DNA from: Roseiflexaceae bacterium
GTDB lineage: Bacteria > Chloroflexota > Chloroflexia > Chloroflexales > Roseiflexaceae
Length of the DNA: 64,000 nucleotides
Direction: 5' to 3'
Assembly (NCBI GenBank): GCA_947474225.1
Contig: CANJHS010000007.1
Span: 1-64,000 of the forward strand
The notes below the pieces were generated by a model. That model had not been told where the DNA came from, did not search any database, and saw only the letters and a list, made by a program, of their open reading frames with translations. The position numbers were made by a program, and so were the translations under genes. Within the stretch, counting starts at the first letter, position 1, and each line of letters opens with the position of its first letter. Shown one piece after another: positions 1 through 64,000 of this stretch.

Positions 1-795
1 CAACCAGATCTGCATGTCTTCGCCCATCGTGTCGTGGTGCAAGGCCCAACTGACTTCGAGGACCAGGGTGGCGCCGTTTTCGAAGCGCACAAAGCCGGAA
101 GCAAAATCCTCGACATCCATATCGGCAGGGATGCTGCCGGGATGCCAGACCGAGAACGCGCCGGGCTTTTTGGTGAGCTCACGGCGGGCCACGCCGGTGA
201 CCGAGACGGGCTTGGGGTGACCCATCAACCACAACGTCAGGTCGAGGACGTGGACGCCGATGTCGATACACGGGCCGCCGCCGCTCAGTTCCTTCTTCAC
301 AAAGCCAGCCGTGGGGATAAACGCATTACGGCGCAACATCCAGCTCCGGGCGTGGTAGACATCGCCCAAGGCACCGGCGGCGATTTCTTTCTTCATGGCC
401 TGCGAGACGCCAGCGAAGCGGAAGTGCTGGGCCGTCATCAATTTTTTGCCCGATTTGTCGCGGGCCGCGATCATCGTGCGCACCTCGGCAGGTGTCGGTG
501 CGAGCGGCTTTTCGCAGATGACGTGCTTTCCTGCTTCGAGGGCGGCAATCGCCAACGGGGCATGGTGCATGTTGGGCGTGCAGATGTCGACGATATCGAT
601 GCTGGGATCACGCAGTAGTTCAGCGAAATCGGTCGTTGTGCGCGTCACGCCGTAGCGTGCGCCCCATGCTTCGAGGGCTTTGGGATTAATATCCGCGCCC
701 GTGACGACTTCTGCATCGGTCGAAGCCGCCCAGCCGGGCATATGGGTATGCGCAATTCCACCAACACCGATGACCGCTACTTTCAATGGTGCCAT
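1..795 (-). CDS. Gfo/Idh/MocA-family oxidoreductase, partial (C-terminus beyond left edge)
   Basis: The open frame runs from ATG at 795 to the window edge, giving 265 codons with no stop, so the C-terminus is missing. Seen: an N-terminal Rossmann start with a GVGGIAHTH glycine-rich loop, and the EKPLA motif of the family, where the Lys is catalytic. Family members are NAD(P)-dependent oxidoreductases acting on sugars, inositols and similar polyols; the substrate here cannot be told. The start is supported by AAAGGAGTG about 5 bases upstream and by a good promoter at 834-862. The protein should be cytoplasmic. A second family member lies at 21609-22709. The family call is firm, the substrate unknown. 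Confidence 0.9.
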   Translation of the reverse strand, partial: MAPLKVAVIGVGGIAHTHMPGWAASTDAEVVTGADINPKALEAWGARYGVTRTTTDFAELLRDPSIDIVDICTPNMHHAPLAIAALEAGKHVICEKPLAPTPAEVRTMIAARDKSGKKLMTAQHFRFAGVSQAMKKEIAAGALGDVYHARSWMLRRNAFIPTAGFVKKELSGGGPCIDIGVHVLDLTLWLMGHPKPVSVTGVARRELTKKPGAFSVWHPGSIPADMDVEDFASGFVRFENGATLVLEVSWALHHDTMGEDMQIWL

Positions 796-833
796 GATTC
801 ACTCCTTTGTGCACAAACAGACCTTCTTGACGC

Positions 834-862
834 ATTGTAGCCCAGCTTCGCACCAGTGTAAA
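834..862 (-). promoter_or_regulatory. sigma70-like promoter of the MocA-family gene
   Basis: On the minus strand TTTACA (857-862) and TACAAT (834-839) are separated by 17 bases, close to the consensus. The promoter lies about 40 bases upstream of the ATG at 795. Confidence 0.6.
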
Positions 863-1266
863 ACTTACCGACGACGCATCCGACGGGGATTTTGACATCA
901 GGGAAAACCGGGCAGTGCACCACGATGCTGACCCACGATGCGACACTCCCGGCGGCTTGATTTATCCGCACTGGGACGAAACACGCAGCGCTTCGTTTTC
1001 TTCCCTCCATCCCCAAATATCCGCATGCGCGTGTCACACCCAGCGTGGTCGTCTCGAGTCGTAGTACGTGTCAGAAGCCAGCGTGTTTTACTGGTGGACT
1101 AGGGCGTCCTGATGCCCGCAAGGACTGTTGCATACCAAGTCATCCGCCGTCATGGTTTTCTCATCGTGTTGACGATACAAACGACATTTTGTCTGAACAA
1201 TGGTGTATATTTAAGAAAAAATATGTTACAGTTGTTTTATCCTCGTGCGAGTAGAAAGGCAAGTTT
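863..1266. other. intergenic region without a recognised gene
   Basis: This sits between a minus-strand gene and a plus-strand gene, so it should hold the promoter of the gene at 1267. Short overlapping ORFs here have no ribosome binding site or recognisable motif. The last 80 bases are AT-rich, as expected upstream of a gene, but I could not assign a convincing -35/-10 pair. Confidence 0.5.
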
Positions 1267-2916
1267 ATGCTGATTATTCTCCCGTCCGACGCATCGGCCA
1301 CATATAGTCATTACCTGCGTGAAATCCTTACTCTCGAGGGATTTTCTAACCTGCATACCTGCACTATCGACCAAGTGAACAGCGCCCGCCTCAAAGCCCA
1401 TAAGGTCGTTTTTGTGGTGCGCATGGCAGTGAGTCAGCTCTTCCGGCAGATGAGCTCCGACTATGTCAAAGCAGGCGGTAACCTTGTGCTGTTCCATCCC
1501 GATGATCCTTATGCACGCATGCTTGGGTTCGAGACTACACGACGCGTGGTGGTGAACGCCACGATCGACATCACCACACCCCCGCATATCAGTCAATCCG
1601 TGTCACTACACATCCCGGCTGCGTTGTGGCATGCAGGCGACGCCGAGGTCATTGCCTCTTTGCAAGCTGGCACCATAAAGGGACCAGCTATCCTGAAGCG
1701 CAAAATCGGTGCCGGGACGGTCGTTGCCTATGCATTCGAGCTCGCACAGACCATTGCCCGTACCCGCCATGGTGATCCGGCAATGGCAGGGATGAGCACC
1801 GGCGGTCTCGACGGCGTGATGCGCCCGAGTGAACTGTTTGCGTATCAGCTTGATCCCAAACGTTCGAAAGTACCCGTCGCAGACCTACTGACCGCGCACT
1901 TTGCGTTGCTCGTCGAAGCACTCGAACAGCAACCGCGCATCTGGTACTACCCCTGTGCTGGTCAAACGAGCACTCTAATTATGACAAGTGATGATGATTG
2001 GTCGAGCCCGGCAGACTTCCGGGTGATGATCGATGCACTCGAAAAACACGATGCGCACTGTACATTCTTTCTCGTCCCGCAGAGCCAAATTACGCCTGGG
2101 GCACTCCCGACCTGGCTGGCAGCTGGACACTCCTTTAGTGTGCACCCTGCCGATGCCCGTGACGTCGAAGAGGGATTGGCGACGGACGTACCGCCGACCG
2201 AATACGCGACACTGTTGGGCCGTTCATTCGAGCGGCACGAGCGTGTGTACCGCACCGCACCACATACCGTCCGCAATCATGCCGTGCGCTGGTTGGGATA
2301 TGTCGACGCTGCACGCTTGCTAGCTACGCACGGGGTGCGGATGGATTTCAACTATTTGCCTGTGGCTCCGTACTACTGGGCACTGTGTGGATCGGGCCGT
2401 CCGATGCGCTTTGTCGATGCAGACGGTGCGGTGTTGGACATCTATCAACAGCCGACAAACTGGACGGAAGAGTGTTTGATTCACCCGGAGTATGTGTTTA
2501 GCTTTAAATGGACAATGAATCTTGCCATTGCGGTTACCGACGAATACATCGATGCTGCAGCGACCCACTACTACTCACCAGTGACCATCAATTCACATCC
2601 TGTGAGTTTTGCAAGTTACTCTCGCCCACTGATCGAAGCGCATTGGCAAGCCGCAGAACGCAATCACATGCCTATCATTTCAGCCCAAGAATGGCTGGAA
2701 TGGACAATCGCACGCGAACAAGTACAGCTGTCTTGGGTCGGTGCTGAGCTACGAATAAGCAGCGATGCTGCCATCCCACACGTGACCATTTTGTTACCTG
2801 CCGGTACGACAACGAGCATTCCAGGCCAGACGGTGATGCGTTGGGGCAAAGAGTACAAAACCGTGTCTTTACACTTAGCAGCAGGTGAATCGAAAGTCAT
2901 TGCAACACGGAGCTAA
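1267..2916 (+). CDS. GATase-like / polysaccharide deacetylase-like (NodB-fold) protein
   Basis: 549 aa, no signal peptide or membrane segment. Residues 1-220 look like a ThuA/glutamine-amidotransferase-type alpha/beta domain. From about 235 there is a NodB-like barrel start: a beta strand ending in TSDDDW (D242, D243, D244) places acidic residues where carbohydrate esterase 4 enzymes carry their catalytic and metal-binding Asp pair. SVHPAD (H293) could supply a metal-binding His. The C-terminal 60 residues look like a beta-rich extension. Known for the fold: metal-dependent deacetylation or related barrel enzymes. A deacetylase activity is inferred only, because the second His of the usual H-x(3)-H motif is not evident. 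The gene follows a long intergenic region. Confidence 0.55.
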   Translation: MLIILPSDASATYSHYLREILTLEGFSNLHTCTIDQVNSARLKAHKVVFVVRMAVSQLFRQMSSDYVKAGGNLVLFHPDDPYARMLGFETTRRVVVNATIDITTPPHISQSVSLHIPAALWHAGDAEVIASLQAGTIKGPAILKRKIGAGTVVAYAFELAQTIARTRHGDPAMAGMSTGGLDGVMRPSELFAYQLDPKRSKVPVADLLTAHFALLVEALEQQPRIWYYPCAGQTSTLIMTSDDDWSSPADFRVMIDALEKHDAHCTFFLVPQSQITPGALPTWLAAGHSFSVHPADARDVEEGLATDVPPTEYATLLGRSFERHERVYRTAPHTVRNHAVRWLGYVDAARLLATHGVRMDFNYLPVAPYYWALCGSGRPMRFVDADGAVLDIYQQPTNWTEECLIHPEYVFSFKWTMNLAIAVTDEYIDAAATHYYSPVTINSHPVSFASYSRPLIEAHWQAAERNHMPIISAQEWLEWTIAREQVQLSWVGAELRISSDAAIPHVTILLPAGTTTSIPGQTVMRWGKEYKTVSLHLAAGESKVIATRS

Positions 2917-2986
2917 CCGCAAAGAACACGATTGTGCAGCACGGCCACTCATCCCACTTTCGCCCGATTCCTTCAAGGAGTGTAGC

Positions 2987-3709
2987 ATGCAGCGTTTCGC
3001 TTATGTTCTGCTTGTGATTTTTGTCTTGACGAGTTGCGGGCGCGTAGGAGGATCACCGCCTCCCACAGGGGACGCATCCCCCCCATCCAACAATGCACTA
3101 ACAACGGATGCCGTATCGAGGGCCATCACTGCCGAACTATGGTCCGATAACTGGACTGCGTTGTATGTAGACGAGACGCTCATCAAAGAAGATTCCGTTT
3201 CGTTTACCACAGAGCGTTCTTTTAACAGCGAAGTTTTTTCGTTTGACGCAACATACCCACTCCACTTCAACGTCATCCTCAAGGATTACATCCAAAACGA
3301 CACAGGGCTCGAGTACATCGGGACCGATCGTCAGCAAATTGGCGATGGTGGATTCATTGCACAATTCAGCGATACAGCCACCGGCAAACGAATTGCGGTG
3401 ACGGATAGTAGCTGGAAGTGCATTCCCATCCATATCGCACCGCTCGACCCTGCCTGTGCTGCCGAAGCAAATCCCGTCGCCGGCCAAGGTGCGTGTACCA
3501 ACACCATCCTGCCGGAACCTGCCAATTGGAAAAACCCGACCTTTGATGACAGCGCCTGGCCCGTCGCAACAGTCTATGATGCGCAGGCAGTCGATCCGAA
3601 AGAAGGCTACGACAATATCAGCTGGGATCCGCGGGCACAGTTCATTTGGGGACCCGACCTCAAAACGAACAACACCATCCTCTGCCGTGTGACCATCCAG
3701 GCACCATAG
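2987..3709 (+). CDS. lipoprotein with a galactose-binding-like beta-sandwich
   Basis: 240 aa from ATG 2987, preceded by CAAGGAG at a good distance; an in-frame start further upstream would overlap the previous gene and lacks a ribosome binding site. Seen: a short hydrophobic signal and a lipobox LTSC (Cys17), followed by a Gly/Pro/Ser linker. The rest is beta-rich, with WKNPTFDDSAW near the C-terminus. This W-x-DDSxW pattern is common in jelly-roll galactose-binding-like domains attached to glycosidases. The protein is therefore probably an anchored, surface-exposed sugar or matrix binding protein. The ligand is unknown. It lies between the NodB-like gene and the dioxygenase operon. Confidence 0.6.
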   Translation: MQRFAYVLLVIFVLTSCGRVGGSPPPTGDASPPSNNALTTDAVSRAITAELWSDNWTALYVDETLIKEDSVSFTTERSFNSEVFSFDATYPLHFNVILKDYIQNDTGLEYIGTDRQQIGDGGFIAQFSDTATGKRIAVTDSSWKCIPIHIAPLDPACAAEANPVAGQGACTNTILPEPANWKNPTFDDSAWPVATVYDAQAVDPKEGYDNISWDPRAQFIWGPDLKTNNTILCRVTIQAP

Positions 3710-3736
3710 CGATTCCACATCATCAATTTGAGCTCT

Positions 3737-3753
3737 ATGCATAAAAAATGCAT
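3737..3753. repeat. inverted repeat, candidate operator
   Basis: ATGCAT, five A residues, ATGCAT: two self-complementary hexamers that also form one 17-base inverted repeat. It covers the -35 region of the promoter for the gene at 3794, the place where a repressor or activator would bind. Function is inferred. Confidence 0.4.
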
Positions 3754-3766
3754 GTGATGCTATAAT
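3738..3766 (+). promoter_or_regulatory. extended -10 promoter of the dioxygenase-ABC operon
   Basis: TGCTATAAT at 3758-3766 is an extended -10. The hexamer 17 bases upstream (TGCATA, 3738-3743) is a weak -35. The promoter lies 28 bases before the ATG at 3794. Confidence 0.6.
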
Positions 3767-3793
3767 CCGCACATCACTTACAGGAGCTTTGCA

Positions 3794-4720
3794 ATGACGC
3801 ACACACCTGCAATCATCGTCGGATTTCGCGATTCTACCCCTCTGCTTGCTGATCCTATCGCGCTGCGCGCGAGGGCAGCAGACGACGGCTATCTATTTTT
3901 CAAGCAGCTTCTTCCCAAAACAGACGTTCAAGCACTTCGCGATCTTATGCTGACCATCGTCGCAGAGCGTGGTTGGCTTGACACAAGTCATCCACGCAAC
4001 GATGCTCGTGTTAATGCTGCTGCAGTAACCACCCTCGAGTCGTGGGGCGGTACTGGCGTCGATGAAGCAGCCTACCGCGAGTTGCAGATGCAGCAGGCAT
4101 TCCAGCAATTCCAACATCATCCCCGGCTCATTGCGCTCTACACTGCATTATTTGGCGAGGCAGTCCTACCGCACCCACGTACCATCGCACGCACGATGAT
4201 TCCGTGTCCTTCATTCCGCCCGACGCCGATGCACCAAGATTACATCCACATCCAGGGCACCCGTGATGTGTGGACCTGCTGGCTGCCGGTGGGTGATGTC
4301 CCACGTGCGCTGGGCGGATTGACCGTGATGCACGGCTCACACGCGTTGGGTGTGCTGACGGTCCGAGCCGCTGAAGGAGCCGGGAATCTCGAGACGAATC
4401 TGTGTGATGTCGACCTTCCCTGGATAGAGCACGACTACGAGATGGGCGACATACTGACCTTCAATAGTTGTCTGTTACATAAATCACTCCCACACCAGTG
4501 GGAAGACACCGTCCGCCTGTCGTGCGACTTCCGCTATCAGCCGGCTGCGGATCATATTGAGGAGAAATCACTCATCCCGCACATGCACGTCGCCGCTTGG
4601 GACGACATCTACGCCAATTGGCCCGAGACGCCACTCAAATACTATTGGCGCAACGTGGGCACCCCGCTGTCTGCCTGGGATGAGTCACTCCATTGGCAGA
4701 AAGAACGCATCTGTAACTAG
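3794..4720 (+). CDS. phytanoyl-CoA dioxygenase (PhyH) family oxygenase
   Basis: 308 aa, normal family length. Seen: MHQDY (H147, D149), the first two iron ligands; LLHKS (H229), the third ligand; and VRLSCDFRYQ (R241), the likely 2-oxoglutarate-binding Arg. Such Fe(II)/2-oxoglutarate enzymes hydroxylate a C-H bond of a small molecule in the cytoplasm, releasing succinate and CO2. The substrate is not predictable. It is the first gene of a tight co-directional run with an amidohydrolase, two ABC half-transporters, an SDR and a CBM9-like protein. Transcription probably starts at the extended -10 at 3758-3766. An AGGAGC sequence lies a few bases before the ATG. Confidence 0.88.
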   Translation: MTHTPAIIVGFRDSTPLLADPIALRARAADDGYLFFKQLLPKTDVQALRDLMLTIVAERGWLDTSHPRNDARVNAAAVTTLESWGGTGVDEAAYRELQMQQAFQQFQHHPRLIALYTALFGEAVLPHPRTIARTMIPCPSFRPTPMHQDYIHIQGTRDVWTCWLPVGDVPRALGGLTVMHGSHALGVLTVRAAEGAGNLETNLCDVDLPWIEHDYEMGDILTFNSCLLHKSLPHQWEDTVRLSCDFRYQPAADHIEEKSLIPHMHVAAWDDIYANWPETPLKYYWRNVGTPLSAWDESLHWQKERICN

Positions 4721-4769
4721 TATTGCGTGGACAGCAACACGCGATGCCTCAGACGAAAGAAGCCCGCGC

Positions 4770-6023
4770 ATGCAGACGTTGCAGCAGTGCATTGACCAAA
4801 TCGCCATATTTGACAGTCATGAACATCTCATCTCACCTAAAGCCTACACCGAACTCCAACCCGACATCATCACCGCATTATTTGGCGTCCACGCCTATAT
4901 CCAACACGACTTGGTCAGCACTGGATGCAGTTATCGTACGATCGATGCATTCCTTGACCAACAAAACACAAACATAGCTGCACGCTGGGCCCTGATTGAA
5001 CCGTATTGGCTGGCGTGTCAATACACCGGCTACGCCGAAGCGGTACGTATCGCCGCACATATCCTGTATGGGATCGATGTGATTGATGGTGCGGCGCTGC
5101 AGAACGCGTCGTCACTGCAAACACAATACCAGGGGGTCAGCGGGTATCAACGTGCCATCGCAATGGCTCATCTACGTGAGATTCAAGTTGACGCGTTTAC
5201 GTGGCAGCCGCCAAACACATCCGAAGTACCGAGCCTGCTCTATGACCTCAACGTCCAGACCATAGTGGACGGGAGTGTCGTGTTCGATGTGTTGGCGACA
5301 CATACGTCGGTTGCAATCACGACGGTGCAGGAATATCGGATAGCTTTGCAGACGTTGCTGCGGATGCATGCAACTGCGGTGGTCGCAATCAAAACGCAAC
5401 ACGCCTATACCCGTACCCTTGCCTGGAACCCCGTCGATGATGCGGACTGTGAACACGCATTCGAAAAACATCGCAGCGGGGTGCCGCTCTCACCGCATGA
5501 CGCAATAGTCCTCGGCGACTGGGCACTGGCGGTCATTGTCCGCCAGGCGGGGATACTGGATATCCCCATCAAAATTCATACCGGCCATCACGCAGGCAAT
5601 GGCGCTATGCCACTCGAATGGCTGTCACCGCGCTTGTTGATACCCTTGGTCAAAGCATTCCCTGATACGCGCTTTATCTGCATGCACATTGGCTATCCAT
5701 ACCATGACGAGCTGCTCAGCATGGCCAAACACTACGCAAACATCTTCGTCGATTTGTGTTGGGCCTGGAGTATTGATCCGGTTACGACGAGTGACTTTGT
5801 ACGGCGCTGGATTCATACGGTGCCGGTGACGAAGCTGTTTGGGTTTGGCGGCGATGCTTTTTTACCGACCCAAACTGTGGGCTTTGCAGCACAGGCGCGC
5901 ACATGGTTGGCTCGGACTTTGCAGACGGAAGTAGATGCAGGGTTGCTTTCGACGAGCGCTGCAACGGCTATTGCACGTGCCTTGTTGTCAGAAAATCAGC
6001 ACAAATTCTTCCGCCGTTCGTAG
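4770..6023 (+). CDS. amidohydrolase-superfamily protein (amidohydrolase-related TIM barrel)
   Basis: 417 aa from ATG 4770, chosen because the FDSHEH metal motif then sits near the N-terminus (H17, H19), as in the family; a longer frame from 4557 overlaps the dioxygenase gene and is unlikely. Other metal or active-site positions are visible: IKIHTGHH, ICMHIGYPY and FGFGGDAF near the C-terminus. The family (COG2159-like, related to uronate isomerase) hydrolyses, decarboxylates or isomerises small cyclic or acidic compounds with one divalent metal. It probably acts on the same pathway as the dioxygenase immediately upstream. The exact reaction is unknown. Confidence 0.75.
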   Translation: MQTLQQCIDQIAIFDSHEHLISPKAYTELQPDIITALFGVHAYIQHDLVSTGCSYRTIDAFLDQQNTNIAARWALIEPYWLACQYTGYAEAVRIAAHILYGIDVIDGAALQNASSLQTQYQGVSGYQRAIAMAHLREIQVDAFTWQPPNTSEVPSLLYDLNVQTIVDGSVVFDVLATHTSVAITTVQEYRIALQTLLRMHATAVVAIKTQHAYTRTLAWNPVDDADCEHAFEKHRSGVPLSPHDAIVLGDWALAVIVRQAGILDIPIKIHTGHHAGNGAMPLEWLSPRLLIPLVKAFPDTRFICMHIGYPYHDELLSMAKHYANIFVDLCWAWSIDPVTTSDFVRRWIHTVPVTKLFGFGGDAFLPTQTVGFAAQARTWLARTLQTEVDAGLLSTSAATAIARALLSENQHKFFRRS

Positions 6024-6030
6024 GAGCATC

Positions 6031-7755
6031 ATGGACCAGATTCGTTCCGGTCGTAGCGTCCGTCTGACGCTGCGCCACAGCACTGGCATGTGGCTCCTCA
6101 TCGGGATTACCGTTGTATGCGCAACTGCGCAGGCACAGTTGCCGCTGATGCTCGGTGCGCTGATCGATGCGGCGCTATTGGCGAATGTCACGAGCGGTGC
6201 CATCCTCTGGTATGCCGGGGCGGCAATCGCCGTACAAATAGCGCTCTGGGGAAGCGAACTCCTCGCCACCCATACGAGTTGGCGCGGCACCAATGCACTC
6301 CGCGAGGCACTGGTGGCGCACATTGTAGAGCTCCCCACGGCCTTCTTTCGTCGTCACGGCATCGGCGAGCTAACGGAGCGGCTCGAATCTGATGTGAGCG
6401 ATGTCGCCAATGTCTTTGCACGGAACATCCCTGCCCTGGCGCGTGCATCTGTCGTCTTGATTGCTATTGTCTGGACGCGGGCCCGCTTTGATCCACTCAC
6501 GGCAGTGCTTTTTGTGATTTATGTCTGCGCCGGAGCGCTGGTCATTGCGCGCACCCAGCAGACCAACATCGACGCATGGGAGCAGGAACGCAAGGCTGAT
6601 GCCGCCCTCTTTGACGCACTCCAAGAGACGCTTGCGAGTACCGTTGACCTCCAGTCGGTCCATGCAGAATCGTATGCACTCGACGTACTCTCGCCGTTGC
6701 AACACGAGCGACTCAGCACCCATCGCCAGGCGAGCATGCAAAATCAAACTGCGACAGTGACGTCGGGCGCGATTACGACAGTCGGTTGGATACTGGCAGC
6801 GCTGTTAGGGTTATGGCGCTATCGCACCGGAACGGGCAGCGTCGGTGACGCTGTGGCACTCATCGGGATTGTGCGTGTGCTGGCGATTCCCATTGATGTT
6901 TTTAGCACTGAGTTTACGGCATTGCAACGAGCACTGGCATGTTTTCGGCGTTGTGACGACATCCTCTGTGCCCCAGTAACGTCCGTTGCTACTGGTGTAT
7001 CACTTCCTGCCGGTGCGCTCGCGGTATCGCTAGCAGGGGTTACCTTCCGCTATCCCGGCGCAGCCAATGACGCAGTAGCTGCTGTGGCCCTCACCATCAC
7101 TGCTGGGCAACACGTCGCACTGATGGGACGTACCGGCAGCGGCAAAACGACGCTGGGTCGCTTGATTGCACGTCTCGAAATACCGCACGCTGGCGCAATT
7201 GCCATTGCGGGAATACCGCTTTCGACGATACAAGAGGCGTCATTACGCCAGCGCATTGGGGTGATAAGCCAAGATATCGACATCCTGCCTGCCACCTTGC
7301 GGGACAACATGACAGGATACCGCGCTGATTGGACGGATGCCGACATCTATAGCTGTGTCAGAGAACTCGGCCTGACAGGCTGGATCGAATCATTTACCGA
7401 TGGGCTCGACACAGTCCTCGGTGACGAACAACGCACGTTGACGCCGGGCGAAGCGCAGCTGGTGGCATTTGTCCGCGTCGCACTTCGCAAACCTGGTCTG
7501 GTCATCCTCGACGAGGCGAGTGCGCACATCGATGCCTACACGGAACGATTGCTCCAGCAGGCAACCCAACTGATGGCTACACAACGCACGACCATCACGA
7601 TTGCACATCGTTTATCTACGGTTGAATCGGCCGACGTTGTCGCCGTCATGGTCGAAGGTGTTCTTGTTGAATCGGGCACTCCTGCAACGCTGCGCGCAGA
7701 CCCACACAGCCACTATGCACGGCTGCGCAGTACACAGGAAGAAGGCTCGCGATGA
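6031..7755 (+). CDS. ABC exporter half-transporter, subunit A (degenerate signature)
   Basis: 574 aa from ATG 6031 with TAGGAGCATC just upstream. Layout: membrane domain about 1-310 with several hydrophobic helices, then a nucleotide-binding domain. Seen in the latter: Walker A GRTGSGKTT, Q-loop ISQD, Walker B VILDEAS with the catalytic Glu, and H-loop TIAHRLS. The ABC signature is degenerate (LTPGEAQ instead of LSGGQ). It overlaps the next gene by 4 bases and pairs with it as a heterodimer with one functional and one degenerate ATP site. Substrate unknown; export of a small molecule or lipid-like compound is inferred from the type-IV exporter architecture. Confidence 0.9.
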   Translation: MDQIRSGRSVRLTLRHSTGMWLLIGITVVCATAQAQLPLMLGALIDAALLANVTSGAILWYAGAAIAVQIALWGSELLATHTSWRGTNALREALVAHIVELPTAFFRRHGIGELTERLESDVSDVANVFARNIPALARASVVLIAIVWTRARFDPLTAVLFVIYVCAGALVIARTQQTNIDAWEQERKADAALFDALQETLASTVDLQSVHAESYALDVLSPLQHERLSTHRQASMQNQTATVTSGAITTVGWILAALLGLWRYRTGTGSVGDAVALIGIVRVLAIPIDVFSTEFTALQRALACFRRCDDILCAPVTSVATGVSLPAGALAVSLAGVTFRYPGAANDAVAAVALTITAGQHVALMGRTGSGKTTLGRLIARLEIPHAGAIAIAGIPLSTIQEASLRQRIGVISQDIDILPATLRDNMTGYRADWTDADIYSCVRELGLTGWIESFTDGLDTVLGDEQRTLTPGEAQLVAFVRVALRKPGLVILDEASAHIDAYTERLLQQATQLMATQRTTITIAHRLSTVESADVVAVMVEGVLVESGTPATLRADPHSHYARLRSTQEEGSR

Positions 7756-9521
7756 GTATCCCCACGCCGCGTTTCACAGCAGCGATGATCAAACTTTCTC
7801 CTGCCTCATATGGTGTGTATAGTGTGGCACGCTTGGCAACCTTCCTGGTACCGTTTGTGGTGCTGCTCATTGAGCAGCATTTTTTCAATGAATACGACAT
7901 TCCCGCACAACGCCCGCTTCTCTGGTGGCTGGTTGGTGCATTTGCCGGAGTCAACCTGGTGCGGCTTGGATGTGTCCTTCTGGAGTGTTGGACGAACATC
8001 ACGTTCCGCTACCGTGCCATGGCCGCGTTGCAGTCAAATACGGTCGCAGAGACGCTACGCCAGCCGGGTGCAGAACCAGCGCCGGTGAACGCATATGAAT
8101 CTATCAATCGGCTCCGTGACGATGCAGGCGAGGTTGCTGATTTCCCCCTTTGGCTACCAGAGGTCATCGGGACGACGATTGCCACACTCTGCGCGTTCAG
8201 CGTGATGTGGCATATCAATGCACAGCTCAGCCTACTCGCACTCGCGCCGTTACTCCTGCAAGGATTGGTGGCGTTGGCGCTTTGGCGCATCTATTTGCGC
8301 TATCGTTACGCAGAGGGACACCTCAATGATGCCTATAGCAGCCTGATCGGCACGATTATCAGCAGTGCCCAAACTATCCAGTTGCTCAGCATGCAGTCAA
8401 CCTATATTGCACGTGTTCAGACGTTGGGCGAACGGCGACGCCGCAATGCACTAGCAAAAGAAGCCTACGAACAACTGTCGAGTCGCAATCTGGTCGATAT
8501 CAGCGTTGCGGTAGCGAGTGCGTTGTCACTCTGGTATGCGATACCAGCCCTGGCCATGCACCGACTCGGCGTTGGGGATGTGTTGGTGTTCTTCACTGGG
8601 CTTGGTATTGTCGCTGGGATGCCCCAGACCTGGGCGACATTCATCGGTGACTATGCCCAGCAGCAGGTCTCTATTCAACGCTTGACCGAAGCACTGCCCA
8701 AGCACCCGCACGCACTGATTGAGCGGCAATCGCGTCGTGCCACAGCTGTTTCGCGGCAGCACGAGACTGCCCTGACCAGCTTTGGGTTGCGCGCAGTCAG
8801 CTACCGTCACCCAGACGGAAGAGGTGTTTTCGACGTCAGCGTATCACTCGCGCGTGGATCGCTGACTGTCATCACTGGCCGCGTTGGGAGCGGCAAAACG
8901 ACACTTTTACAGCTCTGTGCTGGGTTGCTCCAGCCACAGCAAGGGAGTTTTTTGTGGAATGAACAGCCGCGCACCGACATGCGCAGAGACGATGTGGTCT
9001 CGGTGCCGCAGCAGTCATTTCTGATGAGTGCATCGTTAGGTGCAAACATCTGTTATGGTGGTGATGCGCAAAACCTCCCTGCGGTCATCACGGCTACTGC
9101 GCTCGATGCAGACATTGCCCGCATGGCTGACGGGCTGGACACACCAGTCGGCCCCCGTGGGTTACGATTGTCTGGTGGGCAACGACAGCGGGTTGCCTTG
9201 GCACGGGCTTTGCTCCGGCCAGCGCAACTGCTCGTGCTCGACGATGTGACCACCGCACTCGATGTGGTCACCGAAGCGACGGTGCTCCAACACCTGTTGA
9301 CGTCTCGCCGGACCATTCTCGCGAGTAGCAATCGACCAGCGGTACTCGCTCGTGCGGACACGATTATCGTCCTCGACGAAGGGCGCATCGTCGCGCAGGG
9401 ATCGCTCGCCGACCTCATGCAACAGAGTCCGGTCATGCAGGCGATCTGGGCAGATTGGCAACGAAACGCTGTAGAATCGCCCACTCATACCGACAACATT
9501 CCATCAGAGGAGCCCCTATGA
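7752..9521 (+). CDS. ABC exporter half-transporter, subunit B (degenerate Walker B and H-loop)
   Basis: 589 aa. N-terminal membrane domain about 1-320; nucleotide-binding domain about 335-575. Seen: Walker A GRVGSGKTT, a canonical signature LSGGQRQRVALARALL, Walker B LLVLDDV with Asp in place of the catalytic Glu, and SSNRP where the H-loop His should be. These losses mirror those of the partner. The intact site is built from subunit A Walker motifs plus this subunit's signature; the other site is degenerate, as in heterodimeric exporters of the TM287/288 and BmrCD type. The start overlaps the previous stop (ATGA) and the stop overlaps the next start, so translation is probably coupled. Confidence 0.9.
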   Translation: MSIPTPRFTAAMIKLSPASYGVYSVARLATFLVPFVVLLIEQHFFNEYDIPAQRPLLWWLVGAFAGVNLVRLGCVLLECWTNITFRYRAMAALQSNTVAETLRQPGAEPAPVNAYESINRLRDDAGEVADFPLWLPEVIGTTIATLCAFSVMWHINAQLSLLALAPLLLQGLVALALWRIYLRYRYAEGHLNDAYSSLIGTIISSAQTIQLLSMQSTYIARVQTLGERRRRNALAKEAYEQLSSRNLVDISVAVASALSLWYAIPALAMHRLGVGDVLVFFTGLGIVAGMPQTWATFIGDYAQQQVSIQRLTEALPKHPHALIERQSRRATAVSRQHETALTSFGLRAVSYRHPDGRGVFDVSVSLARGSLTVITGRVGSGKTTLLQLCAGLLQPQQGSFLWNEQPRTDMRRDDVVSVPQQSFLMSASLGANICYGGDAQNLPAVITATALDADIARMADGLDTPVGPRGLRLSGGQRQRVALARALLRPAQLLVLDDVTTALDVVTEATVLQHLLTSRRTILASSNRPAVLARADTIIVLDEGRIVAQGSLADLMQQSPVMQAIWADWQRNAVESPTHTDNIPSEEPL

Positions 9522-10285
9522 CACGTATCATCATCATCACCGGAGCTGGATCAGGGATTGGGCAAGGTACCGCACTGACCTTCGCAGAGCGGGGCGACGC
9601 CGTTGTCATCGCCGATATCGACCTTGCAGCAGCGCAACGGACACTCGCGCAGACGGCAGAGCCGAGCGCACACATGGCGCTGCGCTGTGATGTATCAGAC
9701 GAGGCATCAGTACAGGCCCTTGTATCAGCCGTTCTAGCACGCTATGGTCGTATCGATGTCTTGGTCAATAACGCTGGTATTCTCATCAGCAAACCGTTAC
9801 ATCTGACCAGCTGGAGTGAATGGCAACGCATTCTCAATACCAACTTGGGCAGTGTCTTTTTGTGTAGCGCCGCGGTATTACCGACCATGTTGGCACAGCA
9901 CTCTGGCGCTATCATCAATCTCGCGTCCCCACATTCGTTTGCAACCACCACCAACATCGCCGCATACGCTGCCTCAAAAGGAGGCGTGGTTGCATTGACA
10001 CGGCAAATGGCGATGGATTACGGCAGGTTGGGTATTCGCACGAATTGTGTGGTACCAGGAGCCATCGACACCGCAATGCTCCGGAGTGATATCGCCCATG
10101 GCGATGGGGTCGAGGCCAGCCTTGCAGGCTGGGCACGGGTACAGCCCATCGGTCGTGTCGGCCAACCAGAGGACATCGCGAAGGTTATCTATTGGTTGGC
10201 CAGCCCCGATGCTGGCTTCGTTTTGGGCGCAGCCATCCATGCAGACGGCGGGATGTTGGCTCAGTTGACACCCCCCACCGAATGA
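9518..10285 (+). CDS. short-chain dehydrogenase/reductase (classical SDR)
   Basis: 255 aa from ATG 9518, which overlaps the ABC stop by 4 bases and is preceded by AGAGGAG. Seen: cofactor loop TGAGSGIG (8-15), NNAG (84-87), Ser137, YAASK (Tyr150, Lys154), so the catalytic triad is complete. D33 and D35 after the second strand (IADID) suggest NAD(H) rather than NADP(H). Classical SDRs oxidise or reduce an alcohol/ketone. Being fifth in the run, it probably acts in the same pathway as the dioxygenase and amidohydrolase. Substrate unknown. Confidence 0.9.
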   Translation: MTRIIIITGAGSGIGQGTALTFAERGDAVVIADIDLAAAQRTLAQTAEPSAHMALRCDVSDEASVQALVSAVLARYGRIDVLVNNAGILISKPLHLTSWSEWQRILNTNLGSVFLCSAAVLPTMLAQHSGAIINLASPHSFATTTNIAAYAASKGGVVALTRQMAMDYGRLGIRTNCVVPGAIDTAMLRSDIAHGDGVEASLAGWARVQPIGRVGQPEDIAKVIYWLASPDAGFVLGAAIHADGGMLAQLTPPTE

Positions 10286-10343
10286 TTTGAACGATAGCGC
10301 ATACGTCCAAAAGATATGGACATCCATCACAAGGAGCAGCGAC

Positions 10344-11150
10344 ATGACGAGCTATGGCATTGGCCCAGAACGGCTGACCCACATCGATGCAATCCGCATA
10401 GCCAATCCACTCACCATCGATGGTGATTTGACCAAAGTAGCCTGGGCAACCGCGCGCAGGTCTCCGCGCTTTGTCGATATGGTGAGTGGTGCGCCGGCGA
10501 TCTATGACACACGCGTTGCGTGTCTCTACGATGACACCCATCTCTATGTCGGATACTGGATCGAAGAGCCATTCGTCAGCGCGACGATGACCGAACGCGA
10601 CAGCTTCATTTGGTTTGATAATGACATCGAAATTTTTATCGGTGGCGACGATTGCTACTATGAGCTCGAAGTCAATGCACATGGCACCCTCTATGAATGC
10701 TTTTTTATCTGGCAAGATGCCCACAAAAAAGGCGGCCGCTTCGATAGACCTGAATTCGACATCTATGAGCGCAACGTCGACATCCTGGGCGGATTTCAAG
10801 ACTTCCGTTATGGCAAACATCCCCGTGGCAGAAGATGGGGATTTCTCGACTATGACCTCCCGGGTCTCCGCTGTGGCGTACAGGTGCAAGGCACCATCAA
10901 CAATCACAGCGACGTCGACACAGGGTGGACCGTGGAACTCGCCATCCCATGGGAGAGTATCGGCTTCATGTTCAAATCTGGTTCATTCACGCCTTCGCCA
11001 GGGAAGACCCTGCGCTGCGATTTTTCGCGATTCGAAGCACTCCAGGTGCACGGTGCTAATCTGCCACAAAACCCGGGCTGGAGCCTCAACCCACACGGCG
11101 TGTACGATTCACATATCCCAGAATCATTCAGTGTGGTCACTTTTCGGTAG
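10344..11150 (+). CDS. CBM9-like (DOMON-fold) sugar-binding protein
   Basis: 268 aa from ATG 10344, with AAGGAGCAGC 5-10 bases upstream; an alternative in-frame start at 10287 has no ribosome binding site. Seen near the N-terminus: the family hallmark I-D-G-D-x-x-x-x-x-W and then CLYDDTHLYVGYW and WFDNDIEIFI, which match the carbohydrate-binding family 9-like beta sandwich. Odd: there is no signal peptide or lipobox, although the domain usually belongs to secreted proteins. It may work in the cytoplasm or leave by another route. It closes the run that begins at 3794. Confidence 0.75.
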   Translation: MTSYGIGPERLTHIDAIRIANPLTIDGDLTKVAWATARRSPRFVDMVSGAPAIYDTRVACLYDDTHLYVGYWIEEPFVSATMTERDSFIWFDNDIEIFIGGDDCYYELEVNAHGTLYECFFIWQDAHKKGGRFDRPEFDIYERNVDILGGFQDFRYGKHPRGRRWGFLDYDLPGLRCGVQVQGTINNHSDVDTGWTVELAIPWESIGFMFKSGSFTPSPGKTLRCDFSRFEALQVHGANLPQNPGWSLNPHGVYDSHIPESFSVVTFR

Positions 11151-11204
11151 GCATGTTTGGCCGACCGAGCGGCGTTCTCCGTGCGGAGAGAGCGCATAAA
11201 GAAT

Positions 11205-11234
11205 TTGACAAACGGTTCGACTATCGTGTACAGT
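11205..11234 (+). promoter_or_regulatory. promoter of the first tRNA genes
   Basis: Perfect TTGACA (11205-11210) and TACAGT (11229-11234) separated by 18 bases, 22 bases before tRNA-Leu(CAG). Confidence 0.65.
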
Positions 11235-11255
11235 GAATGAGTATCAAGTGGCTGA

Positions 11256-11342
<87 letters not shown>

Positions 11343-11354
11343 CTTGGACCTCGA

Positions 11355-11428
11355 TGGGGTATCGTATAAGGGTAGTACATCTGACTCTGAATCAGACAGT
11401 TGAGGTTCGAATCCTTGTACCCCAGCCA
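11355..11428 (+). tRNA. tRNA-Gln (anticodon CTG)
   Basis: Acceptor TGGGGTA pairs with TACCCCA. Anticodon stem TCTGA/TCAGA with loop CTCTGAA, anticodon at 11387-11389. Discriminator G and an encoded CCA. The T stem has two wobble pairs. It lies only 12 bases after tRNA-Leu(CAG), so both are likely cut from one transcript. Confidence 0.93.
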
Positions 11429-11432
11429 CACA

Positions 11433-11461
11433 AATCCTCCCGCGTTTGCGGGGGGATTTTT
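11433..11461 (+). terminator. rho-independent terminator after tRNA-Gln
   Basis: AATCCTCCCGC, loop GTTT, GCGGGGGGATT (one T-G pair), followed by a T run. Ends the first tRNA transcript. Confidence 0.7.
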
Positions 11462-11585
11462 CGTTGGAGCGCTCGCAACTGCAGCCCTTCGGATGCTGTC
11501 GTGCGTACACTCTACGCCGGGAGTGCCTACTCTTTGCTGTAAAGCCGCTACTACAACGCGCCAGTGCGCCAATTCAAAACTCGGT

Positions 11586-11615
11586 TTGACAAACGCCTGT
11601 GCAGCCGTCTATAAT
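11586..11615 (+). promoter_or_regulatory. consensus promoter of the second tRNA group
   Basis: TTGACA (11586-11591) and TATAAT (11610-11615), both perfect, 18 bases apart and 11 bases before tRNA-Leu(GAG). Confidence 0.8.
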
Positions 11616-11626
11616 ACCGTTCAGTT

Positions 11627-11715
11627 GCCGAGGTGGCGGAATTGGCAGACGCACTAGTTTGAGGGGCTAGTGAGCAGCAATGCTCGTATGGGTTCAAGTC
11701 CCATTCTCGGCACCA
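11627..11715 (+). tRNA. tRNA-Leu (anticodon GAG)
   Basis: Acceptor GCCGAGG pairs with TCTCGGC (one wobble). Anticodon stem CTAGT/GCTAG with loop TTGAGGG. Long variable arm, T arm TGGGTTCAAGTCCCA, encoded CCA. It reads CUC and CUU leucine codons. Confidence 0.95.
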
Positions 11716-11731
11716 CACACCCTCTTGGAAT

Positions 11732-11807
11732 GGGCGATTAGCTCAGTTGGTAGAGCACCTCGTTTACACCGAGGGTGTCGGCGGTTCGAGCCCGTCATCG
11801 CCCACCA
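11732..11807 (+). tRNA. tRNA-Val (anticodon TAC)
   Basis: Acceptor GGGCGAT/ATCGCCC, anticodon stem CTCGT/ACGAG-like with loop carrying TAC, T-loop TTCGAGC, discriminator A and encoded CCA. Standard 76-base class I tRNA. Confidence 0.95.
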
Positions 11808-11815
11808 GATATCAT

Positions 11816-11891
11816 GCCAAGTTAGCTCAGTTGGTAGAGCGCGTGTCTGAAAAACACGAGGTCACCGGATCGTGCCCGGTACTTGGCACCA
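11816..11891 (+). tRNA. tRNA-Phe (anticodon GAA) with an unusual T-loop
   Basis: Acceptor GCCAAGT/ACTTGGC, anticodon stem CGTGT/ACACG, loop CTGAAAA, T stem ACCGG/CCGGT, encoded CCA. All stems pair. The T-loop reads ATCGTGC, so positions 54 and 58 are A and T instead of the nearly universal T and A. It is the only Phe tRNA in this window. Confidence 0.93.
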
Positions 11892-11896
11892 CGATG

Positions 11897-11921
11897 CAGC
11901 CAGCCTACGGCTGGCTGTTTT
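11897..11921 (+). terminator. terminator-like hairpin after tRNA-Phe
   Basis: CAGCCAGCC, loop TAC, GGCTGGCTG, then TTTT: a nine-base perfect stem with a short T run. It lies 7 bases before tRNA-Ser, so it may terminate only partly. Confidence 0.6.
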
Positions 11922-11928
11922 CACATCT

Positions 11929-12016
11929 GGGGAGGTCGCATAGTGGCTTAGTGCGCGGAATTGGAAATTCCGTAAGGGGCAACCCTTCGAGAGTTCAAAT
12001 CTCTCTCTCCCCGCCA
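11929..12016 (+). tRNA. tRNA-Ser (anticodon GGA)
   Basis: Acceptor GGGGAGG/TCTCCCC, anticodon stem CGGAA/TTCCG with loop TTGGAAA, long variable arm, T-loop TTCAAAT, discriminator G, encoded CCA. Reads UCC and UCU. Confidence 0.95.
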
Positions 12017-12020
12017 TTTA

Positions 12021-12053
12021 ACACACCATCATGCACAGCATGATGGTGTGTTT
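12021..12053 (+). terminator. rho-independent terminator closing the tRNA cluster
   Basis: A perfect 14-base stem (12021-12034 with 12038-12051) around a three-base loop, followed by TTT. It starts five bases after the CCA of tRNA-Ser. Confidence 0.75.
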
Positions 12054-12128
12054 CGTTGGAGCGAGACTGACAGATGTTCGAGTTCACCGTGTGCGCGCAA
12101 GAGAAGCGATAGGCTCTCACATAACAGG

Positions 12129-12134
12129 TATAAT
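12129..12134 (+). promoter_or_regulatory. -10 element upstream of the MFS gene
   Basis: A perfect TATAAT 30 bases before the ATG at 12165. No good -35 is visible at the usual distance. Confidence 0.4.
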
Positions 12135-12164
12135 CTGTTCATTCAGTTTTAATGGAATTGCACA

Positions 12165-13409
12165 ATGGAACGACAGTCTGGCTTTCTTGATGTAATGAAG
12201 TTCCGTGATTTCCGCCTACTTTGGACCGGTCAGCTCATTTCGATTACCGGTTCGCAGATGCGTATGGTCGCCGTTGATTGGCAAGTCTACGAAATCGCCA
12301 CCAAGCAAGGGGTCAACCCTGCGCTTGCCCTTGGCACCATTGGCTTGATGCGTGTCATCCCTATGACGCTCTCCGCACTTTTCGCCGGCGTTGCCGCCGA
12401 CCGTTTTGAACGCCGCAAAGTAATCATGGTGACCTCGTTCATTGCACTCTTTGCATCGGTCATTCTCGCACTCGCGGGAAGTCTCACCACCCCCAACCTC
12501 CTCGTCGTATATGCAATGGTTGTCGTAACGGCAATTGCATCGGCGTTCGAGATGCCAGCACGCCAAGCACTCACACCAGCATTGGTGCCCGCACCTATGC
12601 TTTCGCAGGCGATGAGCGCAGGGATTATCTCGTGGCAGTTAGCGACAGTGATGGGCCCGTCGATAGCCGGTATATTAATTTCTGCATACGGGGTCGTTCC
12701 GCTTTATTGGATCGACGCTGTTTCCTATCTCGCCGTCGTCTATGCTGCGGTCATGATGCGCCCCGTTGTCGTTACCTCCACTCGTCCACCGGTCCAAATG
12801 AAAGATGCTTTTGAGGGACTCAAATTCGTCTTCAAACATCGGATTATGGCATCGACCATGCTCCTCGACTTCTTTGCAACATTCTTTGGTGCTGCCACCA
12901 CCTTAATGCCAATCTTTGCCAACGAGATTCTGCATGTAGGTGCACAAGGCTACGGTCTCATGCGCGCAGCCCCGTCGTTCGGTGCCGTTATCGCCGCGGT
13001 GTTACTCACCTCGCGACGCATCACCAAACAGGGGCCCGTTTTGCTCATCGCAGTAGGAATTTTTGGTGTGTCAATGGCCATCTTTGGGGCTTCGAGTTGG
13101 TACCCACTGACCCTCTTCACCCTCGCAATGTCTGGTGCATCCGACACCATCAGCATGATTATCCGCGGCACGCTCCGGCAATTACTGACCCCGGATGAAC
13201 TGCGTGGTCGGATGACTGCCGTCAACATGATCTTTGTCGCAGGTGGCCCACAACTCGGAGAATTCGTGGTGGGTATCACGGCGAGTGTCATTGGTGCGCC
13301 ACTTGCAGTCCTCCTCGGGGGCATCCTCTGTGTCGGCCTGGTAGCGGGCACAGCACTCAAAGTACCAGAACTGCGCAAACTCGACACCCCAGAAACACTC
13401 GCTCCATAA
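12165..13409 (+). CDS. MFS transporter, EntS-like (MFS_3) family
   Basis: 414 aa with about 12 hydrophobic helices. Seen: an N-terminal FRDFRLLWTGQLIS signature typical of EntS-like permeases, and DRFERRK in the loop between helices 2 and 3, equivalent to the MFS motif A. This family uses the proton motive force to export small molecules such as siderophores or macrolides; the substrate here is unknown. It stands alone after the tRNA cluster, and a GH29 gene follows 22 bases downstream, so the two may be co-transcribed. Confidence 0.88.
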   Translation: MERQSGFLDVMKFRDFRLLWTGQLISITGSQMRMVAVDWQVYEIATKQGVNPALALGTIGLMRVIPMTLSALFAGVAADRFERRKVIMVTSFIALFASVILALAGSLTTPNLLVVYAMVVVTAIASAFEMPARQALTPALVPAPMLSQAMSAGIISWQLATVMGPSIAGILISAYGVVPLYWIDAVSYLAVVYAAVMMRPVVVTSTRPPVQMKDAFEGLKFVFKHRIMASTMLLDFFATFFGAATTLMPIFANEILHVGAQGYGLMRAAPSFGAVIAAVLLTSRRITKQGPVLLIAVGIFGVSMAIFGASSWYPLTLFTLAMSGASDTISMIIRGTLRQLLTPDELRGRMTAVNMIFVAGGPQLGEFVVGITASVIGAPLAVLLGGILCVGLVAGTALKVPELRKLDTPETLAP

Positions 13410-13431
13410 TTGATCAGCAGGAGAGAAGACA

Positions 13432-14718
13432 ATGACGTCACGCTTCACCAAGCCCGATTCGCGTTGGTTTGTACATGACCGTTTTGGCATGTTTATCCAC
13501 TGGGGTCTCTATGCGATGCCCGCGCGCCACGAGTGGATCCGCAGCCGCGAAGAGATAAGCATTGCCGATTACCAGAAGCACTTCGAACACTTCAATCCTG
13601 ATTTGTTCAACCCGGTCGAGTGGGCTCGCATGGCCAAGCTGGCGGGGATGAAGTACTTTGTCATTACCACCAAACACCATGATGGCTTCTGTCTTTGGCC
13701 CACGCAGCACACCGAGTATTGTGTGACGCACACACCCTACGAGCGCGATTTAATTCGACAGACCGTCGATGCATTTCGGGCTGAGGGTATCAAAGTCGGA
13801 TTCTATTATTCACTCATCGACTGGCATCATCCAGAATTCACTGTCGATCGCATCCATCCGATGCGCAACAATGCCGCAGAACGCGCACGGAATCCATCCC
13901 GTGACATGCGTAAATATGCCGACTATATGCGCAAGCAGGTGTTTGAACTGTGTACGCAATATGGCAAAATTGATTTGTTTTGGTTCGACTTTTCGTATCC
14001 TGGCGAAGACGGCAAGGGCCACACGGACTGGGAGTCAGAAGAACTCTACACCATCGTCCAAGAGCTCCAGCCCCATGCATTAGTGGACAACCGCCTCGAT
14101 TTGCCGGATGTCGGTGACTTTGTCACACCTGAGCAATTCCAACCCGCTGGTGGATTCCGCGACGCACAGGGCAAACCCGTCGTGTGGGAGGCATGTCAGA
14201 CATTCAGCGGTTCGTGGGGCTACTACCGTGACGAACACGATTGGAAGTCTGTTGATCTCCTCGTTCGTATGTTGGTTGACGGTGTCAGCAAAGGCGGCAA
14301 TTTGCTGCTGAATGTAGGGCCAACCGCCCGTGGCCTGTTCGACCAGCGCGCCATTGATCGTCTGCAGGGTATGGGCGACTGGATGAGCCTCCACAGTCGA
14401 TCAATCTATGGCTGCGGCGCAGCACCGGATGGCCTCGTCCAACCAGCAGACTGCCGTTACACATACAATGCAGAGACCAACCGGTTGTATTTGCATATTT
14501 TTGCATGGCCATTTCGTGATATCTATTGCGCTGGTCTCGGCAACCGTGTGGCGTACGCACAGTTTTTGCATGATGGCAGTGAAGTCCACTTCGGCGCGGT
14601 CAGTGAAGCAACCTGGGCCGGCATGAGCGGGTATGCTGACCAGACGCCATTGGCATTCCAAGTGCCGATTCTCAAGCCGGATTCAGTGGTTCCTGTTATA
14701 GAGATTTTCCTCAAATAA
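13432..14718 (+). CDS. alpha-L-fucosidase, GH29 family
   Basis: 428 aa from ATG 13432 with AGGAGAG upstream. Seen: an FGMFIHWGLY opening, TTKHHDGFCLW, and DLFWFDFSYP where the nucleophile Asp of GH29 resides. A C-terminal beta domain follows from about 340. GH29 enzymes hydrolyse terminal alpha-L-fucose with retention. There is no signal peptide, so it would act in the cytoplasm on imported oligosaccharides. Its neighbours (a sugar-nucleotide modifying enzyme and an MFS permease) fit sugar metabolism. Fucose specificity is from family knowledge only. Confidence 0.88.
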   Translation: MTSRFTKPDSRWFVHDRFGMFIHWGLYAMPARHEWIRSREEISIADYQKHFEHFNPDLFNPVEWARMAKLAGMKYFVITTKHHDGFCLWPTQHTEYCVTHTPYERDLIRQTVDAFRAEGIKVGFYYSLIDWHHPEFTVDRIHPMRNNAAERARNPSRDMRKYADYMRKQVFELCTQYGKIDLFWFDFSYPGEDGKGHTDWESEELYTIVQELQPHALVDNRLDLPDVGDFVTPEQFQPAGGFRDAQGKPVVWEACQTFSGSWGYYRDEHDWKSVDLLVRMLVDGVSKGGNLLLNVGPTARGLFDQRAIDRLQGMGDWMSLHSRSIYGCGAAPDGLVQPADCRYTYNAETNRLYLHIFAWPFRDIYCAGLGNRVAYAQFLHDGSEVHFGAVSEATWAGMSGYADQTPLAFQVPILKPDSVVPVIEIFLK

Positions 14719-14740
14719 TCCACACCCAGGAGCGCATGCC

Positions 14741-15499
14741 ATGACGACACAACACAATGCAACGATCCTCCCAGGGGCATACATCGAACCCGGTGTGACG
14801 CTGGGACAACGCATTACCGTGGGCGCAAATTCTGTCGTCTTGGCCGGCGAGCAAACTTCTACTCGTATCGAAGACGATGTCTGGATTGGTGCAAACTGCA
14901 CCATCTACGGTGATGTCGTCATCGGTGCACGTGCCCGCATCGATCATGGGTCGGTCGTAACGACCTCAGTACCACCCAAGGCCGTCGTCATGGGCAACCC
15001 AGCCAAAATCGTGGGCTATATCGATACGCCCATCTACGATCACGGTAGTGCCCAAACTCGGGTCAGTAACACCAGCAGTATCGCGAGTGCAGTCAATGGA
15101 GTTGCATTGTATACCCTCAAGTATGTCCCCGACATGCGTGGGGCACTTTCGGTCGGTGAGTTCCACCGAGACATCCCGTTTGCTCCCAAGCGCTACTTCC
15201 TAGTCCTCGGTGTCCCTACCGCAGAGACACGCGGTGAACACGCCCATATCGCCTGCCACCAGTTCCTCATTGCCGTGACGGGAAGTGTTGCGGTCGTCGC
15301 AGACGACGGCACAAACCGCCAAGAATTTATCCTCGATCGACCACACGCTGGACTCTATCTCCCTCCACTGACATGGGGTATTCAATATCGCTATTCGGCC
15401 GACGCTGTGCTGCTGGTATTTGCATCGGATTACTATGATCCAGATGACTATATCCGTGATTACAATCAGTTCGTAGCGTATGTCCGTGCACATCGCTGA
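14741..15499 (+). CDS. WxcM-like fusion: hexapeptide acyltransferase + FdtA-type sugar 3,4-ketoisomerase
   Basis: 252 aa. Residues 1-90 carry left-handed beta-helix hexapeptide repeats (ITVGANSVV, DDVWIGANC, VVIGARARI) ending in KAVVMGNPAKIVGY, typical of sugar O- or N-acyltransferases. Residues 115-252 form an FdtA/QdtA-type cupin, with RGEHAHIACHQFL supplying the His cluster. In the related WxcM architecture the cupin isomerises a dTDP-4-keto-6-deoxyhexose and the beta-helix acetylates the later amino sugar. The usual aminotransferase partner is not in this window. An AGGAG sequence precedes the ATG. It ends before a bidirectional terminator. Confidence 0.85.
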   Translation: MTTQHNATILPGAYIEPGVTLGQRITVGANSVVLAGEQTSTRIEDDVWIGANCTIYGDVVIGARARIDHGSVVTTSVPPKAVVMGNPAKIVGYIDTPIYDHGSAQTRVSNTSSIASAVNGVALYTLKYVPDMRGALSVGEFHRDIPFAPKRYFLVLGVPTAETRGEHAHIACHQFLIAVTGSVAVVADDGTNRQEFILDRPHAGLYLPPLTWGIQYRYSADAVLLVFASDYYDPDDYIRDYNQFVAYVRAHR

Positions 15500-15517
15500 T
15501 ACAGCCTGCAAATCCAC

Positions 15518-15553
15518 AAGCGCTCCCAAGGACGTCGTCCTGGGAGCGCTTTC
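15518..15553. terminator. bidirectional terminator between convergent genes
   Basis: A long stem built from AAGCGCTCCCAAGGAC and GTCCTGGGAGCGCTT, with one bulged base and T runs on both strands. It serves the gene ending at 15499 and galE ending at 15574. Confidence 0.75.
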
Positions 15554-15573
15554 ACATACCTGTAACCTGTAAC

Positions 15574-16557
15574 CTAACTCCGGTACCCGTTCGGGTGCGT
15601 CCGATGCCACTCCCAAGCACTCGAAATGATATCGTCGATACTCGGGTATTTCGGTGTCCAGCCCAACTCCGCACGAATTTTCGCTGCAGAAGCAATCAAA
15701 ATAGCAGGATCTCCAGGGCGACGCGCACCAATCGCGCAAGGAATTGCATGGCCGGTGATACGCCGCGCAGCCTCGACCACTTCGAGATTGGTGAAGCCAT
15801 CGCCGTTGCCGAGATTGTACTTACGGCTGCCGAGTCGTGTGATCCCTTCGAGCGCCAGAATATGTGCTGCTGCGAGATCGACGATATGCACATAGTCGCG
15901 CACGCACGTTCCATCACGAGTAGCATAATCACCGCCAAACAATGTAATCTGCTCGCGTTGCCCCAATGCGACCTGGAGTACCACGGGAATAAGATGCAAC
16001 TCTGGTGTGTGGTCTTCGCCACGGTTCAGGGTACCGCCAGCAGCGTTGAAATAGCGTAGACACGCATATTTGATGCCATATATGCGCTCGTACCAGTGGA
16101 GCGTCCGTTCGAGGATGAATTTAGATTCACCATAGGGTGAACCCGGTACGATCTTATTTTCGGGCTCGATGGGCATCGATTCGGGTTCTTCAAACAAATT
16201 GGCCGTCGACGATGCAATGAATCGACCAACGCCTGCGTTGACCGCGGCATCAATAATATTGACGCCCGCCACCGTGTTATCGCGCAGATATTTGGCGGGG
16301 TTTTGCATACTCTCGCCGACCAATGTATAGGACGCAAAGTGCATGACCGCATCGATGCCCGTGTGTTCAACAAAAATCTTGCTGACGGCGGCTTCGTCAC
16401 GCAGATCAACATTGACAAATGCAGCATCAGGATGGACCGCAGCACGATGTCCTTGGTACAGGTTATCAGCAACCACCACGGTATGGCCTGCTGCGATCAA
16501 TTCTGCGGTGGCCACACTGCCGATATACCCTGCTCCCCCGGTCACGAGAATTTTCAT
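15574..16557 (-). CDS. galE: UDP-glucose 4-epimerase
   Basis: 327 aa from ATG 16557, preceded by AAGGATAG; longer in-frame starts would run into aroA. Seen: [12 protein letters not shown] loop at 6-14, SSTANLF, and SPYGESK with the catalytic Tyr-x3-Lys. An extended SDR that interconverts UDP-glucose and UDP-galactose for galactose metabolism and envelope sugars. It starts four bases after the aroA stop, third gene of the minus-strand FHA regulator-aroA-galE run. Confidence 0.92.
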
Positions 16558-16561
16558 CTGT

Positions 16562-17866
16562 CTATCCTTGTTCGGAGATTGTTGCGATATCACGCCAAAA
16601 ATCCGGGTATGAGACATCAACAGCCTCACTGCCGGCAATCCGCATCTCACCACGAGCCACGAGTGCTGCGACTGCCCACGCCATGGCCAAGCGATGGTCA
16701 CCGTGGCTATCTACCTTTGCACCGTCCAACTGCCCACGCCCCTGTATCACCATTCCATCTGCCATTGGCTCAACCCGCACGCCCATGGCTCTCAATGCGT
16801 TCACAACGGTACTGATGCGATCGGTTTCTTTTGCTTTGAGTTCTGCCGCATCGGCGATCCGTGTTTCGCCAGTGGCCATGGCAGCGGCGACTGCCAGCAC
16901 GGGAATTTCATCGATGAGTGCAGGGATAATCGCCCCTTGGATTGTCGTCCCCTTCAATGTAGACGAGGCGACGGTCACATCCGCCACCGGCTCGCTGCCC
17001 TCGTTCCGCACATTCTGCACCGTAACGCGGGCACCCATCGCACGCAACACGTCGAGCGCACCGATGCGGGTAGGATTCATACCCACCCCCATTGTGGTAA
17101 TTTCGGCATTGGGATGAATCGCCGCAGCTACCCACCAAAATGCAGCAGAAGACGGATCGCCGGGCACGCGCATCGACAATGCATACGGGAACACGGGGTG
17201 CACCGGCGGTGTCAAGGTAACCACCGCGCCACGCGTTTGTATATCGATGCCCATGCCTGCGAGCATTCGTTCGGTATGATCACGACCATCGGTACGTCCC
17301 GTCACCGCCATCACACCGTCGCCCGACAGCACAGCCAGCAACAGCGCACTCTTGACTTGTGCAGAAGCGATCATGAGCTCATACCGACCACCGTGCAGCG
17401 TTGCACCACGAACGCTCAGCGGCGCCAGTGCACCATGCTCTCGGCCATCCAATGTTGCTCCTAAGCTGCGCAAGGGGTCAACAATGCGCCGCTGCGGGCG
17501 TGACCGTAGCGATGCATCACCCGTCAACACCGCATACATACCGTCTATTCCTGCCAACAGTCCCGTCATCAATCGCAACGTCGTGCCCGAGTTGCCACAA
17601 TCCAAGACATCCTGTGGCTCTTTCAACCCCCGCAGGCCGACTCCATGGACCACGACGCGGTCCGCGTGCTGTTCAATATGGACGCCCATCGCGCGGAAGC
17701 ACGCAATCGTTGACAGGCAATCAGCCCCAGGCAAAAAGTGCGTAATCTCGGCTTTGCCCTCGGCAATTGCGTTGAACATCACCGCACGGTGCGAAATCGA
17801 TTTGTCACCGGGCACAGAAAGAGCGCCACGGAGCCGCAGCGCTGCAGATAGTTGTCGTGATGCCAT
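16562..17866 (-). CDS. aroA: 3-phosphoshikimate 1-carboxyvinyltransferase (EPSP synthase)
   Basis: 434 aa, normal length. Seen: [10 protein letters not shown] near the N-terminus, [11 protein letters not shown] binding PEP, and late DHRLAMAW. Catalyses the sixth step of the shikimate pathway, joining PEP to shikimate 3-phosphate. It lacks other aro neighbours here and is sandwiched between a regulator and galE with very short gaps, suggesting one transcript. Confidence 0.96.
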
Positions 17867-17899
17867 AGTGTATCCTTCGTGCGTACAGGAGCGTGGCAG

Positions 17900-18559
17900 C
17901 TAGCTGTCGCTGTTGTTTGCAAGTTTGTAGCCGAATCCACGGACCGTTACCAAGTACTTGGGTTGCGCTGGGTCTGTTTCAATCCTCTGTCGCACCCGAT
18001 AGACCAACGCGTCAATCGCATTGAAATCGTACACTTCGTAGTCCCAAATGTCTTTGGCGATTTCTTCTTTGCTCACCACATTCCCATTGCGCCGGTAAAG
18101 CAAATGAAGCAATTGGAATTCTTTGACCGTCAGCGGCGGGTCGATGAGCGCCCCTTTGATCTGGACAGTTTTGGCACCATCATCGATGATGATGTCACCT
18201 TCAATGGGTTTGCGGATGCTGAAATTGGGCAATTCGCCCTTTTGCGTTGCTTCTGGGTCAACAAAAATAATCTCGGTCGCACCAACAAGGATTACATCCA
18301 GACTGTTCAGCCGCGTCATGTCCGAAATTACCTGTCCATTGACGAAGGTTCCGTTGGTACTCGTCAAATCCCGCACCAAATAGCCATGTTCATCGTGCTC
18401 TAAGGTCGCATGCCGGCGTGATGCCAACGGATGTGTGATGACGATGTCGTTTTGTTGGTCACGACCAATGGTGATCAAGTCGCGATGCCACTCGATTTGC
18501 ACTTCACTTATTTCCGGATGGCGAATACGCAACATGGGTACGGGATTCGTATGTATCAC
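17900..18559 (-). CDS. FHA domain / OmpR-type winged-helix regulator
   Basis: 219 aa. The start is GTG 18559, supported by GGAGGCACCAC just upstream. Residues 10-100 are an FHA phosphothreonine-binding domain: TIGRDQQNDIVI, SRRHATL and STNGTFVNG are the canonical motifs. Residues 125-219 form an OmpR/PhoB-like winged helix: LTVKEFQLLHLLYRR, the recognition segment ALVYRVRQRIE and VRGFGYKL. FHA-type regulators are typically switched by a Ser/Thr kinase, as EmbR is by PknH in mycobacteria, though domain order differs. A membrane Ser/Thr kinase is divergent 129 bases away, so a signalling pair is likely. Confidence 0.9.
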   Translation of the reverse strand: MIHTNPVPMLRIRHPEISEVQIEWHRDLITIGRDQQNDIVITHPLASRRHATLEHDEHGYLVRDLTSTNGTFVNGQVISDMTRLNSLDVILVGATEIIFVDPEATQKGELPNFSIRKPIEGDIIIDDGAKTVQIKGALIDPPLTVKEFQLLHLLYRRNGNVVSKEEIAKDIWDYEVYDFNAIDALVYRVRQRIETDPAQPKYLVTVRGFGYKLANNSDS

Positions 18560-18688
18560 GTGGTGCCTCCATTCATGCGGAAGATACGCATATCGATGCG
18601 GAATGGGTGTGTCATTAAATCGTCATATGCTACAATAAGCGTAATACTGCCGATTATACCATATCGTCGTTGAGCTGAGGGGTTTCTT

Positions 18689-20374
18689 GTGTTGAATCTC
18701 GTAGGGCGACGCTTTGAACGATACAGAATACAAGCCGAAATAGGCCGTGGCGGTATGGCTCGGGTGTATCGTGCCACCGACACCATCCTCGGCCGTTCTG
18801 TCGCACTCAAGGTCCTCTCTCCTCAACTCGCCGGCGACCCCGAGTTCTCGGCGCGATTCCGCCGCGAAGGCAAAATTGTCGCTGCCCTCCAACACCCACA
18901 CATCGTCACCCTCTTTGACGTCGGTGAATCAGAGGGGATTCAATACCTCGCCATGGAGTTCATCGATGGGCGTAGTATTTACGCGGTTATTCGCGAACGT
19001 GGAGCCCTCCCTGGCGAGATTGTCGCCGTGCTTATCCGGGCAGTTGCACTTGCCCTCGACTATGCGCACTCCCAAGGCGCAGTCCACCGTGACATTAAGC
19101 CGCAAAACATCCTCATCGACCAGAATGGTCGCATCCTGCTGACTGATTTCGGCATTTCTGTTTCGAACAACGACGAGGCGGGCCGCCTGACCAAAACTGG
19201 TCTCTTCATGGGCACCCCCGAGTACATGTCACCCGAGCAAGTATCCGGTATCGCTGTTGATTACCGTACCGATTTGTATTCACTCGCCATCAGTGCCTAC
19301 GAGATGTTTGCTGGCGAAGTCCCGTTCATCGGCAATACCCCTGAGCTCATTGTTGCGCACGCCCAAAAGCCCCCGCCACCGCTTCCCGTCAAAACACACG
19401 GGTTGCCAGAGGGACTCGTCGTCGTACTGCAAAAGGCCCTCGCCAAAAATCCCAATGACCGCTTTCAATCTTGCATCGCACTCTCCATGGCAATCGATGC
19501 CGCATTCGCAGAATTGCCAGCCAGTACCACAGCATCCTCGATGATTGCTGGTATGGCACGCTCGCGCAATGAATCCCCACGTTCGACACGCATGATTGAA
19601 TCCGACATTGACACAACACGCGAGCTCTATGCCGAAGCACCGGCCTTTGCGACCGGAGCAGCCACTGCTCCACGCAAACGGAATGTGCTCGGCGGACGCA
19701 GTAATGTACCTGCTCGCCCCAATTCAATTGTCAACGGGCTTCCTATCAGCATCGTTGCTCCTGTTACGATTGGTATTTTGATTACCGGGTTCTTGCTCGT
19801 ACGCTCATTGTTTGCAACCACCCAAAACACCAGCGCCAGCATGACCCCCACCCAGAGTCCTACAATCACGACAGTTTCTACCGAGACTCGTCTCCCTGCG
19901 GCATCAGCAACACCTGAATCTCTCATCATTTTGCCTACCATTGCCGCAAATACTGCGGTCCCCGTGCCAAAACCCGTACGCACCAAAAAGCCAACTGCAG
20001 TCCCCTTTACCCCCACAGCCATACCCGTGGACACTATCGTAGCCACGGTCATTGTTCCCACGACTTCCCCGAGCGTTACCGTATTACCCACCAATACGCT
20101 CATCGTTACTTCCACAGTGACTCTCTCTCCAACATTGAGCTCAACAGTAAGCTCAACAGTGAGTCCAACCAGTAGCGCCACCGCAACAGCGAGTTCGACG
20201 CAACGCCCAACACGCACACGCGTCGTGACGTCCACCGCTGTCGCACCAACGGTAACGGTAGCGATACCAACGGGCACACCTGTACCACCTCCAACAGCCA
20301 CGGCGGTTCCTCCACCTACAGCGGTACCAAGCAACACACCGGTGCCTACCGCAATAGCAACCGCAACTCCATGA
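18689..20374 (+). CDS. membrane Ser/Thr protein kinase (PknB-like) with Thr/Pro-rich extracellular tail
   Basis: 561 aa from GTG 18689 with GAGGGG upstream. Kinase domain about 1-275: glycine loop EIGRGGMARVYRA, catalytic VHRDIKPQNIL, DFGIS, and a GTPEYMSPEQ activation segment. The linker to about 345 is Ser/Arg-rich. One transmembrane helix lies at about 352-374. The remaining roughly 185 residues are almost all Thr, Ser, Pro, Val and Ala, a low-complexity wall-spanning or glycosylated tail rather than PASTA repeats. The stop overlaps the next start by four bases. Its likely substrate is the divergent FHA regulator. Confidence 0.93.
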   Translation: MLNLVGRRFERYRIQAEIGRGGMARVYRATDTILGRSVALKVLSPQLAGDPEFSARFRREGKIVAALQHPHIVTLFDVGESEGIQYLAMEFIDGRSIYAVIRERGALPGEIVAVLIRAVALALDYAHSQGAVHRDIKPQNILIDQNGRILLTDFGISVSNNDEAGRLTKTGLFMGTPEYMSPEQVSGIAVDYRTDLYSLAISAYEMFAGEVPFIGNTPELIVAHAQKPPPPLPVKTHGLPEGLVVVLQKALAKNPNDRFQSCIALSMAIDAAFAELPASTTASSMIAGMARSRNESPRSTRMIESDIDTTRELYAEAPAFATGAATAPRKRNVLGGRSNVPARPNSIVNGLPISIVAPVTIGILITGFLLVRSLFATTQNTSASMTPTQSPTITTVSTETRLPAASATPESLIILPTIAANTAVPVPKPVRTKKPTAVPFTPTAIPVDTIVATVIVPTTSPSVTVLPTNTLIVTSTVTLSPTLSSTVSSTVSPTSSATATASSTQRPTRTRVVTSTAVAPTVTVAIPTGTPVPPPTATAVPPPTAVPSNTPVPTAIATATP

Positions 20375-21348
20375 TCGAACTACCGGCACGCCTCTCGGTG
20401 CGACTGCGCGCCGAATTACACCGCACTCCGAGCAATCAATGGGTGCCCAATGCGCAGGTGCTGAGCGAGCGCTACCGCGGCACCCGCGATGGTGCACCGC
20501 TCATCCGGAGCGCGCTCGATGCACTTTCGTACGCTGCCTTGTTGATGCCTGCCACCTACGCCCAACTGGACGGCGCCCTCCGCGCCACCTCCCAGCGGAG
20601 CCCGACGTTTTCCCCGACGACACTCCTCGACCTCGGCAGTGGTCCAGGTACCGCGGTATGGGCTGCAATGGAACGCTTTTCTACGATCCAGAGCGTCACG
20701 ACCGTCGAACGCGATATTCATCTCGATGTGCTTGCGCACAGATTACACAGCGCCCACGACATTCCCGTGACGCAACTCCGCCAGGATTTGACCGACCAGC
20801 ACGGCTGGCCTGTCCACGACATGGTAGTGATTGGACACGTCCTCAATGAATTAGCGCCCGCCCAACGTGCTGATTTGCTGCTGCGTGCGTGGGCTGCGAC
20901 TAGTCACACCTTGGTCATCGTCGAACCAGGCACGTCGGCGTTTTTTCCGATGCTCACAGCCATCCGCCAGACCCTCATCGACCTGGGCGCCCATGTCATT
21001 GCACCCTGCACGCATAACGCGACCTGTCCGCTCAGCGGCGACTGGTGTCACTTCGCCACCAAAATTGCCCGCCCTGACTTCCAACGACTCGCCCGCGGTG
21101 CAACACTCCCGTACGAAGAGGCGAAATTCAGCTATATTGCCGTCAGCCGCGTGCCGATTGCATACAGTGGTGCACGTGTGCTCCACGATGGCACAACCCA
21201 CAAAGGCTACATCACCCTCGAGCACTGTTCCGCCCGCGGCATTGTGACCTCGTCCGTTCTCAAACGCCAACGCGACGCCTACCGATCTGCCCGCGATGCC
21301 CAATGGGGCAGTTGGCTACCCGACGAGACGTTATTCCCTACCGAATAG
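20371..21348 (+). CDS. Rsm22-like small-ribosomal-subunit methyltransferase family protein
   Basis: 325 aa. Seen: a SAM-binding loop LDLGSGPGTA near 87-96, GHVLNELAP, and a Cys-rich segment with CTHNATCP and GDWCHF; four clustered Cys residues of this type bind an iron-sulfur or zinc centre in Rsm22 proteins. The family includes the mitochondrial Rsm22/METTL17 proteins associated with the small subunit. Methylation activity is presumed. It overlaps the kinase gene by four bases, so the two are likely translated together. Confidence 0.8.
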   Translation: MIELPARLSVRLRAELHRTPSNQWVPNAQVLSERYRGTRDGAPLIRSALDALSYAALLMPATYAQLDGALRATSQRSPTFSPTTLLDLGSGPGTAVWAAMERFSTIQSVTTVERDIHLDVLAHRLHSAHDIPVTQLRQDLTDQHGWPVHDMVVIGHVLNELAPAQRADLLLRAWAATSHTLVIVEPGTSAFFPMLTAIRQTLIDLGAHVIAPCTHNATCPLSGDWCHFATKIARPDFQRLARGATLPYEEAKFSYIAVSRVPIAYSGARVLHDGTTHKGYITLEHCSARGIVTSSVLKRQRDAYRSARDAQWGSWLPDETLFPTE

Positions 21349-21550
21349 CCTTATTTTCTTGTGGAAAAAGCTTCGCCCGCTGCATCACAGTCTACGCCTG
21401 CGACAGAGAGTAATTGCTCAGTTGCGCGTGCTGTGTGATCCTGCTGCTCACTCCTGCAACAGTCTCGTCTGGCGTAGGTGCCCGTGCAGGCACCCAGAGA
21501 AAACGGTTGTACGGCGACCTCTGTGGGGTGCCACCATACCCTTGACTGCA

Positions 21551-21579
21551 TTGCACCCAAATGCGCCTGGTGTTAAGAT
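21551..21579 (+). promoter_or_regulatory. promoter of the MocA-VOC-SDR operon
   Basis: TTGCAC (21551-21556), 17 bases, TAAGAT (21574-21579) with a TG one base upstream as in extended -10 elements. It lies 30 bases before the ATG at 21609. Confidence 0.6.
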
Positions 21580-21608
21580 ATGGCGTCACCCTTTCAGCGA
21601 GGAATACT

Positions 21609-22709
21609 ATGAACAGTACCGCAGTTGGTATTATCGGTTGTGGCAACATTAGCAGCATCTACCTGCAGAATTGTCACCAGCGCTTCCGTGGCATCCACAT
21701 TGCAGCCGTCGCTGACATCGACGTCGCACGTGCTCAGGCACGCGCCGCCGAATTCGGTGTCGCCAAGGGATGTTCGGTCGACGAATTGCTGGCCGACCCA
21801 ACCATCAAAATCGTGATCAATCTGACGGTCCCCGCCGCACATGGTGAAGTGGCACTCAAAGCCATCGCCGCTGGCAAATCGGTCTACAACGAAAAACCCC
21901 TCGCCGTCACCCGCGCCGAAGCACAACAAATGCTGAGCATGGCCGAAGCCAAGGGAGTACGCGTTGGCGGAGCCCCCGACACCTTCCTCGGCGCTGGTCT
22001 GCAGACGAGTCGCAAACTCATCGATGACGGCTGGATCGGCAAACCCATTGGCGCAACTGCCTTCATGCTTGGGCGCGGACCCGAAGGTTGGCATCCCAAT
22101 CCATATTTCTTCTATCAGCCCGGTGCTGGTCCCATGTTCGACATGGGTCCCTATTACTTGACTGCCCTGACGACGTTGCTCGGCCCCGTCAACCGCGTGA
22201 GCGGTTCGGCCCAGGTCTCGTTTGCAGAACGAACCATCACCAACAATCTCAACTACGGCGAAAAAATTCCTGTCAACACCCCCACGCACGTCGTCGGTGT
22301 GCTCGATTTTGCTGCGGGTGCTGTCGCATCGATTATCACCAGCTTCGATGTCTGGCACAGCACGTTGCCCTGGCTCGAAATATATGGCAGCGAAGGGACG
22401 ATGCTCGTCCCTGACCCCAATAACTTCAGCGGCAGCATCAAAATTCGCCGCGGCGGTGACTCCGAATGGCGCGAAATGCCCCTCAGCCACTCCTTCGCCG
22501 AAAACAGCCGTGGGCTCGGCGTGCTCGACATGGCCGTTGCCATCCAAGAAAATCGGCCGCACCGCGCCTCGGGCAAATTGGCATACCATGTGCTCGACAT
22601 CATGCACGCTATCCATGACGCTTCCCGCGAAGGCCGCCACATGCAGCTCACCAGCGGTGTCGAACGCCCTGCACCATTGCCAATGGGGATGGACAACAAG
22701 GGCTTCTAG
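21609..22709 (+). CDS. Gfo/Idh/MocA-family oxidoreductase
   Basis: 366 aa from ATG 21609; the longer frame begins inside the promoter. Seen: GIIGCGNISSIY Rossmann loop, YNEKPLAV with the family Lys, and a C-terminal beta-sheet domain with GPMFDMGPYY. Such enzymes use NAD(P) on sugars or polyols. It is first in a three-gene operon with a VOC protein and an SDR. The ribosome binding site is weak (AGCGAGGAA). Confidence 0.93.
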   Translation: MNSTAVGIIGCGNISSIYLQNCHQRFRGIHIAAVADIDVARAQARAAEFGVAKGCSVDELLADPTIKIVINLTVPAAHGEVALKAIAAGKSVYNEKPLAVTRAEAQQMLSMAEAKGVRVGGAPDTFLGAGLQTSRKLIDDGWIGKPIGATAFMLGRGPEGWHPNPYFFYQPGAGPMFDMGPYYLTALTTLLGPVNRVSGSAQVSFAERTITNNLNYGEKIPVNTPTHVVGVLDFAAGAVASIITSFDVWHSTLPWLEIYGSEGTMLVPDPNNFSGSIKIRRGGDSEWREMPLSHSFAENSRGLGVLDMAVAIQENRPHRASGKLAYHVLDIMHAIHDASREGRHMQLTSGVERPAPLPMGMDNKGF

Positions 22710-22733
22710 CCCGTCACGTCTGAGGAGGCTGCG

Positions 22734-23582
22734 CTGCTGCAGTACATCCATCACCTGACCATACACGTCAGTGACCTGACGCGTGCAATTGCCCGCTACT
22801 GCGCATTCGGACTGGTGTGTCACAGGCACACCAGTCACGATGCGTGGCTGGTTGCACCCAATGGCGCCATTCACCTCCACGTGCCAGACCTGCCAGTGCG
22901 CCATCATGCGACAATCTTTGATCCCGGTTATACACACTGCTGTATCCAAACACCGAACATCCAGCAATTCATCACAAACACACATGCAACGGACGCTCGT
23001 CCGCGCTCACAGCCTGTCGATTTGGGGACGGGACATCGTTATGTCTATTTAGACGACGACGACGGCATTGTCACGGAGTGTGAGGGCGTTCCCTATGCAC
23101 CAACCGAGTCGCCAGCGTGGCTCGCACATATCGCGATTGCAAGTACTGATATCAGCCGACTCGCGGCATTTTATACCGCAGTCACGGGTGGCACGGTGCA
23201 GACAAGCCCCGTGTTGGCTGACAATCGCGGCATTGACACCATTGCCCAAGTAGACGACATCCGCGCTCAGGCTGCCTGGGTCCGTGGCGCAAATCTCACC
23301 ATCGAGCTCTGGCAGTTCGCATCACCTGCCCCACGTTTACTCCCACCACGACAAACGAACAGTCTCGGCTATGGAGGAATGACCCTGTGTGTCACGAATC
23401 TGCAGGAAGCCATCACACACCTTACTGCTTGCGGCGCACGAACGGACGATCAAATTACCTGGTATGACCCTGACGGGAATCAGATATCACTCGTCACGCA
23501 TACCGACCCCATCGTGACCGCGCTCGGTTCGCGCACAGAACTCCACATGGTCCAACGCATTGCATCGCTCTGGCAGCGCTGA
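22734..23582 (+). CDS. VOC (glyoxalase/dioxygenase-fold) protein with probable CTG start
   Basis: 282 aa if started at CTG 22734. That start is supported by GAGGAGG at 22722-22728 and by the residues that follow, YIHHLTIHVSDLTRAI, the standard first strand of a VOC module. The only non-CTG start nearby, GTG 22815, has no ribosome binding site and removes this strand and a metal His. A second VOC module begins at WLAHIAIASTDISRL. Metal-dependent, small-molecule chemistry is expected; substrate unknown. It is in the same frame as the upstream gene, separated from it by TAG 22707-22709 only. Confidence 0.75.
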   Translation: MLQYIHHLTIHVSDLTRAIARYCAFGLVCHRHTSHDAWLVAPNGAIHLHVPDLPVRHHATIFDPGYTHCCIQTPNIQQFITNTHATDARPRSQPVDLGTGHRYVYLDDDDGIVTECEGVPYAPTESPAWLAHIAIASTDISRLAAFYTAVTGGTVQTSPVLADNRGIDTIAQVDDIRAQAAWVRGANLTIELWQFASPAPRLLPPRQTNSLGYGGMTLCVTNLQEAITHLTACGARTDDQITWYDPDGNQISLVTHTDPIVTALGSRTELHMVQRIASLWQR

Positions 23583-23594
23583 CGAGGAGGACAT

Positions 23595-24335
23595 ATGCAC
23601 CATCCAGTAGTCCTGGTGACCGGAGCTGCAGGCGGCATCGGTGCCGCCTGTGTCACTGCATTTGCAGCAGCAGGCTGGGATATCGTCGGGGTAGATCGCG
23701 CATTCACTCACACTGCTCCCCAAAAAAACAGTTCCTCCATGCTTTTCTGCGCAGGCGATGTCACACAGCCATCCGATTGGCAGCGCTGGCTAGACGAGAC
23801 CTATAGCCACTATGGCCGTCTGGATGCGGTCATCAATAATGCCGGCATTTCTGGCCCTATCTGTGACTTTCTCGACTATCCTGACGACGCATTTGATGCA
23901 GTGATGGCAGTCAACGCCCGTGGCGTTTTTCTCGGCACAAAATACGGTGCAGCCCGCATGATAGCCGCAGGTACGACTGGAGCAATTGTCAATATCTCTT
24001 CCAACGCCGGCCTCACTGGGAGCCCACGCATCGTCGGCTATTCAGCGAGCAAACACGCCGTCATAGGCATCACAAAATCCGCTGCAAAAGCATTTGCGAC
24101 CCGCAATGTGCGCGTCAATGTGATTTGTCCAGCACCGACCGACACGGCGATGGTGCGCAGCCTCGAGCAATACTCATCCCCTGCACAGGTGCACAGTGCA
24201 CTCACAGCAGGGACGCCGATGGCACGGTATGGTGACCCTGCCGAAATAGCAGCAGCCGCGCTCTTTCTCAGTAGCGCGGCTGCGAGTTTCATTACCGGTG
24301 CGGTGTTACCCGTCGATGGTGGTTCGGTGGCCTAA
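23595..24335 (+). CDS. short-chain dehydrogenase/reductase (classical SDR)
   Basis: 246 aa with GACGAGGAGG before the ATG. Seen: TGAAGGIG (9-16), NNAG (81-84), Ser136, Tyr149 and Lys153 in YSASK, and the usual C-terminal FITGAVLPVDGG. D34 after the second strand points to NAD(H). Third gene of the MocA-VOC-SDR operon; together they look like a short sugar or polyol oxidation pathway. It overlaps the convergent HD-domain gene by four bases at the 3' end. Confidence 0.92.
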   Translation: MHHPVVLVTGAAGGIGAACVTAFAAAGWDIVGVDRAFTHTAPQKNSSSMLFCAGDVTQPSDWQRWLDETYSHYGRLDAVINNAGISGPICDFLDYPDDAFDAVMAVNARGVFLGTKYGAARMIAAGTTGAIVNISSNAGLTGSPRIVGYSASKHAVIGITKSAAKAFATRNVRVNVICPAPTDTAMVRSLEQYSSPAQVHSALTAGTPMARYGDPAEIAAAALFLSSAAASFITGAVLPVDGGSVA

Positions 24336-24916
24336 GCGACTGCCACTCCCGCAATCCCCAACGTCGCAGCCCGCGCAGTCAACGCTGCGATGACATCACG
24401 AATCAGTTCATCGACCTCGACGCCGAGTCCGGTTGCACCGTTGACGATATCGTCACGATTCACCGCGCGGGCAAAACCCTTGTCCTTCATCTTCTTTTTG
24501 ACCGCAGCGACGTCCACATCGGCGATATTTTTGCTTGGTCGGACTAACGCTACTGCAACCACAAAACTCGATAATTCATCGACGGCAAAGAGTGTCTTTT
24601 CGAGCATTGAATCGCGTGAAACGCCCGAATAATCTGCATGCGACAAAATAGCCCGGCATATTTCTTCACTCCAGCCGTTTTCTCGCAGATAGCGTACCCC
24701 TACAAAGGGGTGCGCATTGTCGGCGACTTCCAAGCTGGGATGCCGTTCGTAGTCCATGTCATGGAGCCACCCCGTCGCTTCCCACATATCGACATCTTGG
24801 TTTGTTTTGGCCGCCATATAGACCAACGATGCCGCGACAGCACCGCAATGCTTGCGTAGGACTTCTGAGGTCACCCATTCATAGACAAGCGTTTGTGCAC
24901 GTGCGGTCAATGTCAT
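24332..24916 (-). CDS. HD-domain hydrolase-like protein
   Basis: 194 aa from ATG 24916, with AAAGAG upstream; a start at 24937 is possible. Seen: an HD motif in GWLHDMDYERHP, preceded by a His-containing helix and followed by an AILSHADYSG helix, as in metal-dependent HD phosphohydrolases that act on nucleotides. Substrate unknown. It is the last gene of the heat-shock operon, starting 27 bases after rlmB ends. Confidence 0.75.
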   Translation of the reverse strand: MTLTARAQTLVYEWVTSEVLRKHCGAVAASLVYMAAKTNQDVDMWEATGWLHDMDYERHPSLEVADNAHPFVGVRYLRENGWSEEICRAILSHADYSGVSRDSMLEKTLFAVDELSSFVVAVALVRPSKNIADVDVAAVKKKMKDKGFARAVNRDDIVNGATGLGVEVDELIRDVIAALTARAATLGIAGVAVA

Positions 24917-24942
24917 GTTCGTCTCTTTCGTCGGCACGCAGC

Positions 24943-25692
24943 CTATTTGGCAGAACTACGGGCATGCAAGGCGTGATAGAGGACCACCGAGCCTGCCACT
25001 GCGACATTCAGCGATTGAATTTGGCCATGCATGGGCAGTTTGACCATGAAATCACAGCGTTCACGGGTCAGCCGGGCCATCCCGGCGCCTTCTGAACCCA
25101 ACACGACGGCAAGTGGCATGTTCAAATCGGTTTGATCATAGTACTGTGCTTTTTCGTCATCCTCGACGCCAACAACCCATACACCCTGCTTTTGCAGCTT
25201 TTCGATGCTCTGCGCCAGATTGGTGACCACGGCGATATGCAAGTGCTCTACCGCCCCAGAAGATGCGTTGACAACAGCCGGCGTTATTTCGGCAGCACGT
25301 CGACCGGGAATGATGACACCGTGCATCCCGACAATTTCGGCAGTACGCAACAACGTCCCTAAATTCTGCGGATCCTGGAGGTGATCGAGCAACAAAATGA
25401 ACGGCATTTCGTTCCGTGATTTCGCCAACGACAACATTTCGTCGAGGTCACTGTAGGGGTATTCGCTGCACTCAAGGATGACGCCTTGATGATTCAAGCC
25501 GTGCAAACGAGATTCGAGCAACCGTTTATCGACCATCTCGACGGGAATTTCGAGTTCTTTGGCGTGCGTGACCGCATCGGCTAACGTACCCGAAAGTTGT
25601 GCGCCATTGGCAACCAATAGCCGTTGAGGGACGCGACGTTGGGCACGTAAGGCTTCGCGAACTGAATTCCGACCATAGATAAGTTCTGTCAT
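24943..25692 (-). CDS. rlmB: 23S rRNA 2'-O-ribose methyltransferase RlmB-like (TrmH/SpoU family)
   Basis: 249 aa. N-terminal substrate-binding domain starts LIYGRNSVREAL. The SPOUT knot carries the three motifs: DHLQDPQNLGTLLRTAE, VVLGSEGAGM and LPMHGQIQSLNVAVA. The family methylates G2251 of 23S rRNA in E. coli; TrmH-type tRNA specificity cannot be excluded. It starts one base before dnaJ ends and is part of the heat-shock operon. Confidence 0.88.
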   Translation of the reverse strand: MTELIYGRNSVREALRAQRRVPQRLLVANGAQLSGTLADAVTHAKELEIPVEMVDKRLLESRLHGLNHQGVILECSEYPYSDLDEMLSLAKSRNEMPFILLLDHLQDPQNLGTLLRTAEIVGMHGVIIPGRRAAEITPAVVNASSGAVEHLHIAVVTNLAQSIEKLQKQGVWVVGVEDDEKAQYYDQTDLNMPLAVVLGSEGAGMARLTRERCDFMVKLPMHGQIQSLNVAVAGSVVLYHALHARSSAK

Positions 25693-25693
25693 G

Positions 25694-26842
25694 TTATAAG
25701 CCTAAGGCGCTCTTGATGCGGTCTAAGATACCTTCGTCATGCGGGTGTGTCCCGCTGCTATGACCTGCGTTCCCCGCATCGCCGCCGGTCGAAGGAGTGA
25801 ATGTATGAGCCAATGCAGAAAAGAGCACACGTTGCTCTTCGGTGAGCTTGTCAGGAACAACAACCTTGGCAATCACAATCTGATCGCCGCGCCCCGTCGA
25901 ACGTAACATCGGCACACCCTTGCCCCGCAGTCGGAACGATGTCCCTGTCTGCATCCCGGGATTGATTTTGAGTGGTTCGCTGCCTTCGAGCGTCGGAATG
26001 GTCATCGTCGCACCGAGTGCCGCCTGCGCTACATTCACCGACATCTCGTAGATGACGTCGTTCTCTTGGCGGCGAAAGAACGCATGCGGCTGGATTTCGA
26101 ATACCACATACAAATTCCCGTAGGCACCACCGCGCGGACCAATCTCGCCTTCACCCGTCATACGCAGTTGTGATTGGCTATCGATACCAGCAGGTATTTT
26201 GAGATTAAGGCTATGAAGCGCCCGCACGCGGCCGTCACCACGACACTCACGGCAGGGGATCGCGATAACCACTCCCTCGCCCCGACATGCGTCGCAGGCC
26301 ATGACGGTGACCATGTTGAATATGGGCGACCGTTGCCGTACTTCACCGCTTCCGCCACAGCGAGTACAGCGCGTGGGTTCGGTCCCTTCCTGGGCGCCGT
26401 TCCCTTTACACGAACCGCACGTCTCTTGACGACGGTATTCTATGGTCTTTTCGACCCCAAACACTGCCTCTTCAAAGGTCAGTTTGAGGACGTATTTGAG
26501 GTCAGCTCCAGATTTGGGACCACGCTGGCCACGCCCGCCGCCAGAACCACCAAAAAACGACTCGAAAATAGCCGAAAACGGATCTTCACCGCCGAATGGA
26601 TCGCCACCACCGCCCATTTGCGGCCCATTATGCCCAAAGCGATCGTAGACGGCTCGTTTTTCCGCATCCGACAATACCGAGTTCGCTTCATTTATGTCTT
26701 TGAACATCGATTCGGCATCGGCTTCTTTATTGACATCGGGATGGAATTTGCGCGCCAAAGCACGATACGCCTTGCGTATATCGTCGGGGCTGGCATCACG
26801 CGGGATGCCCAGAACCTCATAGTAGTCGCGTTTGTTACTCAT
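25694..26842 (-). CDS. dnaJ: chaperone DnaJ
   Basis: 382 aa, full length. J domain 1-70 with the HPD motif (KFHPDVN), then a Gly/Phe-rich linker, a zinc domain with four repeats (CGSCKGNG, CTRCGGSG, CDACRGEG, CRECRGDG), and C-terminal substrate domains. Stimulates ATP hydrolysis by DnaK and delivers substrates. Directly downstream of dnaK. Confidence 0.97.
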   Translation of the reverse strand: MSNKRDYYEVLGIPRDASPDDIRKAYRALARKFHPDVNKEADAESMFKDINEANSVLSDAEKRAVYDRFGHNGPQMGGGGDPFGGEDPFSAIFESFFGGSGGGRGQRGPKSGADLKYVLKLTFEEAVFGVEKTIEYRRQETCGSCKGNGAQEGTEPTRCTRCGGSGEVRQRSPIFNMVTVMACDACRGEGVVIAIPCRECRGDGRVRALHSLNLKIPAGIDSQSQLRMTGEGEIGPRGGAYGNLYVVFEIQPHAFFRRQENDVIYEMSVNVAQAALGATMTIPTLEGSEPLKINPGMQTGTSFRLRGKGVPMLRSTGRGDQIVIAKVVVPDKLTEEQRVLFSALAHTFTPSTGGDAGNAGHSSGTHPHDEGILDRIKSALGL

Positions 26843-26881
26843 CTCGTCTTCCTACCAGGCAAAAGTATATCTATCGAACGC

Positions 26882-28783
26882 TCAGCGGGAACGTATGCGA
26901 TCCAGCAAGCTACTCAGTAATTGGGACGGTGCAAGCGATTGGGAAGGATCGATGGCAGTGATTTCATCGGTGATATCTACGGTCTCAGTCCGATGTTTGT
27001 TCTGGACATCATGGAGCACAATAGTTATGTCTGCGATTGCATTGCTGATGACTTGCACATCCGTACTCTCCCAGGCGTTATTGACCATCGCAATGGCCTC
27101 AGCCAGGATGGATTTACGTGCATCTGAAACCGTCTCATCATCATCGATGATGTTTTGCGCAGTGTAGACAAGTGTTTCGACCCGATTTTGCAACGCAACG
27201 AGATCGCGTTTGCGACGATCATCTTCGGCAAACAGGGCTGCTTCGACCACACGCGCATCGATTTCGGCCTGCGTCAACCCAGACGATGCAGTAACGGTAA
27301 TGTGCTGCTCGCGGTCGGTATTGAGATCACGGGCACGGACATTCAAAATCCCATCCGCATCGATGTCAAACGTTACTTCGATTTTGGGGGTACCGCGTTT
27401 GGCTGCAGGGATCCCGTCGAGGATAAAGTTACCCAGCAATTTGTTGCTGGTTGCTTCGGCACGTTCGCCCTGGAGCACATGGATTTCGACGGCTGGTTGA
27501 TTGTCTTGTGCCGTGGAAAACACTTGGCTCTTGAGGGTGGGTACGGTCGTATTCCGGGGAATCAACGACGTCATGACCCCACCCGATGTCTCGATGCCGA
27601 GGGTCAACGGGGTCACATCCAGCAACAACACGTCTTGGACTTCACCCGACAGCACCCCAGCCTGTATGGCTGCCCCAATGGCAACGACTTCATCTGGATT
27701 GATGCCTTTGTGCGGTTCTTTTTTGAAGTACTTCTTGACGGCGGATTGGATGGCTGGCATGCGGGTCTGACCGCCGACAAGGACGATTTCTTCGATGTCC
27801 GCAGGTGTCAGATTCGCATCCGCAAGGGCTTTGCGGACTGGCTCCAACGAGCGCTCTACCAAATCTTTGGTGAGTGATTCGAGTTTGGCACGCGTCATTT
27901 CGACCGTGAGGTGGCGTGGGCCAGCGGCATCGGCTGCAATGAAGGGCAAATTAATTTCGCTCTTTAAGGTAGAGGAGAGCTCCATCTTGGCTTTTTCGGC
28001 AGCCTCACGCATTCGCTGCAACGCGGTGCGATCGCCGCGGACATCGATTCCCGATTCTTTCTGGAAGAGCTCGATGAGGTGATGCACAATACGCTCGTCG
28101 AAATCGTCGCCGCCCAAATGGGTATCACCGTTGGTTGCGAGGACCTCGAACATACTGTCATTGAGTTCGAGGACCGACACGTCAAACGTCCCGCCGCCCA
28201 TGTCATACACCACTATCGTCTGGTGCGTGATGTTGTTGTCGAGGCCATACGCCAGTGCCGACGCAGTCGGTTCATTGATGATGCGAAGTACCTCGAGTCC
28301 TGCGATCCGACCAGCGTCTTTGGTCGCCTGCCGTTGCGCATCGTTGAAGTAGGCAGGGACGGTGATGACCGCTTGGGTGACTTTTTCACCGAGGAATGCT
28401 TCAGCGTCGAGTTTGAGCTTCTGCAATACCATTGCCGAAATCTCGGGCACGGCATAATCACGGCCGTTCAACGTGATGTTTACATCGCCATTATCTGCGC
28501 TGACGAGGTGATACGGCACCATGTTGGTATCGGATTGGACGTCTGCATCAGAATATTTACGGCCAAGGAAGCGTTTGGCTGAAAAAACTGTCTGTTCGGG
28601 ATTGACGACTGCTTGGCGTTTGGCAATCTGCCCTACCAGTCGCTCACCCGATTTGCTGAATGCAACAACCGACGGCGTGAGGCGCAACCCCTCTACATTG
28701 GGAATAATGGTCGGCTCGCCGCCTTCCATCACTGCCATGACCGAATTGGTTGTGCCGAGATCGATACCAATCACTTTCGACAT
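26882..28783 (-). CDS. dnaK: chaperone DnaK (Hsp70)
   Basis: 633 aa. Seen: the phosphate-binding [14 protein letters not shown] start, [14 protein letters not shown] and the hydrophobic linker [13 protein letters not shown]. The substrate-binding domain and lid follow. The extreme C-terminus is DRIRSR rather than the EEVD-like or acidic tail seen in many homologues. Protein folding in the cytoplasm with GrpE and DnaJ. Confidence 0.97.
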
Positions 28784-28850
28784 GCATTCCTCGTCATACG
28801 TCTTCTATACGCCACGTCATGCACCGCTGTGCACGCCGCTGTTGTGTTCC

Positions 28851-29378
28851 TTAGGAGTTCTTTTGACCGACCTTGACCATCGCAGGACGCAATATCTTGT
28901 CGCGGAGGAGATACCCACGTTGCAATTCGGCGACAACGAGACCATCTTTATCTGCGTCACATGGCTCGTAGGCAATAGCCTCATGCACGTTGGGGTCGAA
29001 CGTTTGGCCTACCGCAGCGACTGCGCTTACCCCTTCGCTATCGAGGAGGGTTTGGAACTTCTGGGGAATCAAGCGAAAGCCCTTGTACCAGAGCGTGCCC
29101 TCGACATCCGGTGTCACACTGGCTACGGCACGTTCGATATCATCGACGACAGGGAGGATTTTGAGCAACACGGCTGCCCCTGCCCGTGAGATGAGTTCGA
29201 TGCGTTCTGCATCGTAGCGGCGCTTCAGGTTTTTGTAGTCGGCTGTCGCCCGCAGGTAGGCGTCCTTGTGCTCGGCGACTTCCTTTTCGAGGGCGTCGAT
29301 GCGCGCCTGCATATCGGAAGAAGCAGGTGCTTCGAGGGGGGTCTCGTCGTGTGATTCTGGGTGTTGGTTGGTCGTCAT
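28851..29378 (-). CDS. grpE: nucleotide exchange factor GrpE
   Basis: 175 aa from ATG 29378, the most downstream start before the conserved region; longer starts would overlap hrcA. An acidic N-terminus, a long helix (residues 30-70, coiled-coil, IDALEKEVAEHKDAYLR), then the beta domain ending in DKILRPAMVKVG. Releases ADP from DnaK. It starts one base after the hrcA stop. Confidence 0.94.
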   Translation of the reverse strand: MTTNQHPESHDETPLEAPASSDMQARIDALEKEVAEHKDAYLRATADYKNLKRRYDAERIELISRAGAAVLLKILPVVDDIERAVASVTPDVEGTLWYKGFRLIPQKFQTLLDSEGVSAVAAVGQTFDPNVHEAIAYEPCDADKDGLVVAELQRGYLLRDKILRPAMVKVGQKNS

Positions 29379-29379
29379 C

Positions 29380-30498
29380 TCATTCTCCGTTTGGTAAACC
29401 ATGTAGGGAAACTTCGCGCTCAGCACGCGATTCACCATGTAACTCATACACCAAATCACTCATCACGCCTGCTATGTAGCGGACGGTGGCGATGGCACGT
29501 GCATACGGCATGCGCGTTGGTCCAACGACCCCGAGCACACCCACCATCTCATTATCCATCCCATAGCGAGCAAGTACCATACTGACCTCGCGTAGATCGG
29601 GACGTTGAGACTCTGCACCGATAAAGACCTGCACCCCATCACTCTGGGTGACCTGTGGGATCAGGGGGGCAAGTGCACTGCTCGACTGCACGAGTTCGAG
29701 CATGTGTTTGACCCGATCGGTGTCAGCAAATTCAGGTTGATTAAACATCTCGAGCAACCCATCTGAACGGATATCTATCGACAGCGCATCATCGTAGACG
29801 CGCAAAGTCGCACATACAAGATCAACAACTTGCCGCAGCAGAACGGGGTTTGCCTCGTTTACGGCATCCATCCGTTCACGAATCTGCGCAACCGATGCAT
29901 CGTGACACAACGCGTTCATCAGATTCGAGAGTCGTTGCAGTTCGTCGATGGGTTGGGCATGCTCAGTCACAAACGTCTGTTGGCGCACCATTCCGTCGTG
30001 CAAAACCATCACCGCCAAAATGACCATGTCATGAATAGGCACAAGATGGACATTGCGCAACCGCACGACCGGTCCGCGCGGCGGCAACACGACCGACACA
30101 TTCTGCGCGGTCCGTGCCATGACCGCCCCAGCCATGTGTATCCACTGATCGATGGTGGTATGGGCAGTCAAAAACTGTTGGCGAATCGCATGTTCTTCGT
30201 GCGTCGCCAACGTCGGCCGGTCCATTAAGTTTTCCACAAAAAACCGATACCCTGCATCGGTAGGCACTCGTCCCGCAGACGTGTGAAAGTGTGTCAGGTA
30301 GCCAAGGTCTTCGAGCGCCGACAATTCATTACGAATTGTCGCCGACGAGACGGTCATCCCGTATCGACGAACCAAATGCTCCGATGCAACCGGCGCCGAA
30401 GATTCTACATATTCTTGTATGACCAGTTTGAGAATCTGCCGGCGACGCTCGGTCATCTCTGCAAACATCTCGCCCCCCGGTTCAACAGACAAAAGCAT
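29380..30498 (-). CDS. hrcA: heat-inducible transcription repressor HrcA
   Basis: 372 aa from ATG 30498. The true start may be one of the in-frame ATG codons at 30468 or 30456, because the conserved region begins MTERRRQILKLV and only those have nearby purine-rich sequences. N-terminal winged helix (ATIRNELSALEDLGYL), then the dimerisation domain. In most bacteria HrcA binds CIRCE upstream of chaperone genes and is kept folded by GroEL. I see no CIRCE upstream of this operon. Confidence 0.93.
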   Translation of the reverse strand: MLLSVEPGGEMFAEMTERRRQILKLVIQEYVESSAPVASEHLVRRYGMTVSSATIRNELSALEDLGYLTHFHTSAGRVPTDAGYRFFVENLMDRPTLATHEEHAIRQQFLTAHTTIDQWIHMAGAVMARTAQNVSVVLPPRGPVVRLRNVHLVPIHDMVILAVMVLHDGMVRQQTFVTEHAQPIDELQRLSNLMNALCHDASVAQIRERMDAVNEANPVLLRQVVDLVCATLRVYDDALSIDIRSDGLLEMFNQPEFADTDRVKHMLELVQSSSALAPLIPQVTQSDGVQVFIGAESQRPDLREVSMVLARYGMDNEMVGVLGVVGPTRMPYARAIATVRYIAGVMSDLVYELHGESRAEREVSLHGLPNGE

Positions 30499-30537
30499 CC
30501 ATACAAACCATCGTGCGTACCCGCACTTGTTATAGGT

Positions 30538-30546
30538 ATTGTAACA
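30538..30546 (-). promoter_or_regulatory. extended -10 element upstream of hrcA
   Basis: On the minus strand TGTTACAAT, an extended -10, lies about 40 bases before the first hrcA start. There is no good -35 at the right distance. Confidence 0.45.
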
Positions 30547-30663
30547 TATTCACTCAACTCTCGGCGTTTATCTGCGATGCAGTGCCGTATGGAGAGCTCA
30601 TGCGCGGATTGCGTGAGCCCAGATTTATCGCACTGCGAACCAAAGAGATGAAAAATGTATAGG

Positions 30664-30691
30664 TTTTGTGTAGTATACCAATCGGTATAAT
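30664..30691 (+). promoter_or_regulatory. promoter with overlapping palindromic operator
   Basis: A perfect TATAAT (30686-30691) with TTTTGT 16 bases upstream (30664-30669). The 16-base inverted repeat TATACC-AATC-GGTATA (30674-30689) overlaps the -10. Spacer placement of this palindrome is typical of repressor operators; TetR-family sites often have this form. Confidence 0.6.
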
Positions 30692-30732
30692 AGTGTCAGA
30701 CACCGGATTTGCTTTCATTGGAGTATGGTTCT

Positions 30733-31857
30733 ATGGACGACATCATCGTCATCGGAGCTGGCCCTATCGGAGCGGCTGCCGCACAGCACGCAAGTCGTCT
30801 CGGGATGAAGATACGCATCATCGGCCCCAACGAAGCCCCACGTGCAACCCATCAGGTCTGGAGCAGTCACTACGACCAGGGTCGGCTGGCACATCGGTCG
30901 GCACGCAATGTCGAGTTAGCACGCTGGGCGCTCGAATCGATGGAACGGTATCGAGACATCGAACAACGGAGCGGAATTGACTTCTACCGCGCCTGCGGCA
31001 CATTGAGTCTGAGTACATCGCTCGAAACATTCAGCTACACGCGTATGCGCGCCGATCTCGAGGCAGCCTTAGAATTTAGCTATACCGATTATCCCATTGG
31101 GACCGTCAGTGGGCGGTTCCCCATGCTTGCAACAGACATACCCTATGCCGGGGTTTTCGATGGCCCGCCATCTGGCATCATCAATCCACGCCGCATGGTA
31201 GCCGCGCACTTGATCCTCGCGGTCCAAAATGGGGCGCAACTCGAGCGCGACATCGTCACCACCGTCACTCCCGACGCTTCTCGCGTCACGGTGCAGACAA
31301 TAGATGGAAAGACCTTCCAGGCCGCACGAGCAATCATCGCCGCCGGTGCATATAGTGGGTTGAGCGGACTGTTGCCGTCGCCCGTCCCCCACACCGTCAA
31401 AAGCGAAACCGTCACGCTGGCCGAACTCTCACAAGCCCAAGCAGAAACATTGATTGATATGCCCAGTATGATGGTCGATTGCGCGGATGAGATTCTATCA
31501 GACGCCTATTTGACCCCGCCGATCATATATCCCGATGGCAAATGGTATCTCAAATTGGGGAGCAACAGCATCCATGATTGTTTCTTTGACACTCCAGCGG
31601 CACTACAGCAATGGATACGCGGCGGTGATGTTGCTGCCACGCATAGTGCGCAGATAGCGTTGATTCGGTCATTATTTGTCGGGATAGACTGGTTGAGCTT
31701 TCAGGCACTGCCGTGCGTGATTACCCGCACACCGAGCGGCGTCCCGCAGATCACCAAGGTACACGATCGCGTTGCCACAATGGTCGGCTGCAATGGCTCG
31801 TTAGCCAAGAGTAGCGATGCCATCGGGCGCGTTTTGGTCGAGACCGTGTTGGCCTAA
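30733..31857 (+). CDS. FAD-dependent oxidoreductase (DAO/sarcosine oxidase-like family)
   Basis: 374 aa from ATG 30733, with GGAGT about 10 bases upstream; a start at 30709 lacks this. Seen: the FAD Rossmann loop IVIGAGPIGAAAAQHASRLG, an ARAIIAAGAYSG segment in the middle, and a C-terminal TMVGCNGSLAKSS where the family has its last flavin contact. Monomeric sarcosine or N-methylamino acid oxidases are the closest known group by layout; the substrate here is unknown. It is a single gene with its own promoter and operator, ending before a bidirectional terminator. Confidence 0.85.
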   Translation: MDDIIVIGAGPIGAAAAQHASRLGMKIRIIGPNEAPRATHQVWSSHYDQGRLAHRSARNVELARWALESMERYRDIEQRSGIDFYRACGTLSLSTSLETFSYTRMRADLEAALEFSYTDYPIGTVSGRFPMLATDIPYAGVFDGPPSGIINPRRMVAAHLILAVQNGAQLERDIVTTVTPDASRVTVQTIDGKTFQAARAIIAAGAYSGLSGLLPSPVPHTVKSETVTLAELSQAQAETLIDMPSMMVDCADEILSDAYLTPPIIYPDGKWYLKLGSNSIHDCFFDTPAALQQWIRGGDVAATHSAQIALIRSLFVGIDWLSFQALPCVITRTPSGVPQITKVHDRVATMVGCNGSLAKSSDAIGRVLVETVLA

Positions 31858-31940
31858 TTGGCTCTATCCTGCGAGCAATACCGCCCTCCCGATCCACCAC
31901 TACTGGCACCGTTGAGATGCAGTTTTGATTGGGTATGAGA

Positions 31941-31973
31941 AAACCCCCGCTGTCGTTGACAGCGGGGGTTTCG
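31941..31973. terminator. bidirectional terminator
   Basis: AAACCCCCGCTGT, loop CGTTG, ACAGCGGGGGTTT, with flanking A and T runs. Lies between convergent genes ending at 31857 and 31983. Confidence 0.8.
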
Positions 31974-31982
31974 CCCATGGGA

Positions 31983-32558
31983 TTACTTTTTTGTGTGGTC
32001 GAATGCTGCCCCGGTCTGCCACGGAGTGCCGACCAGCGGCAAAGCGAAGCGGTCGAGCCCGAGCCAGCCTGCATTGCGCCACGCCAAAATGATGAAGATG
32101 CTCGGGATGAGCAACATCGGATTGATACTGACAGTACCCGCGAGCAAGAAATTGGTGTTCATCACACAGCCAAAGAATGCGGCGATACCGGTCAGCAGCC
32201 CCAGGATGAGACCCAACCCGACGGCGCACTCACCAAAGGCAACCATATACCCAAAAACTGTTGCATTGGGAAGGACGACGCTCGATAGGAAGTCGGCATA
32301 CCATTGTTGGACTGCAGGGTGGTCTCCGGCGGCTTTGTCGATGGCACCTTGTGCAAACCCGGTAATGGCGACGCCGGCTTTTGCGCCGACCCAGACACCA
32401 GCAGGATTTGAGATTTTGCCCCAGCCTGACTCAAGCCACTGATAGCCCACCCATACGCGCACAATCAACCAGAGAATACTGGCACGTGGATCTGCAAACA
32501 AGAGATGGGCGAGCTTCGACTCGCGGAGTTGGATGGGACTCGTGATGCGCTCACTCAT
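31983..32558 (-). CDS. DoxX-family integral membrane protein
   Basis: 191 aa. Four hydrophobic helices are visible, including GYMVAFGECAVGLGLILG and a helix ending in LLIPSIFIILAWRN. The N-terminus has WLIVRVWVGYQWLESGWGK, the signature of DoxX/DoxD-type proteins (related to the thiosulfate:quinone oxidoreductase subunit). The function of bacterial DoxX proteins of this sort is mostly unknown; links to redox stress are known for some. A 27-base inverted repeat lies 16 bases before the start, with GACAGGAGCAC as ribosome binding site. Confidence 0.8.
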   Translation of the reverse strand: MSERITSPIQLRESKLAHLLFADPRASILWLIVRVWVGYQWLESGWGKISNPAGVWVGAKAGVAITGFAQGAIDKAAGDHPAVQQWYADFLSSVVLPNATVFGYMVAFGECAVGLGLILGLLTGIAAFFGCVMNTNFLLAGTVSINPMLLIPSIFIILAWRNAGWLGLDRFALPLVGTPWQTGAAFDHTKK

Positions 32559-32573
32559 GATGTGCTCCTGTCG

Positions 32574-32600
32574 GTTTAGAATATTATGTTTATTCTAAAC
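32574..32600. repeat. 27-base inverted repeat upstream of the DoxX gene
   Basis: GTTTAGAATA, seven bases TTATGTT, TATTCTAAAC: a perfect 10-base inverted repeat. Location, just upstream of the DoxX ribosome binding site, suggests a repressor operator (MarR, HxlR or TetR type). Confidence 0.55.
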
Positions 32601-32833
32601 AATATGCGTACGACACAAAAGTTAATCGCAGCGGAAGATGCAGACAATCGAACCCGTACCGAGGTCTTCTGCACACGCGACGCTTCTCTGCATCGTACGA
32701 CCCTCTCGTCAAGCGAAGTATGTGTTTCTCTTTTTGAAAGCCCATATTCGCAATTAAATGTCCACCACAGATGCTGGGGGTACGGCTCCAGCATCGTACG
32801 TAGTCCGTACAGTGAATCACTCAACTGCCCGTT
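32601..32833 (-). other. leader or unassigned transcript between a strong promoter and the DoxX gene
   Basis: A transcript from the promoter at 32834-32861 would cover this stretch before reaching the DoxX gene. It contains a possible 82-codon frame (TTG start at 32824) without ribosome binding site and with unusual composition. It also contains hairpins, for example GATGCTGG/CCAGCATC around 32770-32797. It could be a long 5' leader, a small RNA or a small gene. I cannot match it to tmRNA, 6S, SRP RNA or RNase P RNA. Confidence 0.35.
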
Positions 32834-32861
32834 AGTATAGACATTGTGATTTTTTTGTCAA
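32834..32861 (-). promoter_or_regulatory. near-consensus promoter reading left
   Basis: On the minus strand TTGACA (32856-32861), 16 bases, TATACT (32834-32839). It sits just beyond the terminator of the tubulin-like operon and points at the DoxX gene. Confidence 0.7.
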
Positions 32862-32864
32862 GAG

Positions 32865-32891
32865 AAAAACAGGGTGTTTTGCCCTGTTTTG
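32865..32891 (-). terminator. terminator of the tubulin-like/VWA operon
   Basis: AAAACAGGG and CCCTGTTTT around a seven-base loop, with T run on the minus strand. It ends the transcript from the gene at 32942-33946. Confidence 0.7.
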
Positions 32892-32941
32892 GTTAGATTC
32901 ATTTAATTCATTTATAACAGAGAGAGGTGTGGAAATGGGGG

Positions 32942-33946
32942 TTAGATGACGACAAACCCATCCTCATCTGTATCACGTACCGTAGTCGGTTCAGGAGGGG
33001 TATCGGAATCTGGGGGAGAGCTTGGTTCGCTGACCAGCGGTTTGAGCACACCGTCTTCGGTGATTATCGGTACGTCAGCATCCGGCGTTTTTGATTCATC
33101 AGATTCGGTGAGATCAGGTGTAGCGTCGGAAGAATCATCACGAAAAAACCTGACAGCTTCCGGAGAAGCCAAATACGAATCATCTGCATGAGGCGGCGCC
33201 GGCTCGACAAGAGTCTCCCTCATGGTTTCTTCAATTGGAACTGCGGACACCTCTGGCACAGCATCGGCTTCTTCACTGGCGATCGGTGTAAAAGCAGGAA
33301 TGAAGGGTACAGCATCCGCATCCGCATCAATTGGCTCTGGAGCAGAAGATTCTCTGGTGGAATCGATAACGGCATGTGTTTCTGGGTGCACAGCTGCGTA
33401 TGTCAACGCAGTCATAGAATCGGTGTCTTTCAGCACTGGAGCTGCATCAGCCACAAGGCTTTGGAGTCGATCAAAGCGATATTCTCCATACGGTCCAAGA
33501 CTTTGAAGAGCCGATATACCCGTAAAAACCAATAGCCAAATCAGAAACGGAGAGAATAAGTGGTCGGCATCTGTTACAAAGCGATAGCGTTCAAACTCGG
33601 AAAAATTCGGGGCTGTAGACTTCGTCATCCAGGCTGCATAGAAAACAATGGGGATCAGCAACAAAACTGCAAAATCAAGCCACTTCGCTACTCCAGCCCT
33701 GCTCCGCAGAGTGAACGCACCCATTGTTAAGCCAAAGCTTACTTCTACAAAGTAGACAATTCCCCACAGAAGTACAAAGAGCAAGATTAAATAGACGTGA
33801 ATAACATGCCATTGGTCTGCAGTATTCCAGTTTAATTTTGTAAAAAATATGGCACGAGTATCATTGCTTTCGAGGAAATTCAGCAAGATGACATATATCG
33901 CTGTAATTTTGTAGAGACTGATGCTCCAAAACGGATGATTACGCAT
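32942..33946 (-). CDS. four-helix membrane protein with a long acidic tail, unknown function
   Basis: 334 aa from ATG 33946. The start overlaps the previous stop by eight bases; a longer frame from 34021 would overlap more. Residues 1-170 contain about four hydrophobic helices, including HVYLILLFVLLWGIVYFVEV and AVLLLIPIVFYAAWM. Residues 175-334 are Asp/Glu/Ala/Pro/Ser-rich without predicted structure, ending DEDGFVVI. I do not recognise a family. As the last gene of the operon it probably anchors or scaffolds the tubulin-like proteins at the membrane, with the tail in the cytoplasm. That role is an inference. Confidence 0.75.
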   Translation of the reverse strand: MRNHPFWSISLYKITAIYVILLNFLESNDTRAIFFTKLNWNTADQWHVIHVYLILLFVLLWGIVYFVEVSFGLTMGAFTLRSRAGVAKWLDFAVLLLIPIVFYAAWMTKSTAPNFSEFERYRFVTDADHLFSPFLIWLLVFTGISALQSLGPYGEYRFDRLQSLVADAAPVLKDTDSMTALTYAAVHPETHAVIDSTRESSAPEPIDADADAVPFIPAFTPIASEEADAVPEVSAVPIEETMRETLVEPAPPHADDSYLASPEAVRFFRDDSSDATPDLTESDESKTPDADVPIITEDGVLKPLVSEPSSPPDSDTPPEPTTVRDTDEDGFVVI

Positions 33947-36900
33947 CACGGGTCTTCTTCCTATTGACCTGAACATACGGATATAGTTCGACGTGGTCGG
34001 TCGAGCGCCACCGGTACCCACGCGCCAAGCATTTTTTGATGATGTTGTTTGGGAGGATCGGATCCTCTACATCAGTCTTGATTGCACCACTCTCAAGATC
34101 GAACACCGTTCCCGTTTCTGGAGTGAACGCTTCCAATCCAACGAGTACAAGTAGTCGATCGATACTGTGATCAAAATTCTTGAGGGCGATTCTGGTTACT
34201 TCGTCTGCTTGTGCAGAACAAAACAAATCATACGGTCGAAGTACAAGAGGAATGACGCGGCGTAGATCCTCGGTGGTATGGAGATGCAAATGATATTCAG
34301 CGAGATCTTTCTCCGCAAAGGCTAAGTACTTTTGCGTTGCCATGATAAGCAGGATGCTCGTATGGACTGGAACTGAAGTGTCCGAAAATGCGTCGCGGAG
34401 CATAAAAACTGATTTACTGACATGCTCGCGCACAGCATCAAGCAGTGAAGCGACGGGGGGGATTATTGATTCAATACCAATATCTGGCTCTACAAAAGTG
34501 CCTCGCAATGATTTGAGCTGTTCGCGTCGTGCGTGTTCTCCAGCAGCTTCGAGTTGACGCCACCTCGCCACTTCACTTGCCACGACCCCACAGTACATTC
34601 GAATCATCATGACACGATGCGCATCCGGCCAATCCACTGCAGTAACAGAGCCATCTGGTCCATCAATGACCGCATCAAAAAATGGTCGCACTCGCCGCGA
34701 CACCATGAGCGCATCAAGACGCAAGCGGCTGTAAGTGTCCGACACTTCATAGTCATGGGTAGCCTTCAGCCATGGTACGCTTGAGCGCCAGAGTCGATGC
34801 ATTAATGTCAGGACATCCTGACCTACGAGATACTCATCAATTGATTTGGTAGAGATGTCAGATACGACTGGGTCGATTTGAGTCTCAAGACGTGCTACAA
34901 CTGTGTCTATGTCTTCCACGCGCCATGGGTCCTCAGCACCGCCACTCCGTGGACGCCACGACGATACGACATTCACTCCATACCGGCTGACAATCGAATC
35001 GGCTACTTGCTTTTGATATGGAACCATCACATCGACTGGATCGACGACCGCTGATTCCAAATAATCAATTCTTTTGCGAAAGAGCCGGTCACGTTCGAGC
35101 GCATCAGGTGAAGTTGCTCGGAGTGCAGAATCACGATGTGCAGCCAACTCCCCCAGTGGTACTGCCAATTCTTCGGCGCGTTGATTACCCAATCTTGCCT
35201 GAATCACCGACGCCACAATAGCAGTATGGTCAGCCAAAACCGCACTCGCACGGCTCTTGAGATACGCCTCGAGCTGCCGTTTGCGCCATTGCTGTTGCCA
35301 AATAACGCCAATGTATGGTAAGAGCCAAATAACGATTGTCGGAATCAATACAATCAACGTTGTTGCGAACAACAGTCGCGACCAGACCGCAGGCGGATCT
35401 GCATAACTGAAGTCGAATATCTGCATCGGGAATAATGCTGTCTGCGCCTTCCAGGCTGCATCCCAATAGAGTTGGAATAAGATGGCGATGAGGCACGCCG
35501 CCCGAACAAGCATTGCAGGTAAATGCGCACGGAGGTCCACAGCCCGCTCAAGCATAATATCGGGATTTACCCCAAACCACGTGCGTGTCTCAGTAATGCG
35601 TTTGAGCTCGCGATCAGCGATTTTGCTTTCACGGATGGCCTGGGCACCGAGAGTTTCGCTGTGTTCATGCAGGACTCGTGCCGCTTTTCGTAGTGTCGCA
35701 ACACTTTTTTGAAGCCCGTCCCCTCCAAGCGAGAGCAACATCGCGGTACTCCGACCAGCTTCGGCTTCGGATTCGCGTGCAGTCTCGTAGCGATTATCTG
35801 CAAGCTGTGTTGCAAACGTCGACATCATTTCTGCCGACGTCGCCTGCGCTTCACGTTGGCGCGCCAAGATGACGGCAGCAGTCAGTTGCTCGTCGAATGG
35901 ATTAGCAGAACTTGCTGTGACGGTAATTCCGTCTACATTCGGTTTGATGATGATGTCATTCGCCGAGATACCGACGTCAATATTCAGATTCGTATTATGT
36001 TCGAATGGACCTTTCGCGGATTCTACAGAAAGCGTATTGACGCTTTTCCGCGCGTTTTCACTCAAATATGTCGAGAACCGCGACACAATGCTTTGGACGG
36101 TGGCGTCATCAGTTTTGTCAACCGAATCAGCGGGCAACAAACGATCTCGAATCAACGTTCCCAGCGTGTATCGGCGCACCAAAGTGGTTATGTCACGTAA
36201 CGGAACAACTAATGAAGCCGATCCAACACCAATGTAGAGCTGACGCGTCGTCATCGTGTGGTCATCGAGCAACGCTTGGTCAATTGTACGAGGAAGCGCG
36301 CTATAAACCATCCCTTCTAGCAGCGAAGAAACGTGGGTAGCGACTTCGAATACATCGTCGTCTTGACCAATCGATCCATTGTTTTCTTTGTGGCCATCAA
36401 TCCAAAATATGTTGTCATAGAGCCGCGTATCGTATCCGTCTGAACCAATACCAGCTCGCACTTTGCCTTGCCAAATAACTTCCCCTGCAGCCAGTCGGTC
36501 GCCTTCGTCGAAGACGGTCCATGTATTTGCTTCGCCGCCTTCCCGTTGACTCGCATCTTCGCGATAGTCTGCTGAAACGAACACCCCGTATAGGGTGTAC
36601 TGCATTGAAGATCCAATAGCGGCTCGGATAATTGCTGACAGTGGCCACAACAGTGCACGCCCTGTCTCACTCCAGGTTGCCCCGACGACGATGATGACCG
36701 GACGAAGCGTGTCGAAGAGCGGCGCATCGCGATGCAATCTGACCGTATTAAACATCTGACGCAAATCACGAGCGATATCGCGAAGCGATTCCTCGGTCAA
36801 TTGCGATGCACGAATGTCATCAGCCTTGTCTTCAAAGATTGCTACGTTTGTAGGCAGAATCCGTGTGTACACGGACCCCGCATCCTCACCCGCCAGTGGC

Positions 36901-37037
36901 GTCTTGAAGCCACGGTAGACGTCACGTTGGAGTGCGATTCGATCGCGAACCGCCAGACCAAATGCACCCACCCCAATGATGATTGCTGGCTGTGGTGATT
37001 CAGTGGTCCTGATTGCGTCGTGTTGGGGTATCGACAT
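33939..37037 (-). CDS. large membrane-associated protein, tubulin-like paralogue lacking the G-box (inferred)
   Basis: 1032 aa. N-terminal strand and loop AIIIGVGAFGLAVRDRI (18-34) parallels the VLGLGGTGTAIIRHLK start of the next gene. At 113-126 the strand VIIVVGATWSETG sits where the partner has its GGTGSGT tubulin signature, and both are followed by a similar helix and beta strand. Thus it may be a divergent tubulin-like protein without a working nucleotide loop. Two membrane helices lie at about 504-525 and 555-578 with a short loop between. The C-terminal 450 residues are helical. Its own family is not recognised. It starts seven bases after the GTPase stop. Confidence 0.7.
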   Translation of the reverse strand: MSIPQHDAIRTTESPQPAIIIGVGAFGLAVRDRIALQRDVYRGFKTPLAGEDAGSVYTRILPTNVAIFEDKADDIRASQLTEESLRDIARDLRQMFNTVRLHRDAPLFDTLRPVIIVVGATWSETGRALLWPLSAIIRAAIGSSMQYTLYGVFVSADYREDASQREGGEANTWTVFDEGDRLAAGEVIWQGKVRAGIGSDGYDTRLYDNIFWIDGHKENNGSIGQDDDVFEVATHVSSLLEGMVYSALPRTIDQALLDDHTMTTRQLYIGVGSASLVVPLRDITTLVRRYTLGTLIRDRLLPADSVDKTDDATVQSIVSRFSTYLSENARKSVNTLSVESAKGPFEHNTNLNIDVGISANDIIIKPNVDGITVTASSANPFDEQLTAAVILARQREAQATSAEMMSTFATQLADNRYETARESEAEAGRSTAMLLSLGGDGLQKSVATLRKAARVLHEHSETLGAQAIRESKIADRELKRITETRTWFGVNPDIMLERAVDLRAHLPAMLVRAACLIAILFQLYWDAAWKAQTALFPMQIFDFSYADPPAVWSRLLFATTLIVLIPTIVIWLLPYIGVIWQQQWRKRQLEAYLKSRASAVLADHTAIVASVIQARLGNQRAEELAVPLGELAAHRDSALRATSPDALERDRLFRKRIDYLESAVVDPVDVMVPYQKQVADSIVSRYGVNVVSSWRPRSGGAEDPWRVEDIDTVVARLETQIDPVVSDISTKSIDEYLVGQDVLTLMHRLWRSSVPWLKATHDYEVSDTYSRLRLDALMVSRRVRPFFDAVIDGPDGSVTAVDWPDAHRVMMIRMYCGVVASEVARWRQLEAAGEHARREQLKSLRGTFVEPDIGIESIIPPVASLLDAVREHVSKSVFMLRDAFSDTSVPVHTSILLIMATQKYLAFAEKDLAEYHLHLHTTEDLRRVIPLVLRPYDLFCSAQADEVTRIALKNFDHSIDRLLVLVGLEAFTPETGTVFDLESGAIKTDVEDPILPNNIIKKCLARGYRWRSTDHVELYPYVQVNRKKTRDA

Positions 37038-37044
37038 CCGTAGC

Positions 37045-40000
37045 CTATGCTTCTATCAAGCGGATTGCAATCAAGCTGACGTCTTGATAATTAATGGAAT
37101 TACGCAGTTCTGTGACGATAGCATCAGTGATGCGACTCGGATCGGTGCGGAACCGTTCTACCGACTGGCGAAGAGCATTCTGCAACAGCGGCGTATTCAC
37201 GCCATCACTAGCGAGCACGATGTTTGTGTTGACACCAATGTTTGACAAAACAATTGTGCCATCTCCACTCAAATCTGACGTCGTTCCATCTGCTGCATAC
37301 AGTCGAACAAAGTCACCACCGCTTGCAGCTGCGAGGAGTTGGTCGTCCTCGATGATGCTCACGGCATATGCGATGCTCCGTTCGACACGCCCTTGCTGGC
37401 GCGCCAAGCGGTTGATGTCTTCAGTAGCACGCTGGCGGGCTGTTTCGAAGGCTACCTTGAGTCGTTCACCAGCCGACCCAGTGATACGCGTGCTTCGTAG
37501 CGTCTGTTCGAGCGACGCTGACACGGTGCGAATCCAGAGTCGTGCCAAATCGTCATTTTCGGCATTCAAATCATCGGCAATCAATGCAACATTCCAACTG
37601 AAACCGTTTGACAGCTCGATTGAGCGATGAATCACAGCCTCGGCACCGTACGACTTATTGGCACGTGGGTGCGAAAAACTGTCCCCGATGACGCGGAGGC
37701 GTGAACGCGTTGGTTGTACTAATAATGGTGTCGAAACCGAACTCCCTTTGACGAGATTACTCATTCCATTCGGCCAATCACGATGGATATGCAGAGGATC
37801 GCCAAGGGTCTCGGTGAAGTAGCGATAGGATTTGTAGTATTCCTTGAGGTTTGCTAAATCGTCAACCTTATAGCCGAAACGTGCATGGACGACATCGAGT
37901 CGATTGGGCATACCGGTGTCAATCAAATCATAGGAATCCCCACCGAATTCATCCAACGGATGCTGTCCAGTCTCGAGAATTTCTTTCTTCGGGAGTGGAC
38001 TTGCTCCTAAAAGCCGTACTGGTTCGGTGTCGAAGCCGTGTTCGGTACCCAATTGTGCCTGATCAATATTGAGGAACGGCGACTGGGCCCGGTATCGGAG
38101 TTGACGGAGTGGGTCAATCGGGCTATTGCGCGATATAGATGACTCTGCTGTCGAGTACGGAACGTTATCGTAGAACCAGGTAAGGTAGTCCGATACACTG
38201 ATACGCTCAAAGATATCTTTGTGGCCAGCCAAAAACTGCGTTATCGCTTCTTTGTAAAGCCGGAAGGTATCTGTTGAATCAGTAATGGTTACCGCTATCC
38301 GAACGTCTTGTTCATGAGGGTAGATGTAGTGCACCAACTTCATTTCGTTGATGAGTTTCTGCAATTGTTTTTTTGCGTCTGCATCAAGGTCAATCGTCTT
38401 GACGCGGTTGGTGATATAGTGCCCGAGCAAATCTTCGCCGAATTCATGTTTGCCGCGATCTTCTACTGCACGCTCTTTGCCCAATTCGGTAGCAAGTTCA
38501 AACAGATCGCTCGGCTTTTGTTCTCGGCTCTTTTGACGATTGACCTCCGGCTCTTTGACTTTGTCGTTGAGGGTCGTCTGCCATTCGTCAAAAACCGCCT
38601 GCTGCCGAGTAATCGTGCTGTTGAATGTCGTGAGTTGAGACCGCAGTGACGTGACAACAGATCGCACTTCCTGGAGATATCCGCGTTCCGCTCCGCCTGT
38701 GTTGATTTTGCGCGTCAAATCGTTACGCAGTTGCTCTTCACCCTCGTCGTTTTTCGTAAACATATTGAAAAGACGACGCGATGTGTTATTCAATGCCTCG
38801 CGCTTTTTCTCGTCTTCGGTCATCCGTGACGTTGTCGCACCTATTTTTTCGTCAATACGGATAAGGAGTTCGCTCAGAACTTCCGACATCGCTGACCCTA
38901 CCGATGCCGCACCCAACATGCCTTTTTCTTCAGAGTACTGTTGGAGTAACGCCGATACCTGTGTGGTTAATTCTCGGGTGGCGGTTGCGACTGCAGGTCC
39001 AGAGTCGCCCTTGCCTTTGGCTGGTTTGTAATCGAGCAGTGCTTCCCAGCTTTCGCGCAGTTGTTCACGAATGCGTGAAACCTGAAGGGGTGCGAGTGTG
39101 CTACCGACAATGTGTGAAGCCAGCACATGGGCTGCATAGCGGTTGCCGGTTTCTTCGACGACACGTTCGGGCAACACAAGGGACGCGGTCACAAAACCGG
39201 CAATGGCCAGCGCGCTACTCGATTCGTTGTCGCTGCCCTTGCGTTGTTCGCCAGCCAGGTCGTTGAGGTTGACGCGACGGCCCGCCAAACGCTTACCGAT
39301 GGGAGTAATCATATCGAGGTAGATGAATTGGGCGGCCATGCGCTGAATCTCACGAAGGGCACTCAGATGCTCTTTGCCGTTGTGTGAATCTACCAAAAAG
39401 ACGCTGTCGAACGGCCGGGTCAACACAGACGACACCTTGTTGCCTTCGCCGTCGTAGTATGGAGTATCTGGGAATGTCGAAACGAACTTGGTATTGGGGC
39501 TGAGGAAGTGGTTCAGCTCGCGGAGTGCGGCATATGCATTGCCTTGAACTCGTTCTTTTTGGACTTGGCTTTGCATATTGGGCATGAAGCATGATGGCAA
39601 AAACAAAATGCCGATGATTTCGGCTTCGTCACCCAGAGCTTTACGCACACGAAAGGCAGCGTCGATGAACGTGCCCGACCCGGTGCCACCACAGACCGAT
39701 GCCAAGATATACACCCGCACCTGACCGGTACGTTCGACATCGAGGCCGTACCGTTCGGTTTTTTCTTTTTCTGAAATCTCTTGCACACGACGAATCTTGG
39801 GATCGAGTCGTTGGGTGAATTCGCCCCACTTGGCGTAGAGTGACAGACGGCCGACGGCACGGCGTTGTCGTGCACCTTTGTAGATTGAACCGACGACTTT
39901 GCCGTTGGTGAACCACCAGTCTTTGATGTGTGGGTGGTTGTCTATGTTCTCGAGCACTGCACCAGCATTAAAGTCACCGATGTATGCGATTTCACCGTCA

Positions 40001-40215
40001 TAGAGACGCTCTTCGCCGGGCAGGTTTTGGATTGGCTCGGTGTCGACGGCCAAGAATTCGACCAATCGCGGGATGGGCATATTGCCGACTGCCTGACGCA
40101 ACCGAGATTTGAGGTGACGAATAATTGCGGTACCGGTGCCACCTAATCCCAAGACAATCGTGGGTGCAATATACATCGAAGATGGACGATATCCCTGCTT
40201 GGACGAATCAGTCAT
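37045..40215 (-). CDS. FtsZ/tubulin-like GTPase (bacterial Tubulin_2 type)
   Basis: 1056 aa, with GAGGAG before the ATG. Seen: the N-terminal VLGLGGTGTA loop (21-30), AVDTE (56-60) at the position of the FtsZ NTDAQ segment, and CGGTGSGTF (175-183), the tubulin/FtsZ nucleotide-binding signature. The N-terminal roughly 400 residues form the GTPase part; the remainder is long and mostly helical. Makarova and Koonin described this diverse FtsZ-like family as linked to VWA proteins and proposed a role in membrane remodelling. The VWA gene directly upstream fits. Filament formation is inferred, not seen. Confidence 0.88.
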   Translation of the reverse strand: MTDSSKQGYRPSSMYIAPTIVLGLGGTGTAIIRHLKSRLRQAVGNMPIPRLVEFLAVDTEPIQNLPGEERLYDGEIAYIGDFNAGAVLENIDNHPHIKDWWFTNGKVVGSIYKGARQRRAVGRLSLYAKWGEFTQRLDPKIRRVQEISEKEKTERYGLDVERTGQVRVYILASVCGGTGSGTFIDAAFRVRKALGDEAEIIGILFLPSCFMPNMQSQVQKERVQGNAYAALRELNHFLSPNTKFVSTFPDTPYYDGEGNKVSSVLTRPFDSVFLVDSHNGKEHLSALREIQRMAAQFIYLDMITPIGKRLAGRRVNLNDLAGEQRKGSDNESSSALAIAGFVTASLVLPERVVEETGNRYAAHVLASHIVGSTLAPLQVSRIREQLRESWEALLDYKPAKGKGDSGPAVATATRELTTQVSALLQQYSEEKGMLGAASVGSAMSEVLSELLIRIDEKIGATTSRMTEDEKKREALNNTSRRLFNMFTKNDEGEEQLRNDLTRKINTGGAERGYLQEVRSVVTSLRSQLTTFNSTITRQQAVFDEWQTTLNDKVKEPEVNRQKSREQKPSDLFELATELGKERAVEDRGKHEFGEDLLGHYITNRVKTIDLDADAKKQLQKLINEMKLVHYIYPHEQDVRIAVTITDSTDTFRLYKEAITQFLAGHKDIFERISVSDYLTWFYDNVPYSTAESSISRNSPIDPLRQLRYRAQSPFLNIDQAQLGTEHGFDTEPVRLLGASPLPKKEILETGQHPLDEFGGDSYDLIDTGMPNRLDVVHARFGYKVDDLANLKEYYKSYRYFTETLGDPLHIHRDWPNGMSNLVKGSSVSTPLLVQPTRSRLRVIGDSFSHPRANKSYGAEAVIHRSIELSNGFSWNVALIADDLNAENDDLARLWIRTVSASLEQTLRSTRITGSAGERLKVAFETARQRATEDINRLARQQGRVERSIAYAVSIIEDDQLLAAASGGDFVRLYAADGTTSDLSGDGTIVLSNIGVNTNIVLASDGVNTPLLQNALRQSVERFRTDPSRITDAIVTELRNSINYQDVSLIAIRLIEA

Positions 40216-40235
40216 AACTACTCCTCGTAGATTGT

Positions 40236-43200
40236 TTACTTATATGAAACCCGGATACCTTCATCGCCGAACCGGGCAGATCTGCTGAGCTTTGCAGTTT
40301 GCTGCGCCTTTGCATCAGGATTCAAATCATCGTCTGTTATCCAAACGCCGATGGTTTCGCCGTCGATAGCCTTAATCCCACCGACAACGATATCGTCCTC
40401 CGACTCACTTCCTTGTTTCACCACACCGAGACCTTCAAATCCCCCGTAGGATGGGCGCACGATGGATAACGGACTGTTTCCATACGCCGTGAGCGAAATC
40501 CAGCGTGTTGTGACATCGTCTTGGCTGAACCGAATCTCTCCCGCATAGCGCCGATAAAACTTTGTAATCAGCCAGCGTATGAGCAGAACACCAAGCAGGA
40601 TTAGGAGAAGCCGTTGAATAACTTCCCACCATGATTTTGTGGGGACACGCAGTATTACAGATTTGGGACTGACAACCCGAGGATCTGTAATATCCAACTG
40701 AACATCGTACTCCTTGCCGGGCCATCGGAGCCACGGAAGGTTCGTCTCGACCAGATAGCCATCGTAGAGATGTGAACGCGTGTTGAGATTCGCTGGCGTC
40801 CACGAAAAATCATACGGGTCATTGACGAGGGCGTTATTTTCTTGGATATCCGCAACCGTCTGGCTGAGCGGGTTGTCGATCACCGGCATCGTACGTGTGT
40901 GCGTAATGATGGCCGAGTATGAAATCTGGGTTTCGTTTTGAAATGGAATCCAGATAGGCCAGATAGCATTGTCTACCGCATATGTGTCAGACATATTCTG
41001 AACACGACGATTTTCGGGGAAGAGTATCTGCACCTGCGGCGCACCGCGACGAATCTTGACCCCTCGGAGTGCTGGTTCGACGGGGACGGCTGGATTGGAG
41101 GTCTGTCCTGCCAGACTGAACGTGTATTCTCCGGCTGCTAAGCGGGAACCCTCGATGATAATTCGGTAGCCTTCAGGGCACGATGTATCTGGCTGAATCA
41201 TTGCAGTGATGTCACTTGCATTTGCCTTCTGCGAACCGGCATACACATCACTCACCACGAGCTCTGGTTTGAGTACCGCATCAGGCGACAGCACGGGGTA
41301 TGCACGAACGCACTGAGAGGTCGTGCTGTTTATTTCGTCGATGGAATCTGCAAAAGTGAAGCCGTCGGGGAGGATGTCCCAATGCCATGACGATGCAGGC
41401 CTGGTAAAGCGGAGTTGCAACGGCTCTTTGGTACCCCCTGATACCGTCTGCGTTTCGACGGTGTAGTTATCCACGGATAACCCGCTCACATCGCCGAGTG
41501 TGAATGGGTAGCGAATAACTGTTTTACCATCAGCTGCTTTCTGCATGGTTGGCTCTTCAAATTGGAGCAATTCGGGATTGCCAGTGGAGCCATTTTGTCC
41601 GAGCATATTCATCTTTGACGTATCGATTGTAGGGATACTCCCGCCGCGAATTTTGGTTTTACATATAAGTGCATTACGAAAGACCTGCGTCGTCGAGATG
41701 ACGCCGATATCGACAAATGATGTCCCAGTGCTGTCTTGCAATGGACTTGGTCCACTCGTCGTACGTTCGAGTTCGAATGCACAGCTCATGGATGGAGTGA
41801 CGATTCGTTGCTGATAAAGCGCGATTGGTCTACCCTCATACACGCCTGGGATGACCACGCGTACGTTTGACTGAACCCCCGGATCAGACTCGATGTCTGC
41901 GGAACCAGAACCATCCGCGATGGAGAGGTCTTGGGTTGCTACTGACTCATCCCCGAGAGCTTGCAGTGAATCGCTGATAGGTTGGGTGAACACCAGGCCA
42001 TTGGTCAACGAGAGGGCTGTTGTATCAGGGAGTGAAGTCTCGATATGGAGCTCACTCTCAGAATTGAGTTTGGGCGATGTAATGGTCGGGCTGGTTATTT
42101 CGAGGGGTAATTCAACTGTTGATGGTTGAAACTCATAGCAGCGGCGTAAGTTTATCGATCCAACTTGCTGCACACCCACACCGACATATATTGGGTTCTC
42201 GGATTCTTTGATGGTCTCCCAGAAAACGGTATCACCGGATTTATTGAGACCGTTTTGCTGTGCTGGTGCATCTGAAAGCCTGGTAGTTTGATAGTCCTCG
42301 CAGCTGGCGAGTGTCGATACACGCACCGCAGAGAACAACGATTGTTCGAGGTTCGTCACCGTGGCACCGACCAGGACTGAGGATGCCCCACGCGGGAAGC
42401 CCATAATTGCACTGTCTGTGGCATTTTCGTCGGGATATCGTAGGACCACTTCGAGCGCAGATTGCACAAAGACAAAACTGGTCACATCAGCAGGATTCGC
42501 ATTTGCAGTGAATTCAAATTTTCCATCTATACCACCGGGTTTTTCATAGAAAAAACTGCGAAATCGACCTGTGGTGGCACCAGATTTACCCGCAAAGGGT
42601 GATTTCTTTTCTGTGACTGTGAGTAGATTTTTGTTGGCATTTGATGCAAATACAAACGTCGCTTTTTCGATTTGCTGGCCTTTTATAGCACTCGTAATAT
42701 ATGCAGAAGAATTCGTTCCCGTGCCCGCAGCTCCGCCAATGACATCGAGGTATGCGCTCGGTTTGAGATAGGTTATGACCGAAGCCATTGCCCGTGCGAT
42801 GTCGAAGGCTGACGCTATAGGAATGACCCGTTGATTGGCTTGCGTGAAGCCGGCACTCACTTTGGCAAATGTATCAGTGTTCGAGGCAGTGTCCGGCTTC
42901 AATGCCAACAGGAATACTGGTACACCGAGTGCCTTGAGCGCTGCAGTGGTGTTTTTGGTGATATCGTCACCTTCACCCAGATCTTCGGGCGCTCCATCTG
43001 TCAAAAAAATGACCGCTCGTTTATTCCCTGAACCCGTCTGGTCCAGCAAGGCTTTGGCGTTGGTGAAGGCTGCCTGGTAGTTTGTGCCATTGGGTTCGAC
43101 AGCGGGATCACGGACGACCCATGTACCATCAAACGGCGAAACGGTTTTGGCATTGGCAGGCGGATTGGAATAGTCGACTGCCATGTCACTGATTTTTTTA

Positions 43201-43538
43201 CGAAAGTCGGTTTTGACTTCAGAAGAGAGACGAAAAAATTGATTATCCAGCGTCCGGGCTGTTTTGGAAAAATGAACAACACCGACGCGATCTTTTTCGT
43301 CGAGCAAATCGACGAGCATATTTGTTGCTTCGTAGCGCAGGCCGTACGGGTCTGACCCTGTCATTGCTGTTGACTTATAGTTCGAATGCATCGAACCAGA
43401 ATTGTCAATAATAACGATAATATCGAGGTTTTGAGCACTGCTGGATGCGGTCACGCGTACGGGCATTAAAAGTCCTGACACGGCGAGGTAGAGTGCCAGA
43501 AGGAGGGGGGCTTTTCGCAATAATCGAGAATATTTCAT
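40236..43538 (-). CDS. membrane-anchored von Willebrand factor A domain protein
   Basis: 1100 aa from ATG 43538, with GGAG upstream. A signal peptide at 1-31 ends near ASS. VWA domain about 38-260: the metal-binding (MIDAS) site is complete, with DNSGS (D45, S47, S49), T152 and D181 in LTDG. Long extracellular beta-rich region to about 965. A transmembrane helix (RLLLILLGVLLIRWLI) follows and then about 110 cytoplasmic residues. MIDAS domains bind protein ligands through a divalent metal. It is the first gene of the operon with the tubulin-like GTPase, 20 bases upstream of it. Confidence 0.88.
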   Translation of the reverse strand: MKYSRLLRKAPLLLALYLAVSGLLMPVRVTASSSAQNLDIIVIIDNSGSMHSNYKSTAMTGSDPYGLRYEATNMLVDLLDEKDRVGVVHFSKTARTLDNQFFRLSSEVKTDFRKKISDMAVDYSNPPANAKTVSPFDGTWVVRDPAVEPNGTNYQAAFTNAKALLDQTGSGNKRAVIFLTDGAPEDLGEGDDITKNTTAALKALGVPVFLLALKPDTASNTDTFAKVSAGFTQANQRVIPIASAFDIARAMASVITYLKPSAYLDVIGGAAGTGTNSSAYITSAIKGQQIEKATFVFASNANKNLLTVTEKKSPFAGKSGATTGRFRSFFYEKPGGIDGKFEFTANANPADVTSFVFVQSALEVVLRYPDENATDSAIMGFPRGASSVLVGATVTNLEQSLFSAVRVSTLASCEDYQTTRLSDAPAQQNGLNKSGDTVFWETIKESENPIYVGVGVQQVGSINLRRCYEFQPSTVELPLEITSPTITSPKLNSESELHIETSLPDTTALSLTNGLVFTQPISDSLQALGDESVATQDLSIADGSGSADIESDPGVQSNVRVVIPGVYEGRPIALYQQRIVTPSMSCAFELERTTSGPSPLQDSTGTSFVDIGVISTTQVFRNALICKTKIRGGSIPTIDTSKMNMLGQNGSTGNPELLQFEEPTMQKAADGKTVIRYPFTLGDVSGLSVDNYTVETQTVSGGTKEPLQLRFTRPASSWHWDILPDGFTFADSIDEINSTTSQCVRAYPVLSPDAVLKPELVVSDVYAGSQKANASDITAMIQPDTSCPEGYRIIIEGSRLAAGEYTFSLAGQTSNPAVPVEPALRGVKIRRGAPQVQILFPENRRVQNMSDTYAVDNAIWPIWIPFQNETQISYSAIITHTRTMPVIDNPLSQTVADIQENNALVNDPYDFSWTPANLNTRSHLYDGYLVETNLPWLRWPGKEYDVQLDITDPRVVSPKSVILRVPTKSWWEVIQRLLLILLGVLLIRWLITKFYRRYAGEIRFSQDDVTTRWISLTAYGNSPLSIVRPSYGGFEGLGVVKQGSESEDDIVVGGIKAIDGETIGVWITDDDLNPDAKAQQTAKLSRSARFGDEGIRVSYK

Positions 43539-43852
43539 GCACACGCTCCGAATCAATACTCTATGAAGCATAGCAGTGGTCGTGTCCACATATGTGAACT
43601 TTGTGGAAAATGTTCCGTATATCGTAATCATACCCGAGGAGGGATACCTATTGCATGACGATGCTATGACAGGTACTGTCAGTGGAGGGTGAGCAAGCCA
43701 CAGCCTTTTACGCCGAGACACGAAGAAATTGGATCGACAATTCATCATCAAGCGCTGTTATGGGTTGCCTCATCTCAGAGAGAAAAGATTCGTGCAATGT
43801 CAAATCTGATTGTCTCGATTGTTACAAACTTCGACAAATCCGTAACAATACC
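43539..43852. other. intergenic region upstream of the VWA operon
   Basis: No supported gene. On the minus strand an extended -10 candidate TGCTATGCT lies near 43570, without a clear -35. A CACATATGTG palindrome is close to it. This region should carry the promoter of the 32942-43538 operon. Confidence 0.4.
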
Positions 43853-44083
43853 TCAATCAAGCTGGATATCTGAGAATACCTGCTTGACTTCTGCTTCGTC
43901 TACTTCCGTTGTGTATTCATCGCCGATGGTAATCTGTGCCATGCCTTTGTCGCTGACGCGCCACTCTTTGGTCACATTCGACCACGTCTCGTCGATGATG
44001 CCCTCTGGCGTGAACTGCAAGCGATAAACGACGGTCGGTGCACTGTAGACATCGTTTATCCAGTACCGTGTTGGTCGTGTCAT
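43853..44083 (-). CDS. small hypothetical protein (76 aa)
   Basis: 76 aa from ATG 44083, with GGGAGG seven bases upstream; the longer frame has no ribosome binding site. No signal peptide or membrane segment. The predicted beta strands (TVVYRLQFTPEGI, EWRVSDKGMAQI) suggest a small beta-sheet domain. Unrecognised. It lies upstream of the VWA operon in the same direction. Confidence 0.6.
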   Translation of the reverse strand: MTRPTRYWINDVYSAPTVVYRLQFTPEGIIDETWSNVTKEWRVSDKGMAQITIGDEYTTEVDEAEVKQVFSDIQLD

Positions 44084-44183
44084 TGTTGGTTCCTCCCTGT
44101 ACGAGTATTCGCGAATACACCTCACCCGTTTGGTTGGTTCTCTGACTGCATGCAATCCATCCACGAAAGAAAAATCCGCCCGA

Positions 44184-44645
44184 TCACATCCCCAACAATG
44201 CGAACGTCTTGACACAGCGCGGTAGCCCCTGTGATTCGCCTGCTGCCAGAATAGTCTGTGCTGCTGTTTGGAATCGCTGATGATGTGGGCACTCCTGCAC
44301 CGTACTGTCGGATCCGACTATCTGAAACAGCGTCATGCATGAGATCGTTTTTTTGGCATCGACGTCGCCGAAAATGCCCTCTAGCGTATGCCCAGAAGAC
44401 AATGCCTCCACGACAGCTTCGGCGACGACGGTCAAGCGCTCACCGAGAAGGGGATGCTGATAATACCGCGTCGCTTCTTCGAGTCCTTGTATCCCATAGA
44501 TATCGCAAAACAACGAACGCTTGACCCCATACAACATCGGGATGATGTACCAAATCCAGTGGCCATATTTGTACCCACCGCGGATTTCGCTGACTGCTTG
44601 GTCGTAGGCGTTGGTTTGCGCTTCGATGAATCGTTGCAGTGACAA
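44184..44645 (-). CDS. DUF1810 family protein
   Basis: 153 aa. The start is TTG 44645, supported by a strong GAGGAGG six bases upstream. Seen: SLQRFIEAQ, AVSEIRGGYKYGHWIWYIIP, LEEATRYYQHPLLGERL and LEGIFGDVDAKK, which match the DUF1810 pattern almost end to end (the usual MWFIFPQ reads IWYIIPM). The function of DUF1810 is unknown. Cytoplasmic, helical. Confidence 0.88.
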   Translation of the reverse strand: MSLQRFIEAQTNAYDQAVSEIRGGYKYGHWIWYIIPMLYGVKRSLFCDIYGIQGLEEATRYYQHPLLGERLTVVAEAVVEALSSGHTLEGIFGDVDAKKTISCMTLFQIVGSDSTVQECPHHQRFQTAAQTILAAGESQGLPRCVKTFALLGM

Positions 44646-44762
44646 GGAAACCTCCTCACAGAGTACAGGTTACTTGGTAAAGAAAGCCCTGTAGTTGATG
44701 ATGTGCAGTGGGAGTGTGTTTCTCCCTATCCACGAATGATGCTTTCTCGAGCACAATTCACA

Positions 44763-44981
44763 TCAATCGATTTGATACTTTTCGGGCAATTCGGCATACC
44801 GCCCATTGACCATGGTGCTGAGTGCGGCGAACTCCAGGAAGGTTGGATGGTTCATCAATGCATCAAGATCAGCGACATCATCACGTTCTGCCAAACGAAG
44901 CACGTGTACCTTCAATTCGGGACGAATAAACTGCGCGAGTCGTGCCAAACCACTGCGCGCTGCGGGTGTGCAGATATCCAT
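44763..44981 (-). CDS. small hypothetical protein (72 aa)
   Basis: 72 aa from ATG 44981, with GAAAGGAAG upstream. Helix-rich with no membrane segment; a 45059 start would add a hydrophobic N-terminus but without a ribosome binding site. Unrecognised; may be co-transcribed with the DUF1810 gene downstream. Confidence 0.45.
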   Translation of the reverse strand: MDICTPAARSGLARLAQFIRPELKVHVLRLAERDDVADLDALMNHPTFLEFAALSTMVNGRYAELPEKYQID

Positions 44982-45039
44982 CGGTCTTCCTTTCAGTAGC
45001 ACAATAGGTAAACTATACATCATTACGTGAAAAACAATT

Positions 45040-45069
45040 AAGACAACTATGCTCGGCACCGAGTATACT
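45040..45069 (+). promoter_or_regulatory. promoter of the glycosyltransferase gene with internal palindrome
   Basis: AAGACA (45040-45045), 18 bases, TATACT (45064-45069). The spacer contains the inverted repeat CTCGG-CA-CCGAG (45052-45063). The start codon is 42 bases downstream of the -10. Confidence 0.5.
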
Positions 45070-45110
45070 GTTCACAGTGTTATGTCCGCAGCGCTCAAGA
45101 GGAATTACCC

Positions 45111-46691
45111 ATGCAGCCATCCCGCAATCTCTTCCATATGCTCTGGTTTGCGCTGTTGGTTGCAGGCGGTTGTTTCTTCGTGCTGTGCATGACCGAGCCT
45201 TCCATTGGCCTGACCTGGGATGAACCTGCGTACATGCAAGCAGCACAGTCTTATCACGATTGGTTCCAACGAATACCGGCAGAGCGGCATCTGATGCTAA
45301 CGCAACCCCTCATCGATGCATACTGGACCGCCAATCACGAACACCCGCCGTTGGTCAAACTATGGTACGGACTGGTCGCGACACCACTCGTCGAGCAGTA
45401 TGGGGTGATCACGGCATATCGGTTCGCGGCAATGCTGATATCGACCGGACTCGTGACAGTCGTCGCTGTCAGTATGTTGCGTGCCGTTGGGATGTTGAGT
45501 GCATTGGCAAGCATTGCAGTGTTGCTGACGATGCCGCGGCTGTTCTTTCACCTGCATGTGGCTGCACTCGACGTTCCCGGTGCGTTTGCGTATATCGCCG
45601 GCGTGCTGGTCTTTTGGCATAGTCGCAACCGAGGCAGTGCATGGTTTGATGTACTTTTTGGCATTGTGTGGGGGTTGGGCATTGCCACCAAGATTAATGC
45701 TGCATTTGTCATTCCGACAATTGGCATCTGGTGGCTGCTAACTGACCGACGGATATTCCTCATCCGGCGCATTGCGGTTGGTGTGCTGATTGGATTACCG
45801 CTCTTTGTGCTCATTTGGCCGTGGGTGTGGGTCGATCCACTGGTCAGGAGCATCGACTACGTGCGTTGGATTACCGTCGATCACTGGCAGATCCCACAGT
45901 GGTTCTTGGGTGCGCTCTATCTTCCGCCGCCGTGGTACTTTGCGCCGACCATGCTCATAATGACGACTCCGGTCTTCTCGATAGTGGCGACAGCGGCAGT
46001 CCCGTTCATCGCACGTAATGAGCAAAAGCCCTACCTCACCATACTCGCCATTGCAGCTACCGTCCCACTTATTGCATTGATGTTCAGTACGACCGTGTAT
46101 GACAACGAGCGCTTGTTTCTGGCAACGTATCTGCTGTTGGCGATGCTGGTAGGGGTCAGTCTGACGCGGATTGCACAGTTGTTTTCACGTGGGGTAGTCC
46201 TTGATCGGCGCATTTGGGCGGGACTCGTCGGGATTGTCGTCCTCATCCCTGTCACGCAGAGCTATGTCTTGTGGCCGCATCTACTGTCCTATTACAGCAC
46301 ATCCATTGGGGCACTGCCCGGCGCACGTGCGCTGCAGATGGACCATACCTACTGGTCCGAGACCTACAACGAAGCCTTGACGTACCTCGATGCGCACGCA
46401 CCCGCCAATGCGACGATTTGGATCGAGCCGTGGAGCTATGATGTACCGCATACGTACCAAAAGGATGGCCGCATTCGTGCCGATCTCCGCTTCGTCAGCG
46501 ACGATGGTGCATCGGTATGGGGGATGCCCGTGACCCAAATGGCCGCCTACGAAGCAGATTATGTACTCGTCACCTATCGCTTCGCAAGTTGGACACCCGC
46601 CACCAGGGCACTGGTCAATGGGACGTCTCGACCGGTCTTTGTTATTCGCCGCGCAGGTGTGCCACTGGCTGCGGTATACCGCAATCCGTAG
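45111..46691 (+). CDS. integral membrane glycosyltransferase, GT39/ArnT-like (GT-C fold)
   Basis: 526 aa with about 10-12 hydrophobic helices. After the first helix comes GLTWDEPAY; the acidic Asp/Glu pair in the first extracytoplasmic loop is the catalytic metal/acceptor site of GT-C enzymes. Then HEHPPLVKL, and a soluble C-terminal domain of about 100 residues. Such enzymes move a sugar from a polyprenyl-phosphate carrier to lipid or protein outside the membrane. A related membrane protein is cut by the right edge of the window. Donor and acceptor unknown. Confidence 0.85.
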   Translation: MQPSRNLFHMLWFALLVAGGCFFVLCMTEPSIGLTWDEPAYMQAAQSYHDWFQRIPAERHLMLTQPLIDAYWTANHEHPPLVKLWYGLVATPLVEQYGVITAYRFAAMLISTGLVTVVAVSMLRAVGMLSALASIAVLLTMPRLFFHLHVAALDVPGAFAYIAGVLVFWHSRNRGSAWFDVLFGIVWGLGIATKINAAFVIPTIGIWWLLTDRRIFLIRRIAVGVLIGLPLFVLIWPWVWVDPLVRSIDYVRWITVDHWQIPQWFLGALYLPPPWYFAPTMLIMTTPVFSIVATAAVPFIARNEQKPYLTILAIAATVPLIALMFSTTVYDNERLFLATYLLLAMLVGVSLTRIAQLFSRGVVLDRRIWAGLVGIVVLIPVTQSYVLWPHLLSYYSTSIGALPGARALQMDHTYWSETYNEALTYLDAHAPANATIWIEPWSYDVPHTYQKDGRIRADLRFVSDDGASVWGMPVTQMAAYEADYVLVTYRFASWTPATRALVNGTSRPVFVIRRAGVPLAAVYRNP

Positions 46692-46838
46692 ATCTTTTTG
46701 ATCGTATATTTTCTTTCAGAGCGTTCGGCGACATGGTGCATATTGTGTATTTGAAAAATTCGATATACTAAGTAGTTGAAAATTTCAATCTATGCTGTGC
46801 GATGTCAAAACACTGCCATATCCCATCAGAAAGTTCAG

Positions 46839-47368
46839 ATGAAAATGCTACGCCTAGTCGTCCTGTTCTGTGTCGCCGCCCTGTTTGCGACGGCGTGTAC
46901 TGCTTCGGTGACGACGAATCAACCGACCGCCGACCAACCGACCGAGGAACCAACAGTTTCAGAACAAACTACTACCGAGGAAGCTGCTGCGCAAAGCGAC
47001 CCGTTTTATGCAGTCCTGGATGATGCAACCGCGAGCGAGACCTTCTAAAAGACCCGCTTGCGACCTACAACCTCCAGTTCGCGTACACGACCACAATGCC
47101 TGTCAAAGACGTGCTCGCGAGCATCGACCAACGCTACACCGAAGCGGGCTACACGGTGAGCGATTCGAGCGTGAGCGAGGTTGTCACGATCGCCATGGGG
47201 AGCGCCTTGGGGGCACATGCTGCGTCTGGCAGTGCCTACTACAAGAAGAAGGTCGGCGACAAAGAATACACGTGTTGGTCGATGGTATACAAAGGTCTCG
47301 AAGCGAGCGACACCAATTTGATGGGATCAACGGACGTCATTTTTGGTGTTGGGTGCAGTTCCTCGTAA
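46839..47368 (+). pseudogene. small lipoprotein gene disrupted by a frameshift
   Basis: Frame 1, from ATG 46839, gives a lipoprotein start (lipobox LFATAC) followed by a Thr/Glu-rich linker and stops at TAA 47046. Another frame continues from there to 47368 with a coherent 100-residue domain (VKDVLASIDQRYTEAGYTV, DKEYTCWSMVYKG). One inserted C after TTC 47043-47045 would join both as ETFLKDPLATY, so a single-base deletion is the simplest explanation (or an assembly error). There is no slippery heptamer. The whole would be a lipoprotein of about 176 residues. A terminator follows. Confidence 0.6.
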
Positions 47369-47822
47369 CGGCTGTGCCGCGCGGCCTACGTGCGCCGTTC
47401 ACGAGACAGCAATATAGTCCAGCAACACTGATGCAACGACACATCGCTTGTTGAAGCTCTCAGACAGACGCTGCATCGTCACAACGCCCATCACTCGATG
47501 GTGGGCGTTGTGATGTTTCCATCAGCGTGTCGGAGTGCACACTGCGCGAGGTCGCAGCTACCGCAATCGTACGTTTTTCTTTATCCAGGTACAGCCCCAC
47601 CGTGCAGGTTCATTTTCGTCAATATTTCACCAATTCATCGATGCTTTCATGATAAAAAAACACTTTAATTCATCAGTTGCAGAAAATATACATGTATTTT
47701 TACGAACAATGAATAATACTGTACCTACCTCGACAGTAAAGCACCTGAGGGTGACCTAGCGTATACCCAAGGCTACACAGTAGTAGTGGCATAATTCTCT
47801 GTGCCAACGACCCAACCCCATA
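47369..47822 (+). other. intergenic region with one terminator-like hairpin
   Basis: No supported gene. A hairpin lies at 47480-47512. The middle section (about 47640-47720) is clearly richer in A and T than its surroundings. Confidence 0.4.
47480..47512 (+). terminator. terminator-like hairpin
   Basis: CACAACGCCCATCA and TGGTGGGCGTTGTG around CTCGA, 14 base pairs with one G-T pair; the T run after it is weak. Downstream of the frameshifted lipoprotein gene. Confidence 0.55.
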
Positions 47823-48512
47823 GTGACATGTAATCTACACGACCCGATTCCAAAAGAATCCTGTTGCAAAGATTCCTCTCTGACCGGCGTGTACGCGCCG
47901 AAGCATGAAGCACCGCAAACCGAAGACGGCGCAACGCAGGCAGCAGCAATGTCTGAAGCTATCCCTGCTGCGCCAACAAAAGGTGCTGCTGGCGCTGTCG
48001 ACTCTACACCCGGTATGCCGAGGACGGTGCGCCTCGACGACGCGGTTGACCTCACCAAGGATCAGCTAATCACCGAGGGATTATCTTTGGCTGATGGGTG
48101 CACCTCGGTGTACTATACCGAACTAACCTTCGCCGACGCCCGGACCGAAATAGAGCAACCGTTCAGCGTGGCAGGCTACACCATTGACCCAACAGTGGTG
48201 GACGAAAAGGGGCTCTACAAAAGTACGTTGAGTCCGCCTGCATCTGCCGGCGTGCAGACCAAACGACGCATCGTGAATATCAAGCAGGAGAGTGACGCAG
48301 CCGGCGTTGCGATGTACGAGGACAAAGTACGTGTCATTATGACCTGTTACTACCTCCTACCCACCAACAACCCCCGCATCTCTGTGAGGTGCGGGGGTTT
48401 GCTTTGCCGACACGACGAATCGGGGAATTCGCGGAGGTCGCGCGGCTGCGGTTTTCTGTGCCCCTGCGGACGAATCGGGGCAGAACACCTGTCGGAACGC
48501 ATACATCCGTAG
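47823..48512 (+). pseudogene. small hypothetical protein gene, probably decayed
   Basis: An open frame of 229 codons from GTG 47823. The first 150 or so codons read as a plausible Ala/Thr/Glu-rich protein ending near VRVIMTCYYLL. The frame then runs straight through a terminator hairpin at 48369-48402, and the rest is Arg/Gly/Ser-rich shadow coding. There is no signal peptide or ribosome binding site at the start. The simplest view is a truncated gene that lost its start region and stop codon. It sits next to the frameshifted lipoprotein gene. Confidence 0.35.
48369..48402 (+). terminator. rho-independent terminator inside the preceding frame
   Basis: AACCCCCGCA and TGCGGGGGTT, a perfect 10-base stem, followed by TTTGCTTTG. 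Its place argues that translation of the gene at 47823 once ended before it. Confidence 0.65.
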
Positions 48513-48609
48513 ATAGGCGCGCTGCGGTCAGCGCCTTTTCCAAAAAATGACCTGCTGGTGCAACAATGAATCCCCTGCGTACGCAGAAGAACACTACATC
48601 ACCGGAGGA

Positions 48610-49689
48610 TTACCCTTTCCACCCAATCGTTATGTCGAATAACACATCGTCAGCAGACCCACTCCGGGTATACGGCAACGCCGATAGATTCACGCTACAG
48701 CCGACACCATAGAACTGCGTCGATGCATCTTGCCAGGCCTGATTGAAATCTGCCGACACGCCTGCTTTGGTGGGGACATAGCGCATGATGGTGTGTGTCT
48801 GGCGCTTGGCGTAGAGCCGCAGCAGGTGATCCGTCAGCGCTGCGACGCCAATGAGGGTGTGATGTGCCTCGGTATACTGCAGACCGATGCGCTGTGGAAC
48901 GGTACGCAAGAACGCACTGGCAGGGTGCTTTTTTTGGAGTGCTGTCGTGACGGCATCCTGGTAGCGCGTGCGGGCAGCGGGGTAGGCCGGCTCGCCGACC
49001 TCTGGCGTGATGCGGTGATCGCGTTGGATCTCTTCGTCGCTGAGCAGGTAGTAGCTATAGGCAGCATGGGTGGACGGCGCGTCGCTGTGCGGGCTGTCCC
49101 AGGTGACATCGACGTGGTACCAGGTCCCATCGAGGCAGATCATGTTCCAGCCGTGACGCACCTTGGTGACCATCGACTCACCGCTGACGATGCGCACCGG
49201 AATCCCCACTGCCTCGCAGAGGTAGGCATAGGCAGCAGCGTAGCCGGCACAGACCGTTTGACCGCTGGCAAAGCCATCGTAGGCGGTCGATTTGGTGCGA
49301 GTCTGATCATAGCGGAAGTGCTGGACAATCCAATCATGGAGGACCAACGCTTGTTCGTGCGTACTCATCATCGGGGTAATCTGCTCGGCGATGATCCGCT
49401 GGACGTGCTCATGCACCAGAGCCAGCTGCGCAGCGGTATCACGATAGGTAATCGTGAGGCCAATCGTGAACGTCGTGCCGCGTTGGCTGCGTTCGACGAG
49501 GATCGACTCGACGGCACTGCGCTCGACGTCACGCACGCCATTGAGCAGTGCACCCTGCAAATCAGGCAGGTTGAAGACGTTTTTTGCACCGTCGAATTGC
49601 CAACTCCCCACATCAATCCGCTGGCTGACGTGCAGATCCACCTGGGATTGCAGCTCGGCGAGCGAATGCACGACGGTTTTGCGCGTCAT
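48610..49689 (-). CDS. transglutaminase-like domain protein
   Basis: 359 aa. Seen: VCAGYAAAYAYLCEAVG with the catalytic Cys, then HGWNMICLDGTWYHVDVTWD with the catalytic His and Asp. This is the transglutaminase-like (PF01841) fold in its YhgE/Kre-type variant. Members act as cysteine proteases, peptidases or amidases. No signal peptide, so cytoplasmic unless exported otherwise. It overlaps the M48 gene upstream by four bases (ATGA), so the two are translationally coupled. Confidence 0.85.
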   Translation of the reverse strand: MTRKTVVHSLAELQSQVDLHVSQRIDVGSWQFDGAKNVFNLPDLQGALLNGVRDVERSAVESILVERSQRGTTFTIGLTITYRDTAAQLALVHEHVQRIIAEQITPMMSTHEQALVLHDWIVQHFRYDQTRTKSTAYDGFASGQTVCAGYAAAYAYLCEAVGIPVRIVSGESMVTKVRHGWNMICLDGTWYHVDVTWDSPHSDAPSTHAAYSYYLLSDEEIQRDHRITPEVGEPAYPAARTRYQDAVTTALQKKHPASAFLRTVPQRIGLQYTEAHHTLIGVAALTDHLLRLYAKRQTHTIMRYVPTKAGVSADFNQAWQDASTQFYGVGCSVNLSALPYTRSGSADDVLFDITIGWKG

Positions 49690-50933
49690 GATACGGACAA
49701 TCGACGAATATGGGCGACCCGCTCGCTGGCCGGTGGGTGACTGTAGTGCCAGGCGGCATAGAGTGGGTCGGGGGTCAGGGTGCCGGCGTTTTCACGATAA
49801 ATAGCGACCAGCGCTCCGGCCATGGCATCGACACTGGTGTGTGCAACGGCGTAGGCATCGGCTTCGAACTCGTGGCGGCGCGACCACCAGGCCTGGAGTG
49901 GATCGAGCATGAAGGTACAGGCTGGCAAGCAGACAATCGCCAAGATGAGGGCGACTGCCGTACTGGGAGTCTGCACCCCTAGGCCAGTGTAGAGCCATGG
50001 TTGCGCGATGAGCCACCCCAACGCAGCAAAAGCAATCAACGAAAGCACCGCCATCGCGCCTACCATTTTGGGAATGTGGTGCTTTTTGTCGTGCCCTAAT
50101 TCGTGCGCGAGGACGGCTTCGATTTGGGGTCCGGTCAGTTGGGTCAGCAATGTGTCGAAAAAAACGATGCGTTTGACGGGGCCGATGCCGGTGAAGTAGG
50201 CGTTGCCGTGCCCGCTCCGCTTGGATGCGTCCATGACAAACAACCCGGCACTCGCAAAGCCGGTGCGCTGCAGTAACCCCTCGATGCGGGCGACCAATTC
50301 GGGATCGCTGAGGGGAGAAAAGCGGTTGAAGAGTGGGGCAATATACGTCGGATAAATCCAAATGGCCAACAGCTGAATGGCATTGAGGAGCACCCATGCA
50401 TACAGCCACCAGCGTTCGCCCATAGCCTCCATGACCCACAAAAACGCTGCGATGAGTGGGCCACCAATCAGGATTGTCAACACCGTCGAGGTCAGTAGAT
50501 CAGTCAGAAAGATACGCGGTGTGGTTTTGTTAAAGCCAAAGCGCACTTCGGTCACAAACGTGCGATACAACGAAAGCGGGATTCCCAGCACCGATGAAAG
50601 CAACAGGAAGGCCAAAAAGACACAAACCCCGGTCAAGAGTGGGGAAAGATTGAGGGTGAGCCCCCACTGCGACAACGCGTCAATGCCACCACCGAGCGTC
50701 CAGCCCAGCGTCAGTACGGCACCCAAGAGCACGTCAACCCGCTCGAGGCGGCTCTTGGCGTTGCTATAGGCGGCCGCATGTTGGTGGGTCGCGAGCTCGA
50801 TAACCGTGGCGAAATCAGCAGGGACCGCATCACGATGCTGGGCAACGTAGCGCGTTTGGCGGAGCGACAACCACATCAATACTATGGTGCCGATACTCAG
50901 CAAGGAAAGAAAAAGAATCGTTGTAATGGGCAT
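49686..50933 (-). CDS. M48-family zinc metalloprotease (Ste24/CaaX-type)
   Basis: 415 aa, about seven membrane helices. The zinc motif is HELGH at about 275-279, within EAVLAHELGHDKKHH. A late EFEADAYA supplies the third ligand Glu. Near the N-terminus the Ste24-type FVTEVRFGFNKTTPRIFL segment is clear. Members cleave membrane or prenylated proteins. Likely works with the coupled transglutaminase-like protein downstream. SD sequence GAGGCCCC is weak. Confidence 0.9.
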   Translation of the reverse strand: MPITTILFLSLLSIGTIVLMWLSLRQTRYVAQHRDAVPADFATVIELATHQHAAAYSNAKSRLERVDVLLGAVLTLGWTLGGGIDALSQWGLTLNLSPLLTGVCVFLAFLLLSSVLGIPLSLYRTFVTEVRFGFNKTTPRIFLTDLLTSTVLTILIGGPLIAAFLWVMEAMGERWWLYAWVLLNAIQLLAIWIYPTYIAPLFNRFSPLSDPELVARIEGLLQRTGFASAGLFVMDASKRSGHGNAYFTGIGPVKRIVFFDTLLTQLTGPQIEAVLAHELGHDKKHHIPKMVGAMAVLSLIAFAALGWLIAQPWLYTGLGVQTPSTAVALILAIVCLPACTFMLDPLQAWWSRRHEFEADAYAVAHTSVDAMAGALVAIYRENAGTLTPDPLYAAWHYSHPPASERVAHIRRLSVS

Positions 50934-51027
50934 GGGGCCTCCTCTTCGTTGGATTCATTTTCGCACAGTTCGATTCTCGACAGGTGGGATTTCTGTCATA
51001 CTAGTGCCACACATGCAAGGAAAAATC

Positions 51028-52191
51028 ATGCAACAGACGATGACCGACCCGTTGGGGTTGCGCGCTGAGTTCCCCATCACGCAGACCTGGAACTACTTGA
51101 ACTGCGCAGCAATTGCACCATTGAGTCATGCAGCCCGCAATGCGGGCATTGCCTTCATGGATGAGCGCATGTATGAACCATGGCCGGACCCAGCCCCGAT
51201 GGGGTTGATCCGGCTGCGGCAACGCAAGGACCGTGTGCGGGCAGCGTTTGCCAAACTCATCGGCGCGCAACCCGGCGAAATTGGCCTTGTTGAATCAACC
51301 AGTGCCGGCGAAAACATCGTGGCCCGGGCACTCGACCTCAAACCGGGCGACGAAATCGTCGTCGACGCTCTGCACTTCGAGTCGAGCTACCTGCTGTATC
51401 GGCAGTTGGAGCAGAGCCATGGCATCGTGCTACGTGTGGTGCCTGCGACGAACGGAACGATTGACCCCGAAGACATTGCCGCAGTGTGTGGCAAGCGGAC
51501 GCGCTTAGTCTCTCTTTCGTGGGTGTCGAACCGCAATGGATTCCGCCACGACGTTGCACAGATAGCTGCCATCGCCCATGCGCACGGTGCGTATTGCTAC
51601 GTCGATGCGATTCAGGCGGTGGGGACTTTCGTAATGGACGTGGCGGCTGCTGACATCGATTTCTTGGGGTGCGGGAGCTATAAGTGGTTGTATGCCAACT
51701 TTGGCGTGTCGTTTTTGTATGTGAAAAACAACCTGCTCGATCGGATACCGTCGGATCGCTTTGGGCATACCCATGTGGCATCGGCGACTGACGATCTGCA
51801 GTTTACGGTCAAAAGCGACGCCAGCAAGTACGAATACGCGGCGATAGCGCATACATCTGTTGCGCAGCTCGAAGGCGCATTGAGCTTGTTTGAACGGGTG
51901 GGCATGGCAACCATCGAACGGCACGGGCTGGCGTTGGCACAACGGCTGTGGACGGGGCTCGAAGCAGCTGGCTGTGACATGTTCACGCCGCCACACACCC
52001 AATCGGCGATTGTGTCGATCTACACCCACGAGAAAACTGCAGCCATCGAAGCGGCACTCAAGCAACACAAGATAGCGGCGTTGTTCCGCGAAAACAATAC
52101 ATCATTGCGATTGGGCTGTGCGATGTTTAATACCGAGGCCGAAATTGATCAGTGTGTCGCGGTTGTACGTGGAGCAATAACGGGAAAATGA
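51028..52191 (+). CDS. class-V aminotransferase-fold PLP enzyme
   Basis: 387 aa from ATG 51028, with AAGGAAAAATC upstream; an in-frame ATG at 51013 is possible. Seen: LNCAAIAPLS at the N-terminus, VDAIQAVGTF with the Asp contacting the pyridine nitrogen, and the Schiff-base Lys in CGSYKWLYAN (about K220). The family includes isopenicillin N epimerase-like and cysteine desulfurase-like enzymes; desulfurase seems unlikely because no matching active-site Cys loop is visible. Substrate unknown. Confidence 0.88.
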   Translation: MQQTMTDPLGLRAEFPITQTWNYLNCAAIAPLSHAARNAGIAFMDERMYEPWPDPAPMGLIRLRQRKDRVRAAFAKLIGAQPGEIGLVESTSAGENIVARALDLKPGDEIVVDALHFESSYLLYRQLEQSHGIVLRVVPATNGTIDPEDIAAVCGKRTRLVSLSWVSNRNGFRHDVAQIAAIAHAHGAYCYVDAIQAVGTFVMDVAAADIDFLGCGSYKWLYANFGVSFLYVKNNLLDRIPSDRFGHTHVASATDDLQFTVKSDASKYEYAAIAHTSVAQLEGALSLFERVGMATIERHGLALAQRLWTGLEAAGCDMFTPPHTQSAIVSIYTHEKTAAIEAALKQHKIAALFRENNTSLRLGCAMFNTEAEIDQCVAVVRGAITGK

Positions 52192-52307
52192 TGAATTATG
52201 ATTTTCATAACTGGCAGCCGAGTGTGTACGGGGCACGGTCACGCAGAGCCGCTGAGCAGCTGAGTCGTGTTTTCTGCACGTACGGCATTTGCGTGGTCAA
52301 TTGTGAC

Positions 52308-52336
52308 TTGTGCCTGCTACCTTTCTCGATTAAGAT
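52308..52336 (+). promoter_or_regulatory. promoter of the ABC-2 ATPase gene
   Basis: TTGTGC (52308-52313), 17 bases, TAAGAT (52331-52336). The start codon is 52 bases further. The leader contains three copies of TACCTAAT-like TGATACCTA words. Confidence 0.5.
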
Positions 52337-52388
52337 ACCAGATCACTGATACCTATTCATTGATACCTAATACCTCCCAAAGGACATT

Positions 52389-53357
52389 ATGTCGCCCATC
52401 ATTCATGTCGAACAGTTGCGCAAGTACTATGACGTCCCCATCCGGGATGCAGGGTTTGTGCAAGCGGTCAAGAGCCTCGTCAATCGGCAGTACAACACAG
52501 TCAAAGCAGTCGACGGGGTCAGCTTCGAAATCGAGCCAGGCGAGGTGATTGGCTTCCTCGGGCCCAACGGTGCCGGCAAGACAACTACGCTCAAAATGCT
52601 TTCGGGGTTGTTACACCCCACCAGTGGGAGCTGCACCGTCCTCGGCTACACGCCGTTTGAACGCGACTACGCCTATCTGCGCCAGATGACGCTGGTCATG
52701 GGGCAGCGCAACAACCTCCTCTGGGACCTGCCGGCCGGCGATACCTTTGAGCTGGCGCGTACCATCTACGGCTTCGGCGACAGCGACTACCAGCGCAACA
52801 AAGATGCGTTGATCGAGTTACTCGGGCTCGCACCGTTGATGACCAAACCGGTGCGCAACTTGTCGCTGGGCGAGCGGATGAAGACCGAATTCGCATTGTC
52901 GTTGATGCACAAGCCGCAGGTACTGTTCCTCGACGAACCAACTATCGGCCTCGATATCACCGCCCAGAAGCACATCCGCCAGTTCATCGGCGAGTACAAC
53001 CAGCGCTACGGCGCGACGGTGCTGCTCACCAGCCACTACATGGCCGATGTCGAGGCGCTTTGCAAACGGATTGTGATGATTAACCACGGTGTGGTGGTTT
53101 TTGATGGCGCACTGGCAGAGCTGGTCAATCGCTATGCACCATCGCGCACCATCACAGTGCAGACAACGGCAACGCGCGCCGATTTGGCGCTCCATGGCGA
53201 AGTCACCCATGACGACGACGGCACGATAACCATTAAGGTCGCCAAAGCCGATGTCCCACGGGTAACTGCGGCGATTTTGGCAGCACACGAGGTGACGGAT
53301 ATCAGCATCAACGAACCGCCCATCGAAGACGTCATTGCGCAAGTCTATGGGCGCTGA
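52389..53357 (+). CDS. ABC-2 type exporter ATP-binding protein
   Basis: 322 aa. Seen: Walker A GPNGAGKTTTLK (about 57-68), Q-loop VMGQRNN, signature LSLGERMKTE, Walker B VLFLDEPTIGLD and H-loop TSHYMAD. This is the COG4586 type ATPase that works with the COG4587/COG3694 permeases. Two such permeases begin at 54203 and 55010, but a gene on the other strand lies in between. SD sequence AAAGGAC is present. Its 3' end overlaps the convergent isomerase gene by 13 bases. Confidence 0.92.
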   Translation: MSPIIHVEQLRKYYDVPIRDAGFVQAVKSLVNRQYNTVKAVDGVSFEIEPGEVIGFLGPNGAGKTTTLKMLSGLLHPTSGSCTVLGYTPFERDYAYLRQMTLVMGQRNNLLWDLPAGDTFELARTIYGFGDSDYQRNKDALIELLGLAPLMTKPVRNLSLGERMKTEFALSLMHKPQVLFLDEPTIGLDITAQKHIRQFIGEYNQRYGATVLLTSHYMADVEALCKRIVMINHGVVVFDGALAELVNRYAPSRTITVQTTATRADLALHGEVTHDDDGTITIKVAKADVPRVTAAILAAHEVTDISINEPPIEDVIAQVYGR

Positions 53358-54136
53358 GCGGCATCCCAGGCAGCGCGAATGGTTGTGACGGCACGGGCCG
53401 TCTCACCCTTGAGGTCTGCACCCATGCGTGCTTCGATGGCAATCGCGCTGCGGTAGCGCATGTGGGCGAGGGCAGCAAAGTAGGTCGAAAAATCATCGCC
53501 GGCGATCCCCGGGGCGGTCCGCTCGGCCCGTTCAGCGATGTGGGCGTGGCGAATCATCGCGGCGTACGTCGTGATTTCGCTGGCTGGCTCGTCCTCGCGG
53601 AGCATGTGATAGATGTCGGTGAGGAGCTGTACCGCAGGATGGGCAACTGTTTTGACGATAGCTGCACCTTCCGCGAGGCTGTTGATATAGTTGCATTCGC
53701 CGCGATTGAGTGCTTCGACGACGATGGTGACGCCGTGATTCTCGGCGAGTGGGGCGTAGTGTCGCAACAGTTCGCTAAACTGCTCGTCGGCAGCAGACAC
53801 ACTCCAGCCCGCAGGAACTTGGCGCGACGCGCCACTGCCGATGACCATGGTGCGGATGCCGACCTGTTGGGCACGGGCAAAGGCAACGGCGCCGTAGTGC
53901 ATCAGCCCATCCCAGTCGACGTCTGGGCCGACACACTTGAGGTCACCCGGCAAGAACGCGTTGGCGGCGATAATCGGCAGCGGTGATGCCTTGGCTGCGG
54001 CGAGCTGCGGCGCAAATGCAGCAGCGTTCTGGCGTGGGACAAGCAAGCGCTGGATGTTTTCTTCGATGAAGTCGATGCCCGTGTCGGCGACGATTGATGC
54101 GTTGGCGATCTCGGTACATAGTCCGATGCGAATCAT
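53345..54136 (-). CDS. sugar phosphate isomerase/epimerase-like TIM-barrel protein
   Basis: 263 aa from ATG 54136 with CAGGAGCACC upstream; the in-frame region further upstream is a shadow of the permease gene. Begins MIRIGLCTEIANASIV. Motifs ENHGVTIVVEALNRGECN and LLTDIYHMLRED provide the acidic residues and His that bind the metal in xylose-isomerase-like barrels; HIAERAERTAPG follows. The family contains hydroxypyruvate isomerase and inosose or 3-keto sugar isomerases. Substrate unknown. It separates the ABC-2 ATPase and permease genes. Confidence 0.87.
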   Translation of the reverse strand: MIRIGLCTEIANASIVADTGIDFIEENIQRLLVPRQNAAAFAPQLAAAKASPLPIIAANAFLPGDLKCVGPDVDWDGLMHYGAVAFARAQQVGIRTMVIGSGASRQVPAGWSVSAADEQFSELLRHYAPLAENHGVTIVVEALNRGECNYINSLAEGAAIVKTVAHPAVQLLTDIYHMLREDEPASEITTYAAMIRHAHIAERAERTAPGIAGDDFSTYFAALAHMRYRSAIAIEARMGADLKGETARAVTTIRAAWDAAQRP

Positions 54137-54202
54137 GGTGGTGCTCCTGTGTGGTGATGCTGTATTGTACGGCAGCCAGACGGATCGAGATAGAGGGATG
54201 CT

Positions 54203-55006
54203 ATGCGACTTTTGTGGGATATCTATCGCAAAATGGTAATGACCTCGGCGCTCCAGATGCTCCAATATCGGCTGGGGAATCTGTTTTCGCTGCTCGGCAT
54301 GGTCTTTGAACCGATGATCTATCTGGTGATGTGGTCGGCATTGGCCAACGAAAACGGTGGCTCCATCGCCGGCTATACCGCCGGCAACTTGGCAGCGTAC
54401 TACATCGCCTGGACTCTGGTCCGGCAGTGGAACATCGCCTTGGCCCCGTTCGGGTTCGAACAACGTGTCCGCGAGGGCGGGTTGACGCCGGTATTGCTCC
54501 GGCCGCTGCACCCGTTCCACTACGACATGGCGGGCTTTATTGCCCTGCGCATCGTCGGTACGCTGTACTGGATCCCCATTGGTGTGGCCTTGTGGTGGTT
54601 GTTCAGCCCGGTCTACCCGGGTGGCTGGCTGACGCTGGTGATTTTTGCGGTAAGTTTGGTATTGAGCTTTTTGATGCGCTTTGTCTTGGTCTATGCGCTG
54701 GGCATGGTGTCGTTTTGGACGACCCGGGTGAGTGCAATTTTCAACTTGTACTTCGCGGTCGAGACGATTTTGTCGGGACGATTGGTCCCACAGGCGTTGC
54801 TGCCGGAGTGGGCGCAACGGATCGCGAACGTGTTGCCGTTCCGCTGGAGCTTTGGGTTCCCCATCGAGGTGATTATTGGCAAACTGACCCTGCCCGAGAT
54901 GGTGCTCGGGCTGGGCATCCAACTCGGTTGGTTGGCGGTCGCGACGGTGTTGTTTGTGGTGGGATGGAATGCAGGAATCAAGCGCTATAGTGCGGTAGGA
55001 GCGTAA
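54203..55006 (+). CDS. ABC-2 family permease subunit 1
   Basis: 267 aa with about six membrane helices, among them LVIFAVSLVLSFLMRFVLV and VLFVVGWNAGI. Starts RLLWDIYRKMVMTSALQMLQYR, typical of the COG4587-type permeases. It pairs with the next gene, three bases downstream, and with the ATPase at 52389. Substrate of this export system unknown. Confidence 0.88.
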   Translation: MRLLWDIYRKMVMTSALQMLQYRLGNLFSLLGMVFEPMIYLVMWSALANENGGSIAGYTAGNLAAYYIAWTLVRQWNIALAPFGFEQRVREGGLTPVLLRPLHPFHYDMAGFIALRIVGTLYWIPIGVALWWLFSPVYPGGWLTLVIFAVSLVLSFLMRFVLVYALGMVSFWTTRVSAIFNLYFAVETILSGRLVPQALLPEWAQRIANVLPFRWSFGFPIEVIIGKLTLPEMVLGLGIQLGWLAVATVLFVVGWNAGIKRYSAVGA

Positions 55007-55009
55007 CAG

Positions 55010-55798
55010 ATGAAACGTGCCGTCGTCCTGGCCTGGCAATACCTGCGTTTGGCTGTCATGAACGAACTGCAGTACCGTATGAATTTCGTCATACAACTCT
55101 TTGAGACGGCAATCGCATTAGTAACCGCGTTGGTGGTGTTGAGTCTAGTGTACGCGCAAACAGATTCACTCGGCGGCTGGAGCCGCTATGAGCTCCAAGC
55201 GTTATTGGGAATTTATACCGTGTTGTCTGCGGTTGTGCGCTTCAGCATTCAGCCGAATATCGAGCGGCTGATGACAGACATCCAAAAAGGGACATTCGAT
55301 TATGTGCTCGTCAAACCCATCGATGCGCAAATACAAATCAGCATCCGCGAAGTACGGGTCTGGCAAAGTATCGATATTATTGCCGGTGCAGCCATACTCC
55401 TCGACGCGCTTTTTCGGCTCGGCGTCACTGTGACGTTCGGCCAGGTTTTGTTATTTGGATTGACGCTGACGCTGGGAATCATCCTGATTTATACAATTTG
55501 GTTATTGATGAGCTGTATTGCCTTTTGGGTTGTGCGTGTGGACAATATTTTCGAATTATTCGACAACATCGCCTCGGCGGGACGCTTGCCGGTCGACATT
55601 TACCCACGCTGGATGCGGGTTATTTTGACCTATTTGGTCCCGATGGCGTTTGCAGTCACGGTGCCTGCCCAGGTCATCATTGGGCGCATCAATATGAGTA
55701 ATGTGGCCATCCAGGCGGCGGTCACCCTGGGGTTCTTTGTGGTGACCCGATTCGTCTGGACCAAGGCACTGGTGCGCTACAACGGCGCATCTGCCTGA
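55010..55798 (+). CDS. ABC-2 family permease subunit 2
   Basis: 262 aa with about six membrane helices. Start YLRLAVMNELQYRMNFVIQ is typical of the COG3694-type partner permease. It starts three bases after subunit 1, so the two are made together. The 3' end overlaps the convergent glycosyltransferase gene by 22 bases. Confidence 0.88.
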   Translation: MKRAVVLAWQYLRLAVMNELQYRMNFVIQLFETAIALVTALVVLSLVYAQTDSLGGWSRYELQALLGIYTVLSAVVRFSIQPNIERLMTDIQKGTFDYVLVKPIDAQIQISIREVRVWQSIDIIAGAAILLDALFRLGVTVTFGQVLLFGLTLTLGIILIYTIWLLMSCIAFWVVRVDNIFELFDNIASAGRLPVDIYPRWMRVILTYLVPMAFAVTVPAQVIIGRINMSNVAIQAAVTLGFFVVTRFVWTKALVRYNGASA

Positions 55799-57741
55799 GG
55801 TTTACGGGCTTTGGCGACAATGATGACCCCGGGTCCCCGTTGGTCGATACGTGATTCGTTCCGCACATCCCACAATCGAAACACAGCCCGCACCACATTG
55901 AACGGATGCCACCAGCGCCCGTCATTGGCGTTGCCTGAGCGCCGGTCTGCGTAGGCGCGCCAGCGTTCGGGTAAGAGCTGCCGGTCGAGTAGCGGTTTGC
56001 CGATGCTATAGACGATGAAGTGGACAAACGGGAAGGTGTGCCGTGTTTGGAGCTCGATGGCTTCTACCACGAAACCGATGCGCGTCAACAGCGCGCTGAG
56101 CTGCGCAGGCCTATACAAGCGCACATGATTGGACCAGATGGTGGCAATCCACGGATGATCGATGAGCGGCGAAAGTCCGAGCCATTCACGGCACCGCGAG
56201 ATGGGATCCCACCAGAACGGATAGTGCGCGCACGGCACACTGACGGCGAGAATTCCGCCGGGCGTGAGCAACCGATAGAGCGTATGCAGCGCTTCATCAT
56301 CGGCTTGGATGTGCTCGAGCACCTCGCTGAACAAAATCCGATCGAACGTCGCAGCCCCAAAAGGCAGCGCCGCCAGGTCAGCAAGTAGCACTGGCTGTGG
56401 CTGCGCCTCACGTAGGCGTTGGATGTCACGGTCCACCCCGACAACGGTCGCAGGAGACAGCGCACGGAGCAGTTGGACATAGACCCCTTGGCCACAGCCA
56501 CAGTCCAGAATGGTGCGTGCGTCTGCGAGCTCGAGGAATTGCACGAGTGTGTGTGCGCGGCGCCGGTATGCCATATCGACTTCGTTCGCCAAGTGTCGCT
56601 GAAAGATCTGCTCTGTGGCTGCAGATTTCTGTGCCGGGGCAACGGTACGTGCCAAGATTGCGCGCGTCGTCGCAATGCTCGCAACCGCATCAAAAATCTG
56701 CGCCATACGCGCAGGATCAGGTCGTGCGGGCAAATTGGCAAGTGCCCGCTGCAACGCGACAGGGTCAGCACAATCGATGACACGCCCTGCAGTTGCCTGC
56801 CAGACGATCGACCGCAAGCCAGGGGTGTCGTGCACGATAATCGGTACACCGCATCGCAACGCTTCAATGGCGAAACTGGGGAAGCAGTCGCTGCGGGAAG
56901 GCACCAGCACGACATCACACGCCGCAAAATACCGTGCCAACGCTGCGTCATCTGTGAGTAACCCCAACGAACGCACATGCAGTTCATGTTCGGGATTCAG
57001 CAGGCTCACTGCTGGTTCGTACGGCATGTGTGCTGCACCGACGTGCAGAATCAACAGCTGTGGGAAGTGGGCGACGAGCGACGCGCGTTGATTGAGAACG
57101 AGATCAAAGCCTTTTTCGTGCACCATACGTCCACCAATACCGACGACCAATGCGTTGTGCGGGATTTGCAGGAGACGGCGTGCATCAGCGTGCTCTGTTG
57201 GAGTGATCGTCACTGGCGGTGTAACCACCTGTACACGCCAACGCAACGGTGCCAACCAGTGCGAATGGTCGGCGTAGTCTGTGCTATGGGTAAGCACGGC
57301 ATCGGCGTGCGCAAAAGCGTGCTGCGCTGATACCCGCATCAGCCATGCATAGACCCGATTACGCAAGCCGTTCGGGAGTACGACATCGCCGTGGTGGATG
57401 CAGGTATAGGGGATACCGCTGCGGCGACAAAGCCACCCGACCAGACGTGCCTCAGGGAATGGCGTGTGGATGACCACGACGTCGTGTTGCGGCAAAAGAT
57501 GAGAAATCGTTGTCAGCAGTGTCGGAGCGAAGACCGCACGGCTGACGGACATGATGATGGGACTCCGTACGACGGTGACGCCGTTGAGCCGTTCAGTCAA
57601 CGCAGCGTGTGGGTCATGACGACTGCAGACGACCGTGACGTCGTCACCAGCAGCCGCCCACCCTTCGGCGGCACGTTGTGCATATTTGGTCAGGCCCGTC
57701 CAATGAGGGGCATAAAAGCTGAGTACGACGAGTATCCGCAT
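55777..57741 (-). CDS. GT4 glycosyltransferase fused to a class-I SAM methyltransferase
   Basis: 654 aa. Residues 1-370: GT-B glycosyltransferase, with SFYAPHWTGLTKYAQRAAEG, GGRMVHEKGFDLVL, and VLVPSRSDCFPSFAIEALRCGVP, where the Glu binds the nucleotide sugar. Residues 385-600: methyltransferase with the SAM loop LDCGCGQGVYV, VVGVDRD and a late FSEVLEHIQADDEAL. It probably makes a methylated sugar on an extracellular glycan or glycolipid. Both halves look intact. I do not recall this exact pairing as common, so a true fusion is likely rather than an error because the frame is continuous. Confidence 0.9.
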   Translation of the reverse strand: MRILVVLSFYAPHWTGLTKYAQRAAEGWAAAGDDVTVVCSRHDPHAALTERLNGVTVVRSPIIMSVSRAVFAPTLLTTISHLLPQHDVVVIHTPFPEARLVGWLCRRSGIPYTCIHHGDVVLPNGLRNRVYAWLMRVSAQHAFAHADAVLTHSTDYADHSHWLAPLRWRVQVVTPPVTITPTEHADARRLLQIPHNALVVGIGGRMVHEKGFDLVLNQRASLVAHFPQLLILHVGAAHMPYEPAVSLLNPEHELHVRSLGLLTDDAALARYFAACDVVLVPSRSDCFPSFAIEALRCGVPIIVHDTPGLRSIVWQATAGRVIDCADPVALQRALANLPARPDPARMAQIFDAVASIATTRAILARTVAPAQKSAATEQIFQRHLANEVDMAYRRRAHTLVQFLELADARTILDCGCGQGVYVQLLRALSPATVVGVDRDIQRLREAQPQPVLLADLAALPFGAATFDRILFSEVLEHIQADDEALHTLYRLLTPGGILAVSVPCAHYPFWWDPISRCREWLGLSPLIDHPWIATIWSNHVRLYRPAQLSALLTRIGFVVEAIELQTRHTFPFVHFIVYSIGKPLLDRQLLPERWRAYADRRSGNANDGRWWHPFNVVRAVFRLWDVRNESRIDQRGPGVIIVAKARKPQADAPL

Positions 57742-57759
57742 AGGTGCATTCTACAGACA

Positions 57760-57792
57760 AACGCCGTTGGCAGGTGCCAACGGCGTTGGGAT
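57760..57792 (-). terminator. rho-independent terminator after the DUF4349 gene
   Basis: AACGCCGTTGGC, loop AGGT, GCCAACGGCGTT, a perfect 12-base stem; the minus strand carries TTTGTCT after it. It lies between the DUF4349 stop and the glycosyltransferase start. Confidence 0.75.
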
Positions 57793-57803
57793 AGCGAACA
57801 TGA

Positions 57804-58703
57804 CTAGGCGACGGGTGGCGTGACTTTTCGATTCTGCCAGCGTTTGCGGAGGTAGCGCACAAGGAAGAGCAGCGGCAACCAGATTGGCGTCCACACTACC
57901 ACGCCGATGAGGAACGTGCCGATGCTTTGGGCGAAGTCGAGCAGACCACGCAGCGCCATTTTGGCATCCTCGAGGGGTTGCCACCCATCGGGATTGACAA
58001 TGGGAGTAGTGGGAATGGGATGAATTTCAATCGTCAAGGATGAAAATGTTGCCCCCTGACGCAGGTATCGCATCCGGCCGGAGAGCTGTTCGATTTGTGA
58101 TTGGACGTCGGTCAGCGCACTGTTGACGGCGACGGCTGCTTCGACGGTTTCGGCTTTTTTGAGGAGCTCGAGCAGTCGGTCACGGGCGGCTTCTTGGGCA
58201 ATGAGCCGGCCTGACATGTCGATGTATTCTTCGGTGACATCGCTACCGGACATGCTGCGCGACCAGACTTTGTCGGCGAGTTTTTCGACCAGGGTGATGG
58301 TTGCATCGAGTTGCTCGCTAGGAATTTTGAGCGACATATAGATCACGGCATCGGCGTCAGTCCCATTGGTGGATGAGCTCAGCACGTATCCTTTGGCATC
58401 GCTGACCGCTTTGCGGATTTGTTGATCGGCAGCTGCAACATCGGCAACCTGAAAGACGAGCGCAGCGTCGCGGATGACGAGGCGTTGGCCCGGATTGAGC
58501 GGAGCGGTCGAGCCTGAACCAGCGACACCACCGTCCACCGGCGGGATGGATTTGTCGGCCATCGGCATTTCGGCAGTAATGGGCGCTCCCATCGGTGCAC
58601 CGACTGAGGGTTCCACGTTAGAGGTTGCTTCACCGGATGTCTGGCTGGCAGTGCCACAGGCCATCAACAACAACAGGCTGATGGCGACAAGGATTTTCTT
58701 CAT
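57804..58703 (-). CDS. DUF4349 domain lipoprotein
   Basis: 299 aa from ATG 58703 with TTGGAGGAAG upstream. Lipobox LLMAC (Cys16). Residues 90-260 carry the DUF4349 domain: an alpha/beta ring-building-like part, then a helical hairpin with LLELLKKAETVEAA, then QSQIEQLSGRMRYL and FSSLTIEI. A C-terminal transmembrane helix (LIGVVVWTPIWLPLLFLV) is followed by a Lys/Arg tail. Anchored at both ends, it sits in the outer face of the membrane. Function unknown. Divergent from dnaX. Confidence 0.87.
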   Translation of the reverse strand: MKKILVAISLLLLMACGTASQTSGEATSNVEPSVGAPMGAPITAEMPMADKSIPPVDGGVAGSGSTAPLNPGQRLVIRDAALVFQVADVAAADQQIRKAVSDAKGYVLSSSTNGTDADAVIYMSLKIPSEQLDATITLVEKLADKVWSRSMSGSDVTEEYIDMSGRLIAQEAARDRLLELLKKAETVEAAVAVNSALTDVQSQIEQLSGRMRYLRQGATFSSLTIEIHPIPTTPIVNPDGWQPLEDAKMALRGLLDFAQSIGTFLIGVVVWTPIWLPLLFLVRYLRKRWQNRKVTPPVA

Positions 58704-58814
58704 ACTTCCTCCAAACACATTGTGCGTTGCGAAACGCCACGGACGAAGGGACTTACAAAATGACGCCACGAGGACAGCAAAAGTTCCATCCGCACATGTG
58801 CACGGACATCTGTA

Positions 58815-58820
58815 TATAAT
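58815..58820 (+). promoter_or_regulatory. -10 element upstream of dnaX
   Basis: TATAAT 18 bases before the ATG at 58838, inside ATCTGTATATAATAG. The -35 region has no consensus match. Confidence 0.4.
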
Positions 58821-58837
58821 AGACCAACGGAGGCAGT

Positions 58838-60553
58838 ATGGCGACGCAAGCACTCTATCGGCGCTACCGATCACAAACATTCGACGAGCTCGTCGGTCAA
58901 GAACACATCGTCCGGACATTGCGTAATGCAATTGTCGACGGCCGAATAGGCCATGCCTACATCTTTACGGGGCCACGGGGCGTCGGCAAAACAACTGTTG
59001 CGCGCCTGTTGGCCAAGGCAGTCAACTGTCTGGCAGAACCTGCCGAACGACCCTGTGGAAGTTGTAGTATGTGCCTGTCGATTGCTGATGGCAGTGCCGT
59101 CGATGTCATCGAAATGGACGCCGCCTCGCATACCAGCGTCGACGACGCCCGCGAGATAATCGAACGCGTCCAGTTCCGTCCTGCCATCGGCCGCTACAAG
59201 GTCTACATCATCGATGAAGTACATATGCTGTCGACCGCGGCTTTCAACGCACTCCTCAAAACCCTCGAAGAACCACCCAACCACGCCATGTTCATCCTGG
59301 CGACGACCGAAATACATAAAGTCCCTGCGACGATTCTGTCACGCTGTCAGCGGTACACCTTCAATCGTCATAATGTCGGCGATACCGTGACCCACCTACG
59401 TGAGATTGCCATCCAAGAAGGCATCACCCTCGAGGAAGGTGCCGCAGAGGCAATTGCACGGGCAGCGACGGGGAGCATGCGTGATGCACTGAGTATCTTT
59501 GATCAGCTGATGTCCTACGGCGGTGGTGCAATTACGCTCCACCAAATCCAGGGCTTGTTAGGCGTCACTGCTGCCCAAGAAATCACCGCGTTGAGCGAAG
59601 CACTCCTCGGCGCAGATGTGGGGGCAGCTCTCGCTGTCGTCGCGCGTGTCTCCGAACAAGGTGCAGACATTCGTCAGTTCAGCCGCGATATTGTCAACCA
59701 TTTACGGTTGGTGATGTTGGTCAAAGCCGACCCACAAGGCACCACCTTGGACGTTGCCGAAAGTGAAGCAGACAGCATACGGAGTCAAGCTGTTCGCGCC
59801 CAAATGGGTTCGTTGGTGGCGTGGTTGCGGCGTTTGAGCGAACTCGATTATGAATTGCGTACCAGCCCGTATGGTCAGCTCCCGCTCGAGCTTGCGGTTG
59901 TCGAGGCAATCGCTGCCCCACAGGCAGCAGCGTCCGCTCCCGTCGCGCTACCGCCTCGGACGTCAAGTCAGCCCAGTCCTGCACCACGAATCGAACCCGC
60001 TCGCCAAGAATCCGCACGGGCAGCAGAACCGCCACGGCCTGCCGCCACGGCTGTGCCTCAGCCTGATCCCGTCCCCATCGTATCACCACAGCCCGTTGTG
60101 CCAGCCCCGCGCGGTGCTGAAGAGCGGAGTGATCCGGCAGCACCGGTGCTCGGTGAACGCGTGCCTTTTGTTGATGTGACGGACCTGAGTGAGCGTTGGC
60201 CGGCGATTGTGCGCGACATCCGCGCCAAAAATCGGAACTTGGAAGCACTCATCAAGTCAGGAATCCATCCATTCGAAGTCACGGATGATACCGTCACATT
60301 CAAAACCGACACGGACTGGTTGTTGGCCAAGGTCCAGGAGCGCCAAAATCTGCTGCTCATCGAGCAGATACTCGAACGCCACACCGGCAAAACCTACCGC
60401 ATACGCAGTGTTGCCGCGACCCAAAAGCGCGAAGTCACCAACGCAAAGCGCGAAATACTGCGTGATACCAGTAATATCCCCATCGTCAAAGCAGCCATGA
60501 ACGTCTTTGATGCCGACGTCGTCGGCATCGAAACGCCAGAAAAGGAAGATTAA
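58838..60553 (+). CDS. dnaX: DNA polymerase III subunits gamma/tau
   Basis: 571 aa. P-loop GPRGVGKTT (45-53, Lys51), zinc-binding Cys residues 64, 73, 76 and 79, then MDAASHTSVDDAREI, YIIDEVHMLS, and the sensor region. The linker around 350-420 is Pro/Ala-rich, and the last 150 residues resemble a tau tail. The clamp loader motor and replisome organiser. CGGAGGCAGT precedes the start. Together with the next two genes it forms the classic dnaX-ebfC-recR operon. Confidence 0.97.
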   Translation: MATQALYRRYRSQTFDELVGQEHIVRTLRNAIVDGRIGHAYIFTGPRGVGKTTVARLLAKAVNCLAEPAERPCGSCSMCLSIADGSAVDVIEMDAASHTSVDDAREIIERVQFRPAIGRYKVYIIDEVHMLSTAAFNALLKTLEEPPNHAMFILATTEIHKVPATILSRCQRYTFNRHNVGDTVTHLREIAIQEGITLEEGAAEAIARAATGSMRDALSIFDQLMSYGGGAITLHQIQGLLGVTAAQEITALSEALLGADVGAALAVVARVSEQGADIRQFSRDIVNHLRLVMLVKADPQGTTLDVAESEADSIRSQAVRAQMGSLVAWLRRLSELDYELRTSPYGQLPLELAVVEAIAAPQAAASAPVALPPRTSSQPSPAPRIEPARQESARAAEPPRPAATAVPQPDPVPIVSPQPVVPAPRGAEERSDPAAPVLGERVPFVDVTDLSERWPAIVRDIRAKNRNLEALIKSGIHPFEVTDDTVTFKTDTDWLLAKVQERQNLLLIEQILERHTGKTYRIRSVAATQKREVTNAKREILRDTSNIPIVKAAMNVFDADVVGIETPEKED

Positions 60554-60554
60554 G

Positions 60555-60860
60555 ATGAATCCACGACAGATGCAACAGATGGCCATGAAGATGCAACAGC
60601 AGATGGCCAAGATCCAAGACGAACTCAAAGTCACCGAAGTGATTGGCAGCGCAGGCAGCTATGTCAGCGTCACCGCCAACGGCCAAGGCGACATTTTGGC
60701 AGTCAAAATTGACCCACAAATCGTCGACCCAAATGATATCGATACCCTGCAAGATTTGGTCCTCACGGCGGTCCAAGATGCCGCCACCAAAGCCAAAGCG
60801 TTGTCCGAATCCCGCATGGGCGCGCTGACCGGCGGCATGAAGATTCCAGGACTGTTCTAG
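60555..60860 (+). CDS. ebfC: YbaB/EbfC nucleoid-associated protein
   Basis: 101 aa from ATG 60555, one base after the dnaX stop (GGAAGATTAAG is the ribosome binding site). Helix with many Met and Gln residues (MNPRQMQQMAMKMQQQ), then a beta sheet SVTANGQGDILAVKID and a C-terminal helix: the usual dimeric DNA-binding clamp. A nucleoid-associated protein often linked to recR. Confidence 0.93.
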   Translation: MNPRQMQQMAMKMQQQMAKIQDELKVTEVIGSAGSYVSVTANGQGDILAVKIDPQIVDPNDIDTLQDLVLTAVQDAATKAKALSESRMGALTGGMKIPGLF

Positions 60861-60863
60861 TCC

Positions 60864-61475
60864 ATGAGCGAGTCTTCTCTGCTGCTCGAACCCGTCGCCC
60901 GACTCATCGAGGAACTCGGTCGGTTGCCAGGGATTGGTCCAAAAAGTGCGTCACGATTGGCGTTTTTCTTTTTGCGCGCGCCAGAATCGAAAGTCGCACT
61001 GCTTGCCGAAGCATTACTTGCGGTCAAACAGCAGGTACGTCAGTGTGTCCGCTGTCACTACATCAGCGACCAAGAGTTTTGTGCGGTGTGTCGTAACCCG
61101 GTACGCCAAACCGGCACCATCTGTGTGGTCGAGGATCCGCTCGATGCGCTGGCAATCGAGCGCACGGGGAGCTTCAAAGGGAGTTACCACGTCTTGCATG
61201 GGCGCATTGCACCTTTAGAGGGCATGGGTCGCGAAGACATCTTTTTTGATGATTTGTTGGAACGCATTACTGCAGAATCGATACGCGAAGTCATCGTGGC
61301 AACCAATCCCAACCTCGAGGGTGAAGCGACTGCTGCATACCTCCAGCGCGAACTCAGCCCACTCGGCACCCGGGTTACGCGGTTAGCACGGGGGTTACCG
61401 ACTGGTGGGGATTTGGAATGGGCGGATACACACACCCTCACGTCGGCACTCGAAGGTCGCCGCGAGCTCTTCTAG
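60864..61475 (+). CDS. recR: recombination protein RecR
   Basis: 203 aa. N-terminal HhH motif (LGRLPGIGPKSASRLA), zinc motif CVRCHYISDQEFCAVC, Toprim core ICVVEDPLDALAIERTG, Walker-like C-terminus. With RecO and RecF it loads RecA at gaps. It starts three bases after ebfC; a terminator follows. Confidence 0.97.
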   Translation: MSESSLLLEPVARLIEELGRLPGIGPKSASRLAFFFLRAPESKVALLAEALLAVKQQVRQCVRCHYISDQEFCAVCRNPVRQTGTICVVEDPLDALAIERTGSFKGSYHVLHGRIAPLEGMGREDIFFDDLLERITAESIREVIVATNPNLEGEATAAYLQRELSPLGTRVTRLARGLPTGGDLEWADTHTLTSALEGRRELF

Positions 61476-61498
61476 CCGCAGGCGTGCGACACAAAATC

Positions 61499-61529
61499 AC
61501 CCCCTGCTGGTTTCCCAGCGGGGGGTTTG
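61499..61529. terminator. terminator between convergent recR and DUF3048 genes
   Basis: ACCCCCTGCTGG, loop TTTC, CCAGCGGGGGGT (one G-T pair), followed by TTTG. A T/A run is present on both sides. Confidence 0.75.
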
Positions 61530-61542
61530 TCGTGCGGTCGGT

Positions 61543-62655
61543 CTACGACTCTTTGATATTGGCCAGGTCAGGGACCGCAGAAATCCAGATTTGGCCAGCA
61601 GTGAATTGCACCTCGGTGCCGTCGGCGTTAAAGAAGAGTAATGGTGCTTCGGCCGCTTTCTTTTCCCAAGTAATATCGGCACGGAGCCCGTCGTGATAGA
61701 ACACTGCTTTGCCAGAGCCAATCACCTTTTGGTCGATACGTGATTTGGGGTCGCCTTCGATGGGTGCTTCTTCGACCTGCATAACAACCACGTTCTGAGT
61801 GGTCAACTGTGACTTTGAGACATCGTCGAGTGCCGCTTTGCCGTAGCGGGTGCGGGCGTAGAGATTGGTCGTAGCGTCGTAATACCAGCCCACCGGTTGG
61901 TCATCGTAGAGAAAAAAATAGTCTATCGAGGCATTGGGGCCGCGTTTTTCGACGGGAAGCGGAAGTGCGTATTGATAGCCGACGTCGGTGCGGGTTGGAG
62001 TCAGTTTCTCAGTTTCGGCATATTGACGAAGAATTGCGCCGTTGGTGTAGAGGTTGTGAGGGGCGAAGCGCGCATCGGTTTCGACGCGATAAAAGTAGAC
62101 CGACGTGGTGTCACGCAGGGCGTCGGTGTTGACGATTTCGGTCGTGCTTTCGGCCAATTCGAGACCCGCAGGTGATCCGCCTGCATGACAATAGATGGCA
62201 CCCATACCCATGGCCCACTGCACAAAATAGTGACGGGCACTGCGTACCGGTCCGAGTTGCCGGTCGTCTTTTGCCAATTCAGGCGGGAAGACGGCCATGA
62301 AGCGGGTGATACCGTATTCTGCGAGGGCCTCATAGACAATCGAGGCACGATTCAACCCAGACTGCGGGTAAGCATCGGGATGGTTGTCGATCATCATCAC
62401 AAACGGCCTACCGGTGACCTGACCACGGACCAATGGTACCACCGTCAAATCTTCGGGCATGGTGATGGGGGTCCCGGTTGGTACGCTGGTGGGTTCTGCG
62501 ATTGTTGTCGGCATACCCATTGGCGTCGGGGTGGCGGGGTCGAGCGGGGCGGTGGGCACTGGTGTTGCTATACCCATGACTGAAGAAACACAGCCGGTAA
62601 GGAGGAGAGCAATTAGGCTACTCAAGAACGCAATTTTGGGTGAAGCACGGTACAT
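61543..62655 (-). CDS. DUF3048 domain lipoprotein (YerB-like)
   Basis: 370 aa. Signal peptide with lipobox LLTGC (Cys22), then a Pro/Thr/Met-rich linker to about 70. The DUF3048 domain has FVMMIDNHPDAYPQSGLNRA, VYEALAEYGITRFMAVF and SARHYFVQWAMGMGAIYCHAGGS; the C-terminal half ends with VQFTAGQIWISAVP. Function is not known; members are outer-face membrane proteins. Terminator at the 3' end is shared with recR. Confidence 0.9.
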   Translation of the reverse strand: MYRASPKIAFLSSLIALLLTGCVSSVMGIATPVPTAPLDPATPTPMGMPTTIAEPTSVPTGTPITMPEDLTVVPLVRGQVTGRPFVMMIDNHPDAYPQSGLNRASIVYEALAEYGITRFMAVFPPELAKDDRQLGPVRSARHYFVQWAMGMGAIYCHAGGSPAGLELAESTTEIVNTDALRDTTSVYFYRVETDARFAPHNLYTNGAILRQYAETEKLTPTRTDVGYQYALPLPVEKRGPNASIDYFFLYDDQPVGWYYDATTNLYARTRYGKAALDDVSKSQLTTQNVVVMQVEEAPIEGDPKSRIDQKVIGSGKAVFYHDGLRADITWEKKAAEAPLLFFNADGTEVQFTAGQIWISAVPDLANIKES

Positions 62656-62751
62656 ATACCAGACTCCTGTGTATTCTCATTTTTTGCATTGTAACAGTCA
62701 AACCACCGCGTCTATATGATAGGATACTGAAGACTCCGTTATGTAAAAACC

Positions 62752-62769
62752 ATGTGATCCATCACGTGA
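62752..62769. repeat. inverted repeat before the nuclease-like gene
   Basis: CATGTGAT-CC-ATCACGTG, eight-base arms with one mismatch, immediately before the AAAAGGA ribosome binding site. Could be an operator or a hairpin that hides the ribosome binding site. Confidence 0.4.
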
Positions 62770-62782
62770 AAAGGATATCTTG

Positions 62783-63574
62783 ATGCGCTTTCACCGGGTC
62801 CGCATGCACGACGTCGAAGACCCACACTATCGTGCATATATCGCCGCACTGATGGCAACCAAAACGAATCACAAAGCAATCAGACCGGCGAGCAATCGGT
62901 CGATATTCGGTTCTGAGACAGAAGCCGTGCTCCGTGACTGGCTGACACAATTCCACCCGCTATCGGCCAAACGGTATGTCGAATATGACGAACGGTCCGG
63001 CACACAACTGATACGCAAGTATCGTGAACTCGATGCGGTGTATCATCCTAATCCCACCCACATCCACATCTACGAAATCAAAGCAAGTGGGCAGTTGCGG
63101 AGTATCACTCGTGGGTTACGGCAACTCAACGAAACACGGACGATTCTCACACGTATCATTCCGCATGTCTCCTGCACCCTGCTGCTCGTCGATACGGGGA
63201 TTATCACTCCCGAGGAACGGGATATGTTGATGGCATCCGCCGATGCCCCAATTCATCCTCCAGGCACGATTGCCGAGTATCAACGTGAACACCCCGAATT
63301 ACCGTTCCATCCACATACGGCCTATCGTCCCCATCTCGACGAACCGACCGCAGTGGTGACATTTGCAATCGCAGACATTGTATCCATGGCGGGTGCAGAT
63401 GCAGCAACGTTGCACCTCGATTGGAGTGACGAACTCGAGGATCCCAGCGACGTGGACCACGAGCCACCACCGGAGACGACGTATTCTTCACACGATGATG
63501 CCGCCGAAGCAGATGCAGAATCGCCCTTCGCGGCAGCATTGCGGAAAGCCAATGAACGCCCATCCAAACGCTAG
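62783..63574 (+). CDS. putative PD-(D/E)XK nuclease-like protein
   Basis: 263 aa from ATG 62783 with AAAAGGA upstream. Between residues 45 and 105 a PD-(D/E)XK layout can be read: E46 in SETEAVLRDW, D84 in RELDAVY, then E98 and K100 in IYEIKASG, with beta strands around them. An AxKSITRGLRQL-like helix follows. No other recognised domain; the C-terminal 80 residues are acidic. It may be a nuclease of unknown role (restriction, repair or defence). It overlaps the convergent membrane gene by four bases. Confidence 0.55.
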   Translation: MRFHRVRMHDVEDPHYRAYIAALMATKTNHKAIRPASNRSIFGSETEAVLRDWLTQFHPLSAKRYVEYDERSGTQLIRKYRELDAVYHPNPTHIHIYEIKASGQLRSITRGLRQLNETRTILTRIIPHVSCTLLLVDTGIITPEERDMLMASADAPIHPPGTIAEYQREHPELPFHPHTAYRPHLDEPTAVVTFAIADIVSMAGADAATLHLDWSDELEDPSDVDHEPPPETTYSSHDDAAEADAESPFAAALRKANERPSKR

Positions 63575-64000
63575 TGAGTCAGGCCGTCGATGCGTGGTTT
63601 TTGCCAGCCCATGACGGCATCAATCCAGAGCGCAGCGCTCACCCAGGCAATAAATGCGACGACCAGGAGCACCAATAGCCTCCCGGCAGCGCCTTTGCGC
63701 CACAGTGGTGCGATGCACCAGCCGAGTGCGACTGCAACCAGCGGCGCACCGGTATACAGGTAGCGAACTTGTGCACGAGTGGCTAATTCGACCCCGAAGA
63801 ACACCACCACGACCGAAATCCATGGAATGGTCAAGCGTGGTAATTGCCACAGCAGAATGACCAGGACGATAGATGCTACAAGCAACGGCAACGGTGCCAA
63901 CCCGACCGTAAATGCGACGAGCATTTGTTGCAAAATATCGTGGCTCGTAGGCTGAACGATAGGAGATCCACTCGCACCCAGCCTCCCGAGAAACGTCCAA
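63571..64000 (-). CDS. integral membrane protein, partial (N-terminus beyond right edge)
   Basis: The frame is open to the window edge, at least 142 codons. Four or five hydrophobic helices: LLVASIVLVILLWQLPRL, ISVVVVFFGVELA, GAPLVAVALGWCIAPL and LLVLLVVAFIAWVSAALWI. Looks like the C-terminal half of a GT-C glycosyltransferase or similar multi-pass enzyme, but the catalytic part lies outside. Uncertain. Confidence 0.6.
   Translation of the reverse strand, partial: WTFLGRLGASGSPIVQPTSHDILQQMLVAFTVGLAPLPLLVASIVLVILLWQLPRLTIPWISVVVVFFGVELATRAQVRYLYTGAPLVAVALGWCIAPLWRKGAAGRLLVLLVVAFIAWVSAALWIDAVMGWQKPRIDGLTH

Follow-up and report, generated by a model that had tools for sequence, protein, structure and literature searches.

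The window analysed here, 64,000 nucleotides from a contig of a Roseiflexaceae bacterium (Chloroflexota), carries four co-directional genes on the minus strand within positions 32942-43538, referred to below as A to D (Table 1), and all of their reading frames are open. Re-deriving the ORFs from the sequence confirmed the layout given in the initial annotation, with spacings of 20 (A-B), 7 (B-C) and -8 bases (C-D) that were exact on recount. The A-B-C order is retained in related genomes, so the operon is not a chance arrangement. Promoter and terminator scans of the operon gave no useful excess over shuffled sequences, a search of viral contigs gave no match, and a scan of the genome contigs returned two loci only. 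The tubulin encoded in the operon is not the division FtsZ, since two canonical FtsZ genes sit elsewhere in the genome.

Table 1. Genes of the operon and the features assigned to their products (window coordinates).
Feature	Position	Strand	Extent in protein	Description and basis
A	40236..43538	-	1100 aa	Predicted secreted, membrane-anchored VWA protein; Pfam VWA E 2e-9; hydrophobic N-terminus; one TM helix
VWA domain of A	42993..43424	-	aa 39-182	MIDAS-type DNSGSM; Pfam VWA E 2e-9
TM helix of A	40566..40622	-	aa 973-991	Hydropathy; cytosolic tail of ~109 aa predicted behind helix
B	37045..40215	-	1056 aa	FtsZl1/Tubulin_2 GTPase (predicted); PF13809 E 2.3e-54; Foldseek; VIA
N-terminal GTPase domain of B	39139..40158	-	aa 20-359	AF2 pLDDT mostly 70-94
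GTP phosphate loop of B	39673..39690	-	aa 176-181	GGTGSG; sequence
Long helical/coiled-coil insert of B	38146..39084	-	about aa 378-690	Between both tubulin-fold parts; AF2 secondary structure
C-terminal tubulin-fold part of B	37744..38028	-	about aa 730-824	AF2 and VIA alignment
PP2C-like C-terminal domain of B	37054..37608	-	aa 870-1054	Probably inactive; hhalign
C	33939..37037	-	1032 aa	Membrane-inserted tubulin-like protein without GTP loop (predicted); profile-profile and VIA
Tubulin-like N-terminal domain of C	36126..36998	-	aa 14-304	hhalign; VIA Z 15.1
Degenerate T4 loop of C	36660..36683	-	aa 119-126	GATWSETG; alignment to CGGTGSGT
TM hairpin of C	35319..35522	-	aa 506-573	Hydropathy; two helices similarly placed in most C relatives
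C-terminal tubulin-fold part of C	34530..34730	-	about aa 770-836	Tentative; VIA range 14..836, low pLDDT
GrpE beta-domain-like C-terminus of C	33951..34202	-	aa 946-1029	hhalign
D	32942..33946	-	334 aa	Four-helix membrane protein with acidic tail; hydropathy; position in relatives

The product of the first gene had been described as a VWA protein with a signal peptide, and both parts of this description hold: the N-terminus of A is hydrophobic and signal-peptide-like, the VWA domain is recognised by Pfam, and hydropathy places a single TM helix towards the C-terminus. Protein B, earlier noted for its GGTGSGT signature, matches the PF13809 (Tubulin_2) model with 185.4 bits against a curated cut-off of 27, and its CGGTGSGT motif (residues 175-182) fits the FtsZl1/Tubulin_2 criterion GG(G)TG(S/T)G. 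In the loop of 20 relatives of B, GGT is invariant and GS nearly invariant. The predicted structure of B, proposed earlier as a check for a tubulin fold, aligns with CetZ1 in VIA at Z 24.8 over 299 residues (rmsd 4.0; aligned range 17..802) and with CetZ in Foldseek at E 1e-5. PDB sequence searches with the B and C profiles returned coiled-coil chance matches only. By sequence and model, B is an FtsZl1/Tubulin_2 protein with a predicted tubulin fold and predicted GTPase activity.

Protein C had been listed as an unrecognised membrane protein with two helices; the helices stand (two strong hydrophobic stretches at residues 506-524 and 555-573), but the protein is not without recognisable kin. 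The C protein of the window has no Pfam match at E up to 1, PF13809 included, and a single-profile search built on the C proteins of other families does not recover it (E 0.25), so its kinship to those proteins rests on profile-profile comparison, in which the similarity between C of the window's clade and C from other families extends past the tubulin domain to residue 459 (E 2.6e-9). PF13809 itself matches nine of 15 C proteins (best E 1e-16). Profile-profile alignment of C with B in hhalign gave E values from 2e-7 to 3e-16 across comparisons, including 2.3e-15, 2.4e-7 for the window's own clade alone and 4.6e-15 for C from other families alone; C-terminal to the N-terminal domain, sequence comparison detected nothing common to B and C. 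The structure prediction suggested earlier for this 1032-residue protein gave a weak model (mean pLDDT 54), which aligns with tubulins in VIA at Z 15.1 over 272 residues and has no significant Foldseek match (CetZ1 E 0.022). None of 23 C-type proteins carries GGTGSG at the loop position. Taken together, profiles and models indicate that the operon encodes a further tubulin-like protein in C, degenerate in that the GTP loop has been lost, and with its tubulin fold split by an insert that carries a predicted membrane hairpin. The initial statement that the operon holds no second GTPase but two unrecognised membrane proteins is to be corrected accordingly: C is a second tubulin-like protein, and the operon is built round a tubulin pair.

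Both proteins end in an additional domain. The tail of B aligns with 36 PP2C proteins (hhalign Prob 96.8, E 2.4e-10, 182 columns) with a score of 70 vs at most 18 in 20 of 20 shuffles, and the tail of B from a congener matches SpoIIE at E 0.017. Its metal-binding motifs are incomplete (ADG is changed to ADD and the final DN to QD, with SDG kept), and the domain is probably inactive judging from these residues. The tail of C resembles GrpE (hhalign Prob 90.4, E 1.4e-6, score 44.5 vs at most 15.3 in 20 shuffles), as does one relative in Pfam (L013, E 1.4e-5, just below the Pfam cut-off); the long dimerising helices of GrpE are missing, the 165-position profile being unmatched up to about position 95. 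PDB sequence searches with the two tails gave chance matches only, and Foldseek found no GrpE or PP2C fold in the models, which are of low confidence in these regions. Nearness to dnaK-grpE-hrcA was considered as a functional link and rejected, the distance from grpE to the operon in genome G054 being 1.7 Mb. The two tails are missing from most relatives and are therefore placed outside the core mechanism.

Gene C lies directly behind B in more than 20 loci from six families, and B is present in 21 of the 22 sampled Chloroflexota genomes with C. In one relative (G056) a single polypeptide of 3513 residues joins Tubulin_2, VWA and, with its loop altered, another Tubulin_2 domain, and this fusion likewise speaks for the tubulin pairing. 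The earlier expectation that the membrane proteins accompany the VWA/tubulin pair therefore holds for C, but for D it fails at the level of sequence. Hydropathy bears out the four helices described for D, and a D-type gene occupies the same place in many relatives; homologs of this particular D could be detected by sequence in one congener only (L012), and a profile built from the D proteins of other families fails to recover it (profile-profile Prob 0.9). As far as sequence comparison reaches, D is conserved in position and not detectably in sequence. The unit is patchy, Tubulin_2 and C both being missing in eight of ten congeners, some of them incomplete drafts.

Paired tubulin-fold subunits that are encoded or act together have precedents in BtubA/BtubB and in alpha/beta-tubulin heterodimers. 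There GTP is bound by both subunits and neither crosses the membrane, whereas here one subunit lacks the GTP loop and has a predicted TM hairpin. The pairing of VWA with FtsZl1 has already been described as a predicted membrane-remodelling system (Makarova and Koonin, 2010; PMC2875224), in a set that includes Chloroflexus aggregans. As in that system, B has an N-terminal FtsZ-like domain, a long coiled coil and a C-terminal part, and the VWA gene is adjacent. P-loop GTPase and OmpA partners are frequent there and not universal; our Pfam scan found neither in A to D or the neighbouring ORFs of the window, in agreement with the initial remark that OmpA is absent. Unlike the described system, the operon has a loop-less tubulin-like membrane protein, and GrpE-like and PP2C-like tails. 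Protein C may be among the uncharacterised partner families in additional file 6 of that study, perhaps with its tubulin kinship unnoted. The GAP1-N2 GTPase-centric systems (Kaur et al., 2020; PMC7159879) likewise combine VWA and tubulin-domain genes, with two tubulin genes in Firmicutes, and have HSP70/GrpE and PP2C as alternative themes. By that account the three themes do not overlap; in the present operon, by contrast, tubulin, GrpE-like and PP2C-like parts occur together and pairwise even share a polypeptide. In Synechocystis, Sll0445-Sll0447 are described (PMC9880817) as Tubulin_2, FtsA-like and DivIC-like proteins of a membrane-related cluster, with impaired phototaxis in mutants of a Tubulin_2 gene and association with pilus proteins. 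That cluster resembles ours in having a membrane-related Tubulin_2 protein, there with an experimental phenotype, but it has other partners, and the available part of the account makes no mention of a pseudo-tubulin or VWA protein.

We consider that there is about an even chance that the operon encodes a VWA-controlled, membrane-linked tubulin system made of the GTPase B and its pseudo-GTPase paralog C. B would be the GTP-binding tubulin-like subunit, and C would share its two-part tubulin fold, without a GTP loop and with a hairpin in the arm between the parts. Because the loop is lost and the hairpin lies in the inserted arm, C may act as a pseudo-GTPase whose tubulin face is exposed on the inner surface of the membrane; capping of B, its nucleation or co-assembly with it would take place there. 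A would sense an extracellular ligand, metal ion or force and relay the signal through its single TM helix to a membrane patch of C and D, the latter a putative small membrane partner; this predicted topology would fit the trans-envelope machine proposed in the initial annotation. The PP2C-like tail of B could serve as a docking module for phospho-regulation and the GrpE-like tail of C as one for DnaK. The order of the genes, their conservation, the domain kinships, the lost loop and the hairpin are observed, whereas topology, binding of B to C, polymerisation, signal flow and contact with DnaK are inferred. A fuller version, in which GTPase and transmembrane pseudo-GTPase form a heteropolymer tethered to the membrane by the latter subunit, gated by the extracellular VWA sensor and docked to DnaK and phospho-signalling through the tails, is put forward tentatively. 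Candidate outputs are envelope shape, adhesion or surface motility, and vesicles. Surface sensing or motility is a first guess by analogy, favoured because surfaces are where VWA proteins act and because mutants in a Tubulin_2 gene of Synechocystis are impaired in phototaxis (PMC9880817).

B and C may instead form a fixed heteromeric membrane complex with GTP as a switch and no filaments, in which the arm and hairpin of C have a structural role and the whole serves to position an adhesin or a secretion apparatus. The long helical inserts in the AF2 models of both proteins would suit such a scaffold, as would the caution of the 2010 authors on whether the family polymerises in some novel manner or at all (PMC2875224), and the fusion in G056, which would agree with a fixed stoichiometry; B, however, still has its GTP loop, and its tubulin fold is near-complete, and we regard the scaffold as possible though doubtful. 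An immunity-like conflict system as in Kaur et al. (2020), where a stimulus-gated assembly of tubulin, HSP70/GrpE, PP2C/kinase and VWA disables infected cells, would agree with the patchy distribution and with the component classes shared with such systems (tubulin pairs with VWA in Firmicutes, HSP70 with GrpE, PP2C with VWA; PMC7159879). It appears unlikely, as no PADLOC model fits A to D and a general Pfam scan recognised no regulatory GTPase, GAP1-type protein or effector domain in A to D or the adjacent ORFs that it covered. That A and B are simply the described VWA-FtsZl1 pair, with C and D as unrelated passengers, is very improbable and for C largely refuted by its own tubulin kinship and its company with B, even though in some relatives (L044, L045, L049) no C is recognised next to VWA and B, and the sequence of D is not conserved.

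The FtsZl1 family has been without a mechanism since 2010, its partners having been catalogued as lineage-specific and of unknown kind. Structural alignments point to a near-complete tubulin fold in the family, interrupted by a helical arm; the second part of this fold was not identifiable in the earlier analysis (PMC2875224). One FtsZl1 partner can now be recognised as a predicted membrane-inserted, tubulin-like pseudo-GTPase, conserved beside the GTPase across the phylum. Recognition of B and C as relatives turns a vague guess at membrane remodelling into a testable pair, in which C may anchor, cap or co-polymerise with B.

The four-gene operon of the window is real, conserved and of a known kind. 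Its ORFs lie head to tail with successive spacings of 20, 7 and -8 bases, and the ORFs, common direction and spacings reported in the initial annotation were all correct on re-checking. The FtsZl1 family, to which the GTPase B belongs, was defined by Makarova and Koonin (2010; PMC2875224), whose alignment included Chloroflexus aggregans and who proposed membrane remodelling with VWA, kinase, GTPase and OmpA proteins as partners. The host draft genome (2.97 Mb, 87% complete) carries B and C in single copy, and the same operon occurs in a Roseiflexaceae MAG of the same genus (L063). Because two canonical FtsZ genes are encoded in tandem elsewhere in the host genome (contig C30:29959-31650), B as the division FtsZ can be ruled out. 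Chloroflexota are generally regarded as being without a typical outer membrane, and a missing OmpA is accordingly what one would expect and not a remarkable feature. Six clustered tRNA genes (Leu, Gln, Leu, Val, Phe, Ser) are also present at 11256-12016.

Genes of the operon in the window
Gene	Position	Strand	Features
A	40236-43538	-	Signal-peptide VWA protein; Pfam VWA E 2e-9; one TM helix near C-terminus
B	37045-40215	-	Tubulin_2 (PF13809) match, E 2e-54
C	33939-37037	-	Two hydrophobic helices mid-protein, aa 506-573
D	32942-33946	-	ORF directly behind C, overlapping

The products of C and D had been described as two unrecognised membrane proteins, which stands in so far as neither gave a significant match in the Pfam scan, but C is a second tubulin-like protein that has lost its GTP loop and is predicted to be inserted in the membrane. 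The gene behind B in related genomes often itself matches PF13809 (seen for 9 of the 15 C proteins, with E down to 1e-16), and profile-profile comparison of the C and B families gave E 2.3e-15 across approximately 300 N-terminal residues. As this C profile mixed clades, the comparison was redone with separate sets, and B was matched both by C proteins of the window's clade (E 2.4e-7) and by those of other families (E 4.6e-15); the two C sets matched each other at E 2.6e-9, with a similarity that runs past the tubulin domain to aa 459. The phosphate loop CGGTGSGT is replaced by GATWSETG in the window's C. A GGTGSG loop at this position is present in most B-type proteins and in none of 23 C-type proteins, the one match of the pattern scan (in L056) falling in a low-complexity stretch and not being counted as a loop. 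The two-helix hydrophobic segment has a similar position in most C relatives.

The tubulin fold expected of B was confirmed by its model, in which the N-terminal domain is well predicted (pLDDT mostly 70-94): Foldseek returned CetZ and tubulin matches (E 1e-5), and VIA-align matched CetZ1 at Z 24.8, the alignment covering 299 of the 330 residues of CetZ1 and spanning model residues 17-802. With 299 residues aligned, those past the coiled coil must match part of the second tubulin domain, from which we infer that B has nearly the whole tubulin fold, interrupted by a predicted helical insert at about aa 378-690. The second part of the fold was not identifiable in the FtsZl1 family for the authors of the 2010 study (PMC2875224). 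For C the model is of low quality as a whole (mean pLDDT 54) and gave no significant match with Foldseek alone (CetZ1, E 0.022), but the matches ranked by VIA-align for this low-confidence model were tubulins throughout (Z 15.1, 272 aa, residues 14-836), and in this alignment the hairpin of C falls within the equivalent of B's insert.

Among 400 Chloroflexota genomes surveyed, PF13809 was present in 46 and the C family was matched in 24, two of them cross-hits to B, leaving 22. B was present in 21 of these 22, including G293, which was counted after B was found beside C on inspection; co-occurrence gave a Fisher p of about 5e-18 on a conservative count, a value inflated by kinship, with cases from six families. 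The exception, G366, is the only clear genome with C and no B, and there C and D lie together (L121:9292-12607) with B and VWA not adjoining. In more than 20 loci C comes straight after B in the same orientation, and a VWA gene usually precedes the two. About 18 loci have a small multi-helix gene after C, but the only sequence relative of the window's D was that of the congener (L012). The proposed co-occurrence of both membrane proteins with the VWA/tubulin-like pair thus holds for C, and for D in position only.

Distribution of the unit is patchy, even inside the genus; G010 has the flanking DoxX-DAO-hrcA genes, yet the 8.7 kb beyond DoxX contain no homolog of the operon. In G056 a single 3513-aa chain (L014:7299-17840) comprises a Tubulin_2 domain with a GGTGS loop, a VWA domain, a beta-propeller and a second Tubulin_2 domain with an altered loop, a fusion that is independent evidence for these parts working together. 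Just ahead of it lie one gene of metallophosphatase-like type and another VWA gene. Four loci of one other family, f18 (L072, L074, L075 and L076), encode a weak Tubulin_2 protein that lacks the GTP loop and has TM helices in mid-protein, its gene being immediately followed by a VWA gene; no intact B was seen in these loci, which perhaps represent a system with a pseudo-GTPase alone. The operon of the Chloroflexus-like G054 also has a very close counterpart on a contig labelled Acidobacteria (L064, isolate J014), which is probably misbinned. The genes behind this counterpart are the same as in the Chloroflexus-like relative's locus (L013:1919-6270), namely a 128-aa membrane protein, an unknown 397-aa protein and a HerA-like ATPase.

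Over its last 80 residues C is similar to the GrpE beta-domain (hhalign E 1.4e-6, with a score of 44.5 where 20 column shuffles gave no more than 15.3), and the C protein of L013 matched Pfam GrpE with an E-value of 1.4e-5, missing the cut-off by half a bit. The B tail (aa 870-1054) is similar to PP2C phosphatases (E 2.4e-10, with a score of 70 versus at most 17.8 in shuffles) and is probably inactive, since it has ADD for the ADG motif and QD in place of the final DN. This tail is present in the congener and absent in L013, and the GrpE-like end is absent from C proteins outside the window's clade; both tails are accessories, not core. GTPase-centred systems have been divided into three themes that do not overlap, one pairing tubulin with VWA, one HSP70 with GrpE, and one combining a kinase with PP2C and VWA (Kaur et al., 2020; PMC7159879), whereas tubulin, GrpE-like and PP2C-like parts share one operon here, which suggests that these themes belong to one network.

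A dnaK-grpE-hrcA cluster with a likely dnaJ (25694-30498) lies on the operon's strand about 2.4 kb beyond D; its proximity was rejected as a link to the GrpE-like tail, as 1.7 Mb separate grpE from the operon in G054. The congener's operon is preceded by genes for a second VWA paralog and for a transglutaminase-like protein (L012:2-2050 and 2242-3312), the latter protein being 43% identical to the product of 48610-49689 in the window. G314 encodes an FHA protein ahead of its VWA-tubulin-C operon (L043:4051-4974) and a PP2C nearby (G314:C41:46470-46988), pointing again to possible phospho-signalling.

In Synechocystis, disruption of sll0445 is reported to impair phototaxis, and Sll0445 to associate with pilus proteins (PMC9880817); our literature search found no further functional data on Tubulin_2 proteins. 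Most likely, the VWA protein A would sense outside the cell and be coupled through the membrane to the tubulin pair, of which B would be the GTP-binding member. C, probably unable to bind GTP in the usual way, would hold a tubulin face at the membrane, where it may cap B, nucleate it or co-polymerise with it. No prior description of such a partner was found in the texts available, the 2010 supplement, which may list C as an uncharacterised family, being outside the search. What appears to be new here is a predicted membrane-inserted, loop-less tubulin-like partner within an already known kind of operon.

Follow-up and report, generated by a model that had tools for sequence, protein, structure and literature searches.

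A degenerate FtsZl1 paralogue without a nucleotide loop, a candidate membrane-anchored pseudo-GTPase partner of FtsZl1 in Chloroflexota

Heteromeric tubulins (alpha/beta, BtubA/B and the Asgard AtubA/B) are pairs of paralogous subunits that are made together, both with the tubulin fold and both keeping the GTP loop. Operons that combine a vWA protein with FtsZl1 (Tubulin_2, PF13809) have been known since Makarova & Koonin 2010 (PMC2875224), and since then a role in membrane remodelling has been predicted for this tubulin. The passages of that paper on these operons present a logic of vWA, FtsZl1 and lineage-specific membrane proteins; they list neighbour families without recognisable domains and do not describe a degenerate paralogue, and the T6-H7 elements and the C-terminal domain of FtsZl1 could not be placed. 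The reviews published with the paper asked by what means FtsZl1, as an FtsZ-like protein of the cytoplasm, could be linked to vWA partners in the membrane or outside the cell, and if it can form filaments with part of the fold seemingly missing (PMC2875224). Another arrangement is that of the twin tubulin genes in Firmicutes GAP1-N2 / DO-GTPase systems, described in the sections of Kaur et al. 2020 (PMC7159879) on predicted conflict systems, which span Firmicutes and Actinobacteria. In the openly accessible literature searched (main texts), we found no account of a degenerate FtsZl1 partner or of a dead membrane partner.

We analysed 64,000 nucleotides of a Roseiflexaceae bacterium (contig CANJHS010000007.1), hereafter the window, where an operon with the vWA, FtsZl1 and membrane protein logic of PMC2875224 lies on the minus strand in the order vWA, F and P, the genes being separated by 21 and 8 bases. 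The vWA protein (40236..43538, minus strand) has a signal-peptide-like start, a DNSGSM MIDAS motif and a C-terminal membrane helix; its listed ORF starts with TTG and reaches 43751, the likely start being the Met at residue 72. F (37045..40215, minus strand) is a GTPase-like FtsZl1 / Tubulin_2 protein of 1056 aa matching PF13809 at E 2.3e-54 (185 bits in the Pfam scan, cut-off 27), and motif and alignment place its GGTGSG nucleotide loop at residues 176-181 (39673..39690, minus strand). P (33939..37037, minus strand), which starts with ATG in the ORF list, is a 1032-aa degenerate FtsZl1 paralogue without the nucleotide loop and with a two-helix membrane hairpin. The end of P overlaps by 8 bases a fourth gene (32942..33946, minus strand), coding for a membrane protein with an acidic proline-rich tail, and this gene also adjoins P in L026. 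The unit is likely made of a secreted vWA protein, a soluble GTPase tubulin and a membrane-anchored dead tubulin. The GC content of the operon is 0.507 against 0.548 for the window, and the repeats flanking it are short and weak. None of the four operon proteins matched in PADLOC, and a Pfam scan of the 8 ORFs of 30.7-44.6 kb gave no GTPase family or GAP1-type gene, the scan being a general one and not a query with named GAP1 models. The Firmicutes systems, as presented in the sections cited (PMC7159879), likewise have two coiled-coil tubulin-domain genes and vWA proteins per locus, but they have in addition a DO-GTPase and GAP1, which were not found among the window ORFs scanned, and neither tubulin copy is called inactive or membrane-anchored there, unlike P.

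A previous sequence-only reading of this DNA had taken P for a possible paralogue of F that kept the fold, and its ORF of 1032 aa, at 33939-37037 on the minus strand, is exactly as claimed. BLASTP between P and F gave nothing useful (E 0.43); neither Pfam (no family at E<=1) nor NCBIfam nor PADLOC had a match for P, which was below every PF13809 threshold, the curated cut-off of 27 bits included. A profile built only from 14 F domains bearing the G-loop matched P with 33.0 bits (E 8.7e-10) in a search of 473 ORFs, whereas the best unrelated ORFs of at least 300 aa reached E about 0.2; unrelated here means not F, not downstream of F and not tubulin-like, and L112_1 (0.011) and L114_6 (0.031), likely diverged F proteins, were kept out of this set. 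In contrast to the 33.0 bits of P, 1000 shuffled copies and one reversed copy of it gave at most 6.5 bits, 373 of these 1001 controls obtaining any reported score. The profile-profile comparison that the reading had proposed was also significant, the P and F families aligning over 286 columns with 98.7% probability and E 2.2e-16. In the other direction, a P-only profile matched F proteins of Cyanobacteria (4e-12) and Azospirillum (2e-10). Two intermediates in the same gene position, L028_1 and L078_6, match the F profile with 107 and 79 bits and have no G-loop; L028_1 also matches PF13809 (E 9e-17). The C-terminal parts of P and F aligned pairwise by hhalign at E 2.7e-4 (prob 42), and no significant alignment was obtained between the middle coiled-coil parts. 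Judged by these profile comparisons, P is a full-length paralogue of F with a common tubulin-like ancestor.

The start of P is close to that of its neighbour, as had been suggested, with IIIGVGAFGLAVRDRI at residues 18-33. On alignment to the F profile, the T1 loop counterpart in P is IIIGVGAFGLAV (residues 18-29; 36951..36986, minus strand) versus IVLGLGGTGTAI in F. In the alignment, strand S4 and the T4 GTP loop CGGTGSG are replaced in P by VIIVVGATWSETG, which had been correctly recognised as sitting where F has its nucleotide loop; it spans residues 114-126 (36660..36698, minus strand) rather than 113-126. In profile alignments the columns of F's GGTGSG are occupied by WSETGR, and a canonical G-loop of the GGGTG(S/T)G type is missing from P at the aligned columns; read from these alignments, P has lost the GGTGSG loop. 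The pattern GATWS..G.ALLWP is invariant across all four sequences of the P alignment A1, the most distant being only 25% identical to the window's P, which points to a use and not to mere decay. Profile alignments also place an S7-like strand at P residues 267-280 (LYIGVGSASLVVPL; 36198..36239, minus strand), the counterpart of LAIAGFVTASLVLP in FtsZl1. The T7 Asn-hydrophobic motif is present in most main-group F proteins and not visible in the window's P, where the alignment is poor.

Structure predictions were compared with known folds. The F model matched CetZ1 with Z 25.1 (303 of 330 residues aligned). The model of P made from the P-only alignment is of weak confidence (pLDDT 58.5, pTM 0.40), yet it matched tubulin/CetZ at Z about 14, with Z 14.4 for tubulin residues 1-360 (rmsd 3.8, 262 aligned), and the 50 matches listed were all tubulin or CetZ. 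None of 378 Foldseek matches of the P model reached E<=0.001, and long helical chains were among the top ranks. Among PDB sequences, the P profile found nothing beyond chance-like coiled-coil, helical and membrane-helix matches; those of the F profile were mostly of this sort too, plus TubZ at E 0.95. The predicted order in P is an N-terminal FtsZ-like domain, a coiled coil and a mainly helical C-terminal part (pLDDT 58.5); FtsZl1 shares with it the coiled coil, the helical C-terminal part and the homologous N domain, P differing from that family in being below the PF13809 thresholds and without a G-loop. The VIA alignment of the P model extends to residue 809 and, together with hhalign, indicates a candidate for the activation domain, the C-terminal domain of a tubulin fold, at about residues 743-834 (34536..34811, minus strand). 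Based on sequence and model, the N-terminal fold is preserved in P, and the activation domain on the C-terminal side is probably preserved as well. The proposed retention of the fold is thus borne out by the F-profile and profile-profile matches and by a tubulin/CetZ-like core in the model. Moreover, the models suggest that the tubulin fold is complete and split by a coiled-coil insertion, rather than partly missing, in contrast to what could be placed in the 2010 description (PMC2875224). CetZ, FtsZ and TubZ share the predicted fold of F and, more weakly, that of P, from which they differ as F and P carry the long coiled-coil insertion and P has no nucleotide loop.

The two membrane helices claimed for P were supported by hydrophobicity (Kyte-Doolittle, 19-residue window), at residues 506-524 (35466..35522, minus strand) and 555-573 (35319..35375, minus strand), and are conserved, 26 of the 31 partner proteins inspected having the hairpin. 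Hairpin and coiled coil sit between the two tubulin halves, not at a protein end. In partner proteins K+R make up 21% of the hairpin flanks versus 6% of the loop, a pattern which would place both tubulin halves of P in the cytoplasm. By gene position, hairpins occur in 27/40 genes downstream of F, 3/36 upstream genes and 4/49 F genes; the hairpin-bearing F proteins are those of L107 and L109-L111, where the downstream gene is vWA-type and not P.

We also looked at recurrence in 60 loci, the window and 59 others, covering 39 of the 46 genomes in which Tubulin_2 was matched (the 7 left out have weak matches). F genes were called by GG[TSA][GN][SAG][GSA] plus E<1e-3, and ORFs with long X runs and shorter overlapping ORFs were excluded, by which the long fused ORF of L031 was lost; in L105 the F gene is represented by an antisense ORF, and in L050, where the frame is broken, no F was counted. 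A downstream neighbour was present for 40 of 49 F genes. The F profile matched 20 of these 40 at E<0.01; another 10 had E values of 0.01-10, and the remaining 10 had no match. None of 36 upstream neighbours matched the profile. Among the 30 matching downstream neighbours, none has a canonical G-loop, 23 have the hairpin and 7 do not. The vWA-F-P order recurs in Chloroflexota, and a P-type partner is demonstrated only there; within the order the distribution is patchy, with P-like matches in 4/82 genomes and Tubulin_2 in 11/82. The genes downstream of FtsZl1 in Thermus, Meiothermus, D. deserti and A. ramasamyi gave no significant P-type match, the Thermus/Meiothermus downstream pair reaching by hhalign E 0.04 and 0.02 versus 0.65 and 0.03 for the vWA control. 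A weak match in G158 (L006) covers 72 residues (E 5.8e-5) with three in-frame stops; neither FtsZl1 nor P genes were detected around it, and it was not counted. An IMG/VR scan with A1 gave 32 pattern matches and none confirmed; phage records searched with P and plasmid records searched with the L078 partner gave no match. With F of L102 as the query, plasmid records yielded a single weak match, in Paraburkholderia. On two Thermaceae plasmids, brxL and recQ-type genes were found near those for vWA and FtsZl1.

Taken together, we consider it fairly probable that P is a pseudo-GTPase subunit of the FtsZl1 (Tubulin_2) system, including a role as its membrane partner. P would be a membrane-anchored, nucleotide-free partner binding F through a tubulin-type interface, and GTP-driven F assemblies may start at, or be capped on, the membrane via P, where they might be coupled to the extracellular vWA sensor or adhesin. 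As P has no GTP pocket, it would have no GTP-controlled contacts of its own, and would serve as a static seed, cap or tether instead of a dynamic subunit. The low dN between the P of the window and that of L008, and the local agreement of the F and P trees, count in favour of the pseudo-GTPase reading. We counted against this reading the weak P model and the absence of Foldseek E values below 1e-3, the patchy distribution, the 10/40 non-matching neighbours, the 7/30 without hairpin, the T7 Asn not being visible, and the non-matching neighbours in Thermus, Meiothermus, Deinococcus and Azospirillum. A dN/dS of 0.90 for P in the close pair L025/L037 (0.37 for F, with few changes) was counted likewise. 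The latter value and the high divergence of P would fit a decaying, functionless duplicate, a reading that we hold to be extremely improbable: P has an uninterrupted frame of 1032 codons in the window and of about 1030 or more in L026, L025 and L037, its dN between the window and L008 is 0.125 (lowest in the N domain, 0.06) with dS saturated, and the hairpin is conserved. The pseudogene reading is thus largely refuted and was rejected. That P is an unrelated Rossmann-type protein, only locally like F, is in our opinion very improbable too; the BLASTP result, the lack of a Pfam match and the weak Foldseek values speak for it, but it was rejected on the two-way profile evidence, the co-linear S7-like motif and the G-loop-less intermediates in the same position.

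Two other readings accept P as a functional tubulin relative. P and F could alternate as subunits of one alpha/beta-like heteropolymer, the sealed pocket of P taking the role of the non-exchangeable site and every second subunit being anchored in the membrane by the hairpin. Both tubulin-fold halves seem kept in P, their genes lie side by side and recur together, and the subtrees of F and P agree in their local groupings. We nevertheless consider this quite unlikely, as the whole nucleotide face of P is rebuilt, the T7 Asn is not seen, and four F proteins in loci without P bear the hairpin themselves, indicating that the family can do without alternation. The tree requires 4 switches between F and P labels; it speaks neither for nor against one origin, and its several long branches make it unreliable. 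On the other hand, the loop of P may have been rebuilt for another ligand, or P may be a membrane receptor switching F in a conflict or stress response, with polymerisation secondary, which we judge unlikely. The invariant GATWS..G.ALLWP motif is in line with it, as are the patchy distribution, the lower GC of the operon, the brxL and recQ-type genes in the two Thermaceae plasmids, and the tubulin-domain and vWA proteins placed in predicted conflict systems in the sections cited of Kaur et al. 2020 (PMC7159879). On the contrary, nothing points to a particular ligand, the loop residues differ in other partner subfamilies, and the PADLOC scan of the four proteins and the Pfam scan of the 8 ORFs gave nothing of this kind.

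The pseudo-GTPase reading largely agrees with the earlier interpretation, which is supported by our results. Its comparison with heteromeric tubulins held in part: one subunit indeed has no loop, but the likeness is loose, as alpha/beta and BtubA/B keep both loops, and P, a putative binding partner of F, is membrane-anchored. With one subunit without the GTP loop, P would be nearer to a pseudoenzyme partner than to a heteromeric-tubulin subunit. We propose more tentatively, as a possibility still open to considerable doubt, a conserved prokaryotic two-tubulin machine in which the dead subunit has given up nucleotide binding for good, has rebuilt its loop into a new conserved motif, provides the membrane anchor, seeds or caps the GTP-driven polymers of the active paralogue and links them through the membrane to the extracellular vWA protein, whereas lineages without P put the hairpin on the active subunit.

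A dead membrane-anchored paralogue beside FtsZl1 is a candidate for the missing link between cytoplasmic FtsZl1 and vWA, and both questions asked in 2010 become testable with two purified proteins, F and P. If true, P would be a tubulin subunit that kept its place in the system after loss of the nucleotide loop, and the F/P pairing across the phylum would give a concrete handle on the function of a poorly understood cytoskeleton.

P, a 1032-aa ORF on the minus strand (33939-37037), and its upstream neighbour F, of 1056 aa (37045-40215), agree with the description given by the sequence-only reading. F is a clear member of Tubulin_2 (PF13809), the FtsZl1 family (Pfam E 2.3e-54), and the only Tubulin_2 gene in the source genome, where two ordinary FtsZ-type matches lie on another contig. 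P had no match in Pfam, NCBIfam or PADLOC, a single NCBIfam exception being noise at E 0.18, and BLASTP of P against F gave E 0.43. The kinship therefore looks unsupported from sequence alone, and profiles were needed. We also noticed that the four-gene cluster at 32942-43751 has a GC of 0.507 versus 0.548 for the window, and that the system is patchy within the genus; an accessory island would be expected to look like this.

P has relatives within the genus (83% in locus L008, 52% in L009/L026), in genome G238 from another family of the order (L025, 34% across the N domain) and, at 33%, in L037, which comes from a metagenome bin bearing the label Acidobacteria. On the L037 contig (RFGC01000023.1), the operon of F, P and a von Willebrand-type (vWA) gene, in the order vWA-F-P, is nearly identical to that of G238, with 95% in F and P, reflecting either transfer or a mislabelled bin. 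Considering E values as those of single profile pairs, hhalign of 4 P against 8 F proteins gave a probability of 95.8 (E 7.6e-9), placing VGATWSETG of P opposite CGGTGSG of F and IGVGSASLVVPL opposite AGFVTASLVLP, while 21 P-type against 23 F proteins gave 98.7 (E 2.2e-16, 286 columns), a significant profile match. A profile built from 14 F domains alone found P at 33.0 bits (E 8.7e-10, 473 ORFs in 60 loci), with a top score of 6.5 bits in the shuffle control (1000 shuffles plus one reversed copy; 373 reported). Reciprocally, a P-type-only profile picked up F proteins from Cylindrospermopsis (E 4.4e-12) and from Azospirillum (1.7e-10).

The profile columns also bear out that P lacks a GGTGSG-type loop where F has one: at the GTP loop, P reads VVGATWSETGRALLWPLS and F ILASVCGGTGSGTFIDAA. 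At T1, P has IIIGVGAFGLA and F IVLGLGGTGTA, and the kept GxGxxG-like turn of P might conceivably retain some nucleotide binding. As GATWS and G.ALLWP do not vary across the 4 P sequences, the replacement stretch is under constraint; residues at this position differ in other partner subfamilies. Between the window and L008, the low dN of P (0.125, and 0.06 in residues 1-330, with dS saturated) supports function, while the dN/dS of P between L025 and L037 (0.90, versus 0.37 for F, with few differences) calls for caution.

We asked how often F is accompanied by such a partner. Tubulin_2 occurs in 11/82 genomes of the order, 16/158 of the class and 46/400 of the phylum. Among 49 F genes defined in the fetched loci, 40 had a downstream neighbour (same strand, at least 300 aa, within 400 bases), of which the F profile matched 20 at E<0.01 and another 10 at 0.01-10, and missed the remaining 10. 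A canonical GTP loop is absent from all 30 matching neighbours. Four of the ten without a match are vWA-type genes (L107, L109-L111); also among these ten are a kinase-domain protein (L030) and L103_6, which groups with matching partners in the tree. Upstream, 0/36 neighbours matched the F profile and 27/36 contain the vWA MIDAS motif. Seven of 227 other ORFs (at least 300 aa) matched at E<0.01: five are partners on broken contigs or one gene further off, or lie where the F gene is masked, and two (L108_5, L113_3) are tubulin-like genes without the canonical loop. In an N-domain tree (n=61), built quickly and rich in long branches, 20/27 partners form one cluster (support 87, drawn open), F/P labels change 4 times versus about 20 in shuffles, and the same small groups recur in the F and P parts. 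Very long ORFs in L031 and L032 (4587-11378) have an additional tubulin-like domain with a GGMSG loop, apparently a further degenerate branch; the L031 ORF includes a stretch of N and is perhaps not a single gene.

The two membrane helices claimed for P proved to be a common feature, a hairpin of two hydrophobic helices being present in 26 of the 31 partner proteins examined. K+R residues are richer in the flanks (167/780) than in the loop (27/457); by the positive-inside rule, K+R-rich ends lie in the cytoplasm, so both protein ends should be cytoplasmic. A rule-based scan found hairpins in 27/40 downstream genes, 3/36 upstream genes, 4/49 F genes and 22/227 others. The four hairpin-bearing F genes have a vWA-type gene downstream and no partner there; these are L107:8872-12531, L109:3752-7378, L110:8612-12244 and L111:3509-7672, and the GGTGAG loop of the FtsZl1 proteins that they encode is intact. 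That hairpin and partner complement each other in this way is the strongest hint that the hairpin serves to bring the tubulin part to the membrane.

The AlphaFold2 model of P (P-only alignment) was modest (pLDDT 58.5, pTM 0.40, best core blocks 70-83). Foldseek returned no match at E<=0.001, its FtsZ, CetZ and TubZ rows having probabilities of 0.94-0.95 (E 0.1-0.4). The tubulin core expected for P is nonetheless predicted, as all 50 VIA-align rows listed were tubulin or CetZ (Z 13.9-14.4, ~260 residues), with residues 15..809 placed onto tubulin 1..360. The F model (pLDDT 66.7, pTM 0.60) reached E 8e-6 in Foldseek and matched CetZ1 over 17..802 (Z 25.1, rmsd 3.8, 303/330 residues); for both models, ranges are first and last aligned residue only. 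Since both alignments bridge the coiled coil and a C-terminal part completes the fold (about 731-802 in F, about 770-809 in P), FtsZl1 looks like an entire tubulin fold with a coiled-coil insertion, which in P contains the hairpin. Directly compared, these C-terminal parts are in register, weakly (probability 42, pairwise E 2.7e-4; mismatched parts 0.5-0.9, smaller alignments 0.05-0.18). Sequence and prediction together show the anatomy of P and F and the pairing of their genes.

The vWA protein begins with a signal-peptide-like stretch and carries a membrane helix at its C terminus. Its ORF (40236-43751) is listed with a TTG start; Met at residue 72 (about 43538), opening a typical signal peptide, is likelier. 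In L037 (11287-13986) and L025 (919-3654), vWA-F-P is followed by a 393/397-aa protein of unknown family and by a large one, in L037 a HerA/DUF87-type ATPase (Pfam); at this place the window has a membrane protein instead. On plasmids pTHEOS01 of Thermus oshimai (L118:6395-14354) and pMESIL01 of Allomeiothermus silvanus (L119:6390-15482), brxL and RecQ-type genes are found near those for vWA, FtsZl1 and a 677/686-aa protein without a match, a setting that resembles a defence island.

Makarova and Koonin (PMC2875224) defined FtsZl1 and its vWA operons and mentioned neighbour families that are lineage-specific and have no recognizable domains. The fold elements that seemed to be missing and the cytoplasm/periplasm problem were debated there with the reviewers; a dead membrane partner is not described in the available portions. 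Kaur et al. (PMC7159879) placed tubulin-domain and vWA proteins in predicted conflict systems, with two tubulin-domain proteins per locus in Firmicutes, but the accessible text describes no membrane partner devoid of the GTP loop. A 2023 survey (PMC9871819) excluded Tubulin_2 proteins. As far as the consulted parts of these three sources go, a membrane-anchored partner without the GTP loop therefore appears new within the known FtsZl1 setting.

Concerning the mechanism, F would be soluble, and P would keep the two halves of its tubulin fold in the cytoplasm, with its hairpin in the membrane. We infer P-F binding, polymerisation and membrane location. In the simplest and most likely reading, P would contact F in a tubulin-type manner and so seed, cap or tether F assemblies on the membrane, in contact with the vWA protein.
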